Shown: positions 1-64,000 of the stretch, in pieces | Numbering within the stretch: the stretch's first letter is position 1 | How the letters are laid out: every line of letters starts with the position of its first letter | Origin: Bacteroidales bacterium | Lineage (GTDB): Bacteria > Bacteroidota > Bacteroidia > Bacteroidales > UBA932 | Assembly: GCA_017546125.1 (NCBI GenBank) | Contig: JAFYXO010000039.1 | Location: forward strand, 124,001 to 188,000 | DNA: 64,000 nt | Direction: 5' to 3' | Made by a program: the position numbers and the translations under genes | Notes under the pieces: generated by a model | What the model was told of the DNA's origin: nothing | The model's database searches: none | Seen by the model: the letters and a program-made list of their open reading frames with translations, nothing else

Positions 1-497
1 GCATCCACATCTTTCTGGATAGCTGCTTCAGAATCTTTAACTACGTCCTCAGGCATACCATCTTTTTGAGCCTTCTTAAGGGTATCAATACCATCTTTAC
101 GGGCATTTCTGATAGAGATTTTGGCATTCTCACCTTCAGCTTTAGCTTTTTTAACAAGATCTTTACGACGATCCTCTGTCAAAGGTGGGATATTGATACG
201 GATGTGCTCACCATTGTTCTGAGGGGTGAAACCCAAGTTTGCATCCATAATTGCTTTCTCGATAGGTGCAATCATGTTTTTCTCCCAAGGCTGGATCAAC
301 ATAGTTCTTGCATCAGGAGCAGTGATACTTGCCACCTGTGGAACTGGTGTAGGTGAACCGTAGTAGTTAACCATTACAGTATTGAAGATAGCGGTATTTG
401 CCTTACCTGCTCTGAAATTCTTAAGTTCAGAATCCAAGTGCTCAATGGCACCGTTCATTTTATCCTTCGCAGCTGCGATAATTTCTTTTGCTTCCAT
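1..497 (-). CDS. frr: Ribosome recycling factor, 3' end outside the window
   Basis: RRF splits the post-termination ribosome together with EF-G so that subunits can be reused. The reading frame starts at an ATG at 497 and runs off the left edge with about 165 residues visible of the usual ~185. Family signatures are present: RAGKAN in the first helix, PWEKN followed by PIEKAI, and INIPPLTEDRRKDLVKKAK in the long three-helix domain. It lies 30 bases downstream of pyrH on the same strand, the pyrH-frr order found in many bacteria, so the two are probably cotranscribed. The C-terminal end cannot be checked. Confidence 0.96.
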   Translation of the reverse strand, partial: MEAKEIIAAAKDKMNGAIEHLDSELKNFRAGKANTAIFNTVMVNYYGSPTPVPQVASITAPDARTMLIQPWEKNMIAPIEKAIMDANLGFTPQNNGEHIRINIPPLTEDRRKDLVKKAKAEGENAKISIRNARKDGIDTLKKAQKDGMPEDVVKDSEAAIQKDVD

Positions 498-527
498 AGT
501 TATATCTTATTTCTGATTATTTCTTAA

Positions 528-1244
528 TTAACAAACCACTGTTCCTACATCCTCGCCCAACACCAGCTTGGTAAGATTCCCTTTTTTGTTCACATCAAAT
601 ACGATAATAGGCATCTTGTTGTCCTTACATAGTGCAAATGCGGTAGAGTCCATAATTTTAAGGTTGTCGGTAAGTGCTTTCTCATAAGATAGGGAGGTGT
701 ATCTTGTGGCTGTAGGATCCTTCTCAGGGTCTGCAGTATAGACACCATCAACCCTTGTACCTTTCAACAAAGCGCAAGCACCGATTTCACAAGCTCTGAG
801 AGCTGAAGCTGAATCTGTGGTGAAGAATGGATTTCCGGTACCACCAGCAATGATAGCCACCTTACCGCTCTCCAACAATTCAACTGCCCTGTCTCTCACA
901 TAATATTCTGCAATTGGCTTCATAGGGGTAGATGTAAACACCTCTGCCTCTACGCCTGCACTCTTGATAGCCATCGAAAGACCAATACTATTGATAACTG
1001 TAGCCAACATACCCATCTGATCTCCTCTCACTCTGTCAAAACCTTTGCCTACACCAGACAAACCTCTGAAGATATTGCCACCGCCGATAACAATAGCGAC
1101 CTGAACACCCATTCTGCACACTTGCGCAATCTCCTCAGCGTATTCGGCCATAACTTTCTCATTGATACCTTTTCCCTCTACTCCGCCCAAGCTTTCACCG
1201 CTCAGTTTCAGTAGAATTCTCTTATATTTCAATTCCTGTTTCAT
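528..1244 (-). CDS. pyrH: UMP kinase (uridylate kinase)
   Basis: Bacterial UMP kinase phosphorylates UMP to UDP with ATP in pyrimidine nucleotide synthesis; the family forms cytosolic hexamers regulated by GTP and UTP. From the ATG at 1244 the protein has 238 residues, a normal length, and begins MKQELKYKRILLKLSGES, which places the phosphate-binding KLSGES motif near residue 14. GGGNIFRG, DQMGMLATVIN and GGTGNPFFTTD are all visible. A longer frame with a TTG start at 1280 was rejected because the family starts just before the KLSGES strand. It is followed by frr in the same direction. Confidence 0.97.
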   Translation of the reverse strand: MKQELKYKRILLKLSGESLGGVEGKGINEKVMAEYAEEIAQVCRMGVQVAIVIGGGNIFRGLSGVGKGFDRVRGDQMGMLATVINSIGLSMAIKSAGVEAEVFTSTPMKPIAEYYVRDRAVELLESGKVAIIAGGTGNPFFTTDSASALRACEIGACALLKGTRVDGVYTADPEKDPTATRYTSLSYEKALTDNLKIMDSTAFALCKDNKMPIIVFDVNKKGNLTKLVLGEDVGTVVC

Positions 1245-1284
1245 TATTTGTTTAAAAAAGTGATTAACAAAAATAGCCAAAGAT

Positions 1285-1315
1285 TATGAAATTACCAAGT
1301 AAGAGGTTATATTTG
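1285..1315 (+). promoter_or_regulatory. Bacteroidota promoter of the cytochrome b gene
   Basis: A -7 element TATATTTG lies at 1308-1315, and 19 bases upstream is TATG at 1285-1288, a 3-of-4 match to the -33 TTTG. The transcript should start near 1318, where CTATA (1318-1322) can pair with TATAG (1332-1336) to form a weak 5' hairpin. Confidence 0.65.
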
Positions 1316-1347
1316 CACTATAAAACAAAACTATAGATTAATTAGAA

Positions 1348-2031
1348 ATGGCTAATATTTTTACTTCATCGATTGGTAAGAAGCTCATCATGAGTGTTTC
1401 TGGTCTATTTTTGATCGTATTCTTGCTTCTTCACCTTACTATCAACGCACTTTCGCTAATCAGCGAAGAAGCTTTTCAAGCAGGTTGTGATTTTATGGCA
1501 TTGCCAATTGTCACTGTAATGGTTCCAGTACTTGCAGCGGGCTTTATTATTCACATTATTTATGGTTTCTACCTTTCTGCTACCAACTTGAAAGCACGCG
1601 GTAAAGAGAGATATGCTGTTGCTCACAAGGGTGCTGCTGACAACTGGGCATCTAAAAACATGCTAGTTCTTGGTATCATCGTTCTTGGTGTTCTTGGTTT
1701 CCACTTGACACACTTCTGGGCAGATATGCAGCTTCTTCAATTCCAAGGTGTACCTCATGAAGAATTGGCAAATCCTAATGTACTTATGGCTGAGACCTTC
1801 AAGTCTCCAGTAGTAGTTGCTATCTATGTAGTTTGGTTCGCTGCCCTTTGGTTCCACCTAACTCACGGCTTCTGGAGCGCATTCCACACTATCGGTTGGA
1901 ACAACGACATTTGGATCAAACGTCTAAAATGCCTAAGCTACGTGTTCGCTACCATCATTTTCGTTGGTTTCACTGTAGTAGCAGTTGTTGCTTGCCTAAA
2001 AGCTAACGGCATTATCTGCGCTTGCTGCTAA
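1348..2031 (+). CDS. Fumarate reductase/succinate dehydrogenase cytochrome b subunit
   Basis: This is the membrane anchor of a type-B succinate:quinone oxidoreductase, which passes electrons between the flavoprotein/iron-sulfur subunits and menaquinone through two b hemes. The 227 residues contain five hydrophobic segments. Likely heme ligands sit in LLLHLTINA, FIIHIIYG, FHLTHFW and WFHLTHGFW, and the whole matches the SdhC/FrdC family of Bacteroides. Usually frdC is followed at once by frdA and frdB. Here it is followed by a terminator (2056-2084) and then hemW on the other strand, so the catalytic subunits must lie elsewhere or be absent. The gene itself looks intact. Confidence 0.93.
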   Translation: MANIFTSSIGKKLIMSVSGLFLIVFLLLHLTINALSLISEEAFQAGCDFMALPIVTVMVPVLAAGFIIHIIYGFYLSATNLKARGKERYAVAHKGAADNWASKNMLVLGIIVLGVLGFHLTHFWADMQLLQFQGVPHEELANPNVLMAETFKSPVVVAIYVVWFAALWFHLTHGFWSAFHTIGWNNDIWIKRLKCLSYVFATIIFVGFTVVAVVACLKANGIICACC

Positions 2032-2055
2032 TAAATATTGCAAAACATATAGCGG

Positions 2056-2084
2056 GGCTGCTTCATTATGAGGCAGCCTTTTTT
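2056..2084 (+). terminator. Rho-independent terminator after the cytochrome b gene
   Basis: GGCTGC at 2056-2061 pairs with GCAGCC at 2073-2078, with extra pairing in TTCAT/ATGAG, followed by a run of six T. It closes the cytochrome b transcript 25 bases after the stop codon. Confidence 0.88.
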
Positions 2085-2116
2085 ATTGCGACATTGTCGC
2101 CCGCTTCCATGCTGTT

Positions 2117-3232
2117 CTATACAAACAGCTCCGCAATGATTGAATCGGATATAAAAAGACGGCTCCTGGGGATTGTTATGGTTCTGGTAGAGGGATCAAA
2201 AAGGATAAGCCCCTGTTTTTCGAGTCTGAGTATATTGCGGGACAACTGATCGTATTCCGCTTCATCAAGCGAGACTCCGCTTCTCTTCCGAAGGCCGAGC
2301 ATCACCTTCTCTTCCAACATCTCCTCCTCTGACAGTATCTCTGAATACTCCTCTCCCCAACCCTTTGAGGCTCCTGAAATATATTTGCCCAGATCATCAG
2401 GATTCCAGCTCCTCCCCTCACCATCAAATGAGTGGGCTGCGGCCCCCAATCCAAGATAAGGGACTCTGTCCCAATAAGAGCTGTTATGCTTGGAAAAATA
2501 TCCCGGAAGTGAGAAATTGGATATCTCATACTGGAGATATCCTGCACTCTCCAAAAGGGAAACCAACAGATCATAGCACCTCTCACAAAACTCCTGTGAC
2601 GGTTCCACATATTTGCCGGAAAGGGCAAGCATGCTCCCGGGCTCCACACTCATCTGATATGCAGATATGTGCTCCGGATGGAGATCCACCATGGCACGGA
2701 CATCACTCTCCCAAATGGCGAATGCCTCTTCGTCAGAGATATCATAACCCTTGTATCCGAATATCAAATCCATGGATATATTATCAAACCCGGCTTCACG
2801 AAGATAGCGATAAGCCAGACTGGCCTGATCAGATGTATGCCTGCGCCTCATCCACTTCAGATTACCATCATCAAAAGACTGCACACCCATACTGACCCTG
2901 TTCACACCAAGCCCCTTTAAAACGGCCGCATACTCCGGTGTGATATCATCAGGGTTAACCTCTATGGTGAACTCCTCTATGGAACTGAGGTCAAAATGTT
3001 CATCGAGTAGGGATTTGACCCTCTCCAATTGGGCGGGGGACAAAAGTGAAGGGGTCCCACCACCTATATATATAGTGCGGGGAACCCCTTTAATATCTCC
3101 TTTTCTCCTGACAATCTCCCTCTCCAATGCATCTATATACAACTCTCTTTTGCTGCACTCTGTAACTGAATAAAAATCGCAGTATATACAGAATGACTGG
3201 CAGAAAGGGATGTGTATATATATCCCTGACAT
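2117..3232 (-). CDS. hemW: HemW-like radical SAM heme chaperone
   Basis: HemW proteins resemble oxygen-independent coproporphyrinogen III oxidase but act as heme chaperones for respiratory enzymes. From the ATG at 3232 the protein has 371 residues and starts MSGIYIHIPFCQSFCIYC, with the [4Fe-4S]/SAM cysteines at 11, 15 and 18 (CxxxCxxC); GGGTPSLL follows. The longer upstream frame to 3307 overlaps the preceding gene and lacks family similarity, so it was not used. It begins 7 bases after the stop of the coiled-coil gene, so the two are likely one transcript. A true coproporphyrinogen oxidase is less likely given the HemW-type cysteine spacing and length. Confidence 0.9.
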   Translation of the reverse strand: MSGIYIHIPFCQSFCIYCDFYSVTECSKRELYIDALEREIVRRKGDIKGVPRTIYIGGGTPSLLSPAQLERVKSLLDEHFDLSSIEEFTIEVNPDDITPEYAAVLKGLGVNRVSMGVQSFDDGNLKWMRRRHTSDQASLAYRYLREAGFDNISMDLIFGYKGYDISDEEAFAIWESDVRAMVDLHPEHISAYQMSVEPGSMLALSGKYVEPSQEFCERCYDLLVSLLESAGYLQYEISNFSLPGYFSKHNSSYWDRVPYLGLGAAAHSFDGEGRSWNPDDLGKYISGASKGWGEEYSEILSEEEMLEEKVMLGLRKRSGVSLDEAEYDQLSRNILRLEKQGLILFDPSTRTITIPRSRLFISDSIIAELFV

Positions 3233-3239
3233 TGGGTGA

Positions 3240-4124
3240 CTACTTAAGAAGAAGGTCTGCTGAACCCAATTTACCTTGCTCAGTATAAGTATCCACAGTG
3301 TAGACACCTTTTATAAATGGTTGGCCACCATTGTCAAAATAGATGCAGATCTCCACCTCTGTACCTTGATAATCCACTTCACGTGAAGCTGAATAGATCA
3401 TCTGCTCGCCGGCTACTTCGAAAATTTGTTGCTGGCCACCTGTCATAAGGATACCATCCGGACCTTTGACCCTGATATAAACCTTACGTGGACCCCTCTC
3501 AGCCAAAGCATTCTCTACGAGGTTAAGACATGTTTTCAATTTGGCTACACGTGAGCTTCTGTCTGTCTCCTTGTTTGAGTTGTTTATAGCTGTCATCATC
3601 ACGCCGCGACCTTTAACCACAGCACCTTTCTCGATCTGTTTAGCATACTCATCGGTAGTCTTGCTGAGCTCTTCATACTTGGCTTGAGATTTCTTGGCCT
3701 GTTCGCGCGCAAGCTGTGCATCTTTACGCAGTGCCACATTAAGGGTATTCAAAGAGTCAATCTGAACGATATAGTGCTTCATGATAGAGCGTAGGGTACC
3801 CAACTCTTTCTCATATTGTCTGATCTTGGCCCTATTGGTAGCCTCGGTCTTTTTCACCCTCTCGATAAGCTGCTCCACTTTTTCCCTCTCACGTGCAAGC
3901 TCCACATTCAAACTGTCATTGTTCGATGACAAGTTCTGGTAGTCCATTTGCAATTCGCCCAACTGCTCTGTAAGCTGGTCTTTCTCGATAGTCAGGTCAT
4001 CAATAAGTGCATTGCGGTCTATCCAGATATACACCAACACACCCAAAAGAATTACAGCCACTACAGAGAGAGCTATCACAACCTTTTTAAGAGGCGAATT
4101 TGTATTGTTTACATTTGTTTCCAT
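3240..4124 (-). CDS. Membrane-anchored coiled-coil protein of unknown function
   Basis: I do not recognise a characterised family. From the ATG at 4124 there are 294 residues: a short polar N-terminus, one transmembrane helix at about residues 16-36, a long charged heptad-like coiled coil at about 45-165, and a globular C-terminal part of about 120 residues rich in beta-type sequence. The topology is that of an inner-membrane anchor projecting a rod with a C-terminal domain into the periplasm. The start was chosen at METNVNN because the upstream extension reads through the divergent promoter region. It is the first gene before hemW. Confidence 0.7.
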   Translation of the reverse strand: METNVNNTNSPLKKVVIALSVVAVILLGVLVYIWIDRNALIDDLTIEKDQLTEQLGELQMDYQNLSSNNDSLNVELAREREKVEQLIERVKKTEATNRAKIRQYEKELGTLRSIMKHYIVQIDSLNTLNVALRKDAQLAREQAKKSQAKYEELSKTTDEYAKQIEKGAVVKGRGVMMTAINNSNKETDRSSRVAKLKTCLNLVENALAERGPRKVYIRVKGPDGILMTGGQQQIFEVAGEQMIYSASREVDYQGTEVEICIYFDNGGQPFIKGVYTVDTYTEQGKLGSADLLLK

Positions 4125-4218
4125 GTTATTTTCCTTTCTTTTATTTATCGGCGCGAAAATAGCAAAAAACATCCAAATTTACTATATTCGCACCCAAATC
4201 GTCATTTATTTAACTGTT

Positions 4219-4701
4219 ATGAAATATTTACTCCGTTCCGTAAAATACTTTTTCTCTTTTGCACTTGTGTTTGCACTGGTTATTGTCATTTTGGTGCTAA
4301 CCACCGAAGGTGCTACCCTATCTACAGTATTCTCCCCTGAAAACGGTCTGTTCAAAGCAGGGTCATTCCCTAAAATCATGATCTTTTTCGTCGCTGTGGC
4401 GGCCATCTATCCAGGTCTCAGCTACATTAAGAAAGAGGCATTTATCACCGGCACATACCAGGAAAACGAGGAGAAAATCCACAGGGTATTTGAGAACTAC
4501 GGCTATGAACTGGTGTCTGAGGACGATGAGACTGCGACATTCCGCATCAGAAGCAAGATGACCCGATTCATGCGTATGTATGAGGATGCAATCGTCATCA
4601 CCAAAGGTGAGTCACCCCTTATTTTGTCCGGCTACAGAAGGGACATCTTCAGACTTGCAAGTGGCATACAATATGCAGCTCTGAAGAGGGAAGAAGAATA
4701 G
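4219..4701 (+). CDS. Hypothetical two-helix membrane protein
   Basis: This is a 160-residue protein that I cannot assign. The ATG at 4219 (MKYLLRSVKYFF) is preferred over frames that extend into the divergent gene. Two hydrophobic helices are visible at about residues 8-28 and 55-75, followed by a soluble C-terminal half with the acidic stretch SEDDET. It starts a small + strand pair with the DUF2007 gene 12 bases downstream and is divergent from the coiled-coil gene. Confidence 0.72.
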   Translation: MKYLLRSVKYFFSFALVFALVIVILVLTTEGATLSTVFSPENGLFKAGSFPKIMIFFVAVAAIYPGLSYIKKEAFITGTYQENEEKIHRVFENYGYELVSEDDETATFRIRSKMTRFMRMYEDAIVITKGESPLILSGYRRDIFRLASGIQYAALKREEE

Positions 4702-4713
4702 ATATTTGAAAAA

Positions 4714-4929
4714 ATGAAAGTAGTAAAGACATACACAAACTCCTTTTCCGCCAACCTGGCAAAAGGTCTTCTGGAAGAGGCTGGAATTACAGCCTTCATT
4801 CTGGATGAGAATATGGGGATAGTGACCGGCGTATTCAACACCGATCTCCTCCCAATACGTCTTACTGTGGATGATAAGGACTACTCTGAAGCGCTCAAAG
4901 TTTTGGCAGCAGCTTCCAATGCGGAGTAG
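4714..4929 (+). CDS. DUF2007 domain protein
   Basis: This small (71 residue) cytosolic protein has the DUF2007 layout: MKVVKTYTNSFSANLAKGLL, an aliphatic strand, then LLPIRLTVDDKDYSEALKVL. The family is predicted to have a ferredoxin-like fold and has been suggested to sense signals; no reaction is known. Its last 49 bases overlap the end of the DUF3109 gene on the other strand, so the two transcripts converge. Confidence 0.8.
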   Translation: MKVVKTYTNSFSANLAKGLLEEAGITAFILDENMGIVTGVFNTDLLPIRLTVDDKDYSEALKVLAAASNAE

Positions 4930-5477
4930 AACTCCTCACCATAAAGTTGAATAAGAGGTTCCTTAAGAAATACATATACGGGGACCTCTTCTTTTTTACC
5001 CTTGATAAAGGCGTCCTTACAAAGATCCCACCTGTGCAGATTAAGTGCAGTCATACCACTTCTCAACTTGGTTACTCTGATCGGATACAACCAGCATGAA
5101 ATTGGCTTTTTGAAATTCGAGTCCCCTGCAATGAAACTGCGTTCTATCGAACAATAGCAATGCTCCTGTTCATCTACGATAGTGTAAGCACATTTGCCAC
5201 CACAACCAACCAGCGGTGTGACCATATCTCCATCAACATCCACCTCAAAGAACCCTTTCTGGCTCACAACAAGCCTCCCTTCGGGGCTCATCAAAGGGGA
5301 AAACTTGGGATACTCGCTCTCGAGCGCCTCGCACTCCACCTCTTCAAGTGGCGCACCACTATCGCCAATTATACAGCATGCCCCTTTGCACACTTCATAG
5401 TCACAACAAAAGTACTCGGTTAGAATTTCTGACGATACCAGAATATCATCTATCTGAATTATGCTTGTCATCATCAT
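4881..5477 (-). CDS. DUF3109 family cysteine-rich protein
   Basis: The 198-residue protein matches the DUF3109 family, common in Bacteroidota and of unknown role. Clustered cysteines (FCCDYEVCKGACC near residue 23, then VGCGGKC and HCYC) suggest binding of a metal or iron-sulfur cluster, and the conserved SCWLYPIR follows. Three consecutive ATG codons at 5471-5477 are possible starts. The first overlaps the end of the M16-like gene by 32 bases, suggesting translational coupling. The 3' end overlaps the convergent DUF2007 gene. Confidence 0.82.
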   Translation of the reverse strand: MMMTSIIQIDDILVSSEILTEYFCCDYEVCKGACCIIGDSGAPLEEVECEALESEYPKFSPLMSPEGRLVVSQKGFFEVDVDGDMVTPLVGCGGKCAYTIVDEQEHCYCSIERSFIAGDSNFKKPISCWLYPIRVTKLRSGMTALNLHRWDLCKDAFIKGKKEEVPVYVFLKEPLIQLYGEEFYSALEAAAKTLSASE

Positions 5478-8271
5478 CGATGTTTTTAAGAATTAACACT
5501 GTACTTACCCCATTTTGAAGGAAACTCCTGATGGATTCATTTACTTCATCCTTGCCGGCCTGCTTTATGAAATCCACATATTTGGATGAAAAGTCTCTGG
5601 AATAGATAAATTTGTTTACCAGCACATCCTTCCAGAACAAAAGATTCTCCTTCTCCCCCCTGACACACCTCTCCACCAATACATTTTTTGCATTTCTCAC
5701 CTCAGCCTCTGTCGCACCATCCTCTATAAGTTCTGCTAAAACATGATTCATAGTCTCCTCAAATTCAGATGTGTAGTCCATTGTAACAGAGCTGAAAGAG
5801 CATACTAAGAACTCCTCGGGGAATTTGATCCAATTTAAGACGACCTCCACAGGGAAACCTTTGCTCTTCATCTCTCCGGTCACCCTCTTTTTGATAATCT
5901 CTGATGAGAGTGAGACATCTGCCATCCCCTTTGTGGAGTATGGGGCCGGAGCCACGAGGGTTATATTGTATAGATTCTTATCTGAATCCATCTCCATAAC
6001 TCTCCTCTGATTCTGTTTCTTCAGATATATGGGTACTGTTTTCCAATTCTCCTTTGCGGTCTGGTTGCCCGGCAATGTGGCGATATGTCTGGTAACCAAT
6101 CTCCTCAACTCAGACTCATCAATATCACCTGCGAATATAAAGTGGAAATTTGCCGCATTGGAGAACCTCTCATTTATGAAGGAGATTGCCGATGTATAGT
6201 TTACAGACCTGAAGTCTTCAACATCGTAAGTGGATATGTACTTGCTCTTGTTATAAATTATGTTTGAGAGTGTATCATCAAGGACCAGTTCAGGAACTCT
6301 TCCCCTCATAACCAACTCCTCCCCTTTCACCCGGGTATACTGTCCGAGAACCCCTTTATCAATGGTTGAAGGGGTAAAGTGAAGTGCTGTCATTTTTATA
6401 AAAGCATCCAGATTGGCCTCATTCCCGTTTCCGGAAAGCGCTGTGGTATTGAGGTCGAATCTCTTTTCAAGTGCTATATTCTCATTTTTCTTATGGATAG
6501 CCATTCGGAATGGGGATACACCACCGACAGATGAGAGAGCAGCTATCTCATTTATATATTTCCTGACGGAGTTGTTCCCTTCAAGAAGGGTCAGTCCACC
6601 CTTTGACACAGCCTCGAAAACAAATTTTTTCGGCTCCGCCTGAGTCCTCTTGTAGATAACTGTCGCACCATTTGATAGGATCCAGACCTTTGAATCTGTT
6701 ATAGGGTCGGGGTATTCTGAAACTATCCTCCCCTCCGATAACGGAGATTTGTATACAAGTGGGGAATATGAGACCTCACTTACCTCACTGGAGACAACAG
6801 GACTCTCTATCACATTTGTCAGCACCTGCTCCAGATCCCCCTCTGAGAACCCCACCTCTTCTGGTGAGCGTGGCGTACTATATGTAACAATACAATTGTC
6901 CCCTGTCCGGAAAAACGAAGAGACAAACATATTGAAGTTGCTCACATTTACCTGACTGCGGGCCAAATCCATATACTCCTTCTTCATCTCCACACTTGCC
7001 AGAGAGAAATTGTCAAGGAAATGGGAGATAGCCCTTCGGGCATATACCCTGCTTGGGGTAAATATCCTCCAGTCGTACTGGTAGTTCAAATCTCTGAAAT
7101 AGAGATTGCTCACCCTTTCGAACTCTGACTGGCTGAACCCTTCATTCTTTATATTGTACACCATCCTCATCACCACATCTGCCACCTCTTTCTCATACTC
7201 GGATGAGACCACCAGCTCCATTTTCAGGGCATCTTTCCATTTGGTCCCGGCAAACTTGCCATATGAGACCTCCGAAGGGTAAAATGGCAAGGCGGTGTGC
7301 TCCGACAAAAGGAGGAGCTTCTCACTCAGGAGATTCTCCAACATTGAGGACATATACTCCTCAACAAAGGGCACAGCCGAACCCCTCAAATCCTGAGGAA
7401 GGGGATTGGTAGTGAAATATATTGTCAGTTTGTTCTTTTCCTGAGAAGCGCCGGCAGCAATGGAGACCAACGGCTTCTCATGTCCGATAAAATCAAATGT
7501 ATAATCGGATGTCTGGTCCAGATATTTTGGAAGTGCCTGGAAAAGGGATTTGATTTTTGTCTCTATGGCACCTTTGTCGATATCTCCCACAACCACCATC
7601 GCCATCCTCTCCGGGCAGAACCATTTGTAGTAAAAACTCCTCAAATCCTTGGCTTTATATTGATCTATCTGATCCAAAATGTCACTTGTATCCCCCGCTA
7701 CCATATCACTCAAGTGCCTGAGCTCGGAAGCACCGGGAGTACCTGATCCCTTAGCCAGGGAGTTTTTGTAGAACTTTTTCCCCACTTCGACCTCCTCTTC
7801 ATCAAGATTAATACCTACTGCCCAGTTGTACAGAATTAAAAGGGTGGAGTCTATGACAGATCCCCCTTTTGAGACAGGAATATTCTCCACACGGTAGAAA
7901 CTGCTCTCCAGCCCATTTGATATCTTGAAGTCAGACGAACTGTCCAACCCCAACTCATCAAAATATGTGGAGATAGTGTGATTGGGAAAATTTCGGGTCC
8001 CCTCTGTACCCATCTCCCCGATAATGGCATTAAACCCCTTCTCTGCGGGGGATTCGTGTACAGCCCCCACCTTTCTTATCAGATAGAAGTCTGCATACCC
8101 TTGTCTTACATCGTTCTCTATCAGATAGTACTTGAAACCATTGGGAATTGACCCCTTCAATATACGAGGATCGTCAGGAAGAGTTTTTACCCCTTGGGCA
8201 AAAAGCTCCGCCACCTGAATCATAAGTATAAAAAGCAGGGATATGAACCTCAATCTCATTGGTCTCAACAT
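5446..8271 (-). CDS. M16-fold peptidase homologue without the zinc motif
   Basis: The 941-residue protein has a signal peptide (to about residue 26, ending LFAQ) and the double clam-shell organisation of pitrilysin/M16 peptidases, with two N-terminal-type and two inactive-type domains. M16 enzymes bind zinc with HxxEH. Here the aligned segment at residues 79-92 reads GFNAIIGEMGTEGT, so both histidines and the catalytic glutamate are replaced (A82, G85, E86), although the surrounding G..EMGTEGT frame is kept. The downstream glutamate ligand region is also changed (VGKKFYKNSL). It is therefore probably a non-catalytic, exported binding or partner subunit. Starts at 8271 and 8259 are both possible. 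Confidence 0.85.
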   Translation of the reverse strand: MLRPMRLRFISLLFILMIQVAELFAQGVKTLPDDPRILKGSIPNGFKYYLIENDVRQGYADFYLIRKVGAVHESPAEKGFNAIIGEMGTEGTRNFPNHTISTYFDELGLDSSSDFKISNGLESSFYRVENIPVSKGGSVIDSTLLILYNWAVGINLDEEEVEVGKKFYKNSLAKGSGTPGASELRHLSDMVAGDTSDILDQIDQYKAKDLRSFYYKWFCPERMAMVVVGDIDKGAIETKIKSLFQALPKYLDQTSDYTFDFIGHEKPLVSIAAGASQEKNKLTIYFTTNPLPQDLRGSAVPFVEEYMSSMLENLLSEKLLLLSEHTALPFYPSEVSYGKFAGTKWKDALKMELVVSSEYEKEVADVVMRMVYNIKNEGFSQSEFERVSNLYFRDLNYQYDWRIFTPSRVYARRAISHFLDNFSLASVEMKKEYMDLARSQVNVSNFNMFVSSFFRTGDNCIVTYSTPRSPEEVGFSEGDLEQVLTNVIESPVVSSEVSEVSYSPLVYKSPLSEGRIVSEYPDPITDSKVWILSNGATVIYKRTQAEPKKFVFEAVSKGGLTLLEGNNSVRKYINEIAALSSVGGVSPFRMAIHKKNENIALEKRFDLNTTALSGNGNEANLDAFIKMTALHFTPSTIDKGVLGQYTRVKGEELVMRGRVPELVLDDTLSNIIYNKSKYISTYDVEDFRSVNYTSAISFINERFSNAANFHFIFAGDIDESELRRLVTRHIATLPGNQTAKENWKTVPIYLKKQNQRRVMEMDSDKNLYNITLVAPAPYSTKGMADVSLSSEIIKKRVTGEMKSKGFPVEVVLNWIKFPEEFLVCSFSSVTMDYTSEFEETMNHVLAELIEDGATEAEVRNAKNVLVERCVRGEKENLLFWKDVLVNKFIYSRDFSSKYVDFIKQAGKDEVNESIRSFLQNGVSTVLILKNIDDDDKHNSDR

Positions 8272-8382
8272 TGGGTTACAAAATTACAAAAAGGACTTCA
8301 CTTATATTGCTTGTAATTTATATTTTTTCTAATTTTGCAAAATCTGAAATTTGGAAAACCTAATAATTAATAGAATAACGCA

Positions 8383-9324
8383 ATGAAAAAAATTGTAACA
8401 ACCCTATTCCTATCCCTATTTTTCTTCTCTGCTGGTTATGCTCAAGATATGGAGAGCGCGACAAATTTGTATAACACAGGTGCTATGGCACTGAATGAAG
8501 GAAATATTGCTGAAGCTTTGAGCAATTTCGAGCAAGCACTAGAGCAAGCTATGGTAATAGGCCCTGAAGCAGAAGAACTAAAAGCTAACTGCCAAAGAAC
8601 TATCCCTACCCTATATTTGTCACTAGGTAAAGAGGCTGTTAACGCTAAAGACCTTGAAGGTGGTATCGAAAAGATCAAAATGGCTATCGCCAAAGCTGAA
8701 GAGTTCGGCAACACTTCAGTAGCTGAAGAGGGTAAAGCACTTATCCCACAAGTTGTTTTGGCAGAAGGTAACAGCAAACTTGGCGCTGGTGACTTCGCAG
8801 GTGCTATCGAGGACTACAAAAAAGTTATCGAATTTGACCCTGAGAACGGTATGGCTTATTTCAGACTTGGACAAGCTGCCCTTCGCGTTAACGATGAGGC
8901 TACCGCAGTAGATGCTTTGCAAAAAGCTGCTACACTAGGTCAGGAGAAAAACGCAAACAAAGCACTTTCTACACACTACCTCAAACAAGCTGCTGCTGCT
9001 GTAAAAGCTAAGAAATATGACGATGCTATGGCTGCTGCAAACAAAGCTAATGAGGTTATGCCTAGCGCACAAGCATACAGCATCTGTGGTAAAGCTGCTA
9101 TCGCAGGCAAAAAATATGACGAAGCTATCGCTGCTTTCGAATCATACGTAGCAATGTCTCCTAACGCAAGAGATATCAACCAGACTTACTATCAGCTTGC
9201 TACTGCTTACGAGGCTAAAGGTGACAAAGAGAAAGCTTGTGGTTACTACTCACAAATCATGAGCGACCCTACCCTTGGCGAGTACGCTACACACAAAGTT
9301 AAAAACGAACTTAAATGCAACTAG
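8383..9324 (+). CDS. Exported TPR-repeat protein
   Basis: This is a 313-residue protein with a clear signal peptide (MKKIVTTLFLSLFFFSAGYA, cut near residue 20) followed by tetratricopeptide-like helices rich in alanine. Repeat-like blocks are visible around AGAIEDYKKVIEFDPENGMAYFRLG and KKYDEAIAAFESYVAMSPNA. TPR arrays serve as scaffolds for protein contacts, here probably in the periplasm. The codon bias resembles that of highly expressed genes in this window. The gene ends ten bases inside the U32 gene. Confidence 0.85.
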   Translation: MKKIVTTLFLSLFFFSAGYAQDMESATNLYNTGAMALNEGNIAEALSNFEQALEQAMVIGPEAEELKANCQRTIPTLYLSLGKEAVNAKDLEGGIEKIKMAIAKAEEFGNTSVAEEGKALIPQVVLAEGNSKLGAGDFAGAIEDYKKVIEFDPENGMAYFRLGQAALRVNDEATAVDALQKAATLGQEKNANKALSTHYLKQAAAAVKAKKYDDAMAAANKANEVMPSAQAYSICGKAAIAGKKYDEAIAAFESYVAMSPNARDINQTYYQLATAYEAKGDKEKACGYYSQIMSDPTLGEYATHKVKNELKCN

Positions 9325-11129
9325 AGCTTCTAGCTCCAGCTAAAAATAAAGACATCGGCATTGCAGCTATCGACTGCGGTGCCGATGCTCTCTATATTGC
9401 CGGTCCTGCATTCGGAGCCAGAGAGGCAGCATCCAATACATTCAAGGATATAGAACAATTGGCCAAATATGCCCACAGGTACAATTCCAGGGTCTATATG
9501 GTGGTCAATACTATTCTATACGACTCTGAGCTGGAAGAGGCCCGCAAAAGCATAATTAAAGGGTATGAGGCGGGGTGCGATGCCATCATCGTACAGGACC
9601 TGGGGCTTCTGAAAATGGAGCTCCCGCCAATTGACCTTTACGCCTCCACTCAGACCAATATCCGCACCCCAGAACAAGCCAGATTCCTTGAATCACTCGG
9701 CTTCAAGAGGCTAATTCTCGCTCGGGAGCTCTCTCTCGAACAGATAAAGGCGATCAGAGCTGCCACCACCTGCGAACTTGAATCGTTCGTCCACGGTGCG
9801 CTATGCGTCTCTTACAGCGGCCAATGCTACCTCAGTGCACACCTCACCGGAAGGAGTGCAAACCGCGGCTCCTGCATCCAGGCTTGCCGATCGAATTACG
9901 ATTTGGTGGATGGCACAGGGAAGATTTTGCTTCGCGAGAAGCCGATCCTATCCCTTAAAGACTTCTCATTGGAACAACACATACCCCAACTGGTAGAGGC
10001 AGGTATCTCTTCATTCAAAATAGAGGGACGCCTTAAAAATGAGTCTTACGTCCGTAACGTCACACGCCACTACAGGAATATAATCGATAAACTTGGCTAT
10101 CCAAAAAGCTCACTGGGCTCTATCGAGGGGGGATTTACCCCAAATATTGAGCAGACTTTCAGCAGAGGGTACACCACCTACTTCCTTACCGGAAAGAGGG
10201 GGCAGTGGAACTCTGGAGAGAGCGCAAAAGCCATCGGCGAGAAAATTGGAACCATTACCCGCATACACCCCTCATCCCGTCAGGAAAGCCGCTTCTCATA
10301 TGAAGGGAAGCCCCTGTCCAACGGAGACGGACTCTTCATCATTACCCCTCAGGGGGGAAAAATCGGGATTCGTGCAGACAAAGTGGAGGGTGGCACTGTG
10401 TGGGTGAAATACACAAAAGAGATCGCCGCAGGCTCCGAAATCTACCGCAATTTCAACCAGAAGTTTGAGAAGGAGATTGAATCCAATCCTCCAAAGAGGA
10501 TACTGGGGGTAGAGGTCAATATTGAGGCGTCTGCCGAAAAGATTGTGGCCAAAGGGGTGTGCGAAAATGGGATTGTGGCGGAATATACCCTTCTACCCAC
10601 TAATGGTGAGTTTGAAAAGGCAAACAATCCTGAACTGGCCCTACAAAACATAAGGAAACAGATCGGGAAGATCTCCGGATACCTGAGATTCAACCTTGGA
10701 AATATAGGATCAGAGGGGGGATTTGTCCCATTCCTACCCCTATCTGCCATTAACTCCCTCAGAAGGGAGCTATCTGCGATAATTGAGGATGCAATAGAGC
10801 AGAAAAGTGCCACACGAGGCGACTACAAGTGTGAAGTGCCGAAAATTACAGGGGTCATCATTCCCCCTGCCCAAACTGTCAAGCTCAACTGCTCAAATCA
10901 CCTCTCAAGGGGTCTTTACGGATCGATGGGGCTTCAGCCTGAGGAGGCATTTGAACTGAGCGGTGACCACTCCGGAGAGTATTCTGAGCTGATGAGGACC
11001 AAGTATTGCATCAGGTACGAACTTGGCCTGTGCGGCAAAAAGATAGCAGAGCCCTGGTATCTGATAAACAACGGAAAAAAATTGAGGCTAAAGTTCGATT
11101 GTAAGAATTGTGAAATGGTCGTTCTTTAG
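9315..11129 (+). CDS. U32 family protein, RlhA/YegQ type
   Basis: U32 proteins were named as collagenase-like peptidases, but characterised members such as E. coli RlhA and TrhP hydroxylate RNA bases. The 604-residue length fits the longer RlhA-like form. The family signature is present near residue 155 (ESFVHGALCVSYSGQCYLS), with cysteines likely to hold an iron-sulfur cluster further on (GSCIQAC) and near the C-terminus (LGLCGKK, CKNCEM). The start codon lies within the end of the TPR gene (10-base overlap), so translation is coupled. RNA modification is inferred from family; peptidase activity cannot be excluded. Confidence 0.86.
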   Translation: MQLELLAPAKNKDIGIAAIDCGADALYIAGPAFGAREAASNTFKDIEQLAKYAHRYNSRVYMVVNTILYDSELEEARKSIIKGYEAGCDAIIVQDLGLLKMELPPIDLYASTQTNIRTPEQARFLESLGFKRLILARELSLEQIKAIRAATTCELESFVHGALCVSYSGQCYLSAHLTGRSANRGSCIQACRSNYDLVDGTGKILLREKPILSLKDFSLEQHIPQLVEAGISSFKIEGRLKNESYVRNVTRHYRNIIDKLGYPKSSLGSIEGGFTPNIEQTFSRGYTTYFLTGKRGQWNSGESAKAIGEKIGTITRIHPSSRQESRFSYEGKPLSNGDGLFIITPQGGKIGIRADKVEGGTVWVKYTKEIAAGSEIYRNFNQKFEKEIESNPPKRILGVEVNIEASAEKIVAKGVCENGIVAEYTLLPTNGEFEKANNPELALQNIRKQIGKISGYLRFNLGNIGSEGGFVPFLPLSAINSLRRELSAIIEDAIEQKSATRGDYKCEVPKITGVIIPPAQTVKLNCSNHLSRGLYGSMGLQPEEAFELSGDHSGEYSELMRTKYCIRYELGLCGKKIAEPWYLINNGKKLRLKFDCKNCEMVVL

Positions 11130-11140
11130 TATATTCGCAT

Positions 11141-12163
11141 ATGCAATTTAAAAACGTCATAGGAAACGAAGGGTTGAAGAGAAAGTTCGCCTCTATGGTA
11201 GATGAGGGGAGGGTGGCACACGCCCTGATGCTCATCGAAGAGGAGGGGTGGGGAGCTCTCCCTATGGCCATTGCGCTCGCGCAATATATGTCCTGCCCGA
11301 ACAAGGGGGCCGGAGATTCATGTGGCGTATGCCCTGAATGCAACAAATTCCAGAAACTCATCCACCCCGATATGCACTTCGTCTTCCCGGTAAATGTCAC
11401 CTCCAAATCGGGGAGCGAGAAAAAACCGGTGAGCGACACATTTATCCCTATCTGGAGGGAACTCACCCTCAAAAACCCCTACTTTACCGAGGAGATTTTG
11501 AACAGGGAGCTCGGAATTGAGGACAAAGTGGGCAATATCTCCGTAGCAGAGGCCAAAGAGATATTGAACAAGACCAATATGAGGTCTTACGAAGGGGGTA
11601 ACAAATATATCATTATCTGGCTCCCTGAGAGGATGTCACAGGAGGCTGCCAACAAACTCCTCAAGATGATAGAGGAGCCCTTTTCAGGCACCTATTTCAT
11701 CCTTATCACCCACTCCCCTGAGAGGGTGATAAACACCATCCGTTCCCGCTGTCTCTCTGTACAGATGCTCCCCATAGAGTCATCTGAGGTGACCGGCGAG
11801 ATATCTGTCTACTTCCCAATAATCTCAGAGCTTCTGACCAATTGTCTCTCTAAGAGACTGTCAGCTATGCTTGACCAGAATGAAGAGATAGTGGCCATGG
11901 GAAGGGAGAGACAGAAAGAGTTTTGTAAATACAGTACATCGTTTTTAAGAAAGATATGGCTGACCAAGCATGGTCTTGCCACTATAGCAAACATAACACA
12001 AGAAGAATCGCAAACAATAGAATCATTTGCAGTATCCATTCCGGAACCGTTTTTCGAGAAAGCCTTCAACCATTTCGAAGGGGCAAGGAGTGCCGTAGAG
12101 AACAATGTGAATGCCAAAATGGTCTTCTGCAACCTCACAAATCTTTTGTTTGTCTCAATATAA
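11141..12163 (+). CDS. holB: DNA polymerase III delta' subunit
   Basis: Delta' is part of the clamp-loader complex that places the beta clamp on DNA. The 340-residue protein shows the family layout: N-terminal FKNVIGNEGLKRKF; a degenerate P-loop (EEEGWGALPMA), as expected for delta', which does not hydrolyse ATP; a zinc-type cysteine group (SCPNKGAGDSCGVCPEC); and the SRC motif in TIRSRCLSVQ. It starts 11 bases after the U32 gene and is followed by the PSP1 gene after 9 bases. The holB-PSP1-gldH order is common in Bacteroidota. Confidence 0.92.
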   Translation: MQFKNVIGNEGLKRKFASMVDEGRVAHALMLIEEEGWGALPMAIALAQYMSCPNKGAGDSCGVCPECNKFQKLIHPDMHFVFPVNVTSKSGSEKKPVSDTFIPIWRELTLKNPYFTEEILNRELGIEDKVGNISVAEAKEILNKTNMRSYEGGNKYIIIWLPERMSQEAANKLLKMIEEPFSGTYFILITHSPERVINTIRSRCLSVQMLPIESSEVTGEISVYFPIISELLTNCLSKRLSAMLDQNEEIVAMGRERQKEFCKYSTSFLRKIWLTKHGLATIANITQEESQTIESFAVSIPEPFFEKAFNHFEGARSAVENNVNAKMVFCNLTNLLFVSI

Positions 12164-12172
12164 CATACACTT

Positions 12173-13330
12173 ATGGAAGAGAAAAAAATATCATACGACT
12201 GCTTGAGAGGGTGTGCCACAGAGAGATCGCCACAGGGTGAACTTATCTGTGAGTACGATACCAGCTGCTGCAAGCTAAGTGTCTTCAACTGGCTTGACAA
12301 CATATCCCAAAAAGATGTAAAGGACCTTTTCGAGGTGCGCTTCAAAAACACCAGAAAACTATACTACCAGAACACCTCCGGACAGATTATCAAAGAGGGT
12401 GACCTGGTGGTGGTGGAGGCTACTACAGGCCACGATGTGGGGATCGTCACACTACAGGGACCTATGGTGGCACTTCAGATGAAAAGGCACAATCTTGACT
12501 ACAGAACATACGAATTCAGAAAAATATACAGAAAAGCGAAGGCGCTTGATATAGAGAGATGGCAAGAGGCTATCGCCAGAGAGCACAACACCATGATCCG
12601 TTCCCGTCAGATCGCAGCTGAAATGGGTCTAAACATGAAAATCGGTGATGTGGAATTCCAGGGGGACGGCACAAAAGCGATTTTCTACTACATCGCTGAT
12701 GAAAGGGTCGATTTCCGTCAGCTCATCAAAGTGTTCGCAGAACAATTCAGAATCCGTATCGAGATGAAGCAGATCGGAGCGAGACAGGAGGCTGGTCTTA
12801 TCGGAGGTCTGGGTGTATGCGGAAGGGCACTTTGCTGCTCAAATTATATCTCCAGCTTCCACTCCATCACCACACAGGCTGCAAGATGTCAGGATTTGTC
12901 ACTCAATCCACAGAAACTCGCAGGCCAGTGCAGCAAACTCAAATGCTGCATCAACTATGAAGCGGCAGTCTACACAGAGGCACACAGCAAGATGCCACAT
13001 GTGAACGCACCTCTTGAACTCGAAGATGGCGACGCATATCTTGTAAAGACCAATGTCCTTAAAGACACCATGTGGTTCTCATACGAGAAAGGTGGAATGA
13101 CCAATATGGTACCACTAAACTCTCAGGAGGTAAGAAACATTCTTCACCTCAACAGAAAGGGTATAAAAGCCGCTTCGATCAAAGAGAGCGGACAAACCGA
13201 AAAAGTAAATGAATTTGTGACTGCTGTAGGTGATGAGAAGATAGACAGATTTGACAAGGAGAAGAAGAGCAGAGGCAATAAAAAGCATCACCGCAGAAAA
13301 CCACAGAAAGGGGGACAACCATCAAAATAA
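12173..13330 (+). CDS. ricT: PSP1 domain protein (RicT-like)
   Basis: RicT-type proteins carry the PSP1 C-terminal domain. In Bacillus RicT works with RicA and RicF, binds [4Fe-4S] clusters and assists RNase Y; the role in Bacteroidota is not established. In these 385 residues the core is clear, with cysteine pairs in GGLGVCGRALCC and GQCSKLKCC. The N-terminus has extra cysteines (CLRGCATERS, TSCCKLSVF) and the tail of about 40 residues is strongly basic. The stop codon overlaps the gldH start (TAATG), indicating coupled translation. Confidence 0.88.
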   Translation: MEEKKISYDCLRGCATERSPQGELICEYDTSCCKLSVFNWLDNISQKDVKDLFEVRFKNTRKLYYQNTSGQIIKEGDLVVVEATTGHDVGIVTLQGPMVALQMKRHNLDYRTYEFRKIYRKAKALDIERWQEAIAREHNTMIRSRQIAAEMGLNMKIGDVEFQGDGTKAIFYYIADERVDFRQLIKVFAEQFRIRIEMKQIGARQEAGLIGGLGVCGRALCCSNYISSFHSITTQAARCQDLSLNPQKLAGQCSKLKCCINYEAAVYTEAHSKMPHVNAPLELEDGDAYLVKTNVLKDTMWFSYEKGGMTNMVPLNSQEVRNILHLNRKGIKAASIKESGQTEKVNEFVTAVGDEKIDRFDKEKKSRGNKKHHRRKPQKGGQPSK

Positions 13331-13824
13331 TGGGCAGGAGACTATCTCTCATAAGCATTATCCTAATCACGATTCTTCAAGGGTGCAATACCCCTGTGAA
13401 GAATTACGATTTTGTAAGAATTGATGCAAACAGATATGATACGAGAGATTCCGTCCACCTCTGCTTGAATGTATTGGATACCACAACCAAATACTCACTA
13501 TACTTCACATCCAGGACAAGAAAAGATTTTGACTCCCCCCACATACTGGCAAACATGTACATTACATCGCCATCCGGAGCAAAATCATCACACTACATAG
13601 AGATTCCTGCCGATATGATGATGTCGCAGAATATCGTAAAAAGATCTGCACAGAACGGCATTTGCGACATCACTTGGAGATGGAGCGAAAACCTGGTAAT
13701 AAAGGAGGCGGGGGAATGGAGAGTCTCACTGCATATCCTTAACCGTGGATTGCAAGAGAGCTATATTATAAAAGGGATACAAGAAATAGGAATAAACATC
13801 GAACCAAATGAGCGGAAAAGATAA
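13330..13824 (+). CDS. gldH: Gliding motility-type lipoprotein GldH
   Basis: GldH is a lipoprotein first described in gliding Flavobacterium but conserved in non-gliding Bacteroidales. The 164-residue protein has a short signal peptide ending in the lipobox LQGCN (cysteine near residue 19) and a beta-rich domain typical of the family. Its place directly after the PSP1 gene supports the assignment. It overlaps trmB by 17 bases at its end. There is no other gliding gene in the window, so motility should not be inferred. Confidence 0.85.
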   Translation: MGRRLSLISIILITILQGCNTPVKNYDFVRIDANRYDTRDSVHLCLNVLDTTTKYSLYFTSRTRKDFDSPHILANMYITSPSGAKSSHYIEIPADMMMSQNIVKRSAQNGICDITWRWSENLVIKEAGEWRVSLHILNRGLQESYIIKGIQEIGINIEPNERKR

Positions 13825-14476
13825 AATCAGAAAATTCAGAGAGAATCTTACATTTGAATGTCTTATACAGCCAACTACAGATGAGGTACTACGCAAAGAC
13901 CACCCAATCAAAGGGCACTGGCACGAGAAGATATTCAAAAACAACAACCCTATAGTATTGGAGCTTGGGTGCGGTAAAGGTGAATACACAATCGCCCTTT
14001 CCGAGAGATACCCGGACAAAAACTTTATCGGCGTGGATATCAAAGGTGCCCGACTATGGAAAGGGGCCAAATATGCCACAGAGAACCAACTCCCAAATGT
14101 CGCATTTCTACGCACACGTATAGAGTTCATCACCTCCCTTTTTGCGGAAAATGAGGTCTCTGAGATCTGGGTAACATTTGCTGATCCACAGCCCAACAAA
14201 CCTAAAAAGAGACTTACCAGTCACCAGTTTCTGGCCAAATACAAGACATTCCTGAAACCAGACGGAATCATACACCTCAAGACAGACAGCATCCTGCTGC
14301 ACGAATCTACTCTGGAGGTTATCCAAGAGGGTGGTCACAAGCTACTTGAGGCAAATAACGACATCTACGCCCCTGAGAGCCATGTAGCAGAGGAGATAAC
14401 ATCTATCAAAACCTTTTACGAGTCACAATTTCTCGCCAAAGGGATGCCAATCACATACTTAAAATTTGTGCTATAG
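13808..14476 (+). CDS. trmB: tRNA (guanine-46-N7)-methyltransferase
   Basis: TrmB methylates G46 in the variable loop of tRNAs with S-adenosylmethionine. The 222-residue protein contains the SAM site LELGCGKGEYTIAL, the motif DIKGARLWKG and the signature FADPQPNKPKKRL, with the catalytic/tRNA-binding FxDPxPxKxxxR pattern. It starts inside the end of gldH and its last 26 bases overlap the end of the convergent polyprenyl synthase gene. Confidence 0.95.
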   Translation: MSGKDKIRKFRENLTFECLIQPTTDEVLRKDHPIKGHWHEKIFKNNNPIVLELGCGKGEYTIALSERYPDKNFIGVDIKGARLWKGAKYATENQLPNVAFLRTRIEFITSLFAENEVSEIWVTFADPQPNKPKKRLTSHQFLAKYKTFLKPDGIIHLKTDSILLHESTLEVIQEGGHKLLEANNDIYAPESHVAEEITSIKTFYESQFLAKGMPITYLKFVL

Positions 14477-15446
14477 AAGAGATATAACCTCTGAATGGGG
14501 TATCGGGAAGAACCGACAGAGAAGCCACAGAGGATTCAATATATTCGTTAAGACGAAGTTTTGCAGATTGTACGCCATTATTGTCAAGAACATACTGGCG
14601 TACTTTTTTAATTATCTCCAGGTTCTTGCTTTGGTCCGCCCCTTTGGTGACATCTATCTCTCTGATAAGGGATCTTATCTCACTCTCCCTTTCAGGGCAG
14701 TTTTCAAAAGCACATAGCAAAGGTAATGTGACTTTCCTCTCAGCCAGATCAGAACCGACATCCTTGCCGTCCTGGATGGTAGCTGAATAGTCGAGAATAT
14801 CATCCCTCATCTGAAATGCCAGACCCAATTTGAAGGCGTAGTCTCTGACGCCATTTACCACCTCCTCGGGCTGATTCTCTGCCAATGCTGCAGAACACAT
14901 CGCAGCGATGAAAAGGCTGGCGGTCTTGCGGTAGATGATATTGGTATAATCCTCAAATGTAGTGTTCACATCGTCTGCCCTCTGCATCTGGAGCATCTCC
15001 CCTTCTGAAAGATCCTCTATGGTCTGTGCAAAGCATGCCATAATGCGATAGTCACAATTGTTGGAGATAATGAGCTTGATGGCCCTTGAGAGCCAGAAAT
15101 CCCCCATAAGAAGTGAAGCCCCTGGGGAGAAGAGGGCATTTACTGTTATTTTACCTCTACGGTACAGACTCTCATCCACCACATCATCGTGAAGAAGTGT
15201 TGCTGTATGGATGATCTCAGAAGCAGCAGCGCAAACCCTCGCCTGAACAGGCGAATTGCTGCCACAAGCCTTTGAAACAAGCAGGGACAATAAAGGACGG
15301 AGCATCTTTCCCGATGAGAGGAAAAGATGCTCGTTTATCCTATTGAGCAAGTCAATCTCAGAGTTCAGAGAATCCTTTATGTAAGATCTTAGCTCAGACC
15401 AATCATTGCCTAAAGCTGACTGAATTTCAATTAGACTTGCTGCCAT
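14451..15446 (-). CDS. Trans-polyprenyl diphosphate synthase
   Basis: These enzymes add isopentenyl diphosphate units to an allylic primer. In Bacteroidales the long-chain product probably forms the menaquinone side chain. The 331-residue protein has both aspartate-rich motifs: LLHDDVVDESLYRRG (first, with the following arginines) and FQMRDDILDY (second), plus GKMLRPLL near residue 46 for diphosphate binding. The exact chain length cannot be read from sequence. The gene converges with trmB and lies 6 bases downstream of the outer-membrane barrel gene. Confidence 0.9.
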   Translation of the reverse strand: MAASLIEIQSALGNDWSELRSYIKDSLNSEIDLLNRINEHLFLSSGKMLRPLLSLLVSKACGSNSPVQARVCAAASEIIHTATLLHDDVVDESLYRRGKITVNALFSPGASLLMGDFWLSRAIKLIISNNCDYRIMACFAQTIEDLSEGEMLQMQRADDVNTTFEDYTNIIYRKTASLFIAAMCSAALAENQPEEVVNGVRDYAFKLGLAFQMRDDILDYSATIQDGKDVGSDLAERKVTLPLLCAFENCPERESEIRSLIREIDVTKGADQSKNLEIIKKVRQYVLDNNGVQSAKLRLNEYIESSVASLSVLPDTPFRGYISSIAQILSM

Positions 15447-15452
15447 ATTATA

Positions 15453-16130
15453 CTAGAAGAATAGTGCTACTGATACTTCAAGACCAGATAGTTTTGCCCC
15501 TTGGATCTCTTCAACGATCTCTTTCACAACAAGGTCACTAGCTGTCATGTTAGCTGCATTAACAAGTTTGCCCAATGCCCAATTGTATTTGACAGATGCC
15601 TGAATCTTCCAGATATCTATACCACCACCAAGGCCTACACCATAGTTCATTGATCCGAACAATTTGCCAAGATTCTCATCAACATTCAAATTGAAAGCTG
15701 ACAAGTCCAAGTTTTTAACTACTGGGAAACTTACATAAGGAACTGCCTGAAGGAATGGTCTTACTGGTCCAAGTTTGATACCCCATTGGATAGCTACAGG
15801 AACCTGAATAGAACCTACAGACAATTTTGCAAGAACATCACCCATATTACCTATAGAAGGGATAAGATCTTTTGAAAATTTTACACCTGACTGGGTATAC
15901 AACACCTCTGGCTGGAGAGCCAAGCCAAATGGCAAACCTACTTGAACAGCGATACCTGCATGAAAACCAGTATATGAATCGAGTGCACCCTTCACATCCT
16001 CCACTACACTGCCTGAAAGGTTAGTAAGGTTAAGACCACCTTTAATACCAAATTTAACTTGTGCGTTAGCTGAAAGACTGATGGAAAGAGCAACTGCACA
16101 AACAATTACAAAACTTAAAACTCTTTTCAT
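15453..16130 (-). CDS. Outer-membrane beta-barrel protein (PorT-like)
   Basis: The 225-residue protein has a signal peptide (to SANAQ, about residue 23) followed by VKFGIKGGLNLTNLSG and alternating amphipathic strands ending in LEVSVALFF, the aromatic C-terminus typical of outer-membrane barrels. It resembles the PorT/OmpA-like beta-barrel family of Bacteroidota. It is a paralogue of the 150-residue barrel protein on the other side of trxA; both share the pattern GIAVQVGLPFGLALQPEVLY / GVAVNFNLPLGFAVQPEVQY. The function is unknown. Confidence 0.85.
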   Translation of the reverse strand: MKRVLSFVIVCAVALSISLSANAQVKFGIKGGLNLTNLSGSVVEDVKGALDSYTGFHAGIAVQVGLPFGLALQPEVLYTQSGVKFSKDLIPSIGNMGDVLAKLSVGSIQVPVAIQWGIKLGPVRPFLQAVPYVSFPVVKNLDLSAFNLNVDENLGKLFGSMNYGVGLGGGIDIWKIQASVKYNWALGKLVNAANMTASDLVVKEIVEEIQGAKLSGLEVSVALFF

Positions 16131-16141
16131 ATCTCTAAAAT

Positions 16142-16453
16142 TTATAGTGAATTCAATTTTTCCACGATAGCTGCTTTATTGGTAGCACCCACCAATTTGT
16201 CCTTCAACTCTCCACCTTTGAAGAAAAGAAGTGTAGGGATATTTCTGATACCGTATTTCATAGGTACCTCAGAGCAGTCATCCACATTGCATTTTGCAAT
16301 CATATATTTACCCTCATACTCAGCCGCCAACTCCTCAACGATAGGGGTAATCATACGGCAAGGGCCACACCAAGGTGCCCAAAAGTCTACCAATACAGGA
16401 ACTTCAGATTTCAATACAAGTTCCTCAAAATTTGTGTCAGTAATTGCTGTCAT
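16142..16453 (-). CDS. trxA: Thioredoxin
   Basis: This is a 103-residue cytosolic thioredoxin without a signal peptide. The redox motif WCGPC is at residues 28-32 and the cis-proline loop reads RNIPTLLFFKGG. It reduces protein disulfides with electrons from thioredoxin reductase. It lies in a same-strand row between two paralogous barrel genes (28 bases from one, 11 from the other), an unusual arrangement that may mean shared transcription. Confidence 0.96.
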   Translation of the reverse strand: MTAITDTNFEELVLKSEVPVLVDFWAPWCGPCRMITPIVEELAAEYEGKYMIAKCNVDDCSEVPMKYGIRNIPTLLFFKGGELKDKLVGATNKAAIVEKLNSL

Positions 16454-16481
16454 AATTGTATAAATTTTAATTTGTTAATAA

Positions 16482-16934
16482 TCAGAAGAAGAAACCCAGG
16501 GCTATCTCAAACCCCTCATACAGTTCACTCCATTTGTATTGGGCATGCACCTGGAACCTCCAGATATCCAGACCACCGCCCACACCTACACCATAATTGA
16601 GACTCATGTCTTTGTCAGTAGGGATACTTAAGAATGGTGTGACCGCCACAAACGGCCTCAATAGGATAAGGTCAAATCCATATTGAAGTCCAACACCAGG
16701 CTCTACAAATCCAATATTCCAGGTCCCAAACTGACCCATATTAAGAACTTTCTGCATATACTGGACTTCTGGCTGGACTGCAAAACCTAAAGGGAGGTTA
16801 AAATTAACAGCCACCCCGGCAAGAAAGCCAGGGTAGCTGTAACCTGCTTTTACTCCATATCGAACTTGTCCGTTGGCAACAAGTGATCCGGACAAGAGTA
16901 ATATTGCAATAATTGCTATAATTTTATTTTTCAT
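16482..16934 (-). CDS. Small outer-membrane beta-barrel protein
   Basis: This 150-residue protein has a signal peptide (cut after about residue 22, LVANGQ) and a reduced barrel sequence ending in FEIALGFFF. It is related to the 225-residue barrel protein downstream of trxA but lacks about 70 residues, mainly in loop regions. Such a short form would give roughly an eight-stranded barrel. The role is unknown. Its upstream region carries a striking 14-base inverted repeat (16938-16982) around a -7-like element. Confidence 0.8.
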   Translation of the reverse strand: MKNKIIAIIAILLLSGSLVANGQVRYGVKAGYSYPGFLAGVAVNFNLPLGFAVQPEVQYMQKVLNMGQFGTWNIGFVEPGVGLQYGFDLILLRPFVAVTPFLSIPTDKDMSLNYGVGVGGGLDIWRFQVHAQYKWSELYEGFEIALGFFF

Positions 16935-16937
16935 ACC

Positions 16938-16982
16938 GAGAGTTTTTTTCTGTTTATACGCAAATATAAGAAAAAAACTCTC
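16938..16982. repeat. Perfect 14-base inverted repeat around a -7 element
   Basis: GAGAGTTTTTTTCT at 16938-16951 is exactly matched by AGAAAAAAACTCTC at 16969-16982, with a 17-base spacer. The spacer contains, on the minus strand, TATATTTG (16961-16968), the -7 form used in this genome. It can be read as a hairpin in the transcript leaving the PG0541 gene, an operator for the small barrel gene, or a weak terminator. Confidence 0.75.
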
Positions 16983-16987
16983 TTTTG

Positions 16988-17281
16988 CTACACTGTCTGC
17001 TCAATATTCCAGACAAAAGCCCTTACCCCCACCTCAGTATTTCTGAGGTCAAGTTTCTTAACTGTGTCGAGCAACTCAGCCACTTTTTCATCCTCAACGA
17101 CGGTGATGACTGCTGAGTTCATCTCAGGCCAGGTGTGGGTACCACGACGTGGTTCTCCCCCATTGGTACCTCTGCCCTGCACTTGCTCAAAAAAGGTAAA
17201 GCCTCTGATTCCCAACATATCAAGCATATACTCTACACGCTCGGTATTTGCCTGGTTAAATACTATAAATACAGATTTCAT
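16988..17281 (-). CDS. PG0541-type transporter-associated protein
   Basis: This small 97-residue protein has a ferredoxin-like/PII-like pattern (KSVFIVFNQANTERVEYML, then AVITVVEDEKVAELLDTVKKL). It belongs to a Bacteroidota family found next to RND efflux permeases and named after Porphyromonas PG0541. It starts only three bases after the permease stop codon, so it is translated with the pump. A regulatory or assembly role for the transporter is an inference from this constant neighbourhood. Confidence 0.82.
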   Translation of the reverse strand: MKSVFIVFNQANTERVEYMLDMLGIRGFTFFEQVQGRGTNGGEPRRGTHTWPEMNSAVITVVEDEKVAELLDTVKKLDLRNTEVGVRAFVWNIEQTV

Positions 17282-17284
17282 CTC

Positions 17285-20200
17285 TTATTCCTCCTTTTTG
17301 TTTTCTTGAGCAGATGTAGAGATCTGCATAAAGATAAAGTTCTTTCTGTTTTGTTCCTCTTTATCCCTCTCACCGTGACGGGACATGATACCATATACAA
17401 CTGGTACAATAATCAATGTAACCACAGTAGAGACCAAAAGACCACCGATCACCACTATACCAAGTGGTTGCCACATCTCTGCACCTTCACCATTACTTAG
17501 GGCCATAGGGAGCATACCAAGCAATGTGGTAAATGCTGTCATAAGTACAGGACGCAAACGGGATGCACCTGACAGTGCGATCGCTTCGTTAAGTTCGTAA
17601 CCTCTGTCACGCATCAGGTTGATGTAGTCCACAAGTACGATACCGTTCTTAACCACGATACCCACAAGCATGATACAACCGAGAGCACCGATCATATCCA
17701 AAGATGTGCTTGTAATCCACAATGCCAATACAACACCTGAGACTGCAAAAGGTACAGACATCATAATGATGGTAGGTTTTGACAGTGACTCGAATTGGGA
17801 TGCCATCACGATATATACCAATAGAACGATCAAAAGTGCCAACATTCCCATATCTCCAAACGACTCCTGCTGGTCTTCGTAGCTACCACCCAAACGGTAA
17901 GTGATACCTGAAGGGGCGTGAACATCTGCAAGAGCAAGCTCAATCTGTGCTGCCAACTCACCCAATGACACCTCATAAGGGGTAACATTCACAGATAGGA
18001 AACGCTGACGTGACTTACGGGTAATGGTTTGAGGAGCCCAGTACTCTTCGATATGGGCAATCTCGCTCAATTTCACCTTACCGCCCATAGGGGTAGGAAT
18101 GGTTAGATCCTCCAATTTGGATAGAGTATTTCTATCCTCCTCCTGAAGTCTTACCACGATATTGTACTCATCACCATCCTCTTTAAGGAATCCGCAAGCC
18201 ATACCATTTACACGGTTGCGGACATAAGTGGAGATAGTAGCTGAAGTAAGGCCAAGATATGCACATTTCTCTTTATCCACCACCACTTTAAGCTCAGCAC
18301 GCTCTGCATCACGGCTGCTTACGATATCACGGGCACCTGGAACCTCATCCTTGATAGCCTGCATCACCTCTGCTGCAAATCTGTTGGTCTCGTCAAAATC
18401 GTAACCATAGATCTCAACACTCACTTTCTGACCACTACCGCCAAATCCACCAGAGAGGTTACATTGGTAGTTGATAATCTCAGGATATGTACTCAGTTCC
18501 TGACGGAGAACCTCAGCTATTTCAAATATAGTTCTCTCCCTCCTGTATTTCTTGGTACAAACCACTGTCATGGAGATCTTATAGTTGTTGGTAGAAGAGA
18601 AGATCGCTCCGATACCGGCATCATCATTGGAACCTGCAGATGTAGACAACATAGTCATCTCAGGCACAAGAGTTCTAAATCTGTCCTCAAGGGCACGGGC
18701 TGTCTTAAGTGTCTGCTCGATACGTGTACCTGGCTGAAGTTCCACTGTCACTGAAAGACGTCCGTTATCTGACTGTTGCATAAAGTCAGTTCCCACCTTA
18801 CCCATAATCATAGGGGTAAGAGATGCGAAGAAGAACAAGATTGAGAATAGAACCACAAGTCTCTTATGGGTAAGACACCAGCGCAGGATATTTGCATAGA
18901 AGATATCCACCTTGTCCAAAAATTTCACCACATATTTCTCATACCAGTTCTGGTTTGATCTGATCTCTACGATATGGCCGTGCTCATCCACCTTGATCTT
19001 CTTGGCTTTAAGAAGTTTAGAACAAAGCATAGGGGTAAGTGAGATCGCCACCACAGTAGAAGTACATACCACGATAGTTACAATCCAACCAAGCTCCTTG
19101 AACATGATACCCGCCTGACCGCCCAACATAGTTAGAGGTACAAACACCACTACGATAACAAGTGTGGTCGCGATAACAGAAGTCCACACCTCATTTGTAG
19201 CATAGATAGAAGCCTCTCGAGGATTTGATCCCCTCTCGATGTGCTTGGTAATATTCTCAAGAACCACAATAGCGTCGTCCACCACCATACCGATAGCCAC
19301 GGTCAATGAACATAGAGAGATGATATTCAACGAGCTGTCCACCATTAGAAGGTAAATGAACGCTACGATAAGGGCAATAGGGATTGTGATACCGATAATA
19401 AATGTCGCACGCCATCTGCCCAAGAATACCAACACCACCAATACAACGAACAGAAGTGCATAGAAAATAGACTCTGCAAGGGAGTTGATAGAGTTCTGAA
19501 TCTCCTCAGACGAGTCGTAGATAACATCTATCTTCACATCTGAAGGGAGAGATTTCTGTATTCTCTCCATCTCCTTGTTTACAGCCTTACAGATCTGTAC
19601 TGTGTTTGCACCGGTCTGTTTGGTGATCATCATACGGACACCGTCACGGCTGTTAATCTTCTCATCCAATGAAAGGTCCTTAATGGTATCTTTCACCTCT
19701 GCGATATCCCTTACAAATACCTGCTTGCCTGTAGCGGTAGTGGTAACTACGATATTTCCAATCTCCGAACTCTCCACATATTCACTCCTCACCTGCATCT
19801 GATACTGCTCATTCAACATCTTCACAGTACCTGAAGACAAGTTCAGGTTATTTGCACTGATCATATTGCCCACTGTCTCCAATGGAATACCGTATGCATC
19901 CAGTTTCTGCTGGTCAATATTGACATATACATATCTCTCTGGAGAACCTGAAAGGGAAATATTACCGATACCATTCACACGGTTTAGCTGAGGGATCACC
20001 TCATCATTCAAAAGTTTGTCCAATCCCGCATAGCTCTCCTTAGCTGTAATTGCAAACTGGATAACAGGCATTGAACTTGAACTGAACTTGAATATGAAAG
20101 GGTTGCTACAGCCATCAGGAAGCTGGTCCTTAAGCATATCTACATATGAACGGACATCATTCATCACCTCATCAAGGTTTGTTCCCCACTCCATCTCCAA

Positions 20201-20476
20201 CATAACCATAGACATATGGTCCTTTGATTGGGATGATATCTCCTTAAGACCGTCGACAGAGTTCAAGCTGTTCTCTACAAGCTTGGTGACATTTGTCTCG
20301 ATCTCACTCGCACTTGCACCTGAGTATGTAGTCATCACAGTGATGTATGGTGGCTCCATCTCCGGGAACTGGTCGATCGGCAGTTTGCTCAATGAGAACA
20401 AACCAATAATAGCCACTGCGACAAATATTAGGACTGTCGAGACCGGCTTATTAATCGATGTTTTATATATACTCAT
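17285..20476 (-). CDS. RND efflux pump permease (AcrB type)
   Basis: This is the inner-membrane proton-drug antiporter of a tripartite pump. The 1063-residue length, twelve hydrophobic segments and large periplasmic loops are standard for HAE-1/HAE-2 RND permeases. The proton-relay aspartates are seen in TVAIGMVVDDAIVVLENI, and the partner lysine of helix 10 in GIVVKNGIVLVDYINLM. A good ribosome-binding AGGAG precedes the ATG at 20476. It lies between the adaptor gene (11 bases) and the PG0541 gene. The substrate cannot be deduced; drugs, bile salts or lipids are possible. Confidence 0.95.
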   Translation of the reverse strand: MSIYKTSINKPVSTVLIFVAVAIIGLFSLSKLPIDQFPEMEPPYITVMTTYSGASASEIETNVTKLVENSLNSVDGLKEISSQSKDHMSMVMLEMEWGTNLDEVMNDVRSYVDMLKDQLPDGCSNPFIFKFSSSSMPVIQFAITAKESYAGLDKLLNDEVIPQLNRVNGIGNISLSGSPERYVYVNIDQQKLDAYGIPLETVGNMISANNLNLSSGTVKMLNEQYQMQVRSEYVESSEIGNIVVTTTATGKQVFVRDIAEVKDTIKDLSLDEKINSRDGVRMMITKQTGANTVQICKAVNKEMERIQKSLPSDVKIDVIYDSSEEIQNSINSLAESIFYALLFVVLVVLVFLGRWRATFIIGITIPIALIVAFIYLLMVDSSLNIISLCSLTVAIGMVVDDAIVVLENITKHIERGSNPREASIYATNEVWTSVIATTLVIVVVFVPLTMLGGQAGIMFKELGWIVTIVVCTSTVVAISLTPMLCSKLLKAKKIKVDEHGHIVEIRSNQNWYEKYVVKFLDKVDIFYANILRWCLTHKRLVVLFSILFFFASLTPMIMGKVGTDFMQQSDNGRLSVTVELQPGTRIEQTLKTARALEDRFRTLVPEMTMLSTSAGSNDDAGIGAIFSSTNNYKISMTVVCTKKYRRERTIFEIAEVLRQELSTYPEIINYQCNLSGGFGGSGQKVSVEIYGYDFDETNRFAAEVMQAIKDEVPGARDIVSSRDAERAELKVVVDKEKCAYLGLTSATISTYVRNRVNGMACGFLKEDGDEYNIVVRLQEEDRNTLSKLEDLTIPTPMGGKVKLSEIAHIEEYWAPQTITRKSRQRFLSVNVTPYEVSLGELAAQIELALADVHAPSGITYRLGGSYEDQQESFGDMGMLALLIVLLVYIVMASQFESLSKPTIIMMSVPFAVSGVVLALWITSTSLDMIGALGCIMLVGIVVKNGIVLVDYINLMRDRGYELNEAIALSGASRLRPVLMTAFTTLLGMLPMALSNGEGAEMWQPLGIVVIGGLLVSTVVTLIIVPVVYGIMSRHGERDKEEQNRKNFIFMQISTSAQENKKEE

Positions 20477-20487
20477 TATATCTCTCC

Positions 20488-21504
20488 TTATTTAGAAATG
20501 GTCAAATTAACTCCATCTACAAGTTTTGCCTGACCTACAGTTACCAACTCCACACCCTCAACGATACCTTCACCTGAGATCTCGATCTGGTCATCAAAAC
20601 GTTGGCCAAGTGTTACGAATACCCTCTTAGCCACACCATTTTCGTTTACATATACATATCTCTCATTTGAACCGATAAGTTTTAGAACCGACTGGTAAGG
20701 AACTACGATAGTGTTCTCTTTGCCCATTGGCATAGATGTACGGACATACATACCGGGACGAAGAAGGTTCTTGCCGTTAGGAATTTTAACCTTAGCCTGG
20801 AAAGTGTGTGTAGCTGCGTCGATGGTAGGGTGGATAATCTCAATTGTACCTTGGAACACCTCATCAGGGTAGATATCCGACACGATCTCCACTTTCATTC
20901 CAGCTTTCACCTTAGGGAAGAACTGCTCAGGAACATTGATATATGCCTTCAAGTTCTCAATCTGGGTTAGAACCAAAATAGGCTGACCACTGTAAAGCTC
21001 GCCATCTTCGTAATTCTTAGCTGAGATCACACCATTGAAACGTGCTTTGACAAAAGTATTCTCCTCCAAGAATGAAAGATTCTCTTTTGTCTGCTCATAG
21101 CTAAGCTTGGTCTGGTCGTAGTTTTGTTGTGAGATAGAACCTGCTTTATAAAGAGACTCCATTCTCTCCATATTTGTAGTCAAGTTTGCATAAGTAAGCT
21201 TGGTAGTGTTAAGCTGCATCTGATCCATACGTACAAGCATGTCACCTTTCTTGACCTTGTCACCAACCTCCACATATATCTGTTCAATCTTGCCTGTTAC
21301 AGATGGAGCTATGCTCATAGTCTCATAACCTTGAAGATTTGTCGAAAATTCCACTACTCTGGAGATCTCTGTTTTTTGGAGAGGGGTCACTTTTACCACC
21401 TCGTTGCGAACAGCTTCCCCTTGTACTTCTTCTTGTGTTTTGTTTCCGCAGCTTACAAGTCCGAAAAGCGCTGCAGAGATAAGGGTAAATTTGATTAGTT
21501 TCAT
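20488..21504 (-). CDS. RND periplasmic adaptor (membrane fusion lipoprotein)
   Basis: This protein links the RND permease to the outer-membrane channel. It has 338 residues with a lipoprotein signal (lipobox FGLVSC, cysteine at about residue 20), a biotinyl-lipoyl-like half motif (GKIEQIYVEVGDKVKKGDMLVRMD), a helical hairpin (about 95-150) and the second lipoyl half ending FNGVISAKNYEDGE. Its place between TolC and permease genes completes the pump. Confidence 0.94.
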   Translation of the reverse strand: MKLIKFTLISAALFGLVSCGNKTQEEVQGEAVRNEVVKVTPLQKTEISRVVEFSTNLQGYETMSIAPSVTGKIEQIYVEVGDKVKKGDMLVRMDQMQLNTTKLTYANLTTNMERMESLYKAGSISQQNYDQTKLSYEQTKENLSFLEENTFVKARFNGVISAKNYEDGELYSGQPILVLTQIENLKAYINVPEQFFPKVKAGMKVEIVSDIYPDEVFQGTIEIIHPTIDAATHTFQAKVKIPNGKNLLRPGMYVRTSMPMGKENTIVVPYQSVLKLIGSNERYVYVNENGVAKRVFVTLGQRFDDQIEISGEGIVEGVELVTVGQAKLVDGVNLTISK

Positions 21505-21523
21505 ATATCTATTATTCTATTTA

Positions 21524-22837
21524 TTACTTGTTAAGAAGTTTTTCCAATTCTATTTGGGCATTTACAAACTCAAGAAGAGCCTGTACATAGCTGCTTTGGG
21601 CACCGATAAGGTTGGTACCGGCAGTGGTCACCTCCATACTTGATGAGTAACCGTGTTCATATTTCAAGCTGATGTTATCAAACACCCTCTGGGTCACCTC
21701 TACATTTTTCTGTTGAGTCTGAAGTCTCTCAAGGGCAGAAGTAAGGTTATACTTCAACTGTCTGTGCTGAATCTTAAGTGACATCTCTGTATCAGCCAGA
21801 AGGTTCTGCTGCTTCTGATACTCAAACTTGGCACCCTGAAGAGCTTTATATCTCTGTGCTGAAGAGAAAATAGGGATAGAGAGAGTAGCACCTATCATAT
21901 TGGGAGGGGTAGATCTCATACCTCCATCACCAAAATAATGGGTCTTGGTAAACTTATAAAAAGCAGACAATGTGGGGGCATATGCCCAGCCTGCCAAGTC
22001 CACTTGCTTTTTAGAAAGTTTGGTACTCTGATTTACCAATTGGTAATTGTAGTTGTTCTCCAAGACCAGATCTTCGCTGATCAGCGCCATAGCGTTAGGG
22101 ATGGAGAGAAGGTCATCGATACCCTGAGTCAAGGATATCTCGGTATCCACATCTATATTCAGGAAAAGCCTCATAGAGTTGTAGACCATCTCCATAGAGC
22201 GTTTTGAGGTATTGAGGGTGGTCTCCATAGTGGCCACCTGTACCATAATCTGGTCTGCATCCACCTGCTCAGCTGCACCCACATTCACCGCATTTTGTGA
22301 ATATTCATATAATTTTTGAAGGCTCTCCAAGTTTTTGGTAAGAAGCTCCTGTGTCTGCCCGGATACAAGTGCAGAATAGTAAAGTATCCTCACCTGATTT
22401 GTAATCTCTTGCTCTGACTGTTCTCTGGAAATGTTGGCCATATCCACAGATATCTTGCCTATCTGGGTAGAGATAATCTGAGCTGCGCTTACCGCCACTG
22501 ATGCTTGAAGGCCTATGGTCCCGGTTGATGGCATATTCATAGTAAATTTACCCATTGGGCCGGCATCCATAACCATCTCATATCCAAGATTGCTTGAATA
22601 ACCAAGCGACCCGCTCACCTGTGGAAGCATTGTCGCAATAGCCTCCCATTTGGCTGCTTCAGCCTTCTTCACATCCAAAGAGGCATTCTGCAAAGTACGA
22701 TTTCTCTCGATGGCCATATTCACCGCCTCATCGAAAGACAAATTCAAAGTATTGGAACCGGCTGCAGCCCCCTGTCCGCTTGCACTGAATAGAGCGCCTA
22801 GCACGATCACAAACACTAAAATGGAACGTTTAATCAT
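21524..22837 (-). CDS. TolC family outer-membrane channel protein
   Basis: This is the outer-membrane factor of the pump, forming a trimeric channel with a periplasmic helical barrel. The 437 residues start with a signal peptide (to about residue 21), followed by LNLSFDEAVNMAIERNRTLQNA, the typical TolC N-terminal repeat, and a second repeat beginning near residue 240. It lies 12 bases downstream of the TetR gene and 19 bases upstream of the adaptor gene, all on the minus strand. Confidence 0.93.
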   Translation of the reverse strand: MIKRSILVFVIVLGALFSASGQGAAAGSNTLNLSFDEAVNMAIERNRTLQNASLDVKKAEAAKWEAIATMLPQVSGSLGYSSNLGYEMVMDAGPMGKFTMNMPSTGTIGLQASVAVSAAQIISTQIGKISVDMANISREQSEQEITNQVRILYYSALVSGQTQELLTKNLESLQKLYEYSQNAVNVGAAEQVDADQIMVQVATMETTLNTSKRSMEMVYNSMRLFLNIDVDTEISLTQGIDDLLSIPNAMALISEDLVLENNYNYQLVNQSTKLSKKQVDLAGWAYAPTLSAFYKFTKTHYFGDGGMRSTPPNMIGATLSIPIFSSAQRYKALQGAKFEYQKQQNLLADTEMSLKIQHRQLKYNLTSALERLQTQQKNVEVTQRVFDNISLKYEHGYSSSMEVTTAGTNLIGAQSSYVQALLEFVNAQIELEKLLNK

Positions 22838-22849
22838 AATTAAATTGTT

Positions 22850-23470
22850 TTAATCTATATTTCTTGATTTATAATAATTGTCTATCACTTCCCTACCCTT
22901 GTCTGTAGAGAGCCCCTTCAAAAACACCACCACCGAACTCATGAAAATCTCCTTCCTGTTCGAATCCTTCCTTATCGATTCGCTCACAGCATAAGAGTTC
23001 AAAGTCACCAGAAGAGCCAGAATTTTGGTAGCCACATCTATCGATCCGATGTTAAGCTCAAACAACCCCTCACTAATACCCTCCTCTATGAGAGATTTGG
23101 TGTAATGGAGATGCTTCTCCTTAACATTCTCAATAGCCCTTTTGTAAACCTCAGGATAGAATTTTCTCATCTCCTCTGTGAAGATTCGCGATCTCTTCTC
23201 AGATTCCTTTGACTCATAATCCTGGTACGATAGGATGTACTCCAGAATATTGGCAGACTCCTCTTTCAATTTCAACGACATCTCCTTCATCTTCTCTGCT
23301 ATAGATGTCAGGCAGGCCTCCAACAATGCAGACTTGTCGGCAAACAGCTCATAAAGTGTCCTTTTGGATATTCCGTTAGCCGCGGAGATATCATCCATAG
23401 TAATAGATTTGCACCCCTTCATACTGAAGAGTTCTGTAGATGTCTCTATAATCCTTTCTCTAGTTACCAT
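22850..23470 (-). CDS. TetR family regulator of the efflux operon
   Basis: The 206-residue protein starts at the ATG at 23470 (MVTRERIIETSTELF), which places the helix-turn-helix (TMDDISAANGISKRTLYELFADKSALL) at residues 22-50 as in TetR proteins. The ligand domain follows without a recognisable specificity. As the first gene of the pump operon it is likely an autorepressor. An inverted repeat lies within its own promoter (23502-23518). A longer frame to 23545 runs through that promoter and was rejected. Confidence 0.9.
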   Translation of the reverse strand: MVTRERIIETSTELFSMKGCKSITMDDISAANGISKRTLYELFADKSALLEACLTSIAEKMKEMSLKLKEESANILEYILSYQDYESKESEKRSRIFTEEMRKFYPEVYKRAIENVKEKHLHYTKSLIEEGISEGLFELNIGSIDVATKILALLVTLNSYAVSESIRKDSNRKEIFMSSVVVFLKGLSTDKGREVIDNYYKSRNID

Positions 23471-23491
23471 ATAAAGTGTAAAAAACGGGCG

Positions 23492-23522
23492 CAAAACTAA
23501 AAAAACTTTTTGAGTTTTCAAA
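23492..23522 (-). promoter_or_regulatory. Consensus promoter of the TetR-efflux operon
   Basis: Read on the minus strand: TTTG (23519-23522), exactly 19 bases, then TAGTTTTG (23492-23499). This is a full match to the Bacteroidota TTTG-N19-TAnnTTTG pattern, with the start ATG about 20 bases downstream. Confidence 0.8.
23502..23518. promoter_or_regulatory. Candidate TetR operator
   Basis: AAAACT (23502-23507) and AGTTTT (23513-23518) form a 6+6 inverted repeat with a 5-base spacer. It fills the region between the -33 and -7 elements of the operon promoter. Binding there by the dimeric regulator encoded next door would block RNA polymerase. A second palindrome, TTTCTAGAAA, lies just upstream (23523-23532). 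Confidence 0.55.
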
Positions 23523-23549
23523 TTTCTAGAAACAAACACGAGCAATTTT

Positions 23550-23580
23550 TATGCCGTGGGGAAAAGTTTTGTTATCTTTG
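23550..23580 (+). promoter_or_regulatory. Promoter of kbl
   Basis: TATCTTTG at 23573-23580, with TATG (3 of 4 of the -33 consensus) exactly 19 bases upstream at 23550-23553. It fires away from the TetR promoter. Confidence 0.65.
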
Positions 23581-23612
23581 TTTGATATAGGAAATATAAA
23601 AACAGTACATAT

Positions 23613-24803
23613 ATGTATCAGGATTTTCAGACATACCTACAGAATGAGCTAAAGAACATCGAAGATGCAGGGCTCTACAAACACGAAAGGATCATCACAT
23701 CTCCTCAAGGTGCAGAGATTAAAGTGAGCACAGGGGAAAACGTCCTTAACTTCTGCGCAAACAACTACCTCGGACAGGCCGACTCACAGGAACTTGTAAA
23801 CGCAGCAAAAGAGGCACTTGACACACACGGATACGGAATGTCCAGCGTACGCTTCATATGCGGTACCGGAGACCTTCACAAGAAACTTGAAGCCAAGATT
23901 GCAGAGTTCTTCGGCACAGAGGATACCATCCTTTACGCAGCTTGCTTCGACGCCAACGGCGGAGTGTTCGAGCCTCTTCTTGATGAAAAAGATGCAATCA
24001 TCTCAGATGCACTCAACCACGCATCCATCATCGATGGCGTACGTCTGTGCAAAGCTCAGAGATACCGCTACGCAAACGCAAACATGGAGGAGCTTGAGAA
24101 CTGTTTGAAACTTGCCCAGGCACAGCGCCATCGCCTTATCGTAACTGATGGTGTCTTCTCAATGGATGGCAATGTATGTCCTCTTGACAAGATTTACGAG
24201 CTTGCAAACAAATACAATGCAATGGTTATGGTGGACGAGTCACACTCAGCAGGTGTGGTGGGAAAAACCGGCCGTGGAGTTACAGAACAGTACAATCTTA
24301 AAGGCAAAATTGAGATCTTGACAGGTACATTGGGAAAAGCGTTCGGTGGTGCCATCGGTGGCTTCACTACAGGTAAGAAAGAGATTATCGCCATGCTTCG
24401 CCAACGTTCACGCCCATACCTCTTCTCAAACTCAATTCCACCTATGGTAGCTGCTGCAGGTATCAGAATGTTCGACATGATGTCTGAAACCAACAGGCTG
24501 CAAGACAAACTTCACAGCAATACAGACTACTTCGTGGAGAAGATGAAGGCTGCAGGATTTGATATCAAACCTACCCAGTCCGCTATCTGCGCAGTAATGC
24601 TATACGATGCCAAACTATCACAAGTAATGGCAGCAAAACTGCTCGAAGAGGGTATCTATGTAACAGGCTTCTACTACCCTGTAGTACCTAAAAATGAGGC
24701 CCGCATCCGCGTTCAAGTCTCTGCAGGACACGAGGTGGAACACCTTGACAAGTGTATCGCAGCATTTACCAAAGTGGGTAAAGAGCTCGGAGTTATAAAA
24801 TAA
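23613..24803 (+). CDS. kbl: Glycine C-acetyltransferase (2-amino-3-ketobutyrate CoA ligase)
   Basis: Kbl is a PLP enzyme that splits 2-amino-3-ketobutyrate with CoA into glycine and acetyl-CoA, the second step of threonine breakdown. The 396 residues show the alpha-oxoamine synthase pattern: CANNYLGQAD; DALNHASIIDGVRLC; VDESHSAGVVGKTGRGV with the PLP-binding aspartate and histidine; and the Schiff-base lysine in TGTLGKAFGGAIGG. The last motif points to Kbl rather than 8-amino-7-oxononanoate synthase or serine palmitoyltransferase. No threonine dehydrogenase gene is adjacent. Confidence 0.93.
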   Translation: MYQDFQTYLQNELKNIEDAGLYKHERIITSPQGAEIKVSTGENVLNFCANNYLGQADSQELVNAAKEALDTHGYGMSSVRFICGTGDLHKKLEAKIAEFFGTEDTILYAACFDANGGVFEPLLDEKDAIISDALNHASIIDGVRLCKAQRYRYANANMEELENCLKLAQAQRHRLIVTDGVFSMDGNVCPLDKIYELANKYNAMVMVDESHSAGVVGKTGRGVTEQYNLKGKIEILTGTLGKAFGGAIGGFTTGKKEIIAMLRQRSRPYLFSNSIPPMVAAAGIRMFDMMSETNRLQDKLHSNTDYFVEKMKAAGFDIKPTQSAICAVMLYDAKLSQVMAAKLLEEGIYVTGFYYPVVPKNEARIRVQVSAGHEVEHLDKCIAAFTKVGKELGVIK

Positions 24804-24820
24804 CGACCAATGGCAAGACG

Positions 24821-24854
24821 AAAAAAGGGATGACCGGTTGGTCATCCCTTTTAT
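24821..24854. terminator. Bidirectional terminator between kbl and tsf
   Basis: GGGATGACC (24827-24835), loop GGTT, GGTCATCCC (24840-24848), with six A before and a T-rich run after. The symmetric tracts let it end both the kbl transcript (+) and the rplM-rpsI-rpsB-tsf transcript (-). Confidence 0.92.
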
Positions 24855-24877
24855 TTTATCTGTTTCAGACGGAAGTC

Positions 24878-25873
24878 TTAGTCAGCAAGAGAAACTCTCT
24901 TGAATGAAAGAACTTTAGCCTCTTTGTCAGCTGCTTTGATAACATCTTTAACAGCGGTTTTACCATCACCCATTTGGTAACCTTGCTCCTCAAGAGTTTG
25001 CTCTTTGAAGAATTTTTGAAGACGACCTTTAGCGATGTTCTCAACCATTTGTGCTGGAAGGTTGCCTGCTTTCTCTTCAGAAACAGTTTTGATGATCTCA
25101 CGAGCCTGAGCAGCTTGCTCAGCAGTGATCCAACCTTTAGTTTGGTTAGACTCGATATGATCTTCGCTGTCTACGTGAGCAGGGTTGATACCTGCTTTTT
25201 GAAGAGCTGCATCTACAGCTTTTCTTACAAGTTCTTCTTTAGTTTTCTCAGTAGCTGTTTTAATCTCTTCATCGATAACGTTTTGAGGAACTTGATCAGC
25301 TGAAACTGCTACAGGGTTCATTGAAGCTACCTGCATAGCCACACCTTTAGCCACTTGCTCGTCGATCTCTTTGTTGAAACCAACTACAGTTGCAAGTTTG
25401 CCAGTGATTTTGTGCATGTAAGAAACTACATATGGAGCCTCAACTGTCTCGTAAGCTACAAGCTGATGTTTCTCACCAGTCTTACCGGTTTGCTCAGTGA
25501 TAGCTGCCTCTACAGTTCTACCATCAGCGATGGTGCAAGCCATAAGGGCATCTTTATCTGCTGGGAAGTTAGCGATAGCTGCCTCTGCGATAGCCTCAGC
25601 AAGAGCTTGGAACTCTGCATTTTTAGCTACGAAGTCAGTCTCACAACCAAGAGCGATGATAACAGCTTTATTGCCATTAACTTTAGCAATAGCTGCACCT
25701 TCAGAAGTCTCACGGTCAGCACGTTTAGCTGCAACTAGTTTACCTTTCTCTTTGATGATTTCTTTAGCTCTCTCGAAATCGCCTTCTGACTCTACAAGAG
25801 CTTTTTTGCAGTCCATCATACCTGCACCGGTCATTTTGCGAAGTTTCGCAACGTCTGCTGCTTTAATTTCCAT
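24878..25873 (-). CDS. tsf: Elongation factor Ts
   Basis: EF-Ts recycles EF-Tu by exchanging GDP for GTP. The 331 residues begin with the conserved N-terminal domain (DVAKLRKMTGAGMMDCKKAL) and contain the TDFVAKN-type motif (GCETDFVAKN near residue 75). The length is normal for Bacteroidales, which carry a longer core domain. It is the last gene of the rplM-rpsI-rpsB-tsf cluster, 25 bases after rpsB. Confidence 0.97.
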   Translation of the reverse strand: MEIKAADVAKLRKMTGAGMMDCKKALVESEGDFERAKEIIKEKGKLVAAKRADRETSEGAAIAKVNGNKAVIIALGCETDFVAKNAEFQALAEAIAEAAIANFPADKDALMACTIADGRTVEAAITEQTGKTGEKHQLVAYETVEAPYVVSYMHKITGKLATVVGFNKEIDEQVAKGVAMQVASMNPVAVSADQVPQNVIDEEIKTATEKTKEELVRKAVDAALQKAGINPAHVDSEDHIESNQTKGWITAEQAAQAREIIKTVSEEKAGNLPAQMVENIAKGRLQKFFKEQTLEEQGYQMGDGKTAVKDVIKAADKEAKVLSFKRVSLAD

Positions 25874-25898
25874 TTTCGTAAAATTTAAATGTTAAAAA

Positions 25899-26705
25899 TT
25901 ATTCAGCCTTTGCTTCTTCTTTTTTAGCAGCGCCTTTGCGAGGACGGATTTTCTTTCCTTGAGCTGCATCATCTTTACCTTCTTGAGCTTTGTTTGCCTC
26001 TTCTTTGTCTTTTTCAAGTTTTCTCTCTTCAAGACCCTCTTTGATAGCATCACAAAGCGCACCCATTACCACTGCAATAGATTTAGCGGCGTCATCATTA
26101 GCCGGGATCACATAATCAATTGGGGTAGGATCGCAACATGTATCAACCATAGCGATTACCGGAATATTGAGACGGTTAGCCTCTTTTACAGCGTTCATCT
26201 CTTTTTGCACGTCTACTACGAATAGTGCAGAAGGAAGACGATTCAAGTCAGCGATTGAACCCAAGTTTTTCTCAAGTTTTGCTCTTTGACGGGTAATTTG
26301 AAGACGCTCACGTTTTGCAAGAGTCTCAAAAGTACCATCTGAAATCATCTTGTCGATGGTATTCATTTTTTTGACAGCTTTACGGATGGTAGGGAAGTTG
26401 GTAAGCATACCACCTGGCCATCTCTCTGTCACGTAAGGCATATTTACAGATTTAGCGTACTCTGCAACGATATCCTTAGCTTGTTTTTTGGTAGCTACGA
26501 AAAGTACTCTACGACCTGCGCGAGCAAGTTGTTTCATAACATTTGCAGCCTCATCTATTTTTACAACAGTCTTATGCAAGTCAATGATATGGATTCCATT
26601 TTTCTCCATAAAAATGTATGGAGCCATTTTAGGATTCCATTTTCTCTTCAAGTGACCGAAGTGTGTACCTGCATCTAGTAAATCTTGGAAATTTGTTCTA
26701 GGCAT
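25899..26705 (-). CDS. rpsB: 30S ribosomal protein S2
   Basis: S2 binds late to the 30S head. The start at 26705 gives MPRTNFQDLLDAGTHFGHLK, the standard N-terminus, and 268 residues. The C-terminal ~40 residues form a charged lysine/alanine-rich tail common in Bacteroidota. It has a 173-base leader after rpsI, longer than the other gaps in this operon. Confidence 0.97.
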   Translation of the reverse strand: MPRTNFQDLLDAGTHFGHLKRKWNPKMAPYIFMEKNGIHIIDLHKTVVKIDEAANVMKQLARAGRRVLFVATKKQAKDIVAEYAKSVNMPYVTERWPGGMLTNFPTIRKAVKKMNTIDKMISDGTFETLAKRERLQITRQRAKLEKNLGSIADLNRLPSALFVVDVQKEMNAVKEANRLNIPVIAMVDTCCDPTPIDYVIPANDDAAKSIAVVMGALCDAIKEGLEERKLEKDKEEANKAQEGKDDAAQGKKIRPRKGAAKKEEAKAE

Positions 26706-26878
26706 TTTTGTTTTGTTTAATTTGTTTGTCTCCACCTAAGGAGTTCTCTTTTTTAATTTCGGAGTAGCGAATATATCGATCTCCTAAATTTTTCGCAGAC
26801 AGACAAACTGCGGGTAGCCATAAGGATCCTGCCGTTTTGGTCGTGTCTGTGCAATTCTTGTAAATCAGTAATAAAATA
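26706..26878 (-). other. Long intergenic leader before rpsB
   Basis: This 173-base gap separates rpsI from rpsB, while the other gaps in the cluster are 4-25 bases. On the minus strand it contains a hairpin CGCAG/CTGCG (26794-26812) and unpaired AT-rich flanks, but no recognisable gene. It could be a regulatory leader for S2, as r-protein operons often have, or carry an internal promoter. I did not recognise a known RNA family. Confidence 0.4.
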
Positions 26879-27271
26879 CTAACGTTTGCTGAATTGGAAG
26901 CGTCTGCGAGCACCAGGCTGACCAGGTTTCTTTCTCTCTACCTCGCGAGCGTCACGAGTCAAGAAACCGCTGGTTTTAAGCACTGAACGGTAAGCCTCTT
27001 TGTCAACTTCACACAAAGCGCGTGAGATAGCTAGACGAAGAGCCTCTGCCTGACCTTTGATTCCACCGCCATCAAGATTTACTTTGATGTCGAATTTCTC
27101 AAGGGTACCAGTAACATCTAAAGGTTGTTTTACGATATAACGAAGAGCCTCTTCTTTGAAGTACTCATCAAGAGGACGATCGTTGATAGTAATGTTACCT
27201 TTACCTGTTGTGTTCACATAAACGCGAGCAACAGCTGATTTACGTCTTCCAAGGGCGTTAATTACTTCCAT
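26879..27271 (-). CDS. rpsI: 30S ribosomal protein S9
   Basis: The protein has 130 residues. The N-terminus reads [19 protein letters not shown] and the C-terminus ends [11 protein letters not shown], the conserved basic tail that reaches the P-site tRNA. It follows rplM after 4 bases, the near-universal rplM-rpsI pair. Confidence 0.98.
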
Positions 27272-27275
27272 CTGT

Positions 27276-27731
27276 TTACTTTTGTTCGTTTAGGTTAATA
27301 AATTTTGGATTTTGAGCTTGGTGAGGATGTTCTGAACCTGCATAAACATGAAGGTTACGGAATAGATCTGCGCCAAGAATTGTTTTAGGAAGCATACCTC
27401 TTACAGCCTCCTCTACTACGAAAGTCGGTTTTGAAGCCAATTTCACTTTTGGAGTAGCAAAGCGTTGTCCGCCTGGATAACCAGTGTGACGTACATACAC
27501 TTTGTCAGTTAATTTTTTACCAGTCAAGCGAACTTTCTCAGCGTTGATAACGATAACATTATCACCACAGTCCACGTGAGGTGTATAATTAACTTTGTGC
27601 TTACCACGTAGCATCACTGCTACTTTTGAAGCTAGCCTACCCAATGCTTGATCGGTGGCATCAACTACAACCCATTCCTTGTTTACGGTCTTAGGGTTTG
27701 CCGACACTGTTTTGTAACTAAGTGTGTCCAC
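27276..27731 (-). CDS. rplM: 50S ribosomal protein L13
   Basis: The protein has 151 residues with [21 protein letters not shown] and [20 protein letters not shown], matching L13. The start codon is GTG at 27731 (VDTLSYKT), which agrees with the usual Bacteroidales N-terminus MDTLSYKT. It is the first gene of the operon with rpsI, rpsB and tsf, driven by the consensus promoter at 27792-27822. Confidence 0.97.
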
Positions 27732-27770
27732 GATGTTGATTTTTAAGTTAATACATTAATTTTGTTGCGT

Positions 27771-27787
27771 CCCCGCACTTTTCGGGG
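27771..27787 (-). promoter_or_regulatory. 5' hairpin of the rplM transcript
   Basis: Just after the expected transcription start, CCCCG can pair with CGGGG (plus-strand 27771-27775 and 27783-27787), giving a GC-rich stem-loop at the very 5' end of the mRNA. The rplC transcript has a similar element. Confidence 0.5.
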
Positions 27788-27791
27788 GGTG

Positions 27792-27822
27792 CAAAGATAT
27801 GAAATAATTCTTTTTTAACAAA
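27792..27822 (-). promoter_or_regulatory. Consensus promoter of the rplM operon
   Basis: On the minus strand TTTG (27819-27822), a 19-base spacer, and TATCTTTG (27792-27799) give a full match to the Bacteroidota sigma-ABfr pattern. Confidence 0.85.
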
Positions 27823-27830
27823 ATACTGAC

Positions 27831-27858
27831 AAAAAAAGAGCGCCCCGAAGAGCGCTCT
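27831..27858 (-). terminator. Terminator after the first SusC/SusD pair
   Basis: Read on the minus strand, AGAGCGC (27852-27858) and GCGCTCT (27837-27843) enclose a TCTTCGGG-type loop and are followed by seven T. It ends the susD transcript 30 bases after its stop. Confidence 0.9.
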
Positions 27859-27888
27859 TAATATTATATATATAAGGTATGACGGCTA

Positions 27889-29961
27889 TTACATAGTCTC
27901 ATCCCAGTCCCACCATACAGGAATTGCCCATACATCGAAGTCTGAAGCATTCTCAACACCGTAAGACTCGTATTGTTTTACAGAGTTGTTACACTCAGTA
28001 GCATTGTAACCAGTCTCGTGTGAGCAGTGCATCCAACGTCTTGGATAGTGACGGCCTTTTGCAGGGTTAGAATCGAATGTTGAAGAACCCATAGGTCTGT
28101 AAGCAGGGGTTTTCATACCCTCGTAAACTACACCGTAGCTACCTACAGTACCAGCACCATAGTTGTAACGACGAACGTCGTTCCAGTTTTGGTAGTCGAT
28201 ACCCATAGCGATAACTTTCTGCATCATGATGTCTGAAAGTGTAAGCTCACCAGATGATTGAGCTACAGCTGCACTTGCCATGTAAGCGTCGATGTCAGCT
28301 TGTGGAATAGGGCTGTATGCAAATGATACATCGAAACCACGAGCAGTTTTACCACAACCGATACCGGTCCAAGTGTTAAGTTTTTGGTTCATTTGAGCGA
28401 AGTGTTCACGGATAGCAGTTTTGTAAGCCTCAAAAGCACCACCTTTATCACCTTGACGGAATAGAACCTCAGCTTTGATGAAGTTCATCTCAGCAGCTGT
28501 ACAAATGTATGAATCTGAGTCAATACGTACATAGAATGAACCTGTACCTTGAACGAAACCAAGACGACGTGTGTCAGCTGATTTACCTGAATAGTAGCAG
28601 TTCATATCGTTAGAAGCTAGACCTTGAGTTTCGAATACACCGTCAGAACGAAGCTGTACGAATTTGATATCCTCTACATAAAGAGGGTTGTTATCGTTAA
28701 CGTACATAGCACCTGGTTTGTAAACAACTACTACGCTGTCAGCATGCTCAGTAACAGTTACGTTCTTATCTGTATAGTATTTGTCAAATACAGCAAGGAA
28801 TGCGTCAACATCCTTGTAGTATTTGGTGATGTTGGTAGTAGTGTAAACTTTCTTCACATCTGACATAGCCAAAGTCAAATAACCGTTAAGGTTACCTGAT
28901 ACCATACGGTTGTCTTTCCAGCCGTCGTAAGCATCGTAGATGTTTACACCTTCGTCAAGTAGCCATTCGTATTCAGTGATTCTGTCACCTTGTACGTCAA
29001 CTACAGCTTTGTACATAACTGAAGGAAGGATCTTCTCAGCACGTGGGTCCATTACACCTGAACCTTGGAAGTTGGTCAAAAGTTGGGCATACCATCTGTT
29101 GAATCTCTGACCGGTACCCCAAGCTGATGAGTCGTAAGTTACGTTTGGACCGTAAGCATCACCGATAGTGAAGTTGGTAGAAGCGGTCTCAACGTTGTAG
29201 TGTTTCATAGTGATATTCTCAGAAGTAGTCTGAGGAGCATTTTGCAATGCAGCAAGGATAGCAGCTGGATCATATTTAAGACCTTCTTTCTCAGTGGTAA
29301 CTTTTGACAAGTTGTTTAGCCAACGAGCTTTAAGACCGTAGCAAAGTTTGATCCATTTGTTAACATCACCACCATTCCAGATGTCACCTGCTGAAAGTGC
29401 AGGAGCACCATTCTCTTGAGGAGCTGAGAAAAGTTTGATAGCCTCTTCTAGGTCAGCAAGACTGCCGGCATACATAACCTCACCGTTATCGTATGAAGGG
29501 GTGAAGTCCTCACCTACAGCGTAAGTGTAAGGCATCTCACCATAAAGGTCAGCCATCATGATAGAACCCATAGCTTTAACTACAAGAGCAGCAGCTTTGT
29601 AGTGAGTTGCGCCATGCTCTTCAGCTTTAGCGATAAGGTCAGGAACGTTACATGCAGCACCAAGGAACCAGTTTTGGTAAACTGTAGTAGAAACGCCAGT
29701 GTCAGGATTCCAAAGAGCTTGTTCACCTACAGTAGCAGTTCTTGAAGTACCCATAAGTACGTGAGCGATAGCAGATGCACGGGTGTTAGCAGTACCCCAG
29801 GCATAGCCATAGTAGTATTGAATCCAAGGAAGTCTTACCTCTTCGGTAGCACTTTGGTTACTTGGACTATCAGGGTCGGTATTTACATTTAGCCACTCGC
29901 TACAAGACGAAACACCTAGTAGAAGTGCAAATGCCATTACGATGTATAATACTTTTTTCAT
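27889..29961 (-). CDS. SusD/RagB-like nutrient-binding lipoprotein (SusD-like_2 type)
   Basis: This is a surface lipoprotein that caps a SusC channel and binds the imported nutrient. From the ATG at 29961 it has 690 residues with signal MKKVLYIVMAFALLLGVSSC (lipobox cysteine at residue 20), then SEWLNVNTDPDSP, typical of the SusD-like_2 branch that pairs with SusC proteins of the ALGVKKERKALGYSV kind. It is longer than most members (about 500-550). It lies 19 bases after susC. The substrate is unknown; no glycosidase or sensor gene is next to it. Confidence 0.92.
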   Translation of the reverse strand: MKKVLYIVMAFALLLGVSSCSEWLNVNTDPDSPSNQSATEEVRLPWIQYYYGYAWGTANTRASAIAHVLMGTSRTATVGEQALWNPDTGVSTTVYQNWFLGAACNVPDLIAKAEEHGATHYKAAALVVKAMGSIMMADLYGEMPYTYAVGEDFTPSYDNGEVMYAGSLADLEEAIKLFSAPQENGAPALSAGDIWNGGDVNKWIKLCYGLKARWLNNLSKVTTEKEGLKYDPAAILAALQNAPQTTSENITMKHYNVETASTNFTIGDAYGPNVTYDSSAWGTGQRFNRWYAQLLTNFQGSGVMDPRAEKILPSVMYKAVVDVQGDRITEYEWLLDEGVNIYDAYDGWKDNRMVSGNLNGYLTLAMSDVKKVYTTTNITKYYKDVDAFLAVFDKYYTDKNVTVTEHADSVVVVYKPGAMYVNDNNPLYVEDIKFVQLRSDGVFETQGLASNDMNCYYSGKSADTRRLGFVQGTGSFYVRIDSDSYICTAAEMNFIKAEVLFRQGDKGGAFEAYKTAIREHFAQMNQKLNTWTGIGCGKTARGFDVSFAYSPIPQADIDAYMASAAVAQSSGELTLSDIMMQKVIAMGIDYQNWNDVRRYNYGAGTVGSYGVVYEGMKTPAYRPMGSSTFDSNPAKGRHYPRRWMHCSHETGYNATECNNSVKQYESYGVENASDFDVWAIPVWWDWDETM

Positions 29962-29980
29962 ATTGATGTCCATTTAATTT

Positions 29981-32900
29981 TTAGAAAGTTAGATTTAGAC
30001 CGAATGAGAAAGATCTTTGGCTAGGTACACCGCAATAGTCGATACCTACTGAACCAGATCCACCAGTACCAGAACCCATAGAAACCTCAGGGTCCATACC
30101 GCCAACATAGTTAGTTACATAGAACAAGTTGTTAGCAGTGAAAGTAGCCACTAGACCTTTAAGAACGTTTTGTCCTTTAAGAAGGTTAGTGAAGTCGTAT
30201 GATAGGTTGATGTTACGTAGTCTCAACCAGTTTACACTTTGTAGGAAGTTGTAAGCATTTGAGCTGTAGTTGCTCCAGTATTGTTGGATCATATATTCAC
30301 CAGAACGAACTGAACCGTTGATTTCGTATGACTCACCAGCTTTGTAAGTTACGGTCATAGGCTCCATAGTGTTGCAGTCAACACCTTCAAGAGTGATTTG
30401 AGTACGGTCAAGAGTTCTCATTGACTGACCGATTGAAGTCAAATAGTGTTGAGTACCGTTGTAGATGTCACCACCCATACGGAAGTCAAATAGGAATGAG
30501 AATGAAAGGTCTTTCCAACGGAAGTTTGAAGTCAAACCACCAATGAATTTAGGCTCACGGTTACCAACGATGTTGGTAGTGTTACCTTGAAGTTTGTAAA
30601 GACCAGTCTTAGGGTCGATTTGGTAGCGACCACCTTCAATCTCTTTAGTTACCTCTTTCATTTCGCCAGTAGTCTCATCAAGTTCCTCAACTTTATGAGT
30701 CTCTCTTAGCCAGTAGTTACCGGTCAAACCAAGGAAGTAACCACCATTAGGGATAGAAGCAGCTCTAACACCACCGATCTGAGCGTCAGTTACGTAGAAG
30801 TAGTCAACACCCTCAACGAAGTCACCAAGAGTACCACGGTTACCAGACATGTTCAATACAAGGTCCCAAGTAAAGTCTTTTGTATCAACAGGAGTACCGG
30901 TAATCATAAGCTCCATACCTTCATTCTTAACTGAACCAGAGTTGATGGTCAAGAAGATATAACCAGTTGATTGGCAAAGACGTGGAGCTGCAATCTGGTT
31001 ACCTGTTACTGAGTGATAGTAAGTATAGTCGATACCGAATCTACCGTTGAAGAATTTCAACTCTGTACCGATTTCCCATGAAGTTTGGATCTCTGGAAGA
31101 AGGTAAGGAGAACCACCGGTCCAGCTGTTACCTACACCTTGGAACTCACCGTTAACCACTTGGATACCCCATAGGTAAGTGTTGGTTGAGTAAGGAGAAG
31201 CATCTTTACCTACTTGAGCCCATGAACCACGAAGTTTACCGAAGGTTAGAACGTCGTTCTTAGGAAGGAACTCAGTAAACACAAGAGAACCTGATACAGA
31301 TGGATAGAAGTATGAGTTGTTACCTACTGGAAGAGTAGATGACCAGTCATTACGTCCGGTAACTGTCAAATAGATCAAGTTCTTCCAAGAAGCGCGAACC
31401 TCACCGTAAACACCAACAAGGCGTTTTAGAGAAGTGCTCTCATTGAAGAATTTGTTTTGGTCAAGGATGTTCTCGAAAGAGATAGTACCAGGAACTGCGA
31501 ATTCCCAACCCCATTGGCCGTGGCGAACACGTTGGGTTTGTTCGGTAGCAGTACCTACAAGAGCGTTAACATCGAAATCTCCCCAAGTTTTGTGGAAGTT
31601 AAGCATCAAGTTAGTGTTGAAGTAGTTGTAGTCAACTTTAGATTTGCTCAAACGGCCACCTTGGTATTTTTCGCTTACGTTACCACCTGGAGCGATGTAA
31701 GTGTATGAATCGTTGGTGTATGAGTCAACACCCATACGGTAGTTAAGATCCAACCAGTCAGTAAATTTGATACCTGCGTTAACAGCACCTGTGATACGCT
31801 CGTTCTTGTCGGTCATCTTGTTTTTGTTGATGATCCAGTAAGGGTTTTCGATTTCATCTTCAAGAACGTGGTTAGGGAACATACGGTATTTGGTACCGTC
31901 TTCGTTGATCCAGTGAGACATATTCTCACTTCTTGACCAGCCGTAAAGAGCGGTCATAGTACCGTTACCACCACCTTGGTATAGACCAGCAGATGTCAAA
32001 GTTTTTTGGGTATTGGCTACAGAGTAAGATACGTTAGCACCTACAGTCAGCCAGTTACCTACTTTTTGTTCACCGTTGAAACGGAAAGTAGTTTTGTCAT
32101 AACCTGTACCTTGGATGTTACCTTGTTGGTCGAAGCGAGAAGCTGAAAGGTAGAAGTTACCATTTTTGTGACCACCTGCTACGCTGAAGCTGTTGTCGAA
32201 TACGTTAGAAGCTTGGAAGAAGTCTTTAACGTTGTCATATTTAGGACCGTTGTTAACAGCACCCCAAGAAGAAGTGATAAGGTCTGTTTGAAGGGTACCG
32301 TTCATATCGTAAGAACCTCTACCGTATACATCTTGGATTTCAGGAGTTGAGTTAGCTACTGAATAAGTGTATTTAGATGAGAAGTTAACTTTAACAGAAC
32401 CGTCAGTAGAACCTTTTTTGGTAGTGATCACGATAACACCGTCAGCTGCACGTGAACCATAAAGAGCGGCAGCAGCAGCACCTTTAAGTACTGACATGCT
32501 CTCAACGTCCTCAGGGTTGATGTCCATAACACGGTTAGAGAAAGTGGTTGAAGAGGTGCTCACACCATCAGTACCTGTGTTACCACCGTTAACAGTCGAG
32601 TTGTCATAGATGATACCGTCAACTACGAACAAAGGCTGGTTGTCACGAGACTCAGAAGCAGAGTTACCACCACGGATAACGATAGAAGAACCGGCACCTG
32701 CAGCACCACCTGATTGGGTGATGTTAACACCGGCAACTTTACCTGCCAAAGAGTTTACAACGTTGGTTTGTTTGTTTCTCAATAGTTCAGTAGATTTCAT
32801 CTCTGTAACAGAGTAACCAAGAGCTTTTCTCTCTTTCTTAACGCCAAGTGCTGTAACAACTACGTCATCAAGCAAAAGGGCGTCGTCTTCCATTACAACG

Positions 32901-33199
32901 TCAATCACTGCTCTACCTGCAACTTCAACGGTAGCATCTTTATACCCCATAGAGGTAAACACCAACTTAGCTGTAGAGGGTGCAGTCAGTGCATATGCTC
33001 CGTCAAGATCAGTCGATGTACCGATTGTGGTGTTTTCTACAAGAACGTAAACACCTACGATTGGTTCACCAGACTTGTCTGTTACCTTACCGGTAACATT
33101 GATGTCCTGTGCCCAAGCACTTCCGATCGAGAAGCAAAGAGCACACATAGCAAGAGCTGCATTACGCAACGCTTTACTTAGTCTTTTTGAAACGAACAT
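29981..33199 (-). CDS. SusC/RagA TonB-linked outer-membrane transporter (locus 1)
   Basis: This is a TonB-dependent outer-membrane channel of the SusC type, 1072 residues. In order: signal peptide (to AWAQ, about residue 31); carboxypeptidase-D-like N-terminal domain (NVTGKVTDKSGEPIVGVYVLV); TonB-box region DDVVVTALG; plug domain (VAGVNITQSGG, GSSIVIRGGNS, PLFVVDG); and a barrel ending RSFSFGLNLTF. The first 36 bases are identical to those of the second SusC gene at 36066. Its leader contains one copy of the 15-base palindrome shared with the recombinase locus. Confidence 0.95.
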   Translation of the reverse strand: MFVSKRLSKALRNAALAMCALCFSIGSAWAQDINVTGKVTDKSGEPIVGVYVLVENTTIGTSTDLDGAYALTAPSTAKLVFTSMGYKDATVEVAGRAVIDVVMEDDALLLDDVVVTALGVKKERKALGYSVTEMKSTELLRNKQTNVVNSLAGKVAGVNITQSGGAAGAGSSIVIRGGNSASESRDNQPLFVVDGIIYDNSTVNGGNTGTDGVSTSSTTFSNRVMDINPEDVESMSVLKGAAAAALYGSRAADGVIVITTKKGSTDGSVKVNFSSKYTYSVANSTPEIQDVYGRGSYDMNGTLQTDLITSSWGAVNNGPKYDNVKDFFQASNVFDNSFSVAGGHKNGNFYLSASRFDQQGNIQGTGYDKTTFRFNGEQKVGNWLTVGANVSYSVANTQKTLTSAGLYQGGGNGTMTALYGWSRSENMSHWINEDGTKYRMFPNHVLEDEIENPYWIINKNKMTDKNERITGAVNAGIKFTDWLDLNYRMGVDSYTNDSYTYIAPGGNVSEKYQGGRLSKSKVDYNYFNTNLMLNFHKTWGDFDVNALVGTATEQTQRVRHGQWGWEFAVPGTISFENILDQNKFFNESTSLKRLVGVYGEVRASWKNLIYLTVTGRNDWSSTLPVGNNSYFYPSVSGSLVFTEFLPKNDVLTFGKLRGSWAQVGKDASPYSTNTYLWGIQVVNGEFQGVGNSWTGGSPYLLPEIQTSWEIGTELKFFNGRFGIDYTYYHSVTGNQIAAPRLCQSTGYIFLTINSGSVKNEGMELMITGTPVDTKDFTWDLVLNMSGNRGTLGDFVEGVDYFYVTDAQIGGVRAASIPNGGYFLGLTGNYWLRETHKVEELDETTGEMKEVTKEIEGGRYQIDPKTGLYKLQGNTTNIVGNREPKFIGGLTSNFRWKDLSFSFLFDFRMGGDIYNGTQHYLTSIGQSMRTLDRTQITLEGVDCNTMEPMTVTYKAGESYEINGSVRSGEYMIQQYWSNYSSNAYNFLQSVNWLRLRNINLSYDFTNLLKGQNVLKGLVATFTANNLFYVTNYVGGMDPEVSMGSGTGGSGSVGIDYCGVPSQRSFSFGLNLTF

Positions 33200-33257
33200 A
33201 AATGAATTTTTTGGGTTAATAAATAAGTTATAATTTAGTTTAGTATTTAGTCGTTAA

Positions 33258-33272
33258 TCTCTGATTAAGAGA
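33258..33272 (-). repeat. Recombination-site-like palindrome, copy A (leader of SusC 1)
   Basis: TCTCTTAATCAGAGA read on the minus strand: arms TCTCT/AGAGA around an asymmetric TAATC centre. It lies 58 bases upstream of the susC ATG, between promoter and gene. It is in the same orientation as copy B, 89 bases away, and inverted relative to copy C. Confidence 0.75.
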
Positions 33273-33289
33273 GGGACACAAATAATCGG

Positions 33290-33320
33290 CAAATATAGTA
33301 TAATTTCTCAAATTCCATAA
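33290..33320 (-). promoter_or_regulatory. Probable promoter of SusC 1
   Basis: On the minus strand a good -7 TATATTTG is at 33290-33297. At the 19-base distance the -33 position reads TTAT (33317-33320), a poor match; a TTTG at 33309-33312 is too close. It lies between site copies A and B. Confidence 0.5.
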
Positions 33321-33343
33321 TATATAGGTATTTTTTTTAAATT

Positions 33344-34348
33344 TTATCTCTGATTAAGAGAGTGAATTACTAACCTGTTCGCATCATCTATGCTCTTCTG
33401 CTCGATTGACGAGAGATATATTTGAGTAGTTTTTTCTGACGTATGACCCATACATTCGCTTATTGTAGAAACAGGAACTCCACCCCTTCTGGCCATTGTC
33501 GCCCAAGTATGCCTTGCCACATAAGTGGTGACAGGGGGGTCCAATGAGAGCAATTCCGATATCTTCAGCAAACTATTGTTCAGGTTTTTAAGAGAGGTGT
33601 TGTATTTAACTGATTTTAACCTTTTTTCTAAAATTGGAAAAACATAATCCGAACTCATATCATTAGAATATTTGTCAATAATATTTTGAATACATGGCTC
33701 TATCCTTATCCTGATCAGTTGCCCTGTTTTACGCCTGCAATACCTTATCTCCCCCTTGACAATATTCTCTCTCTTCAAATATGCTATGTCCACGAAAGAC
33801 ATCCCACGGGTATAAAAACTGAACATGAATATATCCCGGGCAAAACACAAGCGTCTCGGAAGCTCTATCTGATTGATTTTAACCAGCTCTTCAGAAGTAA
33901 GAGCCCTTTTTCGTGTCCGGCAGACTCCGGTAAAGACAGTTCTGAACGGATCGCTGAAAGAGAAATACAAACCCTCATCAATCCCTTGATGATAATGAGA
34001 CCGAAGGATTCTCATGTAGAACGAAGTGGTATTAGGGGAGAGATACCGGCTCTTCATATCCTTCTCAAATAGGACAAGCAACTCCCCAGTAATATCCTCA
34101 AAGAAAAGCTCCCCATCTTTCAACAGGTTACTCCTCTTGAGAAAATCACAAAAAACCTTCAACGTCACATTCAGCTTGGTTGCGGCACTACTACGAGCCG
34201 TATTTCGATAGACATCTATCTTCCTCTGAAGATAGCCAATAAAAGAGATGCCCGATTTTATTCGAGCATCTCCTAATAAAACATTCTGAGACATATATGC
34301 CTGCAGAAATTGAAAAAACTGTTCTGATTGTTTTTTTGATTTATACAT
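33344..34348 (-). CDS. Tyrosine site-specific recombinase (phage-integrase family)
   Basis: The 334-residue protein has an N-terminal SAM-like core-binding domain (about residues 20-150) and a C-terminal catalytic domain. Catalytic residues are visible: arginine in FYTRGMSFVDIAYL, lysine likely in CRRKTGQ, histidine-arginine box YVARHTWATMARR, MGHTSEKTT, and nucleophile tyrosine in QIYLSS. It resembles the Bacteroides invertases that control surface genes. The ATG at 34348 was chosen over an upstream TTG. The last codons (SLNQR and stop) coincide with palindrome copy B. It lies 43 bases downstream of the aminopeptidase gene, behind a hairpin that touches its start. Confidence 0.92.
   Translation of the reverse strand: MYKSKKQSEQFFQFLQAYMSQNVLLGDARIKSGISFIGYLQRKIDVYRNTARSSAATKLNVTLKVFCDFLKRSNLLKDGELFFEDITGELLVLFEKDMKSRYLSPNTTSFYMRILRSHYHQGIDEGLYFSFSDPFRTVFTGVCRTRKRALTSEELVKINQIELPRRLCFARDIFMFSFYTRGMSFVDIAYLKRENIVKGEIRYCRRKTGQLIRIRIEPCIQNIIDKYSNDMSSDYVFPILEKRLKSVKYNTSLKNLNNSLLKISELLSLDPPVTTYVARHTWATMARRGGVPVSTISECMGHTSEKTTQIYLSSIEQKSIDDANRLVIHSLNQR
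33347..33361 (-). repeat. Recombination-site-like palindrome, copy B (end of recombinase gene)
   Basis: The same TCTCTTAATCAGAGA on the minus strand, extended to 17 identical bases with copy A (CTCTCTTAATCAGAGAT). It encodes the final SLNQR of the recombinase and abuts its stop codon. Confidence 0.75.
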
Positions 34349-34383
34349 AGCTACTTTGGTTTTAAACAGACACAAAGTAGCTA
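34348..34383. repeat. 11-base inverted repeat at the recombinase start
   Basis: TAGCTACTTTG (34348-34358) and CAAAGTAGCTA (34373-34383) match perfectly around a 14-base spacer. The proximal arm reaches the first base of the recombinase ATG, so a hairpin would hide the translation start. The distal arm ends 9 bases from the aminopeptidase stop codon. An operator for autoregulation is the alternative. Confidence 0.75.
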
Positions 34384-34391
34384 CTATCTGA

Positions 34392-35789
34392 CTATTTCGC
34401 CATCTCTTTTTCTACCTCTTCCACCGAAATCGGAAGTCTCTTTTCTCCCAACAGGCGGCAGCCGTCATCGGTAATGAGAATATCATCCTCCAATCGGATT
34501 CCTCCGAATGTATAATAATCTTTAAGTTTTTCAAAATTAACAAATTGGGCATTGGTACCCTCGCGTTTCCTTTGCTCAATCAGAGCAGGGATAAAATAGA
34601 TTCCAGGCTCCACTGTTACCACGTGCCCTTTCTCGAGCATCTTGCCCATCCTCAACGAGCCGAGTCCGAACTGGGCAGAGCGCTTGATGGTATCATCGTA
34701 ACCGACATAGTTCTCACCCAAATCCTCCATATCATGGACATCCATACCCATATTGTGACCAAGGCCGTGAGGCATAAACAATGCGTGCGCACCGGCAGCC
34801 ACAATCTCCTCAGTATCACCCTTAAGCAGCCCCAAATCTTTAAGCCCCTGGGCCAGAACTTTAGCCGATGCAAGGTGAACCTCAGTATAGGTTTTGCCCG
34901 GACGGGCAATGTCTATCGCCAGATTATTGGCCGCTGCCACAATATTGTAGATCTCCTTCTGCTGCTGGGTAAATTTACCCGAAGCTGGGAGAGTTCTGGT
35001 GAAATCGGAGGTGTAATTTGAATTTGTCTCAGCACCCGCATCTATAACCACCAAACGACCTTCGGTCAATATCTGGTGGTGCGAATGGTTGTGGAGTGTC
35101 TCACCATTCTGCGAAAGGATAATAGGGAACGAAGGCATCAGCCCCTCTGAGATGGAGATCCCCTCCATAACACCGACAAGCTCCTGCTCCACCATACCCA
35201 ATTTCATCATCTTCATCGCAGTATAGTGCATCTTGTAGCCGATATTGCAAGCCTTTTCTATCTCTGCCACCTCACAATCCTCCTTGATAAGTCTCAATGC
35301 CACCACTGCTTTAATGAACTCCACCGAAGCTTTACTTTTCATCTTGTCGAATGGAATTCCCAACATGGCGTTGAGCTGGATCATATTGTGATACCTGTAA
35401 GGGGGCAAAAAGTGAACTTTTCTCCCACCCTGGAGAGCTTTTGACACATAATCACCCAACTGCGAGAGCTTCTCCGTCGCAGTTACACCCACCTTTTCCG
35501 CCTTGTCCTTCAATAGTGGCTGGGGACCCATCCATATAATATCATCTATATCCACATCATTGCCGAATATCACCTCTTGTCCTGACTCCAAATCTATGAT
35601 AGCAGCCAGATCAGGATCCGTGAGACCGAAAAAATAGTTAAAATTACTGTCCTGACGGAACCTGTACTGGTTTCCGGGATAGTTTACCGCAGCCTCGCTA
35701 TTTCCCAAAAAGAGGAGAATACCCTTGGCATCACCAAGCTTGGACACCAAAGCCGCTCTTCTATTGATATATACACTCTTTGCAAACAT
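34392..35789 (-). CDS. pepP: Xaa-Pro aminopeptidase (M24B, PepP type)
   Basis: This cytosolic metallopeptidase removes an N-terminal residue before proline. The 465 residues include the aminopeptidase P N-terminal domain (about 1-150) and the pita-bread domain. All five metal ligands are found: VVIDAGAETNSNYTSDFTR (two Asp), MPHGLGHNMGMDVHD (His), VVTVEPGIYF (Glu) and GGIRLEDDILI (Glu). It sits between the two opposing SusC genes, inside the segment bounded by palindrome copies A/B and C, probably cotranscribed with the recombinase. Confidence 0.95.
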   Translation of the reverse strand: MFAKSVYINRRAALVSKLGDAKGILLFLGNSEAAVNYPGNQYRFRQDSNFNYFFGLTDPDLAAIIDLESGQEVIFGNDVDIDDIIWMGPQPLLKDKAEKVGVTATEKLSQLGDYVSKALQGGRKVHFLPPYRYHNMIQLNAMLGIPFDKMKSKASVEFIKAVVALRLIKEDCEVAEIEKACNIGYKMHYTAMKMMKLGMVEQELVGVMEGISISEGLMPSFPIILSQNGETLHNHSHHQILTEGRLVVIDAGAETNSNYTSDFTRTLPASGKFTQQQKEIYNIVAAANNLAIDIARPGKTYTEVHLASAKVLAQGLKDLGLLKGDTEEIVAAGAHALFMPHGLGHNMGMDVHDMEDLGENYVGYDDTIKRSAQFGLGSLRMGKMLEKGHVVTVEPGIYFIPALIEQRKREGTNAQFVNFEKLKDYYTFGGIRLEDDILITDDGCRLLGEKRLPISVEEVEKEMAK

Positions 35790-35871
35790 CTTTATAATTT
35801 TTAGTTAATTTTTTCAAAAATGGCAAAAATGTAAGTGAAATGCAAATAGGAGGGACAATTTGTACTAAAAA

Positions 35872-35902
35872 TTTGTTTTTTCAGGGATATATGGTAACTT
35901 TG
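35872..35902 (+). promoter_or_regulatory. Consensus promoter of SusC 2
   Basis: TTTG (35872-35875), exactly 19 bases, and TAACTTTG (35895-35902): a complete match to the Bacteroidota promoter. It gives a leader of about 160 bases before the susC ATG. Confidence 0.82.
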
Positions 35903-35907
35903 CATGA

Positions 35908-35966
35908 CGTTCAAATTTGTACAAACACGCTTTTTAAATGTTAAAAACATGTTAATTATTTGAACG
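35908..35966 (+). promoter_or_regulatory. Structured leader element of SusC 2
   Basis: CGTTCAAAT (35908-35916) and ATTTGAACG (35958-35966) form a perfect 9-base stem that would close the 5' part of the transcript. Within it, ATGTT and AACAT can form a smaller hairpin around 35938-35950. No counterpart is present in the SusC 1 leader. Confidence 0.55.
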
Positions 35967-35989
35967 CCAAGCGGTTACAGAAATTTCCG

Positions 35990-36004
35990 TCTCTTAATCA
36001 GAGA
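35990..36004 (+). repeat. Recombination-site-like palindrome, copy C (leader of SusC 2)
   Basis: TCTCTTAATCAGAGA on the plus strand, 61 bases before the susC ATG, the same position relative to the gene as copy A. Together A and C form inverted sites about 2.73 kb apart. After it the leader shares ACTAAATACTAAACTA (36020-36035) and TATAACTTATTTATTAACC with the SusC 1 leader. Confidence 0.75.
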
Positions 36005-36065
36005 CAGAAAGATATGACAACTAAATACTAAACTATAACTTATTTATTAACCTAAAATTTCATTT

Positions 36066-39000
36066 ATGTTCGTTTCAAAAAGACTAAGTAAAGCGTTGCG
36101 TTTTGCAGCTCTTACTATGTGTGCTCTTTTCCTTACAGTAGGAAATGCTTTCGCACAGAACATTACTGTTACCGGTAAGGTGACAGACAAGTCTGGCGAG
36201 CCTATCGTAGGTGCTTATGTAATCGTACAGGGTACTTCGAATGGTGCTTCTACAGATCTTGATGGTGCTTACTCACTAAACGCACCAGCTAATGGCGTAT
36301 TGGAGTTCTCATCTTTGGGTTATGAGACTGTATCTGTTCCTGTAAACAGCAGATCAGTTATCGACGTAACTCTTGCTGATGATGCTCTTATGCTTCAAGA
36401 AACTGTTGTTGTCGGTTACGGCACACAAAAGAAAGAAAACTTGACCGGTGCTGTAGCAAGCATCAACACTTCAAAACAATTGGAGAGCCGTCCTATCGCC
36501 GATATCGGTCGTGGTCTACAAGGTGCTACTCCTGGTTTGAACGTACGTATCGGTAACGCCGAGGTTGGTTCTGACCCTGTTATGAAGATTCGTGGTCAAG
36601 TAGGTTCTTCAGAAGGTGGTTCATCTCCACTTATCCTTATGGACAACGTTGAGATCCCTTCTATCAACCTTATCAACCCTGATGACATCGAGTCTATCTC
36701 TATCTTGAAAGACGCTGCTTCTGCTTCTATCTATGGTGCAAAAGCTGCATTCGGTGTTATTTTGATCTCTACAAAAAAAGGTAACAAAGAGTCTGAGAGA
36801 ATCAACGTTACTTACTCTGGTAACATGGCATTCCAGAATATGGCTCAAAACTACGAGGTTGCCGGTTCAGAAGGTCTTCACTATACTGTAGAAGCTGCTG
36901 AGCGTGTTGGTACTTATACCCCTACCGGTGCATTCTGGCTAATCGACCGCGCTGGTTACAACGCTTCTAAAGCTTGGGAACAAAAATATGCAAACCTTGA
37001 TCCTGATTCACCTTTCACTTATGGTCGTGACTGGTATGTAGACGCATCTAACAGAAAAATCGGTGTTCGTACATTCAACCCTTACAACTACCTGGTTAGA
37101 AAGAACGCTCCTACACAAACTCACAACCTTAACGTAGCAGGTAGCAAAGGCAACACCAACTTCAACATCTCTCTTGGTTATCTTGACCAAACAGGTATGA
37201 TGAAGACTACCGACTATGACAAATTCTCTCGTTACAACGCAAACGTACGCGTTAGCACCAAGATCAACGACTGGTTGACAGTTCGCTCTGGTTTGATGTA
37301 CTCAAAAACTGAGAAAAACTGGTCATATGCAACCAACTCTACTACAGCTGATATTTGGTACTATGTATATCGTTGGGGACCTACCTATCCACTTGTTAAA
37401 CAGGATGAGTATGGCAACAACCTTAGAAATGCCACTTATGAGACATCTGTTGGTAACAAAGCTTCTAGAGTTAATGCTTACACCAGCGCTAACGTAGGTA
37501 CAACTATCACCCCTGTGAAGAACTGGAATATCGATTTCGATTATACTTATGCAAACAGCACAATCAACTATCTATATCCAGGTACACGTCTAACCGCAGG
37601 TGACACTTGGTCAGCAGCTCTTAACTATGAAGATGAAAATGGTGTACAACCAAACGTTAACAACGAATGGGCACAATACAACCTTCTTGGTTCTTCTATC
37701 CCTGCTAAAGTTCTTAACTGCTACACCTATACTTCAGAAACTGCTACCCTTAACTCTATCTATCAGGACTCTTACACAAGTGAGAGAAACACCTACAATG
37801 CAACCACTACTTACGACCTAAATATCAAGGATGCTCACAAAATGAGATTTATGCTTGGTATGAACGCCGTATCATATGTTGAAACAGGTGTTTGGGGTAG
37901 AAAAATCGGTCTTTTGGATTACTCTAACCCTCAATTTGACCTTGCTACCGGTACTCAAACATCAGGTGGTGGACACTCTTGGAATTCACAACTTGGTTTC
38001 TTCGGCCGTTTGAACTACAACTTCAAAGAGAGATATCTAATCGAGGCTAACATCCGTTATGACGGTTCATCTAAATTCCCTACCGACCTACAATGGAGAT
38101 GGTTCCCTTCATTCTCTGCTGGTTGGAGAGTTTCAGAAGAGCCTTGGATGCAAGGTATCAAACACGTGATCAGCGGTTTGAAACTTCGTGGTTCATGGGG
38201 TTCTGTGGGTGACCAATCAGTAGGTAGCTCACTTTATATCCCTACAATGAGCCTTAACAACTCTACTTGGATCCACAACGGTGCAAAAGATACTTACTAT
38301 TCAACTCCTGCAGCTGTATCATCAAGCATCACTTGGCAAGATATCCAAACTCTTGACCTTGGTCTTGATTTGACATTGTTCAACGAACTTAACGTAACTT
38401 TCGACTGGTATCGTCGTGACACCAAAAACATGATCGTTCCTGCAGAGGGTCTTGGTATCGGTTATGGTACTACAGCTCCTAAAGGCAACTACGGTTCATT
38501 GAGAACTCACGGTTGGGAGGTTGCTATCAACTACGGTCACATGTTTGACAATGGTTTCAGCCTATCTGCTACTGCTACTCTTGCTGACGCAGTATCTACT
38601 ATCACTGAGTATGGTCAAGCTACCGGTATCAGCGGTTGGTACAATGGCAAAACCTACGGTGAGATCTGGGGTTTCCAAGTTGACAGACTATACCAAAACG
38701 AAGATTTCGCTCGTGATGCTAACGGTAATCTAATAGAAATCAAAACTAAAGATGGTTACAAAGCATATCAACAAGTAGATCCTAACGCTCCTACCCAAGG
38801 TTATTTGAACTCAGGTTCATTGATCTTCGGCCCTGGTGACGTTAAATATAAAGACCTTAACGGTGACGGCGTTATCGACAAAGGTACCCAAAGTATCAGA
38901 GATGCAGAAGGCAACCCTGACCATGGTGACTTGACAGTTATCGGTAACACTACTCCTCGTTACGAGTACTCATTCAGAGTAGATATGGAGTGGCATGGTG

Positions 39001-39512
39001 TTGACCTAGGTATCTTCTTCCAAGGTGTTGGTAAACGTGATATGTGGGGTTCTTCATCATTGACTCTTCCTGGTTTCAACTCATCAGATGGATCTATGGC
39101 TGCATCATTTGCTAATGACTTCTGGTATGAAACTATCGAAAATGGTCAAGTAGTAGACTCTAACTACGATGCATTCTATCCTCGTGCTGCAAACTGCAGC
39201 GGTAGCAGCATCTTCAACATGCAAGTGAACGATAGATATCTATTGAACATGGCATACTTGAGACTTAAAAACGTAACTCTTGGTTATACCTTCCCTGCAA
39301 AATGGATGAACAAGGCTAATATCCAAAAACTACGTCTTTACGTTTCACTTGAGAACTTCCTAACCTTCGACCACCTTAACGGTCTTCCTGTTGACCCTGA
39401 GGTAATGCCTGGTGTATCATTCTACAACTCAAGCAACTACAACAGCGGTAGAGCAGCTCTTGGTACTCCTGCATTCAAAACTGCTTCATTCGGTCTTCAA
39501 ATTACATTCTAA
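36066..39512 (+). CDS. SusC/RagA TonB-linked outer-membrane transporter (locus 2)
   Basis: This SusC-type channel has 1148 residues: signal peptide to AFAQ (about residue 31), carboxypeptidase-D-like domain (TVTGKVTDKSGEPIVGAYVIV), TonB-box region QETVVVGYGTQKKENLTGAV, plug (ATPGLNVRIGN, DPVMKIRGQVG), and a large barrel ending KTASFGLQITF. The signal sequence is nearly the same as in locus 1, but the barrel and plug are clearly different, so the two transporters should carry different ligands. A consensus promoter and structured leader precede it. Confidence 0.95.
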   Translation: MFVSKRLSKALRFAALTMCALFLTVGNAFAQNITVTGKVTDKSGEPIVGAYVIVQGTSNGASTDLDGAYSLNAPANGVLEFSSLGYETVSVPVNSRSVIDVTLADDALMLQETVVVGYGTQKKENLTGAVASINTSKQLESRPIADIGRGLQGATPGLNVRIGNAEVGSDPVMKIRGQVGSSEGGSSPLILMDNVEIPSINLINPDDIESISILKDAASASIYGAKAAFGVILISTKKGNKESERINVTYSGNMAFQNMAQNYEVAGSEGLHYTVEAAERVGTYTPTGAFWLIDRAGYNASKAWEQKYANLDPDSPFTYGRDWYVDASNRKIGVRTFNPYNYLVRKNAPTQTHNLNVAGSKGNTNFNISLGYLDQTGMMKTTDYDKFSRYNANVRVSTKINDWLTVRSGLMYSKTEKNWSYATNSTTADIWYYVYRWGPTYPLVKQDEYGNNLRNATYETSVGNKASRVNAYTSANVGTTITPVKNWNIDFDYTYANSTINYLYPGTRLTAGDTWSAALNYEDENGVQPNVNNEWAQYNLLGSSIPAKVLNCYTYTSETATLNSIYQDSYTSERNTYNATTTYDLNIKDAHKMRFMLGMNAVSYVETGVWGRKIGLLDYSNPQFDLATGTQTSGGGHSWNSQLGFFGRLNYNFKERYLIEANIRYDGSSKFPTDLQWRWFPSFSAGWRVSEEPWMQGIKHVISGLKLRGSWGSVGDQSVGSSLYIPTMSLNNSTWIHNGAKDTYYSTPAAVSSSITWQDIQTLDLGLDLTLFNELNVTFDWYRRDTKNMIVPAEGLGIGYGTTAPKGNYGSLRTHGWEVAINYGHMFDNGFSLSATATLADAVSTITEYGQATGISGWYNGKTYGEIWGFQVDRLYQNEDFARDANGNLIEIKTKDGYKAYQQVDPNAPTQGYLNSGSLIFGPGDVKYKDLNGDGVIDKGTQSIRDAEGNPDHGDLTVIGNTTPRYEYSFRVDMEWHGVDLGIFFQGVGKRDMWGSSSLTLPGFNSSDGSMAASFANDFWYETIENGQVVDSNYDAFYPRAANCSGSSIFNMQVNDRYLLNMAYLRLKNVTLGYTFPAKWMNKANIQKLRLYVSLENFLTFDHLNGLPVDPEVMPGVSFYNSSNYNSGRAALGTPAFKTASFGLQITF

Positions 39513-39531
39513 TCAGTAAATGTACATTAGC

Positions 39532-41451
39532 ATGAAAAAACTATTTAATATTTTGATGTCGCTTACACTTGTTATCGCTCTAACAGGTTGTAATTTCTTG
39601 GACAGAAAATCAAAGACACAAATGAATAACGAAAACTACTGGACTAGTGAAGCAAATATTCGTTTGTTTGTCAATGGTGCGTATGATAACTACTTCGCTG
39701 GTTATGATACCAGCTGGGGCCAAGTATTTGCACCTGGTGTATACTCATCAGGTGAGTTCAGTGATGATGCTTCTATGACTGGTCAGCAAACTAACCCTCG
39801 TACAAGCATTCCAGATGACAACTGGTACCGTAACGAAGGTTCTAACTGGCTATTCCGCACTGGTGGTGGTCCTTGGAACTTCGGTTGGATCCGCAAATGG
39901 AATATCCTTATGGATAGACTTGATATGATGAAAGAACAAGGTAATATCGAAGAACAGGCTTACAACCACTGGTATGGTGTAGCTCGTTTCTTCAGAGGTT
40001 ATGAGTACTATCGTCTTGTTGTATCATTCGGTGACGTTCCTTGGTATGAAGACGAAGTTGGTTCAGAGGATCTTGCTATGCAGTTCAAACAAAGAGATTC
40101 ACGTGTAACTGTTATGACAAACGCTAAAGCTGACTTCGAGTACGCTTTGGAGAATGTTAGAGAAAACGACGGTGAAGACTATGTAAACAAATATGTAGTG
40201 GCTGCTGTAGCTTCTCGTGCTATGCTTTTCGAAGGTACTTGGGAGAAATACCACGATGTAGCTGGTGCTAACTCTAAAATGTTCCTTGACGCTGCTGTTA
40301 CATTTGCTGACTTCGTAATGAGCTCTGGCAAATTCGCATTCGATACTGACTTCCGTACCCTATTCGGTTCAGAGACCAAGAAAGGTAATGAGATCATCCT
40401 TTATCGTGGTTACAGCGCAGAACTTGGTATCACCCACTGTATCGCTTCATATGCTAACCTTGATGAGAACCAAACAAGCTCAGCTAACTTGGCATTCCTA
40501 AAATCAGTTATCTGTAATGACGGTAAACCTTACCAGGTATCAGCAACAGCTAATGCATCAAGCTTTGATTTGAAAGATATGGTTGTAACCCGTGACCCTC
40601 GTTTCGAGGCTACTTTCTGGCACCAACCAACTCAAAACCAAACTTCAGTATATTGCGTTAAATTCATCGATAGAGAAGGTCCTACTTACGGTTACAATGG
40701 CCAAACCCGTCCTGCTAAATATGGTTCTATGACCAACACCAACGGTTTCCCTGTACTTCGTTATGCTGAGGTAGTTCTTAACTGGATCGAGGCTAAAGCT
40801 GAGAGAGGTGACGCGATTACCGATGCTGACCTTAACAAATCTATCAACGCTATCCGTACAAGACCTCTTGACGCAGAAGCTATTGCTAAAGGTGTGAAAC
40901 AAACTGCACCTCTAACTATGGCAATGGTTAACGCTGACAGCGACCCTCTACGTACTTCTGCTGCTATCCAAGCTACTCACGCTGGTGCATGTTCTCCTAT
41001 CCTTTGGGAGATCCGTCGTGAGCGCCGTATGGAGTTCTTCATGGAGCAACACCGCGTTATCGACATCCGTCGTTGGGGCTGGTTGGAGCTTATGAACGCT
41101 TCTGTTAACCCAGATTTGAAATATGGTTGCTGGATGGACTTCAACACTACTAAAAACAACCTTAAATCATATGACCTTCTTAAAGCTTCTAACTTCGGTG
41201 TAGTAGGTGTAATGAAGGAAGATGGTACTGTTGTAATGTTTAACGGTACAGCTGATGCAGATGGTAACATCCTAACATCAAATGCTGCTGAAATGGTAGG
41301 TTACAGAGTAGTTCAAAACTTCAAAGATAGAGTGACTATGGAATACAAACACTATCTTGAGCCTATCTGTAATGATATCGTTAACGAGTACAAACAGAAG
41401 AATACTGAGTTCCCTGAGATTCTTCCAATCCAACAGAACCCAGGTTGGTAG
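39532..41451 (+). CDS. SusD/RagB family lipoprotein (locus 2)
   Basis: This is the surface-exposed nutrient-binding partner of the SusC at 36066, 639 residues from the ATG at 39532 (an ATG at 39520 is also possible). It has the lipoprotein signal MKKLFNILMSLTLVIALTGC and then NFLDRKSKTQMNNENYWTSE, the classical SusD start; TPR-like helices follow, and the conserved end ILWEIRRERRMEFFMEQHRVIDIRRW is present. It belongs to the main SusD branch, unlike its counterpart in locus 1. Confidence 0.95.
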   Translation: MKKLFNILMSLTLVIALTGCNFLDRKSKTQMNNENYWTSEANIRLFVNGAYDNYFAGYDTSWGQVFAPGVYSSGEFSDDASMTGQQTNPRTSIPDDNWYRNEGSNWLFRTGGGPWNFGWIRKWNILMDRLDMMKEQGNIEEQAYNHWYGVARFFRGYEYYRLVVSFGDVPWYEDEVGSEDLAMQFKQRDSRVTVMTNAKADFEYALENVRENDGEDYVNKYVVAAVASRAMLFEGTWEKYHDVAGANSKMFLDAAVTFADFVMSSGKFAFDTDFRTLFGSETKKGNEIILYRGYSAELGITHCIASYANLDENQTSSANLAFLKSVICNDGKPYQVSATANASSFDLKDMVVTRDPRFEATFWHQPTQNQTSVYCVKFIDREGPTYGYNGQTRPAKYGSMTNTNGFPVLRYAEVVLNWIEAKAERGDAITDADLNKSINAIRTRPLDAEAIAKGVKQTAPLTMAMVNADSDPLRTSAAIQATHAGACSPILWEIRRERRMEFFMEQHRVIDIRRWGWLELMNASVNPDLKYGCWMDFNTTKNNLKSYDLLKASNFGVVGVMKEDGTVVMFNGTADADGNILTSNAAEMVGYRVVQNFKDRVTMEYKHYLEPICNDIVNEYKQKNTEFPEILPIQQNPGW

Positions 41452-41476
41452 TAGTTACTCCAACACATAAATAATT

Positions 41477-41506
41477 AGAGCACCTTTCGGGGTGCTCTTT
41501 TTTTTA
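41477..41506 (+). terminator. Terminator after the second SusC/SusD pair
   Basis: AGAGCACC (41477-41484), loop TTTCGG, GGTGCTCT (41491-41498), then a run of T. Confidence 0.92.
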
Positions 41507-41517
41507 TTATATATTGG

Positions 41518-42501
41518 TTACAAAATTGACACTTTAATCTCAAGATAGAGGAGCTTCTTTTTAAGCCTGTCCGGGAGATCCGGATTGTACCTTAGCCGCT
41601 GTGCATCCTTCTCAGAGGTGATGACTGCTGCGGTAGGATACTGGTCAGAGAGGGATGATATCCTCTGAATATCGAAAGTGGAGAAGTTTTTATGATCGGC
41701 AAATTTGAGGACACCCATCACCTGATATTTTCCGACAAGGTAATCTACAAATGGCGTATTGTTGGCAATGCCGGTAAAGAGAATCGCTTTGGGGGAGTAG
41801 ACATACCTATTATCACATACATCTGGAAAAATAGGGTGAAAATCGCAATACTCTATCCTTGAAAAGTATAAAGACTGGTCATCCCTCAAATGAAGGGTCT
41901 TTCTCCACTTCAGGGGATCAGGGCTCTCATCATACCAGGGAACCTTGGTTACAATCACTATATCTGCAGCGCTTATTCTCTGAGGAATATCCCTCAACCG
42001 TCCTAACGGCAGAAGGTAGTCCTGGAAGATCGGCCTGTTATAGTCCACCAATACTATAGATGTGGAAGGTACTATCTCCCTGTGCTGGAAGGCATCATCC
42101 AAAAGTATAATTGTAGGCCTCTCACCTTCCGGGAGTGATAGAAGTGTATCTATAGCCCTTTTTCTGGAACCATCCACAGCTACTGTTACAGATGGAAACT
42201 TCCTTTTTATCTGCAATGGTTCATCCCCCACATCGTAATAATTGTCATCCACCTCCACATATTTGAAACCTTTTGTTTTCCTTCCGTATCCTCTTGATAC
42301 CACAGCCACACGGTGTTTCTTCATCAGCTCCCTTATAATCAATTCCGTATGGGGTGTCTTACCTGTCCCACCAACAGTGATATTACCTACAGATATAATA
42401 GGTATATCATACGTGTACGATGCTATTCTGCCGGAATCGTACAAATAGTGTCTGAGCTTGAGGCCCAGATAGTATGGGAACAGGAGAAATTTGTCAATCA
42501 T
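41518..42501 (-). CDS. lpxK: Tetraacyldisaccharide 4'-kinase
   Basis: LpxK phosphorylates the 4' position of the lipid A disaccharide at the inner membrane. The 327-residue protein starts with a short hydrophobic segment (LLFPYYLGLKLRHYLYDSG), followed by the P-loop SVGNITVGGTGKTPHTE near residue 45, VVSRGYGRKTKGF, the DEP motif (VGDEPLQIKRKFP) and LLDDAFQHRE. It is the only lipid A gene in the window. It is divergent from dusB and ends just beyond the SusD terminator. Confidence 0.94.
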   Translation of the reverse strand: MIDKFLLFPYYLGLKLRHYLYDSGRIASYTYDIPIISVGNITVGGTGKTPHTELIIRELMKKHRVAVVSRGYGRKTKGFKYVEVDDNYYDVGDEPLQIKRKFPSVTVAVDGSRKRAIDTLLSLPEGERPTIILLDDAFQHREIVPSTSIVLVDYNRPIFQDYLLPLGRLRDIPQRISAADIVIVTKVPWYDESPDPLKWRKTLHLRDDQSLYFSRIEYCDFHPIFPDVCDNRYVYSPKAILFTGIANNTPFVDYLVGKYQVMGVLKFADHKNFSTFDIQRISSLSDQYPTAAVITSEKDAQRLRYNPDLPDRLKKKLLYLEIKVSIL

Positions 42502-42564
42502 CCATACAAAGGTAGAGTTTTCTATAATTATTTCTACTTTTGCAACTGAATTTATTTTAATAAA

Positions 42565-43545
42565 ATGAATATAGGCAACATCTCATTCAGGGACAAACCA
42601 CTCTTTCTGGCCCCAATGGAGGATGTAACAGATGCATCCTTCAGATATGTTTGTAAAATGTATGGAGCAGATATGCTCTATACTGAGTTCGTATCTTCAG
42701 ATGGGCTCATTAGGGATGTTGCAGGATCTCTTAAAAAACTTGAGATATTCGATTACGAGAGACCTATCGGAATTCAAATATATGGTCATATTCCCGAGGC
42801 AATGGTCGAGGCTGCAATACGCTCAGAGAAGGCCAATCCTGATCTGATCGACATCAACTTCGGCTGCCCGGTAAATAAAATTGCCAAACGCGGAGCAGGT
42901 TCGGGGATGATGCGTGAGCCTGATAAGCTGATAGATATCACACGAAGGGTCGTGGATGCAGTCAAATGCCCGGTCACAGTCAAGACCCGTTTGGGATGGG
43001 ACGAGGATTCGAAGATAATAGTGGAGCTTGCAGAGAGGCTGCAGGATGCAGGAATTGCCGCCCTTACGATCCACGGAAGGACACGCTGCCAGCTATATAA
43101 GGGGGAGGCTGACTGGACCCTTATCGGTGAGGTGAAGAAAAACCCCAGAATGAAGATCCCAATCATAGGCAACGGCGACATCACCACCCCGGAGCAAGCA
43201 GCTGCAGCCTTTGATAAATATGGGGTAGATGCCATTATGATAGGTCGTGCCACCTATGGACACCCCTGGATATTCCAGGAGATCAGACACTATCTCGACA
43301 CCGGAGAGAAGCTCCCCGAGATGTCTGTCAATGACAGAGTGGATCTGGCCAAGAGACATTTCAACAAATCTGTAGAGGTGAAAGGTGAAAGGGTTGGTGT
43401 TCTGGAGATGAGAAGACACCTTTCATGCTATTTCAAAGGTCTCCCGAACTTCAAGGAGACAAGACTTAAACTGGTAACTGAAAATGACCCGCAAGAGGTA
43501 CTCCGCCTGCTCGACTTTGTAAGGGAGACCTGGGGTGAAAAATAG
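42565..43545 (+). CDS. dusB: tRNA-dihydrouridine synthase (DusB type)
   Basis: This FMN enzyme reduces uridines in the tRNA D-loop with NADPH. The 326 residues form a TIM barrel (LAPMEDVTDASFRYVCKMYG at the start) and a C-terminal helical domain. The catalytic cysteine lies in DINFGCPVNKIAKRGAGSGM, and FMN-binding segments are VKTRLGWDE, IHGRTR and IPIIGNGDI...MIGRATYGHPWIF. It is followed by the DUF456 gene after 8 bases. Confidence 0.94.
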   Translation: MNIGNISFRDKPLFLAPMEDVTDASFRYVCKMYGADMLYTEFVSSDGLIRDVAGSLKKLEIFDYERPIGIQIYGHIPEAMVEAAIRSEKANPDLIDINFGCPVNKIAKRGAGSGMMREPDKLIDITRRVVDAVKCPVTVKTRLGWDEDSKIIVELAERLQDAGIAALTIHGRTRCQLYKGEADWTLIGEVKKNPRMKIPIIGNGDITTPEQAAAAFDKYGVDAIMIGRATYGHPWIFQEIRHYLDTGEKLPEMSVNDRVDLAKRHFNKSVEVKGERVGVLEMRRHLSCYFKGLPNFKETRLKLVTENDPQEVLRLLDFVRETWGEK

Positions 43546-43553
43546 ATTGGACA

Positions 43554-44051
43554 ATGGAATTTTACGAAATCGCACTTGAGATTTTTTGTGCCCTTTTAGG
43601 GGTTATAGGTATACTCGGTTCTGTACTTCCTATTCTCCCCGGCCCACCAGTTAGCTATGTAGGTATGCTTCTACTATACATCTGGGGGGTGAATACTCAC
43701 GATGATCTGACCCCAACAGTGATGATAACATGGCTTGTCGTCTCGATAGCTGTAGTGGTTCTGGATTATATTGTCCCTTCATATTTCACAAAAGTGACAG
43801 GGGGCTCAAAATCTGCAGCCAAAGCTTCAACTGTAGGTATGATTATAGGTATCCTCTTCTTCCCACCTGTCGGAATGATAATAGGTGCCTTTATTGGGGC
43901 GCTTGTGGGAGAGATGTTTATAGAAGGAAAAGAGCTCAAGCACTCACTTAAAGCGGCACTTGGCTCTTTTCTCGGTTTTCTTTTCGGCACCGGCCTGAAG
44001 CTTATCGCCTCAGGGGTGATGATGTATTATATCATCGCTGCTGCGATCTGA
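43554..44051 (+). CDS. DUF456 domain membrane protein
   Basis: This is a 165-residue inner-membrane protein with about four or five hydrophobic helices and glycine-rich turns (GVIGILGSVLPILPGPPVSY, then GGSKSAAKASTVGMIIG and GAFIGALVGEMF), matching DUF456. No function is known. It is probably cotranscribed with dusB and converges with the S9 peptidase gene, whose stop is three bases away. Confidence 0.85.
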   Translation: MEFYEIALEIFCALLGVIGILGSVLPILPGPPVSYVGMLLLYIWGVNTHDDLTPTVMITWLVVSIAVVVLDYIVPSYFTKVTGGSKSAAKASTVGMIIGILFFPPVGMIIGAFIGALVGEMFIEGKELKHSLKAALGSFLGFLFGTGLKLIASGVMMYYIIAAAI

Positions 44052-44054
44052 CAA

Positions 44055-46112
44055 CTACTCTTTACACCATTGGTCAAGCCAGTCATAGAAGACTCTGTTC
44101 CAGTGAATAGAGTTCTGTGGCTTAAGTATCCAGTGATTTTCATCCGGGAAGAGCAACATCTTGGAAGGAACTCCCATCATCTGAGCTGCATTGAACGCTG
44201 CCATACCTTGCTCTACAGGTACACGGTAGTCCATCTCACCATGTGTGATAAGGATAGGTGTGTCCCACTCTTTAATAAGTTTGTGAGGTGAATTTGAGTA
44301 GTGTCTCTTCGCTACAGGGTTATTGTCCCAAGGTGCACCACCATTGTCCCAATGAGGGAACCACATCTCCTCTGTCATCATATACATCTGCTCCTGATTG
44401 AAGATACCTGCATGCGAAACAAATGCTGAGAAGGTATTTTTGTGGATACCTGCAAGGTAATAGATAGAGTAACCACCATAACTTGCACCCACTGCCGCCA
44501 CTTTACCTACATATGGCTCTTTTTTCATCTCCTTAACAGATACCAGATAGTCCTGCATATTCTTACCGATGTAGTCTCCTGAAATCTGGTCACACCACTC
44601 CTGACCAAAGGCTGTGGTACCACGACGGTTAGGTAGGATTACGATATAGCCTTGTGATGCCATAAGTTTGTAATTCCAGCGAGTAGAGAAACCCTGGCTG
44701 ATGGTACCTTGAGGACCACCAAGGCAGAATAGGATAGCCGGATATTTCTTGTTGGGATCAAACTCAGGTGGATATACTACCCAAGTGTGCATTTTCTTAT
44801 TGTCCACTGTGGTAATCCACCTCTCTTCGATGGTTACATCTTTCACCTTATCCAAAATCTCATCATTCTCGTGTGTCAATTGCTCGAAAGAGCCGTCTGC
44901 TATAGAGACTGAAACGATCTCATTAGGGCGATGCATACAGCGGTTGGTGGTGATGAATTTGTCCCCTACCACTTTTACACCGTCGAAGTCGAACCATGCG
45001 TCCTCAGCAGTGATTCTCTTCACCTTGCCTTGAAGGTCGATTTCAAAGATACCTTGAAGCGCATTTACAAGAGAAGTGAAGTAGAAACCTGAACCGTCCT
45101 CTTTCCATACAGGGCTTGACACATTGTATTTGAAATCAACAGTAAGCTCACTCTTCTCTCCTGTAGCAACATCGATTACAAAAAGTCTTTGCTTGTCTGC
45201 CTCAAATCCACCTCTACGCATGCTGATCCATGCGATTTTCTTTCCATCAGGGGAGAATAGAGGATCTGTATCGTAGCCAGGCATACCCTCAGTGAGGTTT
45301 TTGCAGCTCTTGGTGGCGATATCATAAAGATAGATATCTGTGTTGGTAGAGTAGGCGTAATCTATACCGGTCAACTTGCGGCAAGAGTAAGCGATGCTCT
45401 TTCCGTCAGGACTCCAGCTCAGCTGCTCAAGACCTCCAAATGGGAGTGTTGGGAGTTCATATGGTGCTCCATCAAGGATATCCATACCCTCACCTATCCC
45501 TTTCATGGAGAAAGATGCGATATATGTGTGAGGAATAGTCTCTACGAAGTGGTCCCAGTGACGATACATAAGACCGGTGATGGTTCTACCTGTGGATTTG
45601 TCCATATCAGGGTAGTCATCGGTTGGTTTGATTGCAGATTTCACTTGTGATACATACATCACTTGCTTGCCGTCCGGTGAGAATTCAAAACCCTCCACTC
45701 CACCATCTACAGATGAGATTTTGAGAGGAGCGCCACCATTTTTGATGTTCCACACATGGATCTGGCCACCCATAATAAACGCCACATTTTCGTCATCTAT
45801 CCAGCGTGCATTGCTGGCACTCTTGGCAAAATGTGATATCTGACGGTTATCAGTACCATCCACATTCATAAGGAACAGGTGGCGTTGCCCCTTGTTTAGG
45901 GCAAGGTCGGTATAGGTAACCCCATATAGAACCTTGTCACCTGCAGGTGATATTTGCAAATCGGAGATCTTACCGAGCTGGTGCATGACCTCAGGGGTGA
46001 ACTTACCATCCACCACCTCCACTTCATGCTTCTCGATAGTGGGAGCCTTAGGCTCCTGAGAACAGCTTGTCATCATAGCTAACGCTGCTAAAAATAGTAT
46101 ACCTTTTTTCAT
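44055..46112 (-). CDS. S9 family prolyl-oligopeptidase-type lipoprotein (DPP-like)
   Basis: This exported serine peptidase is likely to cut di- or oligopeptides for uptake. The 685 residues begin with a lipoprotein signal (MMTSCS, cysteine near residue 18), then a beta-propeller (repeated SPDGK blades) and an alpha/beta-hydrolase domain. The catalytic triad is visible: serine in GASYGGYS, aspartate in GEMDYRVP, histidine in DENHWI. It resembles dipeptidyl peptidase 5/acylaminoacyl peptidases. It lies 7 bases after another S9 gene, forming a tandem pair. Confidence 0.9.
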   Translation of the reverse strand: MKKGILFLAALAMMTSCSQEPKAPTIEKHEVEVVDGKFTPEVMHQLGKISDLQISPAGDKVLYGVTYTDLALNKGQRHLFLMNVDGTDNRQISHFAKSASNARWIDDENVAFIMGGQIHVWNIKNGGAPLKISSVDGGVEGFEFSPDGKQVMYVSQVKSAIKPTDDYPDMDKSTGRTITGLMYRHWDHFVETIPHTYIASFSMKGIGEGMDILDGAPYELPTLPFGGLEQLSWSPDGKSIAYSCRKLTGIDYAYSTNTDIYLYDIATKSCKNLTEGMPGYDTDPLFSPDGKKIAWISMRRGGFEADKQRLFVIDVATGEKSELTVDFKYNVSSPVWKEDGSGFYFTSLVNALQGIFEIDLQGKVKRITAEDAWFDFDGVKVVGDKFITTNRCMHRPNEIVSVSIADGSFEQLTHENDEILDKVKDVTIEERWITTVDNKKMHTWVVYPPEFDPNKKYPAILFCLGGPQGTISQGFSTRWNYKLMASQGYIVILPNRRGTTAFGQEWCDQISGDYIGKNMQDYLVSVKEMKKEPYVGKVAAVGASYGGYSIYYLAGIHKNTFSAFVSHAGIFNQEQMYMMTEEMWFPHWDNGGAPWDNNPVAKRHYSNSPHKLIKEWDTPILITHGEMDYRVPVEQGMAAFNAAQMMGVPSKMLLFPDENHWILKPQNSIHWNRVFYDWLDQWCKE

Positions 46113-46119
46113 ATTGTGT

Positions 46120-48990
46120 TTATTTTACTTTCATCCATTCTGGCTCCGGAGCCCCTTTCAAGAAGTGGTCGAAGAATTCTGCCAATTTTACACTCAAGTC
46201 CTTGCAGTTGTGTCTCTCCCTGAGGTTATGGTCCTCCCCTTTGTATTGGAGCATCCATGCCTGTTTGCCACAGCGGCGCAGAGATGCAAAGAACTCGATA
46301 CCCTGATACCAAGGAACTGCTGTATCTTTATCATTGTGCATGATAAGGACAGGTGTGGTCACGTTTGGAACGAAGAACAATGGGGAGTTCTCAACATAAA
46401 GATCAAACCCATCCCAAAGATTTTGTCCGATACGGCTCTGACCCCTCTCATACTGCATCTGACGGGTCACACCAGAACCCCAGCGGATACCACCATAAGC
46501 ACTGGTCATATTTGAGACGGGTGCACCGGCACCTGCAGCCTTGAATCTGTCGGTCTGTGTAATCATGTATGCTACCTGATAGCCGCCCCAGCTCTGTCCC
46601 TGGATAGCCATATTCTCGCTGTCAATCCATGGGTACTCGCAAAGCATATCGACTGCAGGCATGATAGAACGCATAGCCGACTGGCCCGGATGACCTGTAG
46701 TGTAATAGATATCTGGATCAAGCACGATATAACCGTTACTTACAAAATAAGGTATATTAACGATCGAGCGGCTTGGAGCAGGAGAGCGGTAATTGTAAAG
46801 CTCATCCGAATCCTTCTCATAGAAGTAGATGATAACAGGATATTTCTTGTTAGGATCGAAATTCTCCGGCTTGAAGAGCAAGCCCTCAGCCTTGATCGAG
46901 TCCGCTGTCATCCAGCTCACCATCTCCACTGTACCCCAGTTGTAATCTTTCTGCTGAGGGTTTGTCTCGCTGATACGTGCCTCTGTGCGGAACATATCCT
47001 TGGTCACAAAGACATTGTACGAGTTCTCAAAATTGCCCTTTGAATATACGAAAACAGGGATTGAGAGCTTGCGTGGAGGTTTCTGGCTCTTGCCCACCTG
47101 CGCGATGCCCGGATATTCGTTTGAAAGCGACACTCCGCTGATGGTCATATTGTATGGGCCTTCGGCCAATTTTACCATCTTGGCCTTTTTCTTGGTGATA
47201 TCCTTCATATAGAAACCATGCTCGCGGCTGACTCTGTTGAATGAAGAGAAATATACAGGCTCATTGAGTTTCAATGGGGATCCTGCAGCACCGAAGCGAC
47301 CTCTCTTGGCTTTAGGATCGTGGAGAGGTCTTGCTATTCTGAACTGATTGTTGGTAGCTTTACCCAAACCCTCGGTGAACATAAATGGAGCCTTCTCCCC
47401 TTTAGGGTCAAATTGCCATAGATCATAGCGGTCGCCGATTAGGAAATACTCCTCGCTCTCTACCCATTGTGCAGAAGAGTATGGTCTTGGAAGACCAGGA
47501 GTATCGGTATCCTCATTCCAGAAAGCGACGCCCAAATCCTGGGTAAGGTTTCTGTGCTCACCTGTGGTTATATCGTACAAATACCAGTCCTGAGTCAATG
47601 AACCGAAGAATGTGTAATATCTTCCGGAAGGTGAAGGGAGCATGCTGGAGCTGGTAGCATCCTGTTTGAGCAGTTCACTCTCACCTGTACGGACATTTAC
47701 CTTGTATATATCGCTATGGGGATTTGTCTCCCATTGTCTTAATACTCTGTATGCCTTATCGGATGAAGAGAGCACCCAGTCACCCTGGAGCTTGTCGGGG
47801 ATATTAACTGAGTGAACCACCTCATTTTCGATCTGTACAACCTTAGCAGGGTCTGCAAAATAGTATGCAGTCAGGAACGCTTGGTTCTCAAACTCCTTTT
47901 TGCGGACAGCCTCCACTGTGGGGAGATAATCTGCATTCCACCTCCAGATATCGAGTTTCACCCTCTCAAATTCTGCAATGGTGGTATCCTGCTCCTGAGG
48001 AATGGGCTTGATGCCGAAGAACAATACCCCTCCATCCTCGCTTAGGGAGCTCTCCCCTTCTGCGAATGATAGGGCGTGTTTGTCCCCAATCATCCACTCT
48101 TCAGGGATCCCGGCGTGCTCTTTCGAGATGAGTTTCACAGCCTGGGCTTTACCATTCTCATACAGGTAAATGTCTGAGAATTTCTGAGCCTCCTTGGTGG
48201 TATCCACCTGAGCATAGAAGGCAAAACGGCCGTATACCTCGTCGTATACAGGGAGCTCCACCTTCATCTTCTTGTCGCCCGAAAGGAGCACCTTGTCCTC
48301 ACCTGAGGCGAAATCTTTGACATGAAGGGCCCTTACCCCTACTGTGTCCTTTTTACCGGGCTTTGTAATATATGAAAGGTATTCAGAGTCATCGGTAAAG
48401 TCGTATTTCTCCACTATATCAATAGTATCTATCTTTGCACTCTTGATATCCATCAAATACAGAGGCGTGCCTGCAGATTTGTCTGGCTTTGGACCCTTGG
48501 CATCCTTCTTAGGGGCCTCCGGAGCTGTCTGGAACGCCACATAGCGTTGCAGCTCCCTGCCATATTTCACCCCTTTAAGGCGTGGGAAGACCTGTTTTTC
48601 ACCACTCTTGAGGTTCAGGATCACCAAAGTGTCCTTAGGCATATCGTCACCTTTTTTCTTTTTAACCTTAGCCTCGTGAGTCTCGCTGTACATAGGGGCG
48701 ATCCTATATAACAAGGTCTGGCCGTCTGTACTGATCACAGGGCTCTTACCTCTTGGGATGCCGATTTTTTCACCCGTAGCGAGGTTGTAGACATAAAGTG
48801 TACCGTCACCCTGCTGTTTGTTCACAGAGTAAAACATATATTTTCCGTTGTAGGGGACTGAGATCCCTGAGAGGGATTCCCATGAATCATATACTGAATG
48901 ATCCAGCGGCTTTTTGTCCTGTGCCGAGGCAAACTGACAGCCTAACGCTGCGATTGCCAATGATAAAAGTACTCTAATTTTCACCGTCAT
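46120..48990 (-). CDS. Large exported S9 family peptidase
   Basis: The 956-residue protein has a signal peptide (ends FASAQ, about residue 23), a long N-terminal propeller region and a C-terminal hydrolase domain. Triad residues lie in IQGQSWGGYQ (Ser), NDKDTAVPW (Asp) and KGEDHNLRE (His). It is longer than typical dipeptidyl peptidase IV proteins (~730 residues) but matches a Bacteroidota S9 subgroup of this size. The specificity cannot be read. It is the first gene of the S9 pair and is divergent from the small S24/S26 peptidase gene. Confidence 0.88.
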   Translation of the reverse strand: MTVKIRVLLSLAIAALGCQFASAQDKKPLDHSVYDSWESLSGISVPYNGKYMFYSVNKQQGDGTLYVYNLATGEKIGIPRGKSPVISTDGQTLLYRIAPMYSETHEAKVKKKKGDDMPKDTLVILNLKSGEKQVFPRLKGVKYGRELQRYVAFQTAPEAPKKDAKGPKPDKSAGTPLYLMDIKSAKIDTIDIVEKYDFTDDSEYLSYITKPGKKDTVGVRALHVKDFASGEDKVLLSGDKKMKVELPVYDEVYGRFAFYAQVDTTKEAQKFSDIYLYENGKAQAVKLISKEHAGIPEEWMIGDKHALSFAEGESSLSEDGGVLFFGIKPIPQEQDTTIAEFERVKLDIWRWNADYLPTVEAVRKKEFENQAFLTAYYFADPAKVVQIENEVVHSVNIPDKLQGDWVLSSSDKAYRVLRQWETNPHSDIYKVNVRTGESELLKQDATSSSMLPSPSGRYYTFFGSLTQDWYLYDITTGEHRNLTQDLGVAFWNEDTDTPGLPRPYSSAQWVESEEYFLIGDRYDLWQFDPKGEKAPFMFTEGLGKATNNQFRIARPLHDPKAKRGRFGAAGSPLKLNEPVYFSSFNRVSREHGFYMKDITKKKAKMVKLAEGPYNMTISGVSLSNEYPGIAQVGKSQKPPRKLSIPVFVYSKGNFENSYNVFVTKDMFRTEARISETNPQQKDYNWGTVEMVSWMTADSIKAEGLLFKPENFDPNKKYPVIIYFYEKDSDELYNYRSPAPSRSIVNIPYFVSNGYIVLDPDIYYTTGHPGQSAMRSIMPAVDMLCEYPWIDSENMAIQGQSWGGYQVAYMITQTDRFKAAGAGAPVSNMTSAYGGIRWGSGVTRQMQYERGQSRIGQNLWDGFDLYVENSPLFFVPNVTTPVLIMHNDKDTAVPWYQGIEFFASLRRCGKQAWMLQYKGEDHNLRERHNCKDLSVKLAEFFDHFLKGAPEPEWMKVK

Positions 48991-49007
48991 AGGAATTAAT
49001 ATTTATG

Positions 49008-49036
49008 CAAATATAAATAAATTAGTTCTATATTTG
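49008..49036. promoter_or_regulatory. Back-to-back -7 elements between S9 and S24/S26 peptidase genes
   Basis: CAAATATA at 49008-49015 is TATATTTG on the minus strand for the S9 pair. TATATTTG at 49029-49036 serves the plus-strand peptidase gene. The -33 parts are weak on both sides. Confidence 0.5.
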
Positions 49037-49058
49037 CGGGCTAAATCCAAAAGAGAAG

Positions 49059-49541
49059 ATGAAACAAATAGACGGACACATATCTTTTGCCGAAGTTGAA
49101 AGGATCATAACCCAAGAGAACAGACCTGTGAAAATTATGGTCCAATCAGACAGCATGCACCCCTATTTCAAAGCGGGTAAAGACTATGTGGTGGTATCAC
49201 CTCCACCTGCCGACATATTGGGCAAAATAAGCCGTGGCGATATCATTCTCTTCAATATGGGCGACGATGTCCACTTGCACCGCATCATACACTACTTCGG
49301 TACCCTTCTTGAAATCAGGGGCGACGGCATGTATGGAAAGAAGAACCTCTCAAAAATCACCGGATCTGACATAATCGGCATAGTGACAGAGGGGACATAC
49401 AGAGGCGGTAAACCATTCAGGACAGATACAACATCCTGGAAATTCAGCGCTTGGTGCTGGGCACACTCTTATTTCGTAAGACATCAGTTTGTAAGGATCA
49501 AAAGACTGCTAAAGAAAGTTTTTTGTCGTAAGTCCTTGTAA
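49059..49541 (+). CDS. Small S24/S26-type peptidase
   Basis: The 160-residue protein has the serine motif of signal-peptidase/LexA-type proteases in MVQSDSMHPYFKAG (about residue 35), the box GDIILFNMGDDVHLHRII, and GDGMYGKKNL with a candidate general-base lysine. It lacks the N-terminal membrane anchor of LepB, and the tail is basic (RIKRLLKKVFCRK). It is not a standard signal peptidase; a role in processing a specific substrate is possible, but no partner is visible. It lies directly before the ribosomal genes but is separated from them by the rplC promoter. Confidence 0.75.
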   Translation: MKQIDGHISFAEVERIITQENRPVKIMVQSDSMHPYFKAGKDYVVVSPPPADILGKISRGDIILFNMGDDVHLHRIIHYFGTLLEIRGDGMYGKKNLSKITGSDIIGIVTEGTYRGGKPFRTDTTSWKFSAWCWAHSYFVRHQFVRIKRLLKKVFCRKSL

Positions 49542-49565
49542 ATTAATAATTAATTCTTATATTTG
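49535..49565 (+). promoter_or_regulatory. Promoter of the rplC operon
   Basis: TATATTTG at 49558-49565 with CTTG (3 of 4) exactly 19 bases upstream at 49535-49538. It overlaps the end of the preceding peptidase gene. Confidence 0.75.
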
Positions 49566-49590
49566 CACCCCGCAAAAAATGTGCGGAGTG
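49566..49590 (+). promoter_or_regulatory. 5' hairpin of the rplC transcript
   Basis: CAC-C-CCGCA (49566-49574) pairs with TGCGG-A-GTG (49582-49590), leaving one mismatch. The stem-loop lies at the expected first bases of the mRNA, as in the rplM leader. Confidence 0.55.
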
Positions 49591-49628
49591 ATTTAATTTA
49601 TTAATTAACAATAATTTAAGCTAAACAA

Positions 49629-50255
49629 ATGCCTGGATTAATTGGTAAAAAAGTCGGAATGACTTCCGTTTTCGATGCCGACGGTAAAAATATACCGTGC
49701 ACCGTTATTGAAGCTGGGCCGTGTGTTGTTACGCAGATTCGTACAGTAGAAAAAGATGGTTATGCCGCTGTACAGCTTGCCTATGACGATAAGACTGAAA
49801 AGCACACCAGCAAACCCGAAATGGGACACTTCAAAAAGGCAGGAACCACACCTAAACGCAAACTAGTAGAGTTCAAGAACTTTGATTTCTCTGCTATCAA
49901 TTTGGGTGACACTATCACCGTTAGCGACCTTGAACAAGCAGGCGCTGAATGGTTGGATGTTACAGGTATCTCTAAAGGTAAAGGCTTCCAAGGTGTTGTA
50001 AAACGCCACGGTTTTGCCGGTGTTGGTGGTCAAACCCACGGTCAGCACAACAGACTTCGCCACCCTGGTTCTATGGGTGCATCTTCTTGGCCTTCAAGAG
50101 TATTCCCTGGTATGAGAATGGCTGGACGTATGGGCGGTGACCGCGTAAAAGTTCAGAACCTAAAAGTGATTAAATTTATTCCTGAAAACAACTTGATCCT
50201 TGTTAAAGGTTCTATCCCTGGAGCAAAAGGATCTTATGTAATTTTGGAGGACTAA
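49629..50255 (+). CDS. rplC: 50S ribosomal protein L3
   Basis: The protein has 208 residues: [20 protein letters not shown] at the start, and the conserved loop [20 protein letters not shown] reaching the peptidyl transferase centre (GGQ with the glutamine that is methylated in many bacteria). It is the first gene of the cluster; the usual upstream neighbour rpsJ is absent. Confidence 0.98.
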
Positions 50256-50258
50256 GGT

Positions 50259-50885
50259 ATGGAGTTATCAGTTTACAAAATTGATGGTACAGAGTCTGGT
50301 AAAAAGGTGACTCTTGATGCTGAAATTTTCGGTATCGAACCTAATAATCATGCTATCTATCTAGACGTTAAGCAATATCTTGCTAACCAACGTCAGGGTA
50401 CTCATAAAACTAAAGAGAAATGGGAAGTAGCACGCTCAACCAAGAAAATCATTCGTCAGAAAGGTTCTGGTGGTGCTCGTCACGGTAGTACAAAATCTCC
50501 TACAATGGTAGGTGGTGGTAGAGCATTCGGTCCTCAACCACGTGACTATCGTTTCAAACTTAACAAAAAGCTTAAACAACTTGCTCGTTTCTCAGCATTG
50601 AGTTATAAAGCACAGGAAAACGCTATCACACTTGTTGAGCCTTTTGCAATGGAAGCTCCTAAGACTAAAGAATTCATCAAGATTCTTGAGAACTTGAAAG
50701 CTAACAGCAGAAGAACTCTATTCGTTCTTCCTGAAAATTCAGATAATATTTACATCTCGTCTAGAAATCTTCAGAATGTTAACGTTATCACTGTAGACGA
50801 AATCAACACTTACGCTATTATGAATTCATATCATATGGTAATGGTTGACGGTGTTCAAGACATTCTAGCAGAAAGACGCAAATAA
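50259..50885 (+). CDS. rplD: 50S ribosomal protein L4
   Basis: The protein has 208 residues, with the extended loop [21 protein letters not shown] that lines the exit tunnel. In E. coli L4 also represses the S10 operon; here the leader is different and no rpsJ is present. It starts three bases after rplC. Confidence 0.98.
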
Positions 50886-50897
50886 CCATAAAGAGAA

Positions 50898-51188
50898 ATG
50901 GGAATTCTAATTAAGCCTCTAGTAACAGAAAAAATGACGATTCAGGGCGAAAAGTTGAATCGTTACGGTTTCATTGTTGACCGCGAAGCTAACAAAGTAG
51001 AGATTAAAAATGCGGTTGAACAAATGTATGGTGTTACAGTGAAAGATGTTAACACTGTTAACTACCATGGTAAACGTAAAAGCCGCTACACTAAAGCGGG
51101 TATTTTGACAGGCCGTGCAAATCACTTCAAAAAAGCATTTGTAACATTGGCCGGAGAAGATAAGATTGATTTCTACAGCAACATTTAA
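50898..51188 (+). CDS. rplW: 50S ribosomal protein L23
   Basis: The 96-residue protein begins [19 protein letters not shown], with [22 protein letters not shown] in the core. It binds 23S rRNA at the tunnel exit, where trigger factor and SRP dock. Confidence 0.97.
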
Positions 51189-51192
51189 GGAG

Positions 51193-52017
51193 ATGGCAGT
51201 ACGTAAATTTAAACCAGTAACACCTGGTCAAAGAAATAAAGTTATCAGTGCATTTGATGAGATCACTTGCACAACTCCCGAGAAGTCGTTGTTGGAACCA
51301 CTAAGAAAAACAGGTGGTCGTAACAACCAGGGTAAAATGACAATGCGCTATATCGGTGGTGGTCATAAAAGAATGTATCGTGTCATCGACTTTCTTCGTA
51401 ACAAAGATGAATACACCGCTGTAGTTAAAACTATAGAATACGATCCAAACCGCAGTGCTCGCATTGCATTGGTAGTATATGCAGATGGAGAGAAACGCTA
51501 CATCATCGCTCCAAACGGAATCAAAGTTGGTCAAACTATTGCTTCTGGTAAAGGTGTAGCTCCAGAAATTGGTAACTCACTCCCTTTAGCTGAAATTCCT
51601 CTTGGTACTCTAGTTCACAACATTGAGCTACGTCCTGGTCAAGGTGCTGCTATGGCACGTTCAGCAGGTACATACGCTCAGCTAACTGCTCGTGAAGGTA
51701 ACCACGCTATCCTTCGTCTCCCTTCAGGTGAGACCAGAATGGTACTTGTTACTTGCCGCGCAACTGTGGGTACAGTATCTAATCCTGACCACAACCTAGA
51801 ATCAGATGGTAAAGCTGGTCGCAGACGTTGGCTAGGTCGCAGACCTCGCAACCGTGGTGTGGTTATGAACCCAGTAGATCACCCTATGGGTGGTGGTGAA
51901 GGTCGTGCTTCAGGTGGTCACCCTCGTTCACGCAAGGGTCTTCCTGCAAAAGGTTACAAAACTCGTAATCCTAAAGCCACTTCTAATAAGTTTATCATAG
52001 AAAGAAGGAAAAAATAA
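51193..52017 (+). CDS. rplB: 50S ribosomal protein L2
   Basis: The protein has 274 residues from the ATG at 51193 ([16 protein letters not shown]), four bases after rplW stops. The segments [21 protein letters not shown] and [22 protein letters not shown], with the conserved histidine of L2, are present. A start at 51166 inside rplW was rejected. Confidence 0.98.
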
Positions 52018-52036
52018 AGGAATAAACTAAAGTAAT

Positions 52037-52303
52037 ATGAGTCGTTCACTTAGAAAAGGTCCTTATATTCAAGCTGCTCTTGAGAAAAGAGTTATCGCAA
52101 TGAATGAAGGAACAATGAAAAAAGAAGTAATCAAAACCTGGTCTCGCGCCAGTATGATCTCTCCCGACTTTGTCGGTCACACTATCGCTGTTCATAACGG
52201 GAACAAGTTTATTCCTGTATATGTTACTGAGAACATGGTGGGTCACAAACTCGGCGAATTTGCACCGACTAGAACCTTCAAAGGTCACTCGGGTAATCGT
52301 TAA
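52037..52303 (+). CDS. rpsS: 30S ribosomal protein S19
   Basis: The 88-residue protein contains [40 protein letters not shown] and the end [16 protein letters not shown], all typical of S19 in the 30S head. Confidence 0.98.
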
Positions 52304-52327
52304 TCATTTAAGTAAAGAGTTACAATA

Positions 52328-52753
52328 ATGGGATCTCGTAAAAAAGAAATGGCCGATAGGCTAAAAGAAATAAAAAAGGTAACAGCTATCGCAAAGCTTA
52401 ACGATGTACCTACATCTCCTCGCAAAATGCGCCTTGTGGCTGACATGGTAAGAGGTATGGAAGTAAACCGCGCTTTGGATATCTTGAAATACACTAAGAA
52501 AGAGGCAGCTTCACGCGTATCAGTTCTTCTTCGTTCAGCTATCGCTAACTGGGAGGCTAAAAATGAGGCTGACCGTAAAGAACTTGAAAACGGCAACGTT
52601 ATCGTGAAAACTATCATGGTAGGTCAAGGCCGCTCTCTAAAACGTATTCGTACAGCTCCACAAGGACGCGCTGCTCGTATCCGCAAACGCTCTAACCACG
52701 TGACTGTTGTACTTGGTGTTAAAAATCAAACCGTAGCTAAGGAGGAACTATAA
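52328..52753 (+). CDS. rplV: 50S ribosomal protein L22
   Basis: The 141-residue protein contains [25 protein letters not shown] and the tunnel loop [20 protein letters not shown]. The start at 52328 gives a slightly longer N-terminus ([17 protein letters not shown]); an internal ATG at 52349 is also possible. The last base of its stop codon is the first base of the rpsC start. Confidence 0.97.
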
Positions 52754-53502
52754 TGGGACAAAAAACTAATCCTATAAGCAACAGAATTGGTATTATCCGC
52801 GGTTGGGACTCTAACTGGTACGGTGGAACCGATTACGCAAGCAGAATCTTGGAAGATGCTAAGATTCGTGAATATCTTAATGCTCGTATCTCTAAGGTTA
52901 ACCTTTCAAAAATCGTAATTGAAAGAACTCTTAAACTTATCACTGTTACCATCCACACTGCTCGTCCAGGTGTTATCATCGGTAAAGGCGGTCAAGAGGT
53001 AGACAAGCTAAAAGAAGAATTGAAGAAAATCTCTAACAAAGAGGTTCAAATCAACATCTTCGAGGTTAAGAGACCTGAGGTTGATGCAAACATCGTAGCA
53101 AACAATATCGCTCGTCAAGTGGAAGGTCGTGTATCTTACCGTAGAGCTATCAAAATGGCTATCGCGTCTACAATGCGCGTAGGTGCTGAAGGTATCAAAG
53201 TACTTATCAGCGGTCGTCTTGGTGGTGCTGAAATGGCAAGAAGCGAGCTTTACAAAGAGGGTCGTACTCCTCTTCACACTTTCCGTGCAGACATCGACTA
53301 TGCTTTGGCTGAGGCACACACTAAAGTTGGTGTACTTGGTGTAAAAGTATGGATTTGCAACGGTGAAGTTTACGGCAAACGTGACCTTTCTCCTAACGCA
53401 GGTGTATCAGCAAACGCTACAGCTGCTCAAGGTAACAACCAACGTGGCGAACGTCGTGGTGGTCGTGGTCGCAAAGGCGGTGACAGAAAGAACAACAAAT
53501 AA
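52753..53502 (+). CDS. rpsC: 30S ribosomal protein S3
   Basis: The 249-residue protein begins [21 protein letters not shown], with the KH-domain segment [22 protein letters not shown] and the C-terminal domain [22 protein letters not shown]. The last ~30 residues are a glycine/arginine-rich tail. In other genomes rplP (L16) follows directly; here a terminator follows instead. Confidence 0.98.
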
Positions 53503-53525
53503 TCTAACAAGATATGTTCTAAACG

Positions 53526-53556
53526 AAAGGGTGACTCAAATGGGTCACCCTTTTTA
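53526..53556 (+). terminator. Terminator after rpsC
   Basis: GGGTGACTC (53529-53537) pairs with GGGTCACCC (53542-53550) around an AAAT loop, followed by five T. It ends the truncated ribosomal operon. Confidence 0.92.
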
Positions 53557-53596
53557 TTTTATTGCTCTAGCTATCCGATGCGTTAAAGATTAATTC

Positions 53597-53728
53597 AAAG
53601 GGACTAGACGCAGCACCCCCGCCCAGAGTAATCTGTGGCGGGGGTTATTGCGCACAGTCCGGCCCTCGAAAGGTGGACTGTGCGCAAAAGTGGCCTTGCA
53701 GGGCCCTTTTTGCGTCCAGTCCCTTCGC
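53597..53728 (+). repeat. Cloverleaf-like repeat, copy 1
   Basis: An outer stem AAGGGACTAGACGCA (53598-53612) pairs with TGCGTCCAGTCCCTT (53711-53725) and encloses three hairpins. The first is CCCCCGCC/GGCGGGGG (53616-53623, 53637-53644). The second is TTGCGCACAGTCC/GGACTGTGCGCAA (53648-53660, 53675-53687). The third is a short GGCC/GGCC hairpin (53692-53705). It is closely related to copy 2 at 55278 and partly to copy 3 at 60121. It lies just downstream of rpsC and next to the 3' end of the RAYT gene. Confidence 0.88.
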
Positions 53729-53745
53729 GAACAGCCCAATTCATG

Positions 53746-54618
53746 CTAGACAAATCCTTTCAGCAACTCCACATCTAGCCGAAGAAGTCTGGCTATCTGC
53801 TTCGGAGTGGATGCATACTCATATCTCAGCCTCTTGGCTATCAAGATTCGTGATTTCATGTCCAGAAGTGTGCTCTTCGAGATACCAAACATATCCATAG
53901 CAAGGTCGTCCACTATTTTCCTCAACTCCTTATCCGGAATAAAAGATTTGACACCCTGCGAGAGCCTTATCTCTACATTCCCTTCCACTTTTTTTGAGAG
54001 GAAATAAATATAGCGGTTAGGTGTTTTGAACAGAGACTCAGCTATCTTGATATCAACAAAGCATTTTACATTAATCATACCCATAGGATCCACCTCCCAT
54101 TCAGATGGGACATTTGCTCTGGAACTTATTGTCTCTCTCCTCTCCCTATCTGTCAAATATCTGATTTTTTGATAGTTCTCTCTTGCTGAGTAGGTAACAT
54201 CCTTGAACATATATCTTGCAGAGCCCCATGGATACTCAGTTGGAAGATATTTGTAACCTGCAGCTATGCTATTTCTGTCTATATAGGCTATCTCCTCAAT
54301 TAACTGCTCTTCTGAATTGATGGCCACTATAGTTGTTCCCACATCGGCTACATGCCCCTGATCTCCATATTTTTCAAAAATCCACCTGCCTGTAAGCTGT
54401 TTGTATCTATTGATAAACTTCTTACACATGGGCATAGTGCCATAAAGTACAAAATGGACATGATTGTCCATTAGGATAAAAGCGATTACTGAAACATCTG
54501 TCTTGATAACACAGATTCCTACACGATTGACGCCACCAATAAAGTCAGCATCATCCTTGAACATCCACGAGAGGTCACTCCCCTTCGTGCACACATGAAA
54601 AAACCTCCTTCCCTCCAT
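53746..54618 (-). CDS. RAYT / Y1 (HUH) transposase-like protein
   Basis: The 290-residue protein has the IS200-like Y1 transposase fold of REP-associated tyrosine transposases. The N-terminus has FFHVCTKG, the HUH metal-binding motif is in FILMDNHVHFVLYG (about residue 54), and a candidate catalytic tyrosine lies in EIAYIDRNSIAAGY. About 110 C-terminal residues after the Y1 domain look like a DNA-binding helical region (TPKQIARLLRLDVELLKG). There are no IS200-type terminal repeats or accessory TnpB. It is single and intact, placed between two copies of the 130-base repeat, which suggests it processes that repeat. Confidence 0.85.
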   Translation of the reverse strand: MEGRRFFHVCTKGSDLSWMFKDDADFIGGVNRVGICVIKTDVSVIAFILMDNHVHFVLYGTMPMCKKFINRYKQLTGRWIFEKYGDQGHVADVGTTIVAINSEEQLIEEIAYIDRNSIAAGYKYLPTEYPWGSARYMFKDVTYSARENYQKIRYLTDRERRETISSRANVPSEWEVDPMGMINVKCFVDIKIAESLFKTPNRYIYFLSKKVEGNVEIRLSQGVKSFIPDKELRKIVDDLAMDMFGISKSTLLDMKSRILIAKRLRYEYASTPKQIARLLRLDVELLKGFV

Positions 54619-54827
54619 CTAATTAAGATTAAGTGATTGACCGGTTACAACTAATCCCTGAATGAAATCATAATGCCATCTGAGAACCAGAGCTAAAAAT
54701 TGGAAACCCTGTAACCATTGGGCCGTAAATCGTCTGCATTATGTCCAAAACAAATATAGTAAATTTATGGTACACTATTTGTCTTTTGCTATTGCGTATT
54801 AACAATTTAAAGAAAAAGGAGATAATT

Positions 54828-55265
54828 ATGGTACCTTCAATAAGGAAAAACCAAAACTGGTTACCCAGTATATTCAATGACTTCTTTGACTACGACGGAC
54901 TCAATATAAACAGACTTGTACACAACCACACACCAGCTATAAATGTGATTGAGACAGATAAAGAGTATAAAGTGGAGCTTGCTGCCCCCGGAATGTCAAA
55001 AGAAGATTTCAGAATTTCAGTAAATGACAACCATCTGGTCGTGTCCATGGAGAAGAAAGGTGAACATAAAGAAGATGGCAAAGAGGGCAAATACCTTCGC
55101 AGAGAGTTCTCTTACTCAAAGTACGAACACAAACTTCTACTACCGGACAATATCATGGAGGATAAAATCGAGGCAAGAATGAAGCATGGAGTTCTCCATA
55201 TCGAGATTCCAAAGGATCACAAAGACCCGGCTCCCTCAAAACAGCGTATGATAGAAATCAAATAG
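54828..55265 (+). CDS. Small heat-shock protein Hsp20
   Basis: This is a holdase chaperone with 145 residues from the ATG at 54828, which has a good AGGAG ribosome-binding site 7 bases upstream. The alpha-crystallin domain spans about residues 38-140 (TPAINVIETDKEYKVELAAPG...), with the conserved end motif ARMKHGVLHIEIPK. The earlier in-frame start at 54741 would add a segment without family similarity. The gene is divergent from the RAYT and ends about 12 bases before repeat copy 2, so it lies inside the repeat-bounded segment. Confidence 0.93.
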   Translation: MVPSIRKNQNWLPSIFNDFFDYDGLNINRLVHNHTPAINVIETDKEYKVELAAPGMSKEDFRISVNDNHLVVSMEKKGEHKEDGKEGKYLRREFSYSKYEHKLLLPDNIMEDKIEARMKHGVLHIEIPKDHKDPAPSKQRMIEIK

Positions 55266-55277
55266 CCTACGGAAAGC

Positions 55278-55409
55278 TAAATGATTAGACGCAGCACCCC
55301 CGCCCAGAGTAATCTGTAGCGGGGGTTATTGCGCACAGTCCGGCTTTCGAAAGGTGGAGTGTGCGCAAAAAAGGCCTTGGAGGGCCGAAAATGCGCACAA
55401 TCATTTCGC
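55278..55409 (+). repeat. Cloverleaf-like repeat, copy 2
   Basis: It has the same architecture and orientation as copy 1. The outer arms are AAATGATT...GCGCA-type and differ in sequence from copy 1, yet still pair with each other (AAATGATT with AATCATTT). The inner hairpins CCCCCGCC/AGCGGGGG and GCGCACAGTCC/GGAGTGTGCGC carry single mismatches. It lies between hsp20 and the end of rmuC. Confidence 0.88.
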
Positions 55410-55486
55410 TTAATATTTTTTCGCTTCAGCAGCCCTGGCCACAGCAACTGTTGTGAGCCTGTCCCCGACTCTGGCTGCTGTTCCGG

Positions 55487-56812
55487 CTACTCTGCCCCTT
55501 CTGGAAGTGCCGACGACGGAAGCTGTATAGGTTTCTTGCACTCCACACCCATCTTGACAAGTTTATTCTGGGTGGTGGCGATGGATTGTCGTCCATAGAG
55601 TTTTGATTTTGCTGCCTCGAAGCTGTCCTCCATCTTTTTTATTCCTGCTCCGATACCCTCGAATACCTCTACAAAGGCACCTACCCTATTTACAAGTTCG
55701 GATGCAGTCTCAAGAATCTTCTCTGAATTTTGCCTACGGGTATTCTCATCCCAGGTAAGACGGATGATCTTAAGCATGGTGATAAGGTATAAATCACCTG
55801 TTACAATGACACCTTTGTCAAATGCCTCTCTCCACTCATCCTGATGATCCCTGAAGAAGAGCTGGAAAGCTGTCTCATTGGGAACATACATAATGACATA
55901 TTTGAGACTCTCTTTGTTCCCTTTGGAAAGGCCGTGTGAATAGTCCTTGCGTGAAAGTTCCTTGATATGGGCACGGACACTCTCGATGTGGCGGCCAAGG
56001 GCATTCTCACGAGACACTTCATCCTCCGCATTACAATAGTCAAGGTATGCGGTAAAGCTCACTTTAGAGTCTATTACCACTACTTTATTGTCAGGGAATG
56101 TAAGGGTGAAGTCTGGAATCATCTTGCGACCTGTCTCCTCATTGCGTACAGCCTGATTGAGAGAATCTCTTACCAACTCCTGCTTTACATAATCTACACC
56201 CTCGGTGAAACCATAGTCCTGAAGTAGCTTCTCAAGATGGGTCTCACCCCAATTGCCCTGCACTTTGTTATTGCCCTTGAGGGCTGTTGCCAAATGATTA
56301 GCCTCCTGTCCCAGGGTTGCAGCCCGCTCCATCATAGCCTTTATCTGCTCCTCCAGTGAGGCTGAGTTCTTGATTGATTTCTCCTTGGAGTCCTTCACCT
56401 CCTGACGGAACTCCTCCATCTTCTCCTTCAATGGATCGAGGATAGTTTTGATATCTTTCTCATTTGCCTGGGCCAGACCCTTGGCTTTCTCCTCGAAGAT
56501 CTTGTTGGCAGACTCCCCAAATGCCAATTTGAGGGCCTCCATCTGCTCCTTCAGCTGCTCTTTGTTGCGCTTGTCATTCGCCACCGCGCTTTCACGGAGA
56601 AGATCGACCTCCTTTCGGAGATTCGCCTCTGAGATGCGGAGCTCCACAAGGTCATTGCGCAGCGACGCTGCCTCACTCTCTTTGGCAGTGAGCTCTTCAT
56701 CCTTCACCGCAAGGGCCGCCTCCCCTTTGCTCTTCAAAATCCCGTTTACCACCAGGGCAGCCACCATGCCACCCACTACAAAAGCTAAAAGCGCTACCAA
56801 TATTGTATTCAT
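55487..56812 (-). CDS. rmuC: DNA recombination protein RmuC homologue
   Basis: RmuC proteins are predicted nucleases limiting recombination between inverted repeats. From the ATG at 56812 the protein has 441 residues: an N-terminal membrane helix (MNTILVALLAFVVGGMVAAL), a long coiled coil (about 35-190), then the RmuC domain with GNWGETHLEKLLQDYG, DSKVSFTAYLDYCN and YVPNETAFQLFF. The upstream in-frame extension to 56881 crosses the divergent promoter and was not used. Confidence 0.92.
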   Translation of the reverse strand: MNTILVALLAFVVGGMVAALVVNGILKSKGEAALAVKDEELTAKESEAASLRNDLVELRISEANLRKEVDLLRESAVANDKRNKEQLKEQMEALKLAFGESANKIFEEKAKGLAQANEKDIKTILDPLKEKMEEFRQEVKDSKEKSIKNSASLEEQIKAMMERAATLGQEANHLATALKGNNKVQGNWGETHLEKLLQDYGFTEGVDYVKQELVRDSLNQAVRNEETGRKMIPDFTLTFPDNKVVVIDSKVSFTAYLDYCNAEDEVSRENALGRHIESVRAHIKELSRKDYSHGLSKGNKESLKYVIMYVPNETAFQLFFRDHQDEWREAFDKGVIVTGDLYLITMLKIIRLTWDENTRRQNSEKILETASELVNRVGAFVEVFEGIGAGIKKMEDSFEAAKSKLYGRQSIATTQNKLVKMGVECKKPIQLPSSALPEGAE

Positions 56813-56869
56813 CTCCAAGTCCTCTTTATTGAGGGTAAAATTAACGAATTTTATTATTTTTGTAACATT

Positions 56870-58903
56870 ATGAAGAAACATTTATTACCAATCTTATTTG
56901 GCTTTTTCCTCCTCGTTTTTGGGGGATGCCAGCAGCAGAACAATTCAGATATGTCCAATATTTCCCAAGCCACTATCCAGAAGGCTATTCAGGAGGTGAA
57001 AACAGATTTGACCGACAAGTCATTGGTCGAGAAGGGTATCAGACAGGCAGCTTCCCTATGGAGGGCTGAAGATGGTTCCGAGATAGAGTTTGTAGAGTTT
57101 GTCAAGGGGAACATCATGTCCGATGACAAAGCAAAAGAGGTCCTTTTCGGGAAACTCTCTACTGCATTTGAGGTCCTTTTCGGTACATCCAACCAGATCT
57201 CTGTAAGGATGCAGATGCCAGTACATCTTACAGGTTCAGAACTTACCGACATAGATTATATTTTTGCAGGATACAGCCCGTCATCCCATTTCTCTGACGA
57301 CATGTTTGCAAATAAGGTAGCATTTATCACAGCACTCAATTTCCCAAATTTCACCCTTGAGGAGAAAAATAAACTTGGCCGCACCTGGTCACGCCTTGAA
57401 TGGGCATATTCAAGGATGGGAGATATCTTCACCAATAGAGTCCCAGCCTCAATCAATCAGAGAGCTTCACAAGTGTACAGCAATTCTGAGAACTATATCG
57501 CAGGTTACAATATCATGATGGGTCACCTGCTTACCGAGGATGGCCGCAAGCTTTTCCCTGAAGATATGGTACTCCTTTCACACTGGAATCTCCGCGATGA
57601 GATCAAATCCAACTATGCTGATGTCCCAAATGCATTTGAGAAGCAGCAGATGATCTATAAGGTGATGGAGCATATCGCCTGCCAGACCATCCCTGCAGAT
57701 GTGGTAAACAATCCTGCATACGACTGGGCTCCATATTCAAACAAGACTTACGCCAACGGCAAAGAGGTAACCATTGCAGCAGAGGGCTCAGCACGCTATT
57801 CACACATCCTTGAGACATTCAAAGTGGAGCAGGCTCTCGACCCATATAATCCTCAGCTACCTACCGGAATCAAGAGAAATTTTGAGGGCGGAATGGAGAT
57901 CTCAGCTGAAGATATCGAAGAGATGTTCATCAACCTCATATCATCACCTCAAGTGGCAAAAGTGGCAGAGCTGATCAAAACCCGCTTGGGTCGTGATCTT
58001 CAGCCTTACGACATCTGGTATGACGGCTTCAAATCTCGCTCCGCAATATCGGAGGATGTCCTTACTGCCAAAACTCGCAGTTTGTACCCGGATGCCAAGG
58101 CCTTTGAGAAAGATATGCCCCGTCTGCTCCGCAACCTGGGCTTCAGCCGCAGTGATGCAGATTACCTTGCAAGCAAAATCGTAGTGGAGGGTGCCCGAGG
58201 ATCGGGTCACGCCTGGGGTGCTTCAGGTCGCTGGGAGCCTGCAAGACTCCGCACACGTGTAGGTGAAAAAGGTATGGACTACAAAGGGTACAACATCGCT
58301 GTTCACGAGTTCGGACACAATGTGGAACAGACCCTCAGCCTATACGATGTAGACCACTACATGCTCAATGGTGTTCCAAATACAGCATTCACCGAGGCTC
58401 TTGCGTTTATCTTCCAGAAGAGAGACCTCAAGCTTTTGGGTTATCCCCAACAGGTGGATGACAACACCACTTTGGATATTTTCTGGGGTTGTTATGAGAT
58501 TATGGGTGTTTCCCTTGTAGATATGTACACCTGGAAATGGCTATATGAGAACCCTACAGCTACAGCCGATCAGCTTAGAGATGCTGTGGTGGGTATTGCA
58601 CGTGATGTCTGGAACAAATACTACGAACCAGTACTCGGAACACACGACTCTCCTATCCTTGCCATCTACTCACATATGGTCAACAGCCCGATGTACCTTC
58701 CAAACTACCCGTTCGGACACATCATCGAGTTCCAGCTTGAAGAGCACTTCATGGGAATGAGCGATAAGGAGTTCGCTTCTGAGATCAAAAGAATCTACAC
58801 CATCGGAACCCTTACCCCTCATTATTGGATGGAAGAGGCTGTCGGCTCAAAAGTGAGCACAGATCCCCTTATCAAAGCTGTCGGAAGGATCCTCGAGAAA
58901 TAA
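56870..58903 (+). CDS. Zinc-metallopeptidase-like lipoprotein (gluzincin, HEFGH)
   Basis: The 677-residue protein has a lipoprotein signal (lipobox VFGGC, cysteine near residue 20). A zinc site HEFGH lies in YNIAVHEFGHNVEQTLSL (about residue 475), with a likely third ligand glutamate in AFTEALAFIFQKRD about 35 residues later, the gluzincin spacing. The remaining sequence is helical, reminiscent of M3-type oligopeptidases, but I cannot assign a named family. It probably degrades peptides in the periplasm. The serine dehydratase gene follows after 7 bases. Confidence 0.75.
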   Translation: MKKHLLPILFGFFLLVFGGCQQQNNSDMSNISQATIQKAIQEVKTDLTDKSLVEKGIRQAASLWRAEDGSEIEFVEFVKGNIMSDDKAKEVLFGKLSTAFEVLFGTSNQISVRMQMPVHLTGSELTDIDYIFAGYSPSSHFSDDMFANKVAFITALNFPNFTLEEKNKLGRTWSRLEWAYSRMGDIFTNRVPASINQRASQVYSNSENYIAGYNIMMGHLLTEDGRKLFPEDMVLLSHWNLRDEIKSNYADVPNAFEKQQMIYKVMEHIACQTIPADVVNNPAYDWAPYSNKTYANGKEVTIAAEGSARYSHILETFKVEQALDPYNPQLPTGIKRNFEGGMEISAEDIEEMFINLISSPQVAKVAELIKTRLGRDLQPYDIWYDGFKSRSAISEDVLTAKTRSLYPDAKAFEKDMPRLLRNLGFSRSDADYLASKIVVEGARGSGHAWGASGRWEPARLRTRVGEKGMDYKGYNIAVHEFGHNVEQTLSLYDVDHYMLNGVPNTAFTEALAFIFQKRDLKLLGYPQQVDDNTTLDIFWGCYEIMGVSLVDMYTWKWLYENPTATADQLRDAVVGIARDVWNKYYEPVLGTHDSPILAIYSHMVNSPMYLPNYPFGHIIEFQLEEHFMGMSDKEFASEIKRIYTIGTLTPHYWMEEAVGSKVSTDPLIKAVGRILEK

Positions 58904-58910
58904 AACCATC

Positions 58911-60119
58911 ATGGAGAGTATAAAAGAGATTTTCAAGATAGGTAAAGGCCCCTCAAGTAGTCATACAATGGGGCCCAGATATGCTGCACAAATTTTTAAG
59001 GATAAAAATCCTGAAGCATCGAGATTTGAAGTGACCCTTTTCGGAAGCCTTGCTTCTACAGGTAAAGGGCACTTGACAGATGTAGCTATCCTCGAGACTT
59101 TGGGTGCAGACAGATGTGATATCATATGGCGAGGTGATGTGGTGCTTCCCCAACATCCAAACGGACTTACATTCAAGGCGTTCAACTATGAAGGTCACCA
59201 GATGGACAGCTGGACCACATTCAGTATAGGTGGTGGAGATATCAGTGATACCGGATTGAGAGCTCCAAGAGAAAAGATATATCCACATACCACTATGCTT
59301 GATATCCTGAACTGGTGCAAGGACAACGGCACCTCGTTCTGGGAATATGTGGAGAGGTACGAGGATAAGGATATCAATGACTTCCTGGCCGAAGTATGGA
59401 GGGTAATGAAAGAGGCCGTAGAACGGGGCATTGACAATGAAGGGGTCCTCCCAGGTGGTCTTTGTCTGACCAGAAAGGCCGCTTCTTTCTTTATAAAAGG
59501 TAAAGGTCATCAGGGGTCAATGCAGCGTCGTGCGATGACATTTGCCTATGCATTGGCGGTAGCTGAGGAGAATGCCAGTGGTGGAACTATAGTCACAGCC
59601 CCCACTTGCGGCTCTTGCGGAGTGGTCCCTGCTGTTTTTTACCTTAACCAGAAATCGTACGGCTTCTCTGACAAAAAGATTATCCGGGCACTTGCTACTG
59701 CCGGCCTTATCGGCAACATTATCAAGACCAATGCCTCTATCTCCGGAGCAGAAGTAGGATGCCAGGGTGAAATTGGCTCTGCCTGCTGCATGGCTGCTGG
59801 GGCATCTACCCAACTCTTCGGAGGTACACCGATGCAGATAGAGTATGCTGCCGCAATGGGTATGGAGCATTTTCTCGGCCTGACCTGCGACCCTGTCTGT
59901 GGTCTGGTTCAGATACCATGCATAGAGCGCAACGCATTTGCAGCCACCAGAGCTGTGGATGCCAATGTATATGCCCTAATGACCGATGGCAATCACAGAG
60001 TGGGCTTTGACAGTGTAATAGCCGTAATGAAACAGACCGGTAAAGATATACCAAGTCTATACAAAGAGACGGCTGCCGGAGGTCTGGCCATCCAGATGGC
60101 TCCGGCACCTGCCAAATAG
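58911..60119 (+). CDS. sdaA: L-serine dehydratase (iron-sulfur type, single chain)
   Basis: The enzyme deaminates L-serine to pyruvate and ammonia using a [4Fe-4S] cluster. The 402-residue protein fuses the beta domain (GPSSSHTMGPRYAA at residue 13, GSLASTGKGH) with the alpha domain. Cluster cysteines are seen in APTCGSCGVVPAVF, GCQGEIGSACCMAAG and CDPVCGLVQIPCIERN. It is probably cotranscribed with the gluzincin-like lipoprotein, fitting peptide and amino-acid use. The stop codon is immediately followed by repeat copy 3. Confidence 0.94.
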   Translation: MESIKEIFKIGKGPSSSHTMGPRYAAQIFKDKNPEASRFEVTLFGSLASTGKGHLTDVAILETLGADRCDIIWRGDVVLPQHPNGLTFKAFNYEGHQMDSWTTFSIGGGDISDTGLRAPREKIYPHTTMLDILNWCKDNGTSFWEYVERYEDKDINDFLAEVWRVMKEAVERGIDNEGVLPGGLCLTRKAASFFIKGKGHQGSMQRRAMTFAYALAVAEENASGGTIVTAPTCGSCGVVPAVFYLNQKSYGFSDKKIIRALATAGLIGNIIKTNASISGAEVGCQGEIGSACCMAAGASTQLFGGTPMQIEYAAAMGMEHFLGLTCDPVCGLVQIPCIERNAFAATRAVDANVYALMTDGNHRVGFDSVIAVMKQTGKDIPSLYKETAAGGLAIQMAPAPAK

Positions 60120-60120
60120 C

Positions 60121-60190
60121 GAAGGGACCAGACGCAAAATAACCCCCGCCCAGAAATATCTGTGGCGGGGGCTTTATCGTTTGTCCATCC
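60121..60190 (+). repeat. Cloverleaf-like repeat, partial copy 3
   Basis: AAGGGACCAGACGCA (60122-60136) matches the left outer arm of copy 1. The hairpin CCCCCGCC/GGCGGGGG (60143-60150, 60164-60171) is conserved with a similar loop. The second and third hairpins are missing, and the sequence after 60175 diverges. It could also end the sdaA transcript. Confidence 0.75.
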
Positions 60191-60212
60191 TTGCAGGTCG
60201 GAATCCTTTGAA

Positions 60213-63200
60213 CTATTTTATCCTCTTCAGAGCCTCTTCGATAGCCCTTTCAAGCTGAGGGTCGCGCCCTTTTACTCTGTCTTCAAATGTATTCTTCACA
60301 TAGATGTCAGGTTTGACACCGGTAGACTCAAGGTCTTTGCCATCAAGAGAGTAGCATCCCCATGCTGGGAGTCTCAAATATGAGCCGTCCAAAAGCATAG
60401 TACCGGATGTAAAGATAATCCATCTGTAGGTCTCTGTACCGACGATAGTGGCCAAGCCCAAAGTCTGGATACCGTTCGATGTAACCTCTGCATCTGAAAG
60501 GCTCCTCTCATTTACAAGGGCAATGATAGGGATGTCGCCAGGGGTCACGTTCGGATGTGAGTTGGATGGGAAATCCCTGTAGGCCCAATTATAGTGGGCT
60601 TTCTGAGCCAAGAACTCAAGGACCTCGTTGTGGACATTACCACCATTGTTGTAACGCAAGTCGAGGATGATCGCTTTCTTGCCAAGTGTACGGGTATGCA
60701 TATCCTTCAAGAACTCATTAAGCTCCTCTGCACCCATATCTCTCATATGGCTGTAAGCTATCTGACCGTCGCCAAGTTTGTCCACCAAGGCACGATTGGT
60801 ATCTTCCCATTCGTTATATAGCCAGTTCTTTACTTGTGCGAATGTAACAGTATGAAGTTTGACTTCCACCTCTTTGCCTGCACGGCTGAATGTCATCTTC
60901 ACTTCAGGATTCTTGATGGCTGAAGCGAGGTACTCCTCCCTATTCACTTTAGGGTCCACCTTCTCACCATTTACCGCTACCAGCACATCCCCTTTCTGGA
61001 GATTCGCCTCAATGGTATTGGCTGGTGAGTCTGTAAGGACTCTGTCGATAGCATAAGGGTTCTCATTGTCCCAGATGATGCCAGTCTCCATAGTGTGGGT
61101 CCTGGTAAGAGGTGCCTCCACATCGCTGCCTGAAGAGCGGAAACCCAAGTGTGAAGAGTTAAGTTCGCCAAGCATATCTGTCATCAAAGTGATAAGGTTA
61201 GCCCTACTGCGGACCTGAGGAAGGAATGATGCATAATAGTCCCTTTTGGCTGCCCAATCCACTCCGTGGAATTTCACGTCATAGAAGTTCTGATCCATAG
61301 ATGCCCATGCCTCGTAGAACATCTGCTCAAACTCTCTCTTCACATCCTTCTCCACAGGCACCTTGATCTCCACCTTGGTAGCCTTGCCTCCGTTCAGATC
61401 TACCTTTGAGATACCATCCCTTCCCACAAAATACAGATCTGTAGCTGATGAGATGAAATAACCCCAAGAGAGCCCTTTAATCTCCTTTGGTTTGGCCTCA
61501 GGATCTGAGATCTCCAGACTATAGGTATTTCTTCTTGATGAGTATAGCAAGTATGATTTGTCTTTTGATTTGAAAACATCCACTGAACGGGCACTGATAT
61601 CCATAGGGATGGCGCGACGGAGAATGTCGTTGAAATCAATTTTCACCTCAACACCTTTTGGCGCCTCTTTTTTAGGCTCTGGAGCATCTTTTTTTGCCAC
61701 CTTCTTGGAAGGTTTTGCAGGAGCTGGTTCCTCTTTCTTCTCCTCTTCAAAGAGCTTGTCATAAACATCAGACTTGAATGGAGTGGTATTGTATCTGTCC
61801 AATGGGAGCTTGTAGATCTTGGCATCGTCACCTCCGCGAGGATATGTGGTGCCATAGAAATTTGCAGCCATAAAGAGGTATTTTCCGTCCGGTGAGAATA
61901 CAGGACTACCCTCACTGCAAGCAGAATTGGTAAGGTTGCGGAGCACCTTGTCGCGGAATGAGTAGACATAAATCTCACCCTCGAATAGATTTACAGCCTC
62001 AAATGCAAGATACTGGTCATCCGGAGAGAAGTTCAGGGTGTAGGTAGCGTAAGACCAGAATTGGGCGTCTGCCACCTTCTCCACTGCATCATTTGAGGTG
62101 TTTAGGGTCATCACCTGATGGTTGCCGCGTACAAATGCGATCTTGTCCCTTTTGTTCGAAGGGGTAAGGTTCTTTATATTGCAATCGGCTGCATATACCA
62201 ATTGCTCAGGAGCAGAACCGTCAGCCTTGATTTTGAAAATATTGGTATATCCTTTATTTGTGCGGGTGTAGTACAAAGTTCTGTTGTCCTTAGCCCAGAC
62301 AATCTCATCCACCCTTTCGTTCTGAGGTGTCTGAAGGCAAACCTGATATTTGCCTTTGGTGTCGCTGATATAGAGAAGACCTCTGATGGACATTGCGAAC
62401 TTTTTGCCGTCAGGAGAGATTGCTACGCTGCGAGGGGTCTCCTTCTCGAAACTGCGGGTAACTTCGATATTGTTGTCCGCTATCGCAATTTGGGGCTGTG
62501 TCACCTTGCCACTCTTCAAATCGAGGTGGTGGATCCTATACTCAAGGACAAACACCATTGCGGAGCCATCGTAGCTGATAGCCGGATATTGGAGCGAGTG
62601 GTCAAATGAGGTGAGCTGCTTTGGGGCAGAGCCGTCCGAATGCTTCGCAATATTGGACTCCTGATTGAACTGGTCGGTGACATAATAGAGATTGCCATCC
62701 TTGTCCACCATAGGCCAGGTGTCCTTACCCTCATAAGAGGTAAGCTCCTTGTACTCACTTGTAGCAGGATTCCACGATTTCACGTTGATATTGTGGTCGC
62801 CCACATACCTTTTACGGGTAGGGAAATTGAACGCCTCGCCCGATTCATTGAAATAAATTTCGCCGGTAGCGGGGTTCTCCACCACATTGGTAATGGTATT
62901 GAAATAGTTCTCGAAAAGTCTCACAGGTGTCCCTCCGTCGAGAGCTACCTTATAAGTGGTACGGGTGTTGGCCCTGTTGGTCTCGAAATAGATGGTGCGG
63001 GAGTCTGCACTCCATCCGCTCGGATAGTCATTGGCCTCGTGCCAGGTGAGTCGCTGCACCTGCCCACCCTTAACCGGAACCACATAAATGTCATAATTGC
63101 CTTGGATATTGGATGCGAATGCTACCCAATTGCCGTCAGGAGACACTTTCGGATGACTCTCAAGGGCGCCAAGAGACACAAATCTCATCGCCATTCCACC

Positions 63201-63350
63201 CTCTGCAGGGACGGTAAAGATATCTCCGTCATAGGAGAAATATATGGTCTTTCCGTCTGGAGAAAGGGCCGGGTTATATGGGAAATAGAGCGTACCTGCG
63301 CTTGCCACCAATGGGAGCAGGAAAAGTAGAAATGGAAATAGTCTTTTCAT
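60213..63350 (-). CDS. Tricorn protease homologue (S41 family)
   Basis: This is a very large exported peptidase of 1045 residues with a signal peptide (to about residue 18). In order: a six- and a seven-bladed beta-propeller made of SPDGK repeats (about 20-540), a lysine/proline-rich linker (about 550-590), a core domain C1, a PDZ domain (about 745-840) and the S41 catalytic domain. Likely active-site segments are LNSSHLGF (serine-histidine), VNERSLSDAEVT (nucleophile serine) and LESTGVKPD (glutamate). In archaea tricorn trims proteasome products; in Bacteroidota it probably digests peptides in the periplasm. Confidence 0.92.
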   Translation of the reverse strand: MKRLFPFLLFLLPLVASAGTLYFPYNPALSPDGKTIYFSYDGDIFTVPAEGGMAMRFVSLGALESHPKVSPDGNWVAFASNIQGNYDIYVVPVKGGQVQRLTWHEANDYPSGWSADSRTIYFETNRANTRTTYKVALDGGTPVRLFENYFNTITNVVENPATGEIYFNESGEAFNFPTRKRYVGDHNINVKSWNPATSEYKELTSYEGKDTWPMVDKDGNLYYVTDQFNQESNIAKHSDGSAPKQLTSFDHSLQYPAISYDGSAMVFVLEYRIHHLDLKSGKVTQPQIAIADNNIEVTRSFEKETPRSVAISPDGKKFAMSIRGLLYISDTKGKYQVCLQTPQNERVDEIVWAKDNRTLYYTRTNKGYTNIFKIKADGSAPEQLVYAADCNIKNLTPSNKRDKIAFVRGNHQVMTLNTSNDAVEKVADAQFWSYATYTLNFSPDDQYLAFEAVNLFEGEIYVYSFRDKVLRNLTNSACSEGSPVFSPDGKYLFMAANFYGTTYPRGGDDAKIYKLPLDRYNTTPFKSDVYDKLFEEEKKEEPAPAKPSKKVAKKDAPEPKKEAPKGVEVKIDFNDILRRAIPMDISARSVDVFKSKDKSYLLYSSRRNTYSLEISDPEAKPKEIKGLSWGYFISSATDLYFVGRDGISKVDLNGGKATKVEIKVPVEKDVKREFEQMFYEAWASMDQNFYDVKFHGVDWAAKRDYYASFLPQVRSRANLITLMTDMLGELNSSHLGFRSSGSDVEAPLTRTHTMETGIIWDNENPYAIDRVLTDSPANTIEANLQKGDVLVAVNGEKVDPKVNREEYLASAIKNPEVKMTFSRAGKEVEVKLHTVTFAQVKNWLYNEWEDTNRALVDKLGDGQIAYSHMRDMGAEELNEFLKDMHTRTLGKKAIILDLRYNNGGNVHNEVLEFLAQKAHYNWAYRDFPSNSHPNVTPGDIPIIALVNERSLSDAEVTSNGIQTLGLATIVGTETYRWIIFTSGTMLLDGSYLRLPAWGCYSLDGKDLESTGVKPDIYVKNTFEDRVKGRDPQLERAIEEALKRIK

Positions 63351-63370
63351 ATTGAGTGGTTTATAAGTTT

Positions 63371-64000
63371 CTAAATAGCGTTTTCTGCCTCAATGACATG
63401 GAACATGGTCTTGAAGATGTAACCCTTCTCCTTAAGCTTGTCTATTATCTCACCCAGATAGGTGTACGGGCGGTCGGCATCTGTCCTATCTGGATAGTTC
63501 ATCGCGTGGATAAGGAGGACAACACCATTCATCGTATTCTCCTTCTCATAGTTCCACAGATTTTCAAGAATCATCTCAGTAGAGTGATAGTTTGGAGCTC
63601 CCGGGCTGGTCCAGTCCATACCTGTGATGAATCCGCTGGTAGGGTTGACCAGTTTGTATCCCATGCTCTTCATCACATCGACAGCCTTCTGGTCATATGT
63701 CTCATATGGAGGGATAAGCCATTGATACTGGTCCTTGGTAAGGCCATAGCTTTCAAGCCTGCTCTCCATAATGGCGAAATCAGCCCTCAAAGAGTCCTCA
63801 CTGACCAAAGATTTTCCATTCTCACACAGAAGGAGATGGGCGTACGAGTGAGATGAGAGATAGTGGCCGTTTTTGATAATCCTTTTGACGGGCTCCTGGT
63901 ACCTGTCCACATCAAAACATACACCTGTAGGGAAGAAAGAACCTTTGACGCCCCTCTCCTCAAGGATATCCAGCACAGGGGTAACACCATCAAAATTCTC
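63371..64000 (-). CDS. Polysaccharide deacetylase (NodB domain), 5' end outside the window
   Basis: This is a carbohydrate esterase family 4-like protein that removes N- or O-acetyl groups from glycans. The frame is open to the right edge. The first visible residues ENFDGVTPVLDILEERG lie in motif 1, GSFFPTG follows, and motif 2 (SSHSYAH) supplies metal-binding histidines. IPPYETYD and LIHAMNYPD resemble motifs 3 and 5. At least 210 residues are present. The N-terminus, including the first catalytic aspartate, cannot be checked. It lies 20 bases upstream of the tricorn gene in the same direction. Confidence 0.85.
   Translation of the reverse strand, partial: ENFDGVTPVLDILEERGVKGSFFPTGVCFDVDRYQEPVKRIIKNGHYLSSHSYAHLLLCENGKSLVSEDSLRADFAIMESRLESYGLTKDQYQWLIPPYETYDQKAVDVMKSMGYKLVNPTSGFITGMDWTSPGAPNYHSTEMILENLWNYEKENTMNGVVLLIHAMNYPDRTDADRPYTYLGEIIDKLKEKGYIFKTMFHVIEAENAI

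Follow-up and report, generated by a model that had tools for sequence, protein, structure and literature searches.

In Bacteroides fragilis, the recombinase Tsr0667 inverts SusC/SusD clusters and is reported to act on many distant regions (PMC4747536). For the B. fragilis SusC/SusD (RagA/RagB) intergenic shufflons, which include region EE, repeats are described that span the start codon of susC and follow an invertible promoter (PMC5729914). In PVR loci of B. intestinalis, TonB-transporter/SusD clusters with a dedicated recombinase gene at their flank undergo large inversions (PMC8375218). In the vpma/Xer1 system of Mycoplasma agalactiae, each surface-protein gene has a recombination site in its 5′ untranslated region and inversion links a gene to the promoter (PMC2268961).

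We analyzed a 64,000-nucleotide stretch of DNA (the window) from the 1.86 Mb genome of an uncultured gut Bacteroidales bacterium (G000) and compared its candidate SusC/SusD switch with each of these systems. Like the B. fragilis shufflons, the locus combines a tyrosine recombinase, short repeats near susC starts and alternative susC/susD pairs that would be brought under a promoter. In contrast to the repeats over the B. fragilis susC start codon, the present leader sites stand 58–61 bp before the start codons, a further site forms the end of the recombinase gene, and the aminopeptidase gene pepP is part of the promoter segment. Whereas Tsr0667 is reported to act on many distant regions, the present site is confined to one locus in its genome. 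The B. intestinalis PVR loci likewise place a local recombinase beside invertible importer clusters, but here the recombinase is inside the invertible segment together with a metabolic gene, in a comparison of gene layout. The vpma system shares a tyrosine recombinase gene within the locus and sites in 5′ untranslated regions, yet it belongs to an unrelated organism and gene family and uses one unique promoter where we find two promoter-like elements, making it an analogue and not a member of the same class. Inversion of SusC/SusD loci beside a recombinase gene has precedents, so the present locus represents a variant of a familiar kind of system. The initial annotation noted that the layout looks distinct from that of B. 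fragilis. The locus differs from the known systems in its recombinase and site family, in having a third site within the gene of the recombinase and in its capture of pepP, but not in inversion beside a recombinase as such.

The locus comprises two divergent operons placed back-to-back, SusC1/SusD1 and SusC2/SusD2, each with a SusC gene (ATG at 33199 and 36066, respectively) followed by a SusD gene, and the recombinase gene and pepP lie between them (Table 1). The recombinase is 334 amino acids long from its ATG, or 343 amino acids from a TTG at 34375. pepP falls within the invertible interval immediately upstream of the recombinase gene, and because the recombinase start is less than 50 bp from the pepP stop, the two genes likely form one operon.

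Table 1. Features of the SusC/SusD locus in window coordinates.
Feature	Position	Strand	Basis or remark
SusD1 lipoprotein	27889..29973	-	Pfam SusD-like_2 / SusD-like
SusC1, TonB-dependent SusC/RagA-family importer	29981..33199	-	TIGR04056, 637.6 bits
Site A TCTCTTAATCAGAGA, SusC1 leader	33258..33272	-	Exact match; G001 synteny stops at the final base of A, 33272
74-bp P1 cassette separating A from B, TATATTTG aimed at SusC1	33273..33346	-	-7 motif alone
Tyrosine recombinase	33344..34348	-	Pfam Phage_integrase (PF00589) + Phage_int_SAM_5 (PF13102)
Site B, final five recombinase codons (SLNQR)	33347..33361	-	Exact match; equivalent place in G001 ortholog
pepP, M24 Xaa-Pro aminopeptidase (aminopeptidase P)	34392..35789	-	Pfam AMP_N + Peptidase_M24
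P2, promoter-like TTTG-N19-TAACTTTG next to pepP, pointing towards site C and SusC2	35872..35902	+	Motif kept in G000, G001, G002
Site C, SusC2 leader	35990..36004	+	Exact match; G001 synteny resumes, in opposite orientation, at 35990
SusC2, TonB-dependent SusC/RagA-family importer	36066..39512	+	TIGR04056, 780 bits
SusD2 lipoprotein	39520..41451	+	Pfam SusD_RagB / SusD-like_3

Site A lies 58 bases from the SusC1 ATG and site C, in inverted orientation, 61 bases from the SusC2 ATG, in agreement with the coordinates, orientation and spacing of the palindrome in the initial annotation. We searched the whole genome for TCTCTTAATCAGAGA and found exactly three exact copies, all at this locus, with no further copies at up to one mismatch beyond A, B and C and no copies of a reversed-pattern control. 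The asymmetric centre TAATC of the palindrome defines an orientation for each site, such that A and B are direct repeats and C is inverted relative to both; the reverse complement of the site reads TCTCT-GATTA-AGAGA. The interval between sites A and C is 2717 bp, and site C is embedded in a longer near-palindrome (35984–36010). Among 119 relatives, the exact 15-mer occurs only in the same-genus genome G001 (four copies) and in G023 (one copy).

A palindrome that precedes both SusC ATGs by a fixed distance could also be an mRNA leader or operator element of the SusC genes, such as an attenuator or regulator site, unrelated to recombination. The longer palindrome at site C scores as terminator-like on the minus strand and a related palindrome persists in the sister species G002, as such an element would have it. 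We nevertheless regard this explanation as highly improbable: the leaders of the other two full-length SusC genes in the genome (L066 and L067) lack the palindrome, copy B sits at the 3′ end of the recombinase gene with no SusC gene directly after it, Rfam contains no matching family, and palindromes of this family accompany recombinase genes at other loci. The initial annotation had reasoned that a plain leader motif would precede the majority of SusC genes, even those remote from a recombinase, and the L066 and L067 leaders show no such pattern; within the genus, the palindrome is restricted to MFVSKRLSKAL-type SusC genes at the present locus. Two general assignments, a SusC leader motif and an Rfam element, were rejected on these same searches.

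The gene between the two SusC sites encodes a tyrosine recombinase, as the initial annotation held and the Pfam domains confirm. The protein has the hallmarks of the phage integrase family, with a catalytic domain containing R, K, R, H and the tyrosine nucleophile, and residues R190, K216, R288, H311 and Y320 (343-amino-acid numbering) are conserved in at least 91% of 56 aligned relatives. Residue Y285 occupies the position of the first histidine of HxxR in XerD-type enzymes. We examined 56 loci of related recombinases, drawn from a scan of public genomes and excluding G001, in a window from 60 bp before to 500 bp after the recombinase stop codon, and found TCTCT-N5-AGAGA at 22 of these loci, with at least two copies at 13; the rest of the same loci contains 4 occurrences in 719 kb, equivalent to 0.003 expected per locus window. 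Many of these palindromes form inverted pairs 180–330 bp apart, and the genes that follow, named by inspection, include UpxY/NusG-like and DUF3575-like outer-membrane proteins. Since the palindrome accompanies related recombinases at loci without SusC, the motif is tied to the enzyme independently of SusC genes. The present locus fits this inverton group in the form of its sites and in the placement of site B at the recombinase 3′ end.

Like the UpxY-like capsule or fimbria-like invertons (L087, L092, L098, L105–L111), the locus carries a homologous recombinase (37–47% identity) with TCTCT-N5-AGAGA 3′ of its gene, but those promoter invertons span 180–330 bp before one operon whereas here kilobase segments would flip between two or three SusC/SusD operons. 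Outside the genus, we found no SusC-linked recombinase orthologs among 57 loci except at L112, where a SusC gene lies ~4 kb from the recombinase. A recombinase group otherwise found beside capsule-type and fimbria-type promoter invertons is now linked to SusC/SusD switching, and this link shows that one type of enzyme and site can serve in a different setting. Apparent promoter invertons of 180–330 bp, bounded by TCTCT-N5-AGAGA, lie 3′ of the recombinase at L087, L092, L098, L105, L106, L111, L117 and L134, and adjoin UpxY/NusG-like or outer-membrane protein genes; this recombinase-plus-site group lends itself to a catalogue spanning Bacteroidales. Genome G098 harbors inverton-like pairs of TCTCTTAATAAGAGA palindromes at non-SusC genes (L063 8040–8228 and L064 6319–6523; 174 and 190 bp apart), one pair inverted and one direct, and encodes a 40% identical recombinase elsewhere in the genome, a possible trans-acting inverton set.

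Comparison with sister species, each represented by one assembly, reveals rearrangement at the sites. The same-genus genome G001 (JAFVQD010000003.1, RGIG5293, sheep colon) encodes orthologs of the recombinase (65% identical), SusC1 (93%), SusC2 (97% over the N-terminal 260 amino acids) and pepP (85%), and contains four exact sites; all seven sites across the two genomes are identical although the site flanks differ. The outer flanks are collinear with the window on the reversed G001 contig, while window segments 27831–33272 and 33343–35958 run opposite to these flanks; alignment with the right flank picks up again at 35990. The second segment begins beside site B, and the inverted block consists of SusD1–SusC1–recombinase–pepP. 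Of the four ends internal to the alignment, three fall no more than 4 bp from a site, with a probability of 1e-7 for three under a rough, post hoc uniform null. The coincidence of species synteny breaks with sites, together with the palindrome beside genes of the recombinase's own family, supports the DNA-inversion switch proposed in the initial annotation. The alignments demonstrate site-specific rearrangement at these sites during species divergence. Because the orientation differences lie between species, they could be old events rather than ongoing switching. G001 carries an additional SusC/SusD pair facing the pepP 5′ end and its history thus involves more than inversions; in this genome the recombinase and its site are joined straight to the SusC1 leader, and a 68-bp site-flanked cassette lies on the other side. 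The recombinase is far more diverged between G000 and G001 (window 33344–34375 compared with L062 11996–13015) than its neighbors pepP and SusC (93–97%), while the site is unchanged.

RecA-type homologous recombination would also produce inverted blocks if it acted between the leaders and N-terminal coding regions of the two SusC genes, which resemble each other in inverted orientation, with the 15-mer just a conserved part of the leader. A stretch of 273 nt is common to the two SusC 5′ regions at 77% identity, with leader stretches at ~94% in inverted orientation, and in G002 SusC1 has a SusC2-typical N-terminus that resembles gene conversion. However, the block boundaries coincide with the 15-mers and thus lie upstream of the homologous leader stretches; SusC1 in G001 retains its own leader and N-terminus; site B is identical despite an absence of leader homology on the recombinase coding side; and the recombinase family has the palindrome elsewhere without SusC. 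We judge this route distinctly unlikely.

A local shufflon-type DNA-inversion switch that allocates promoters to SusC/SusD operons is very probably the best explanation of the locus. It shares with described SusC/SusD inversion systems its susC/susD pairs, short inverted upstream sites and rearranged orders in related genomes; the shortness of the core palindrome is a point against this reading. The tyrosine recombinase would act on all three 15-bp sites, and recombination between the oppositely oriented sites A and C or B and C would invert the segment with P2, pepP and the recombinase, with the A × C inversion additionally carrying the P1 cassette. Since the sites lie between the promoters and the SusC start codons, inversion would reassign promoters to both operons. 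With three sites instead of two, both inversions count and four arrangements are possible, which we derived by in silico recombination. In the observed state S0, P1 would drive SusC1 and P2 would drive SusC2; in S1 (B × C), both would face SusC1 and none SusC2; in S2 (A × C), P1 and P2 would be exchanged between SusC1 and SusC2; and in S3, none would face SusC1 and both would face SusC2. The promoter exchange through A × C inversion envisaged in the initial annotation corresponds to the 2717-bp interval and to state S2, and is now one of four arrangements that site B makes available. The G001 promoter pattern equals predicted state S3, with both elements before the outward SusC gene and none before the other two. 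The recombinase reading frame stays intact in all four states, since a stop follows the site by at most nine codons in each leader. Recombination of the direct pair A × B would release an 89-bp circle containing the cassette. The assembly of G000 contains no alternative junctions because only three sites exist.

Both promoter-like elements fall inside the invertible interval. Bacteroidales promoters have a −33/−7 consensus, which P2 matches, and a TAnnTTTG with upstream TTTG occupies the equivalent place in G000, G001 and G002, in G002 before SusC1. From this motif we infer that P2 is an active promoter. P1 is a probable promoter, with a −7 motif that arises by chance in 6.5% of shuffles of the P1 cassette and in 19% for the G001 cassette, making it weaker than P2. 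Homology of the G000 and G001 cassettes was unsupported (1040 of 2000 shuffles score equally well), and P1 therefore rests solely on its −7 motif. In the observed state a promoter-like element precedes both SusC genes, and the switch thus need not be strictly either/or. A more elaborate three-site scheme is tentative: the small promoter cassette and the larger promoter–pepP–recombinase segment might move independently, giving promoter doses of 1/1, 2/0 and 0/2, with the pepP–recombinase operon always within the flipping DNA and a three-operon selector in one sister species.

A second same-genus genome, G002, lacks an ortholog of the recombinase (best match 37%) and provides a natural control. 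Its gene order is left flank, SusD1–SusC1, leader, pepP and right flank (SusC1 92%, pepP 85% identical), and SusC2/SusD2 are absent from this locus. G002 pepP is opposite in orientation to that of G000, and relative to the flanks the orientation in G000 differs from both G001 and G002. At the site position, the G002 SusC1 leader carries a degenerate TCTCTTGTTTAGAGG, four changes from the site. The site is thus exact in the two genomes with the recombinase (G000 and G001) and decayed in the one that lacks it (G002). The G002 SusC1 gene (L168, 4386 onward) encodes a protein whose N-terminus (RFAALTMCA) is of SusC2 type and whose body is of SusC1 type, which suggests gene conversion between SusC 5′ ends.

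Each assembly contains a single orientation, as would be seen if the switch were now frozen and its once-working sites were species-level relics fixed in one orientation. We consider a frozen switch unlikely, since seven identical sites in two species whose recombinases share only 65% identity, together with a catalytic reading frame that has stayed open, point to ongoing selection, and the site has decayed in G002, where the recombinase ortholog is absent. There are accordingly strong signs in the genomes that the switch function has been maintained, and we infer that the recombinase acts on the sites today and that importer expression is phase-variable. The gene orders suggest that SusC1–P2–pepP was the ancestral arrangement. 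The recombinase and SusC2/SusD2 would then have been gained beside pepP, giving a switch that assigned P2 to one importer or the other through two sites; the cassette and the third site would have been added later. The state of G002 may reflect ancestral lack or secondary loss of the recombinase, as one enzyme-free genome fits both.

If active, the switch would let a cell change which importer is made and would extend phase variation of importers to a Bacteroidales genus of the ruminant gut that is uncultured and has a small genome. With three identical sites and a local recombinase, the locus is compact and well marked for direct tests of promoter allocation among importers. Two prolyl-oligopeptidase (S9) family genes lie near the SusC/SusD pairs and pepP (window 44055–48990), and glycosidases are absent among the locus neighbors scanned. 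This gene content suggests that the cargo may be peptide, as for RagAB, more than glycan.
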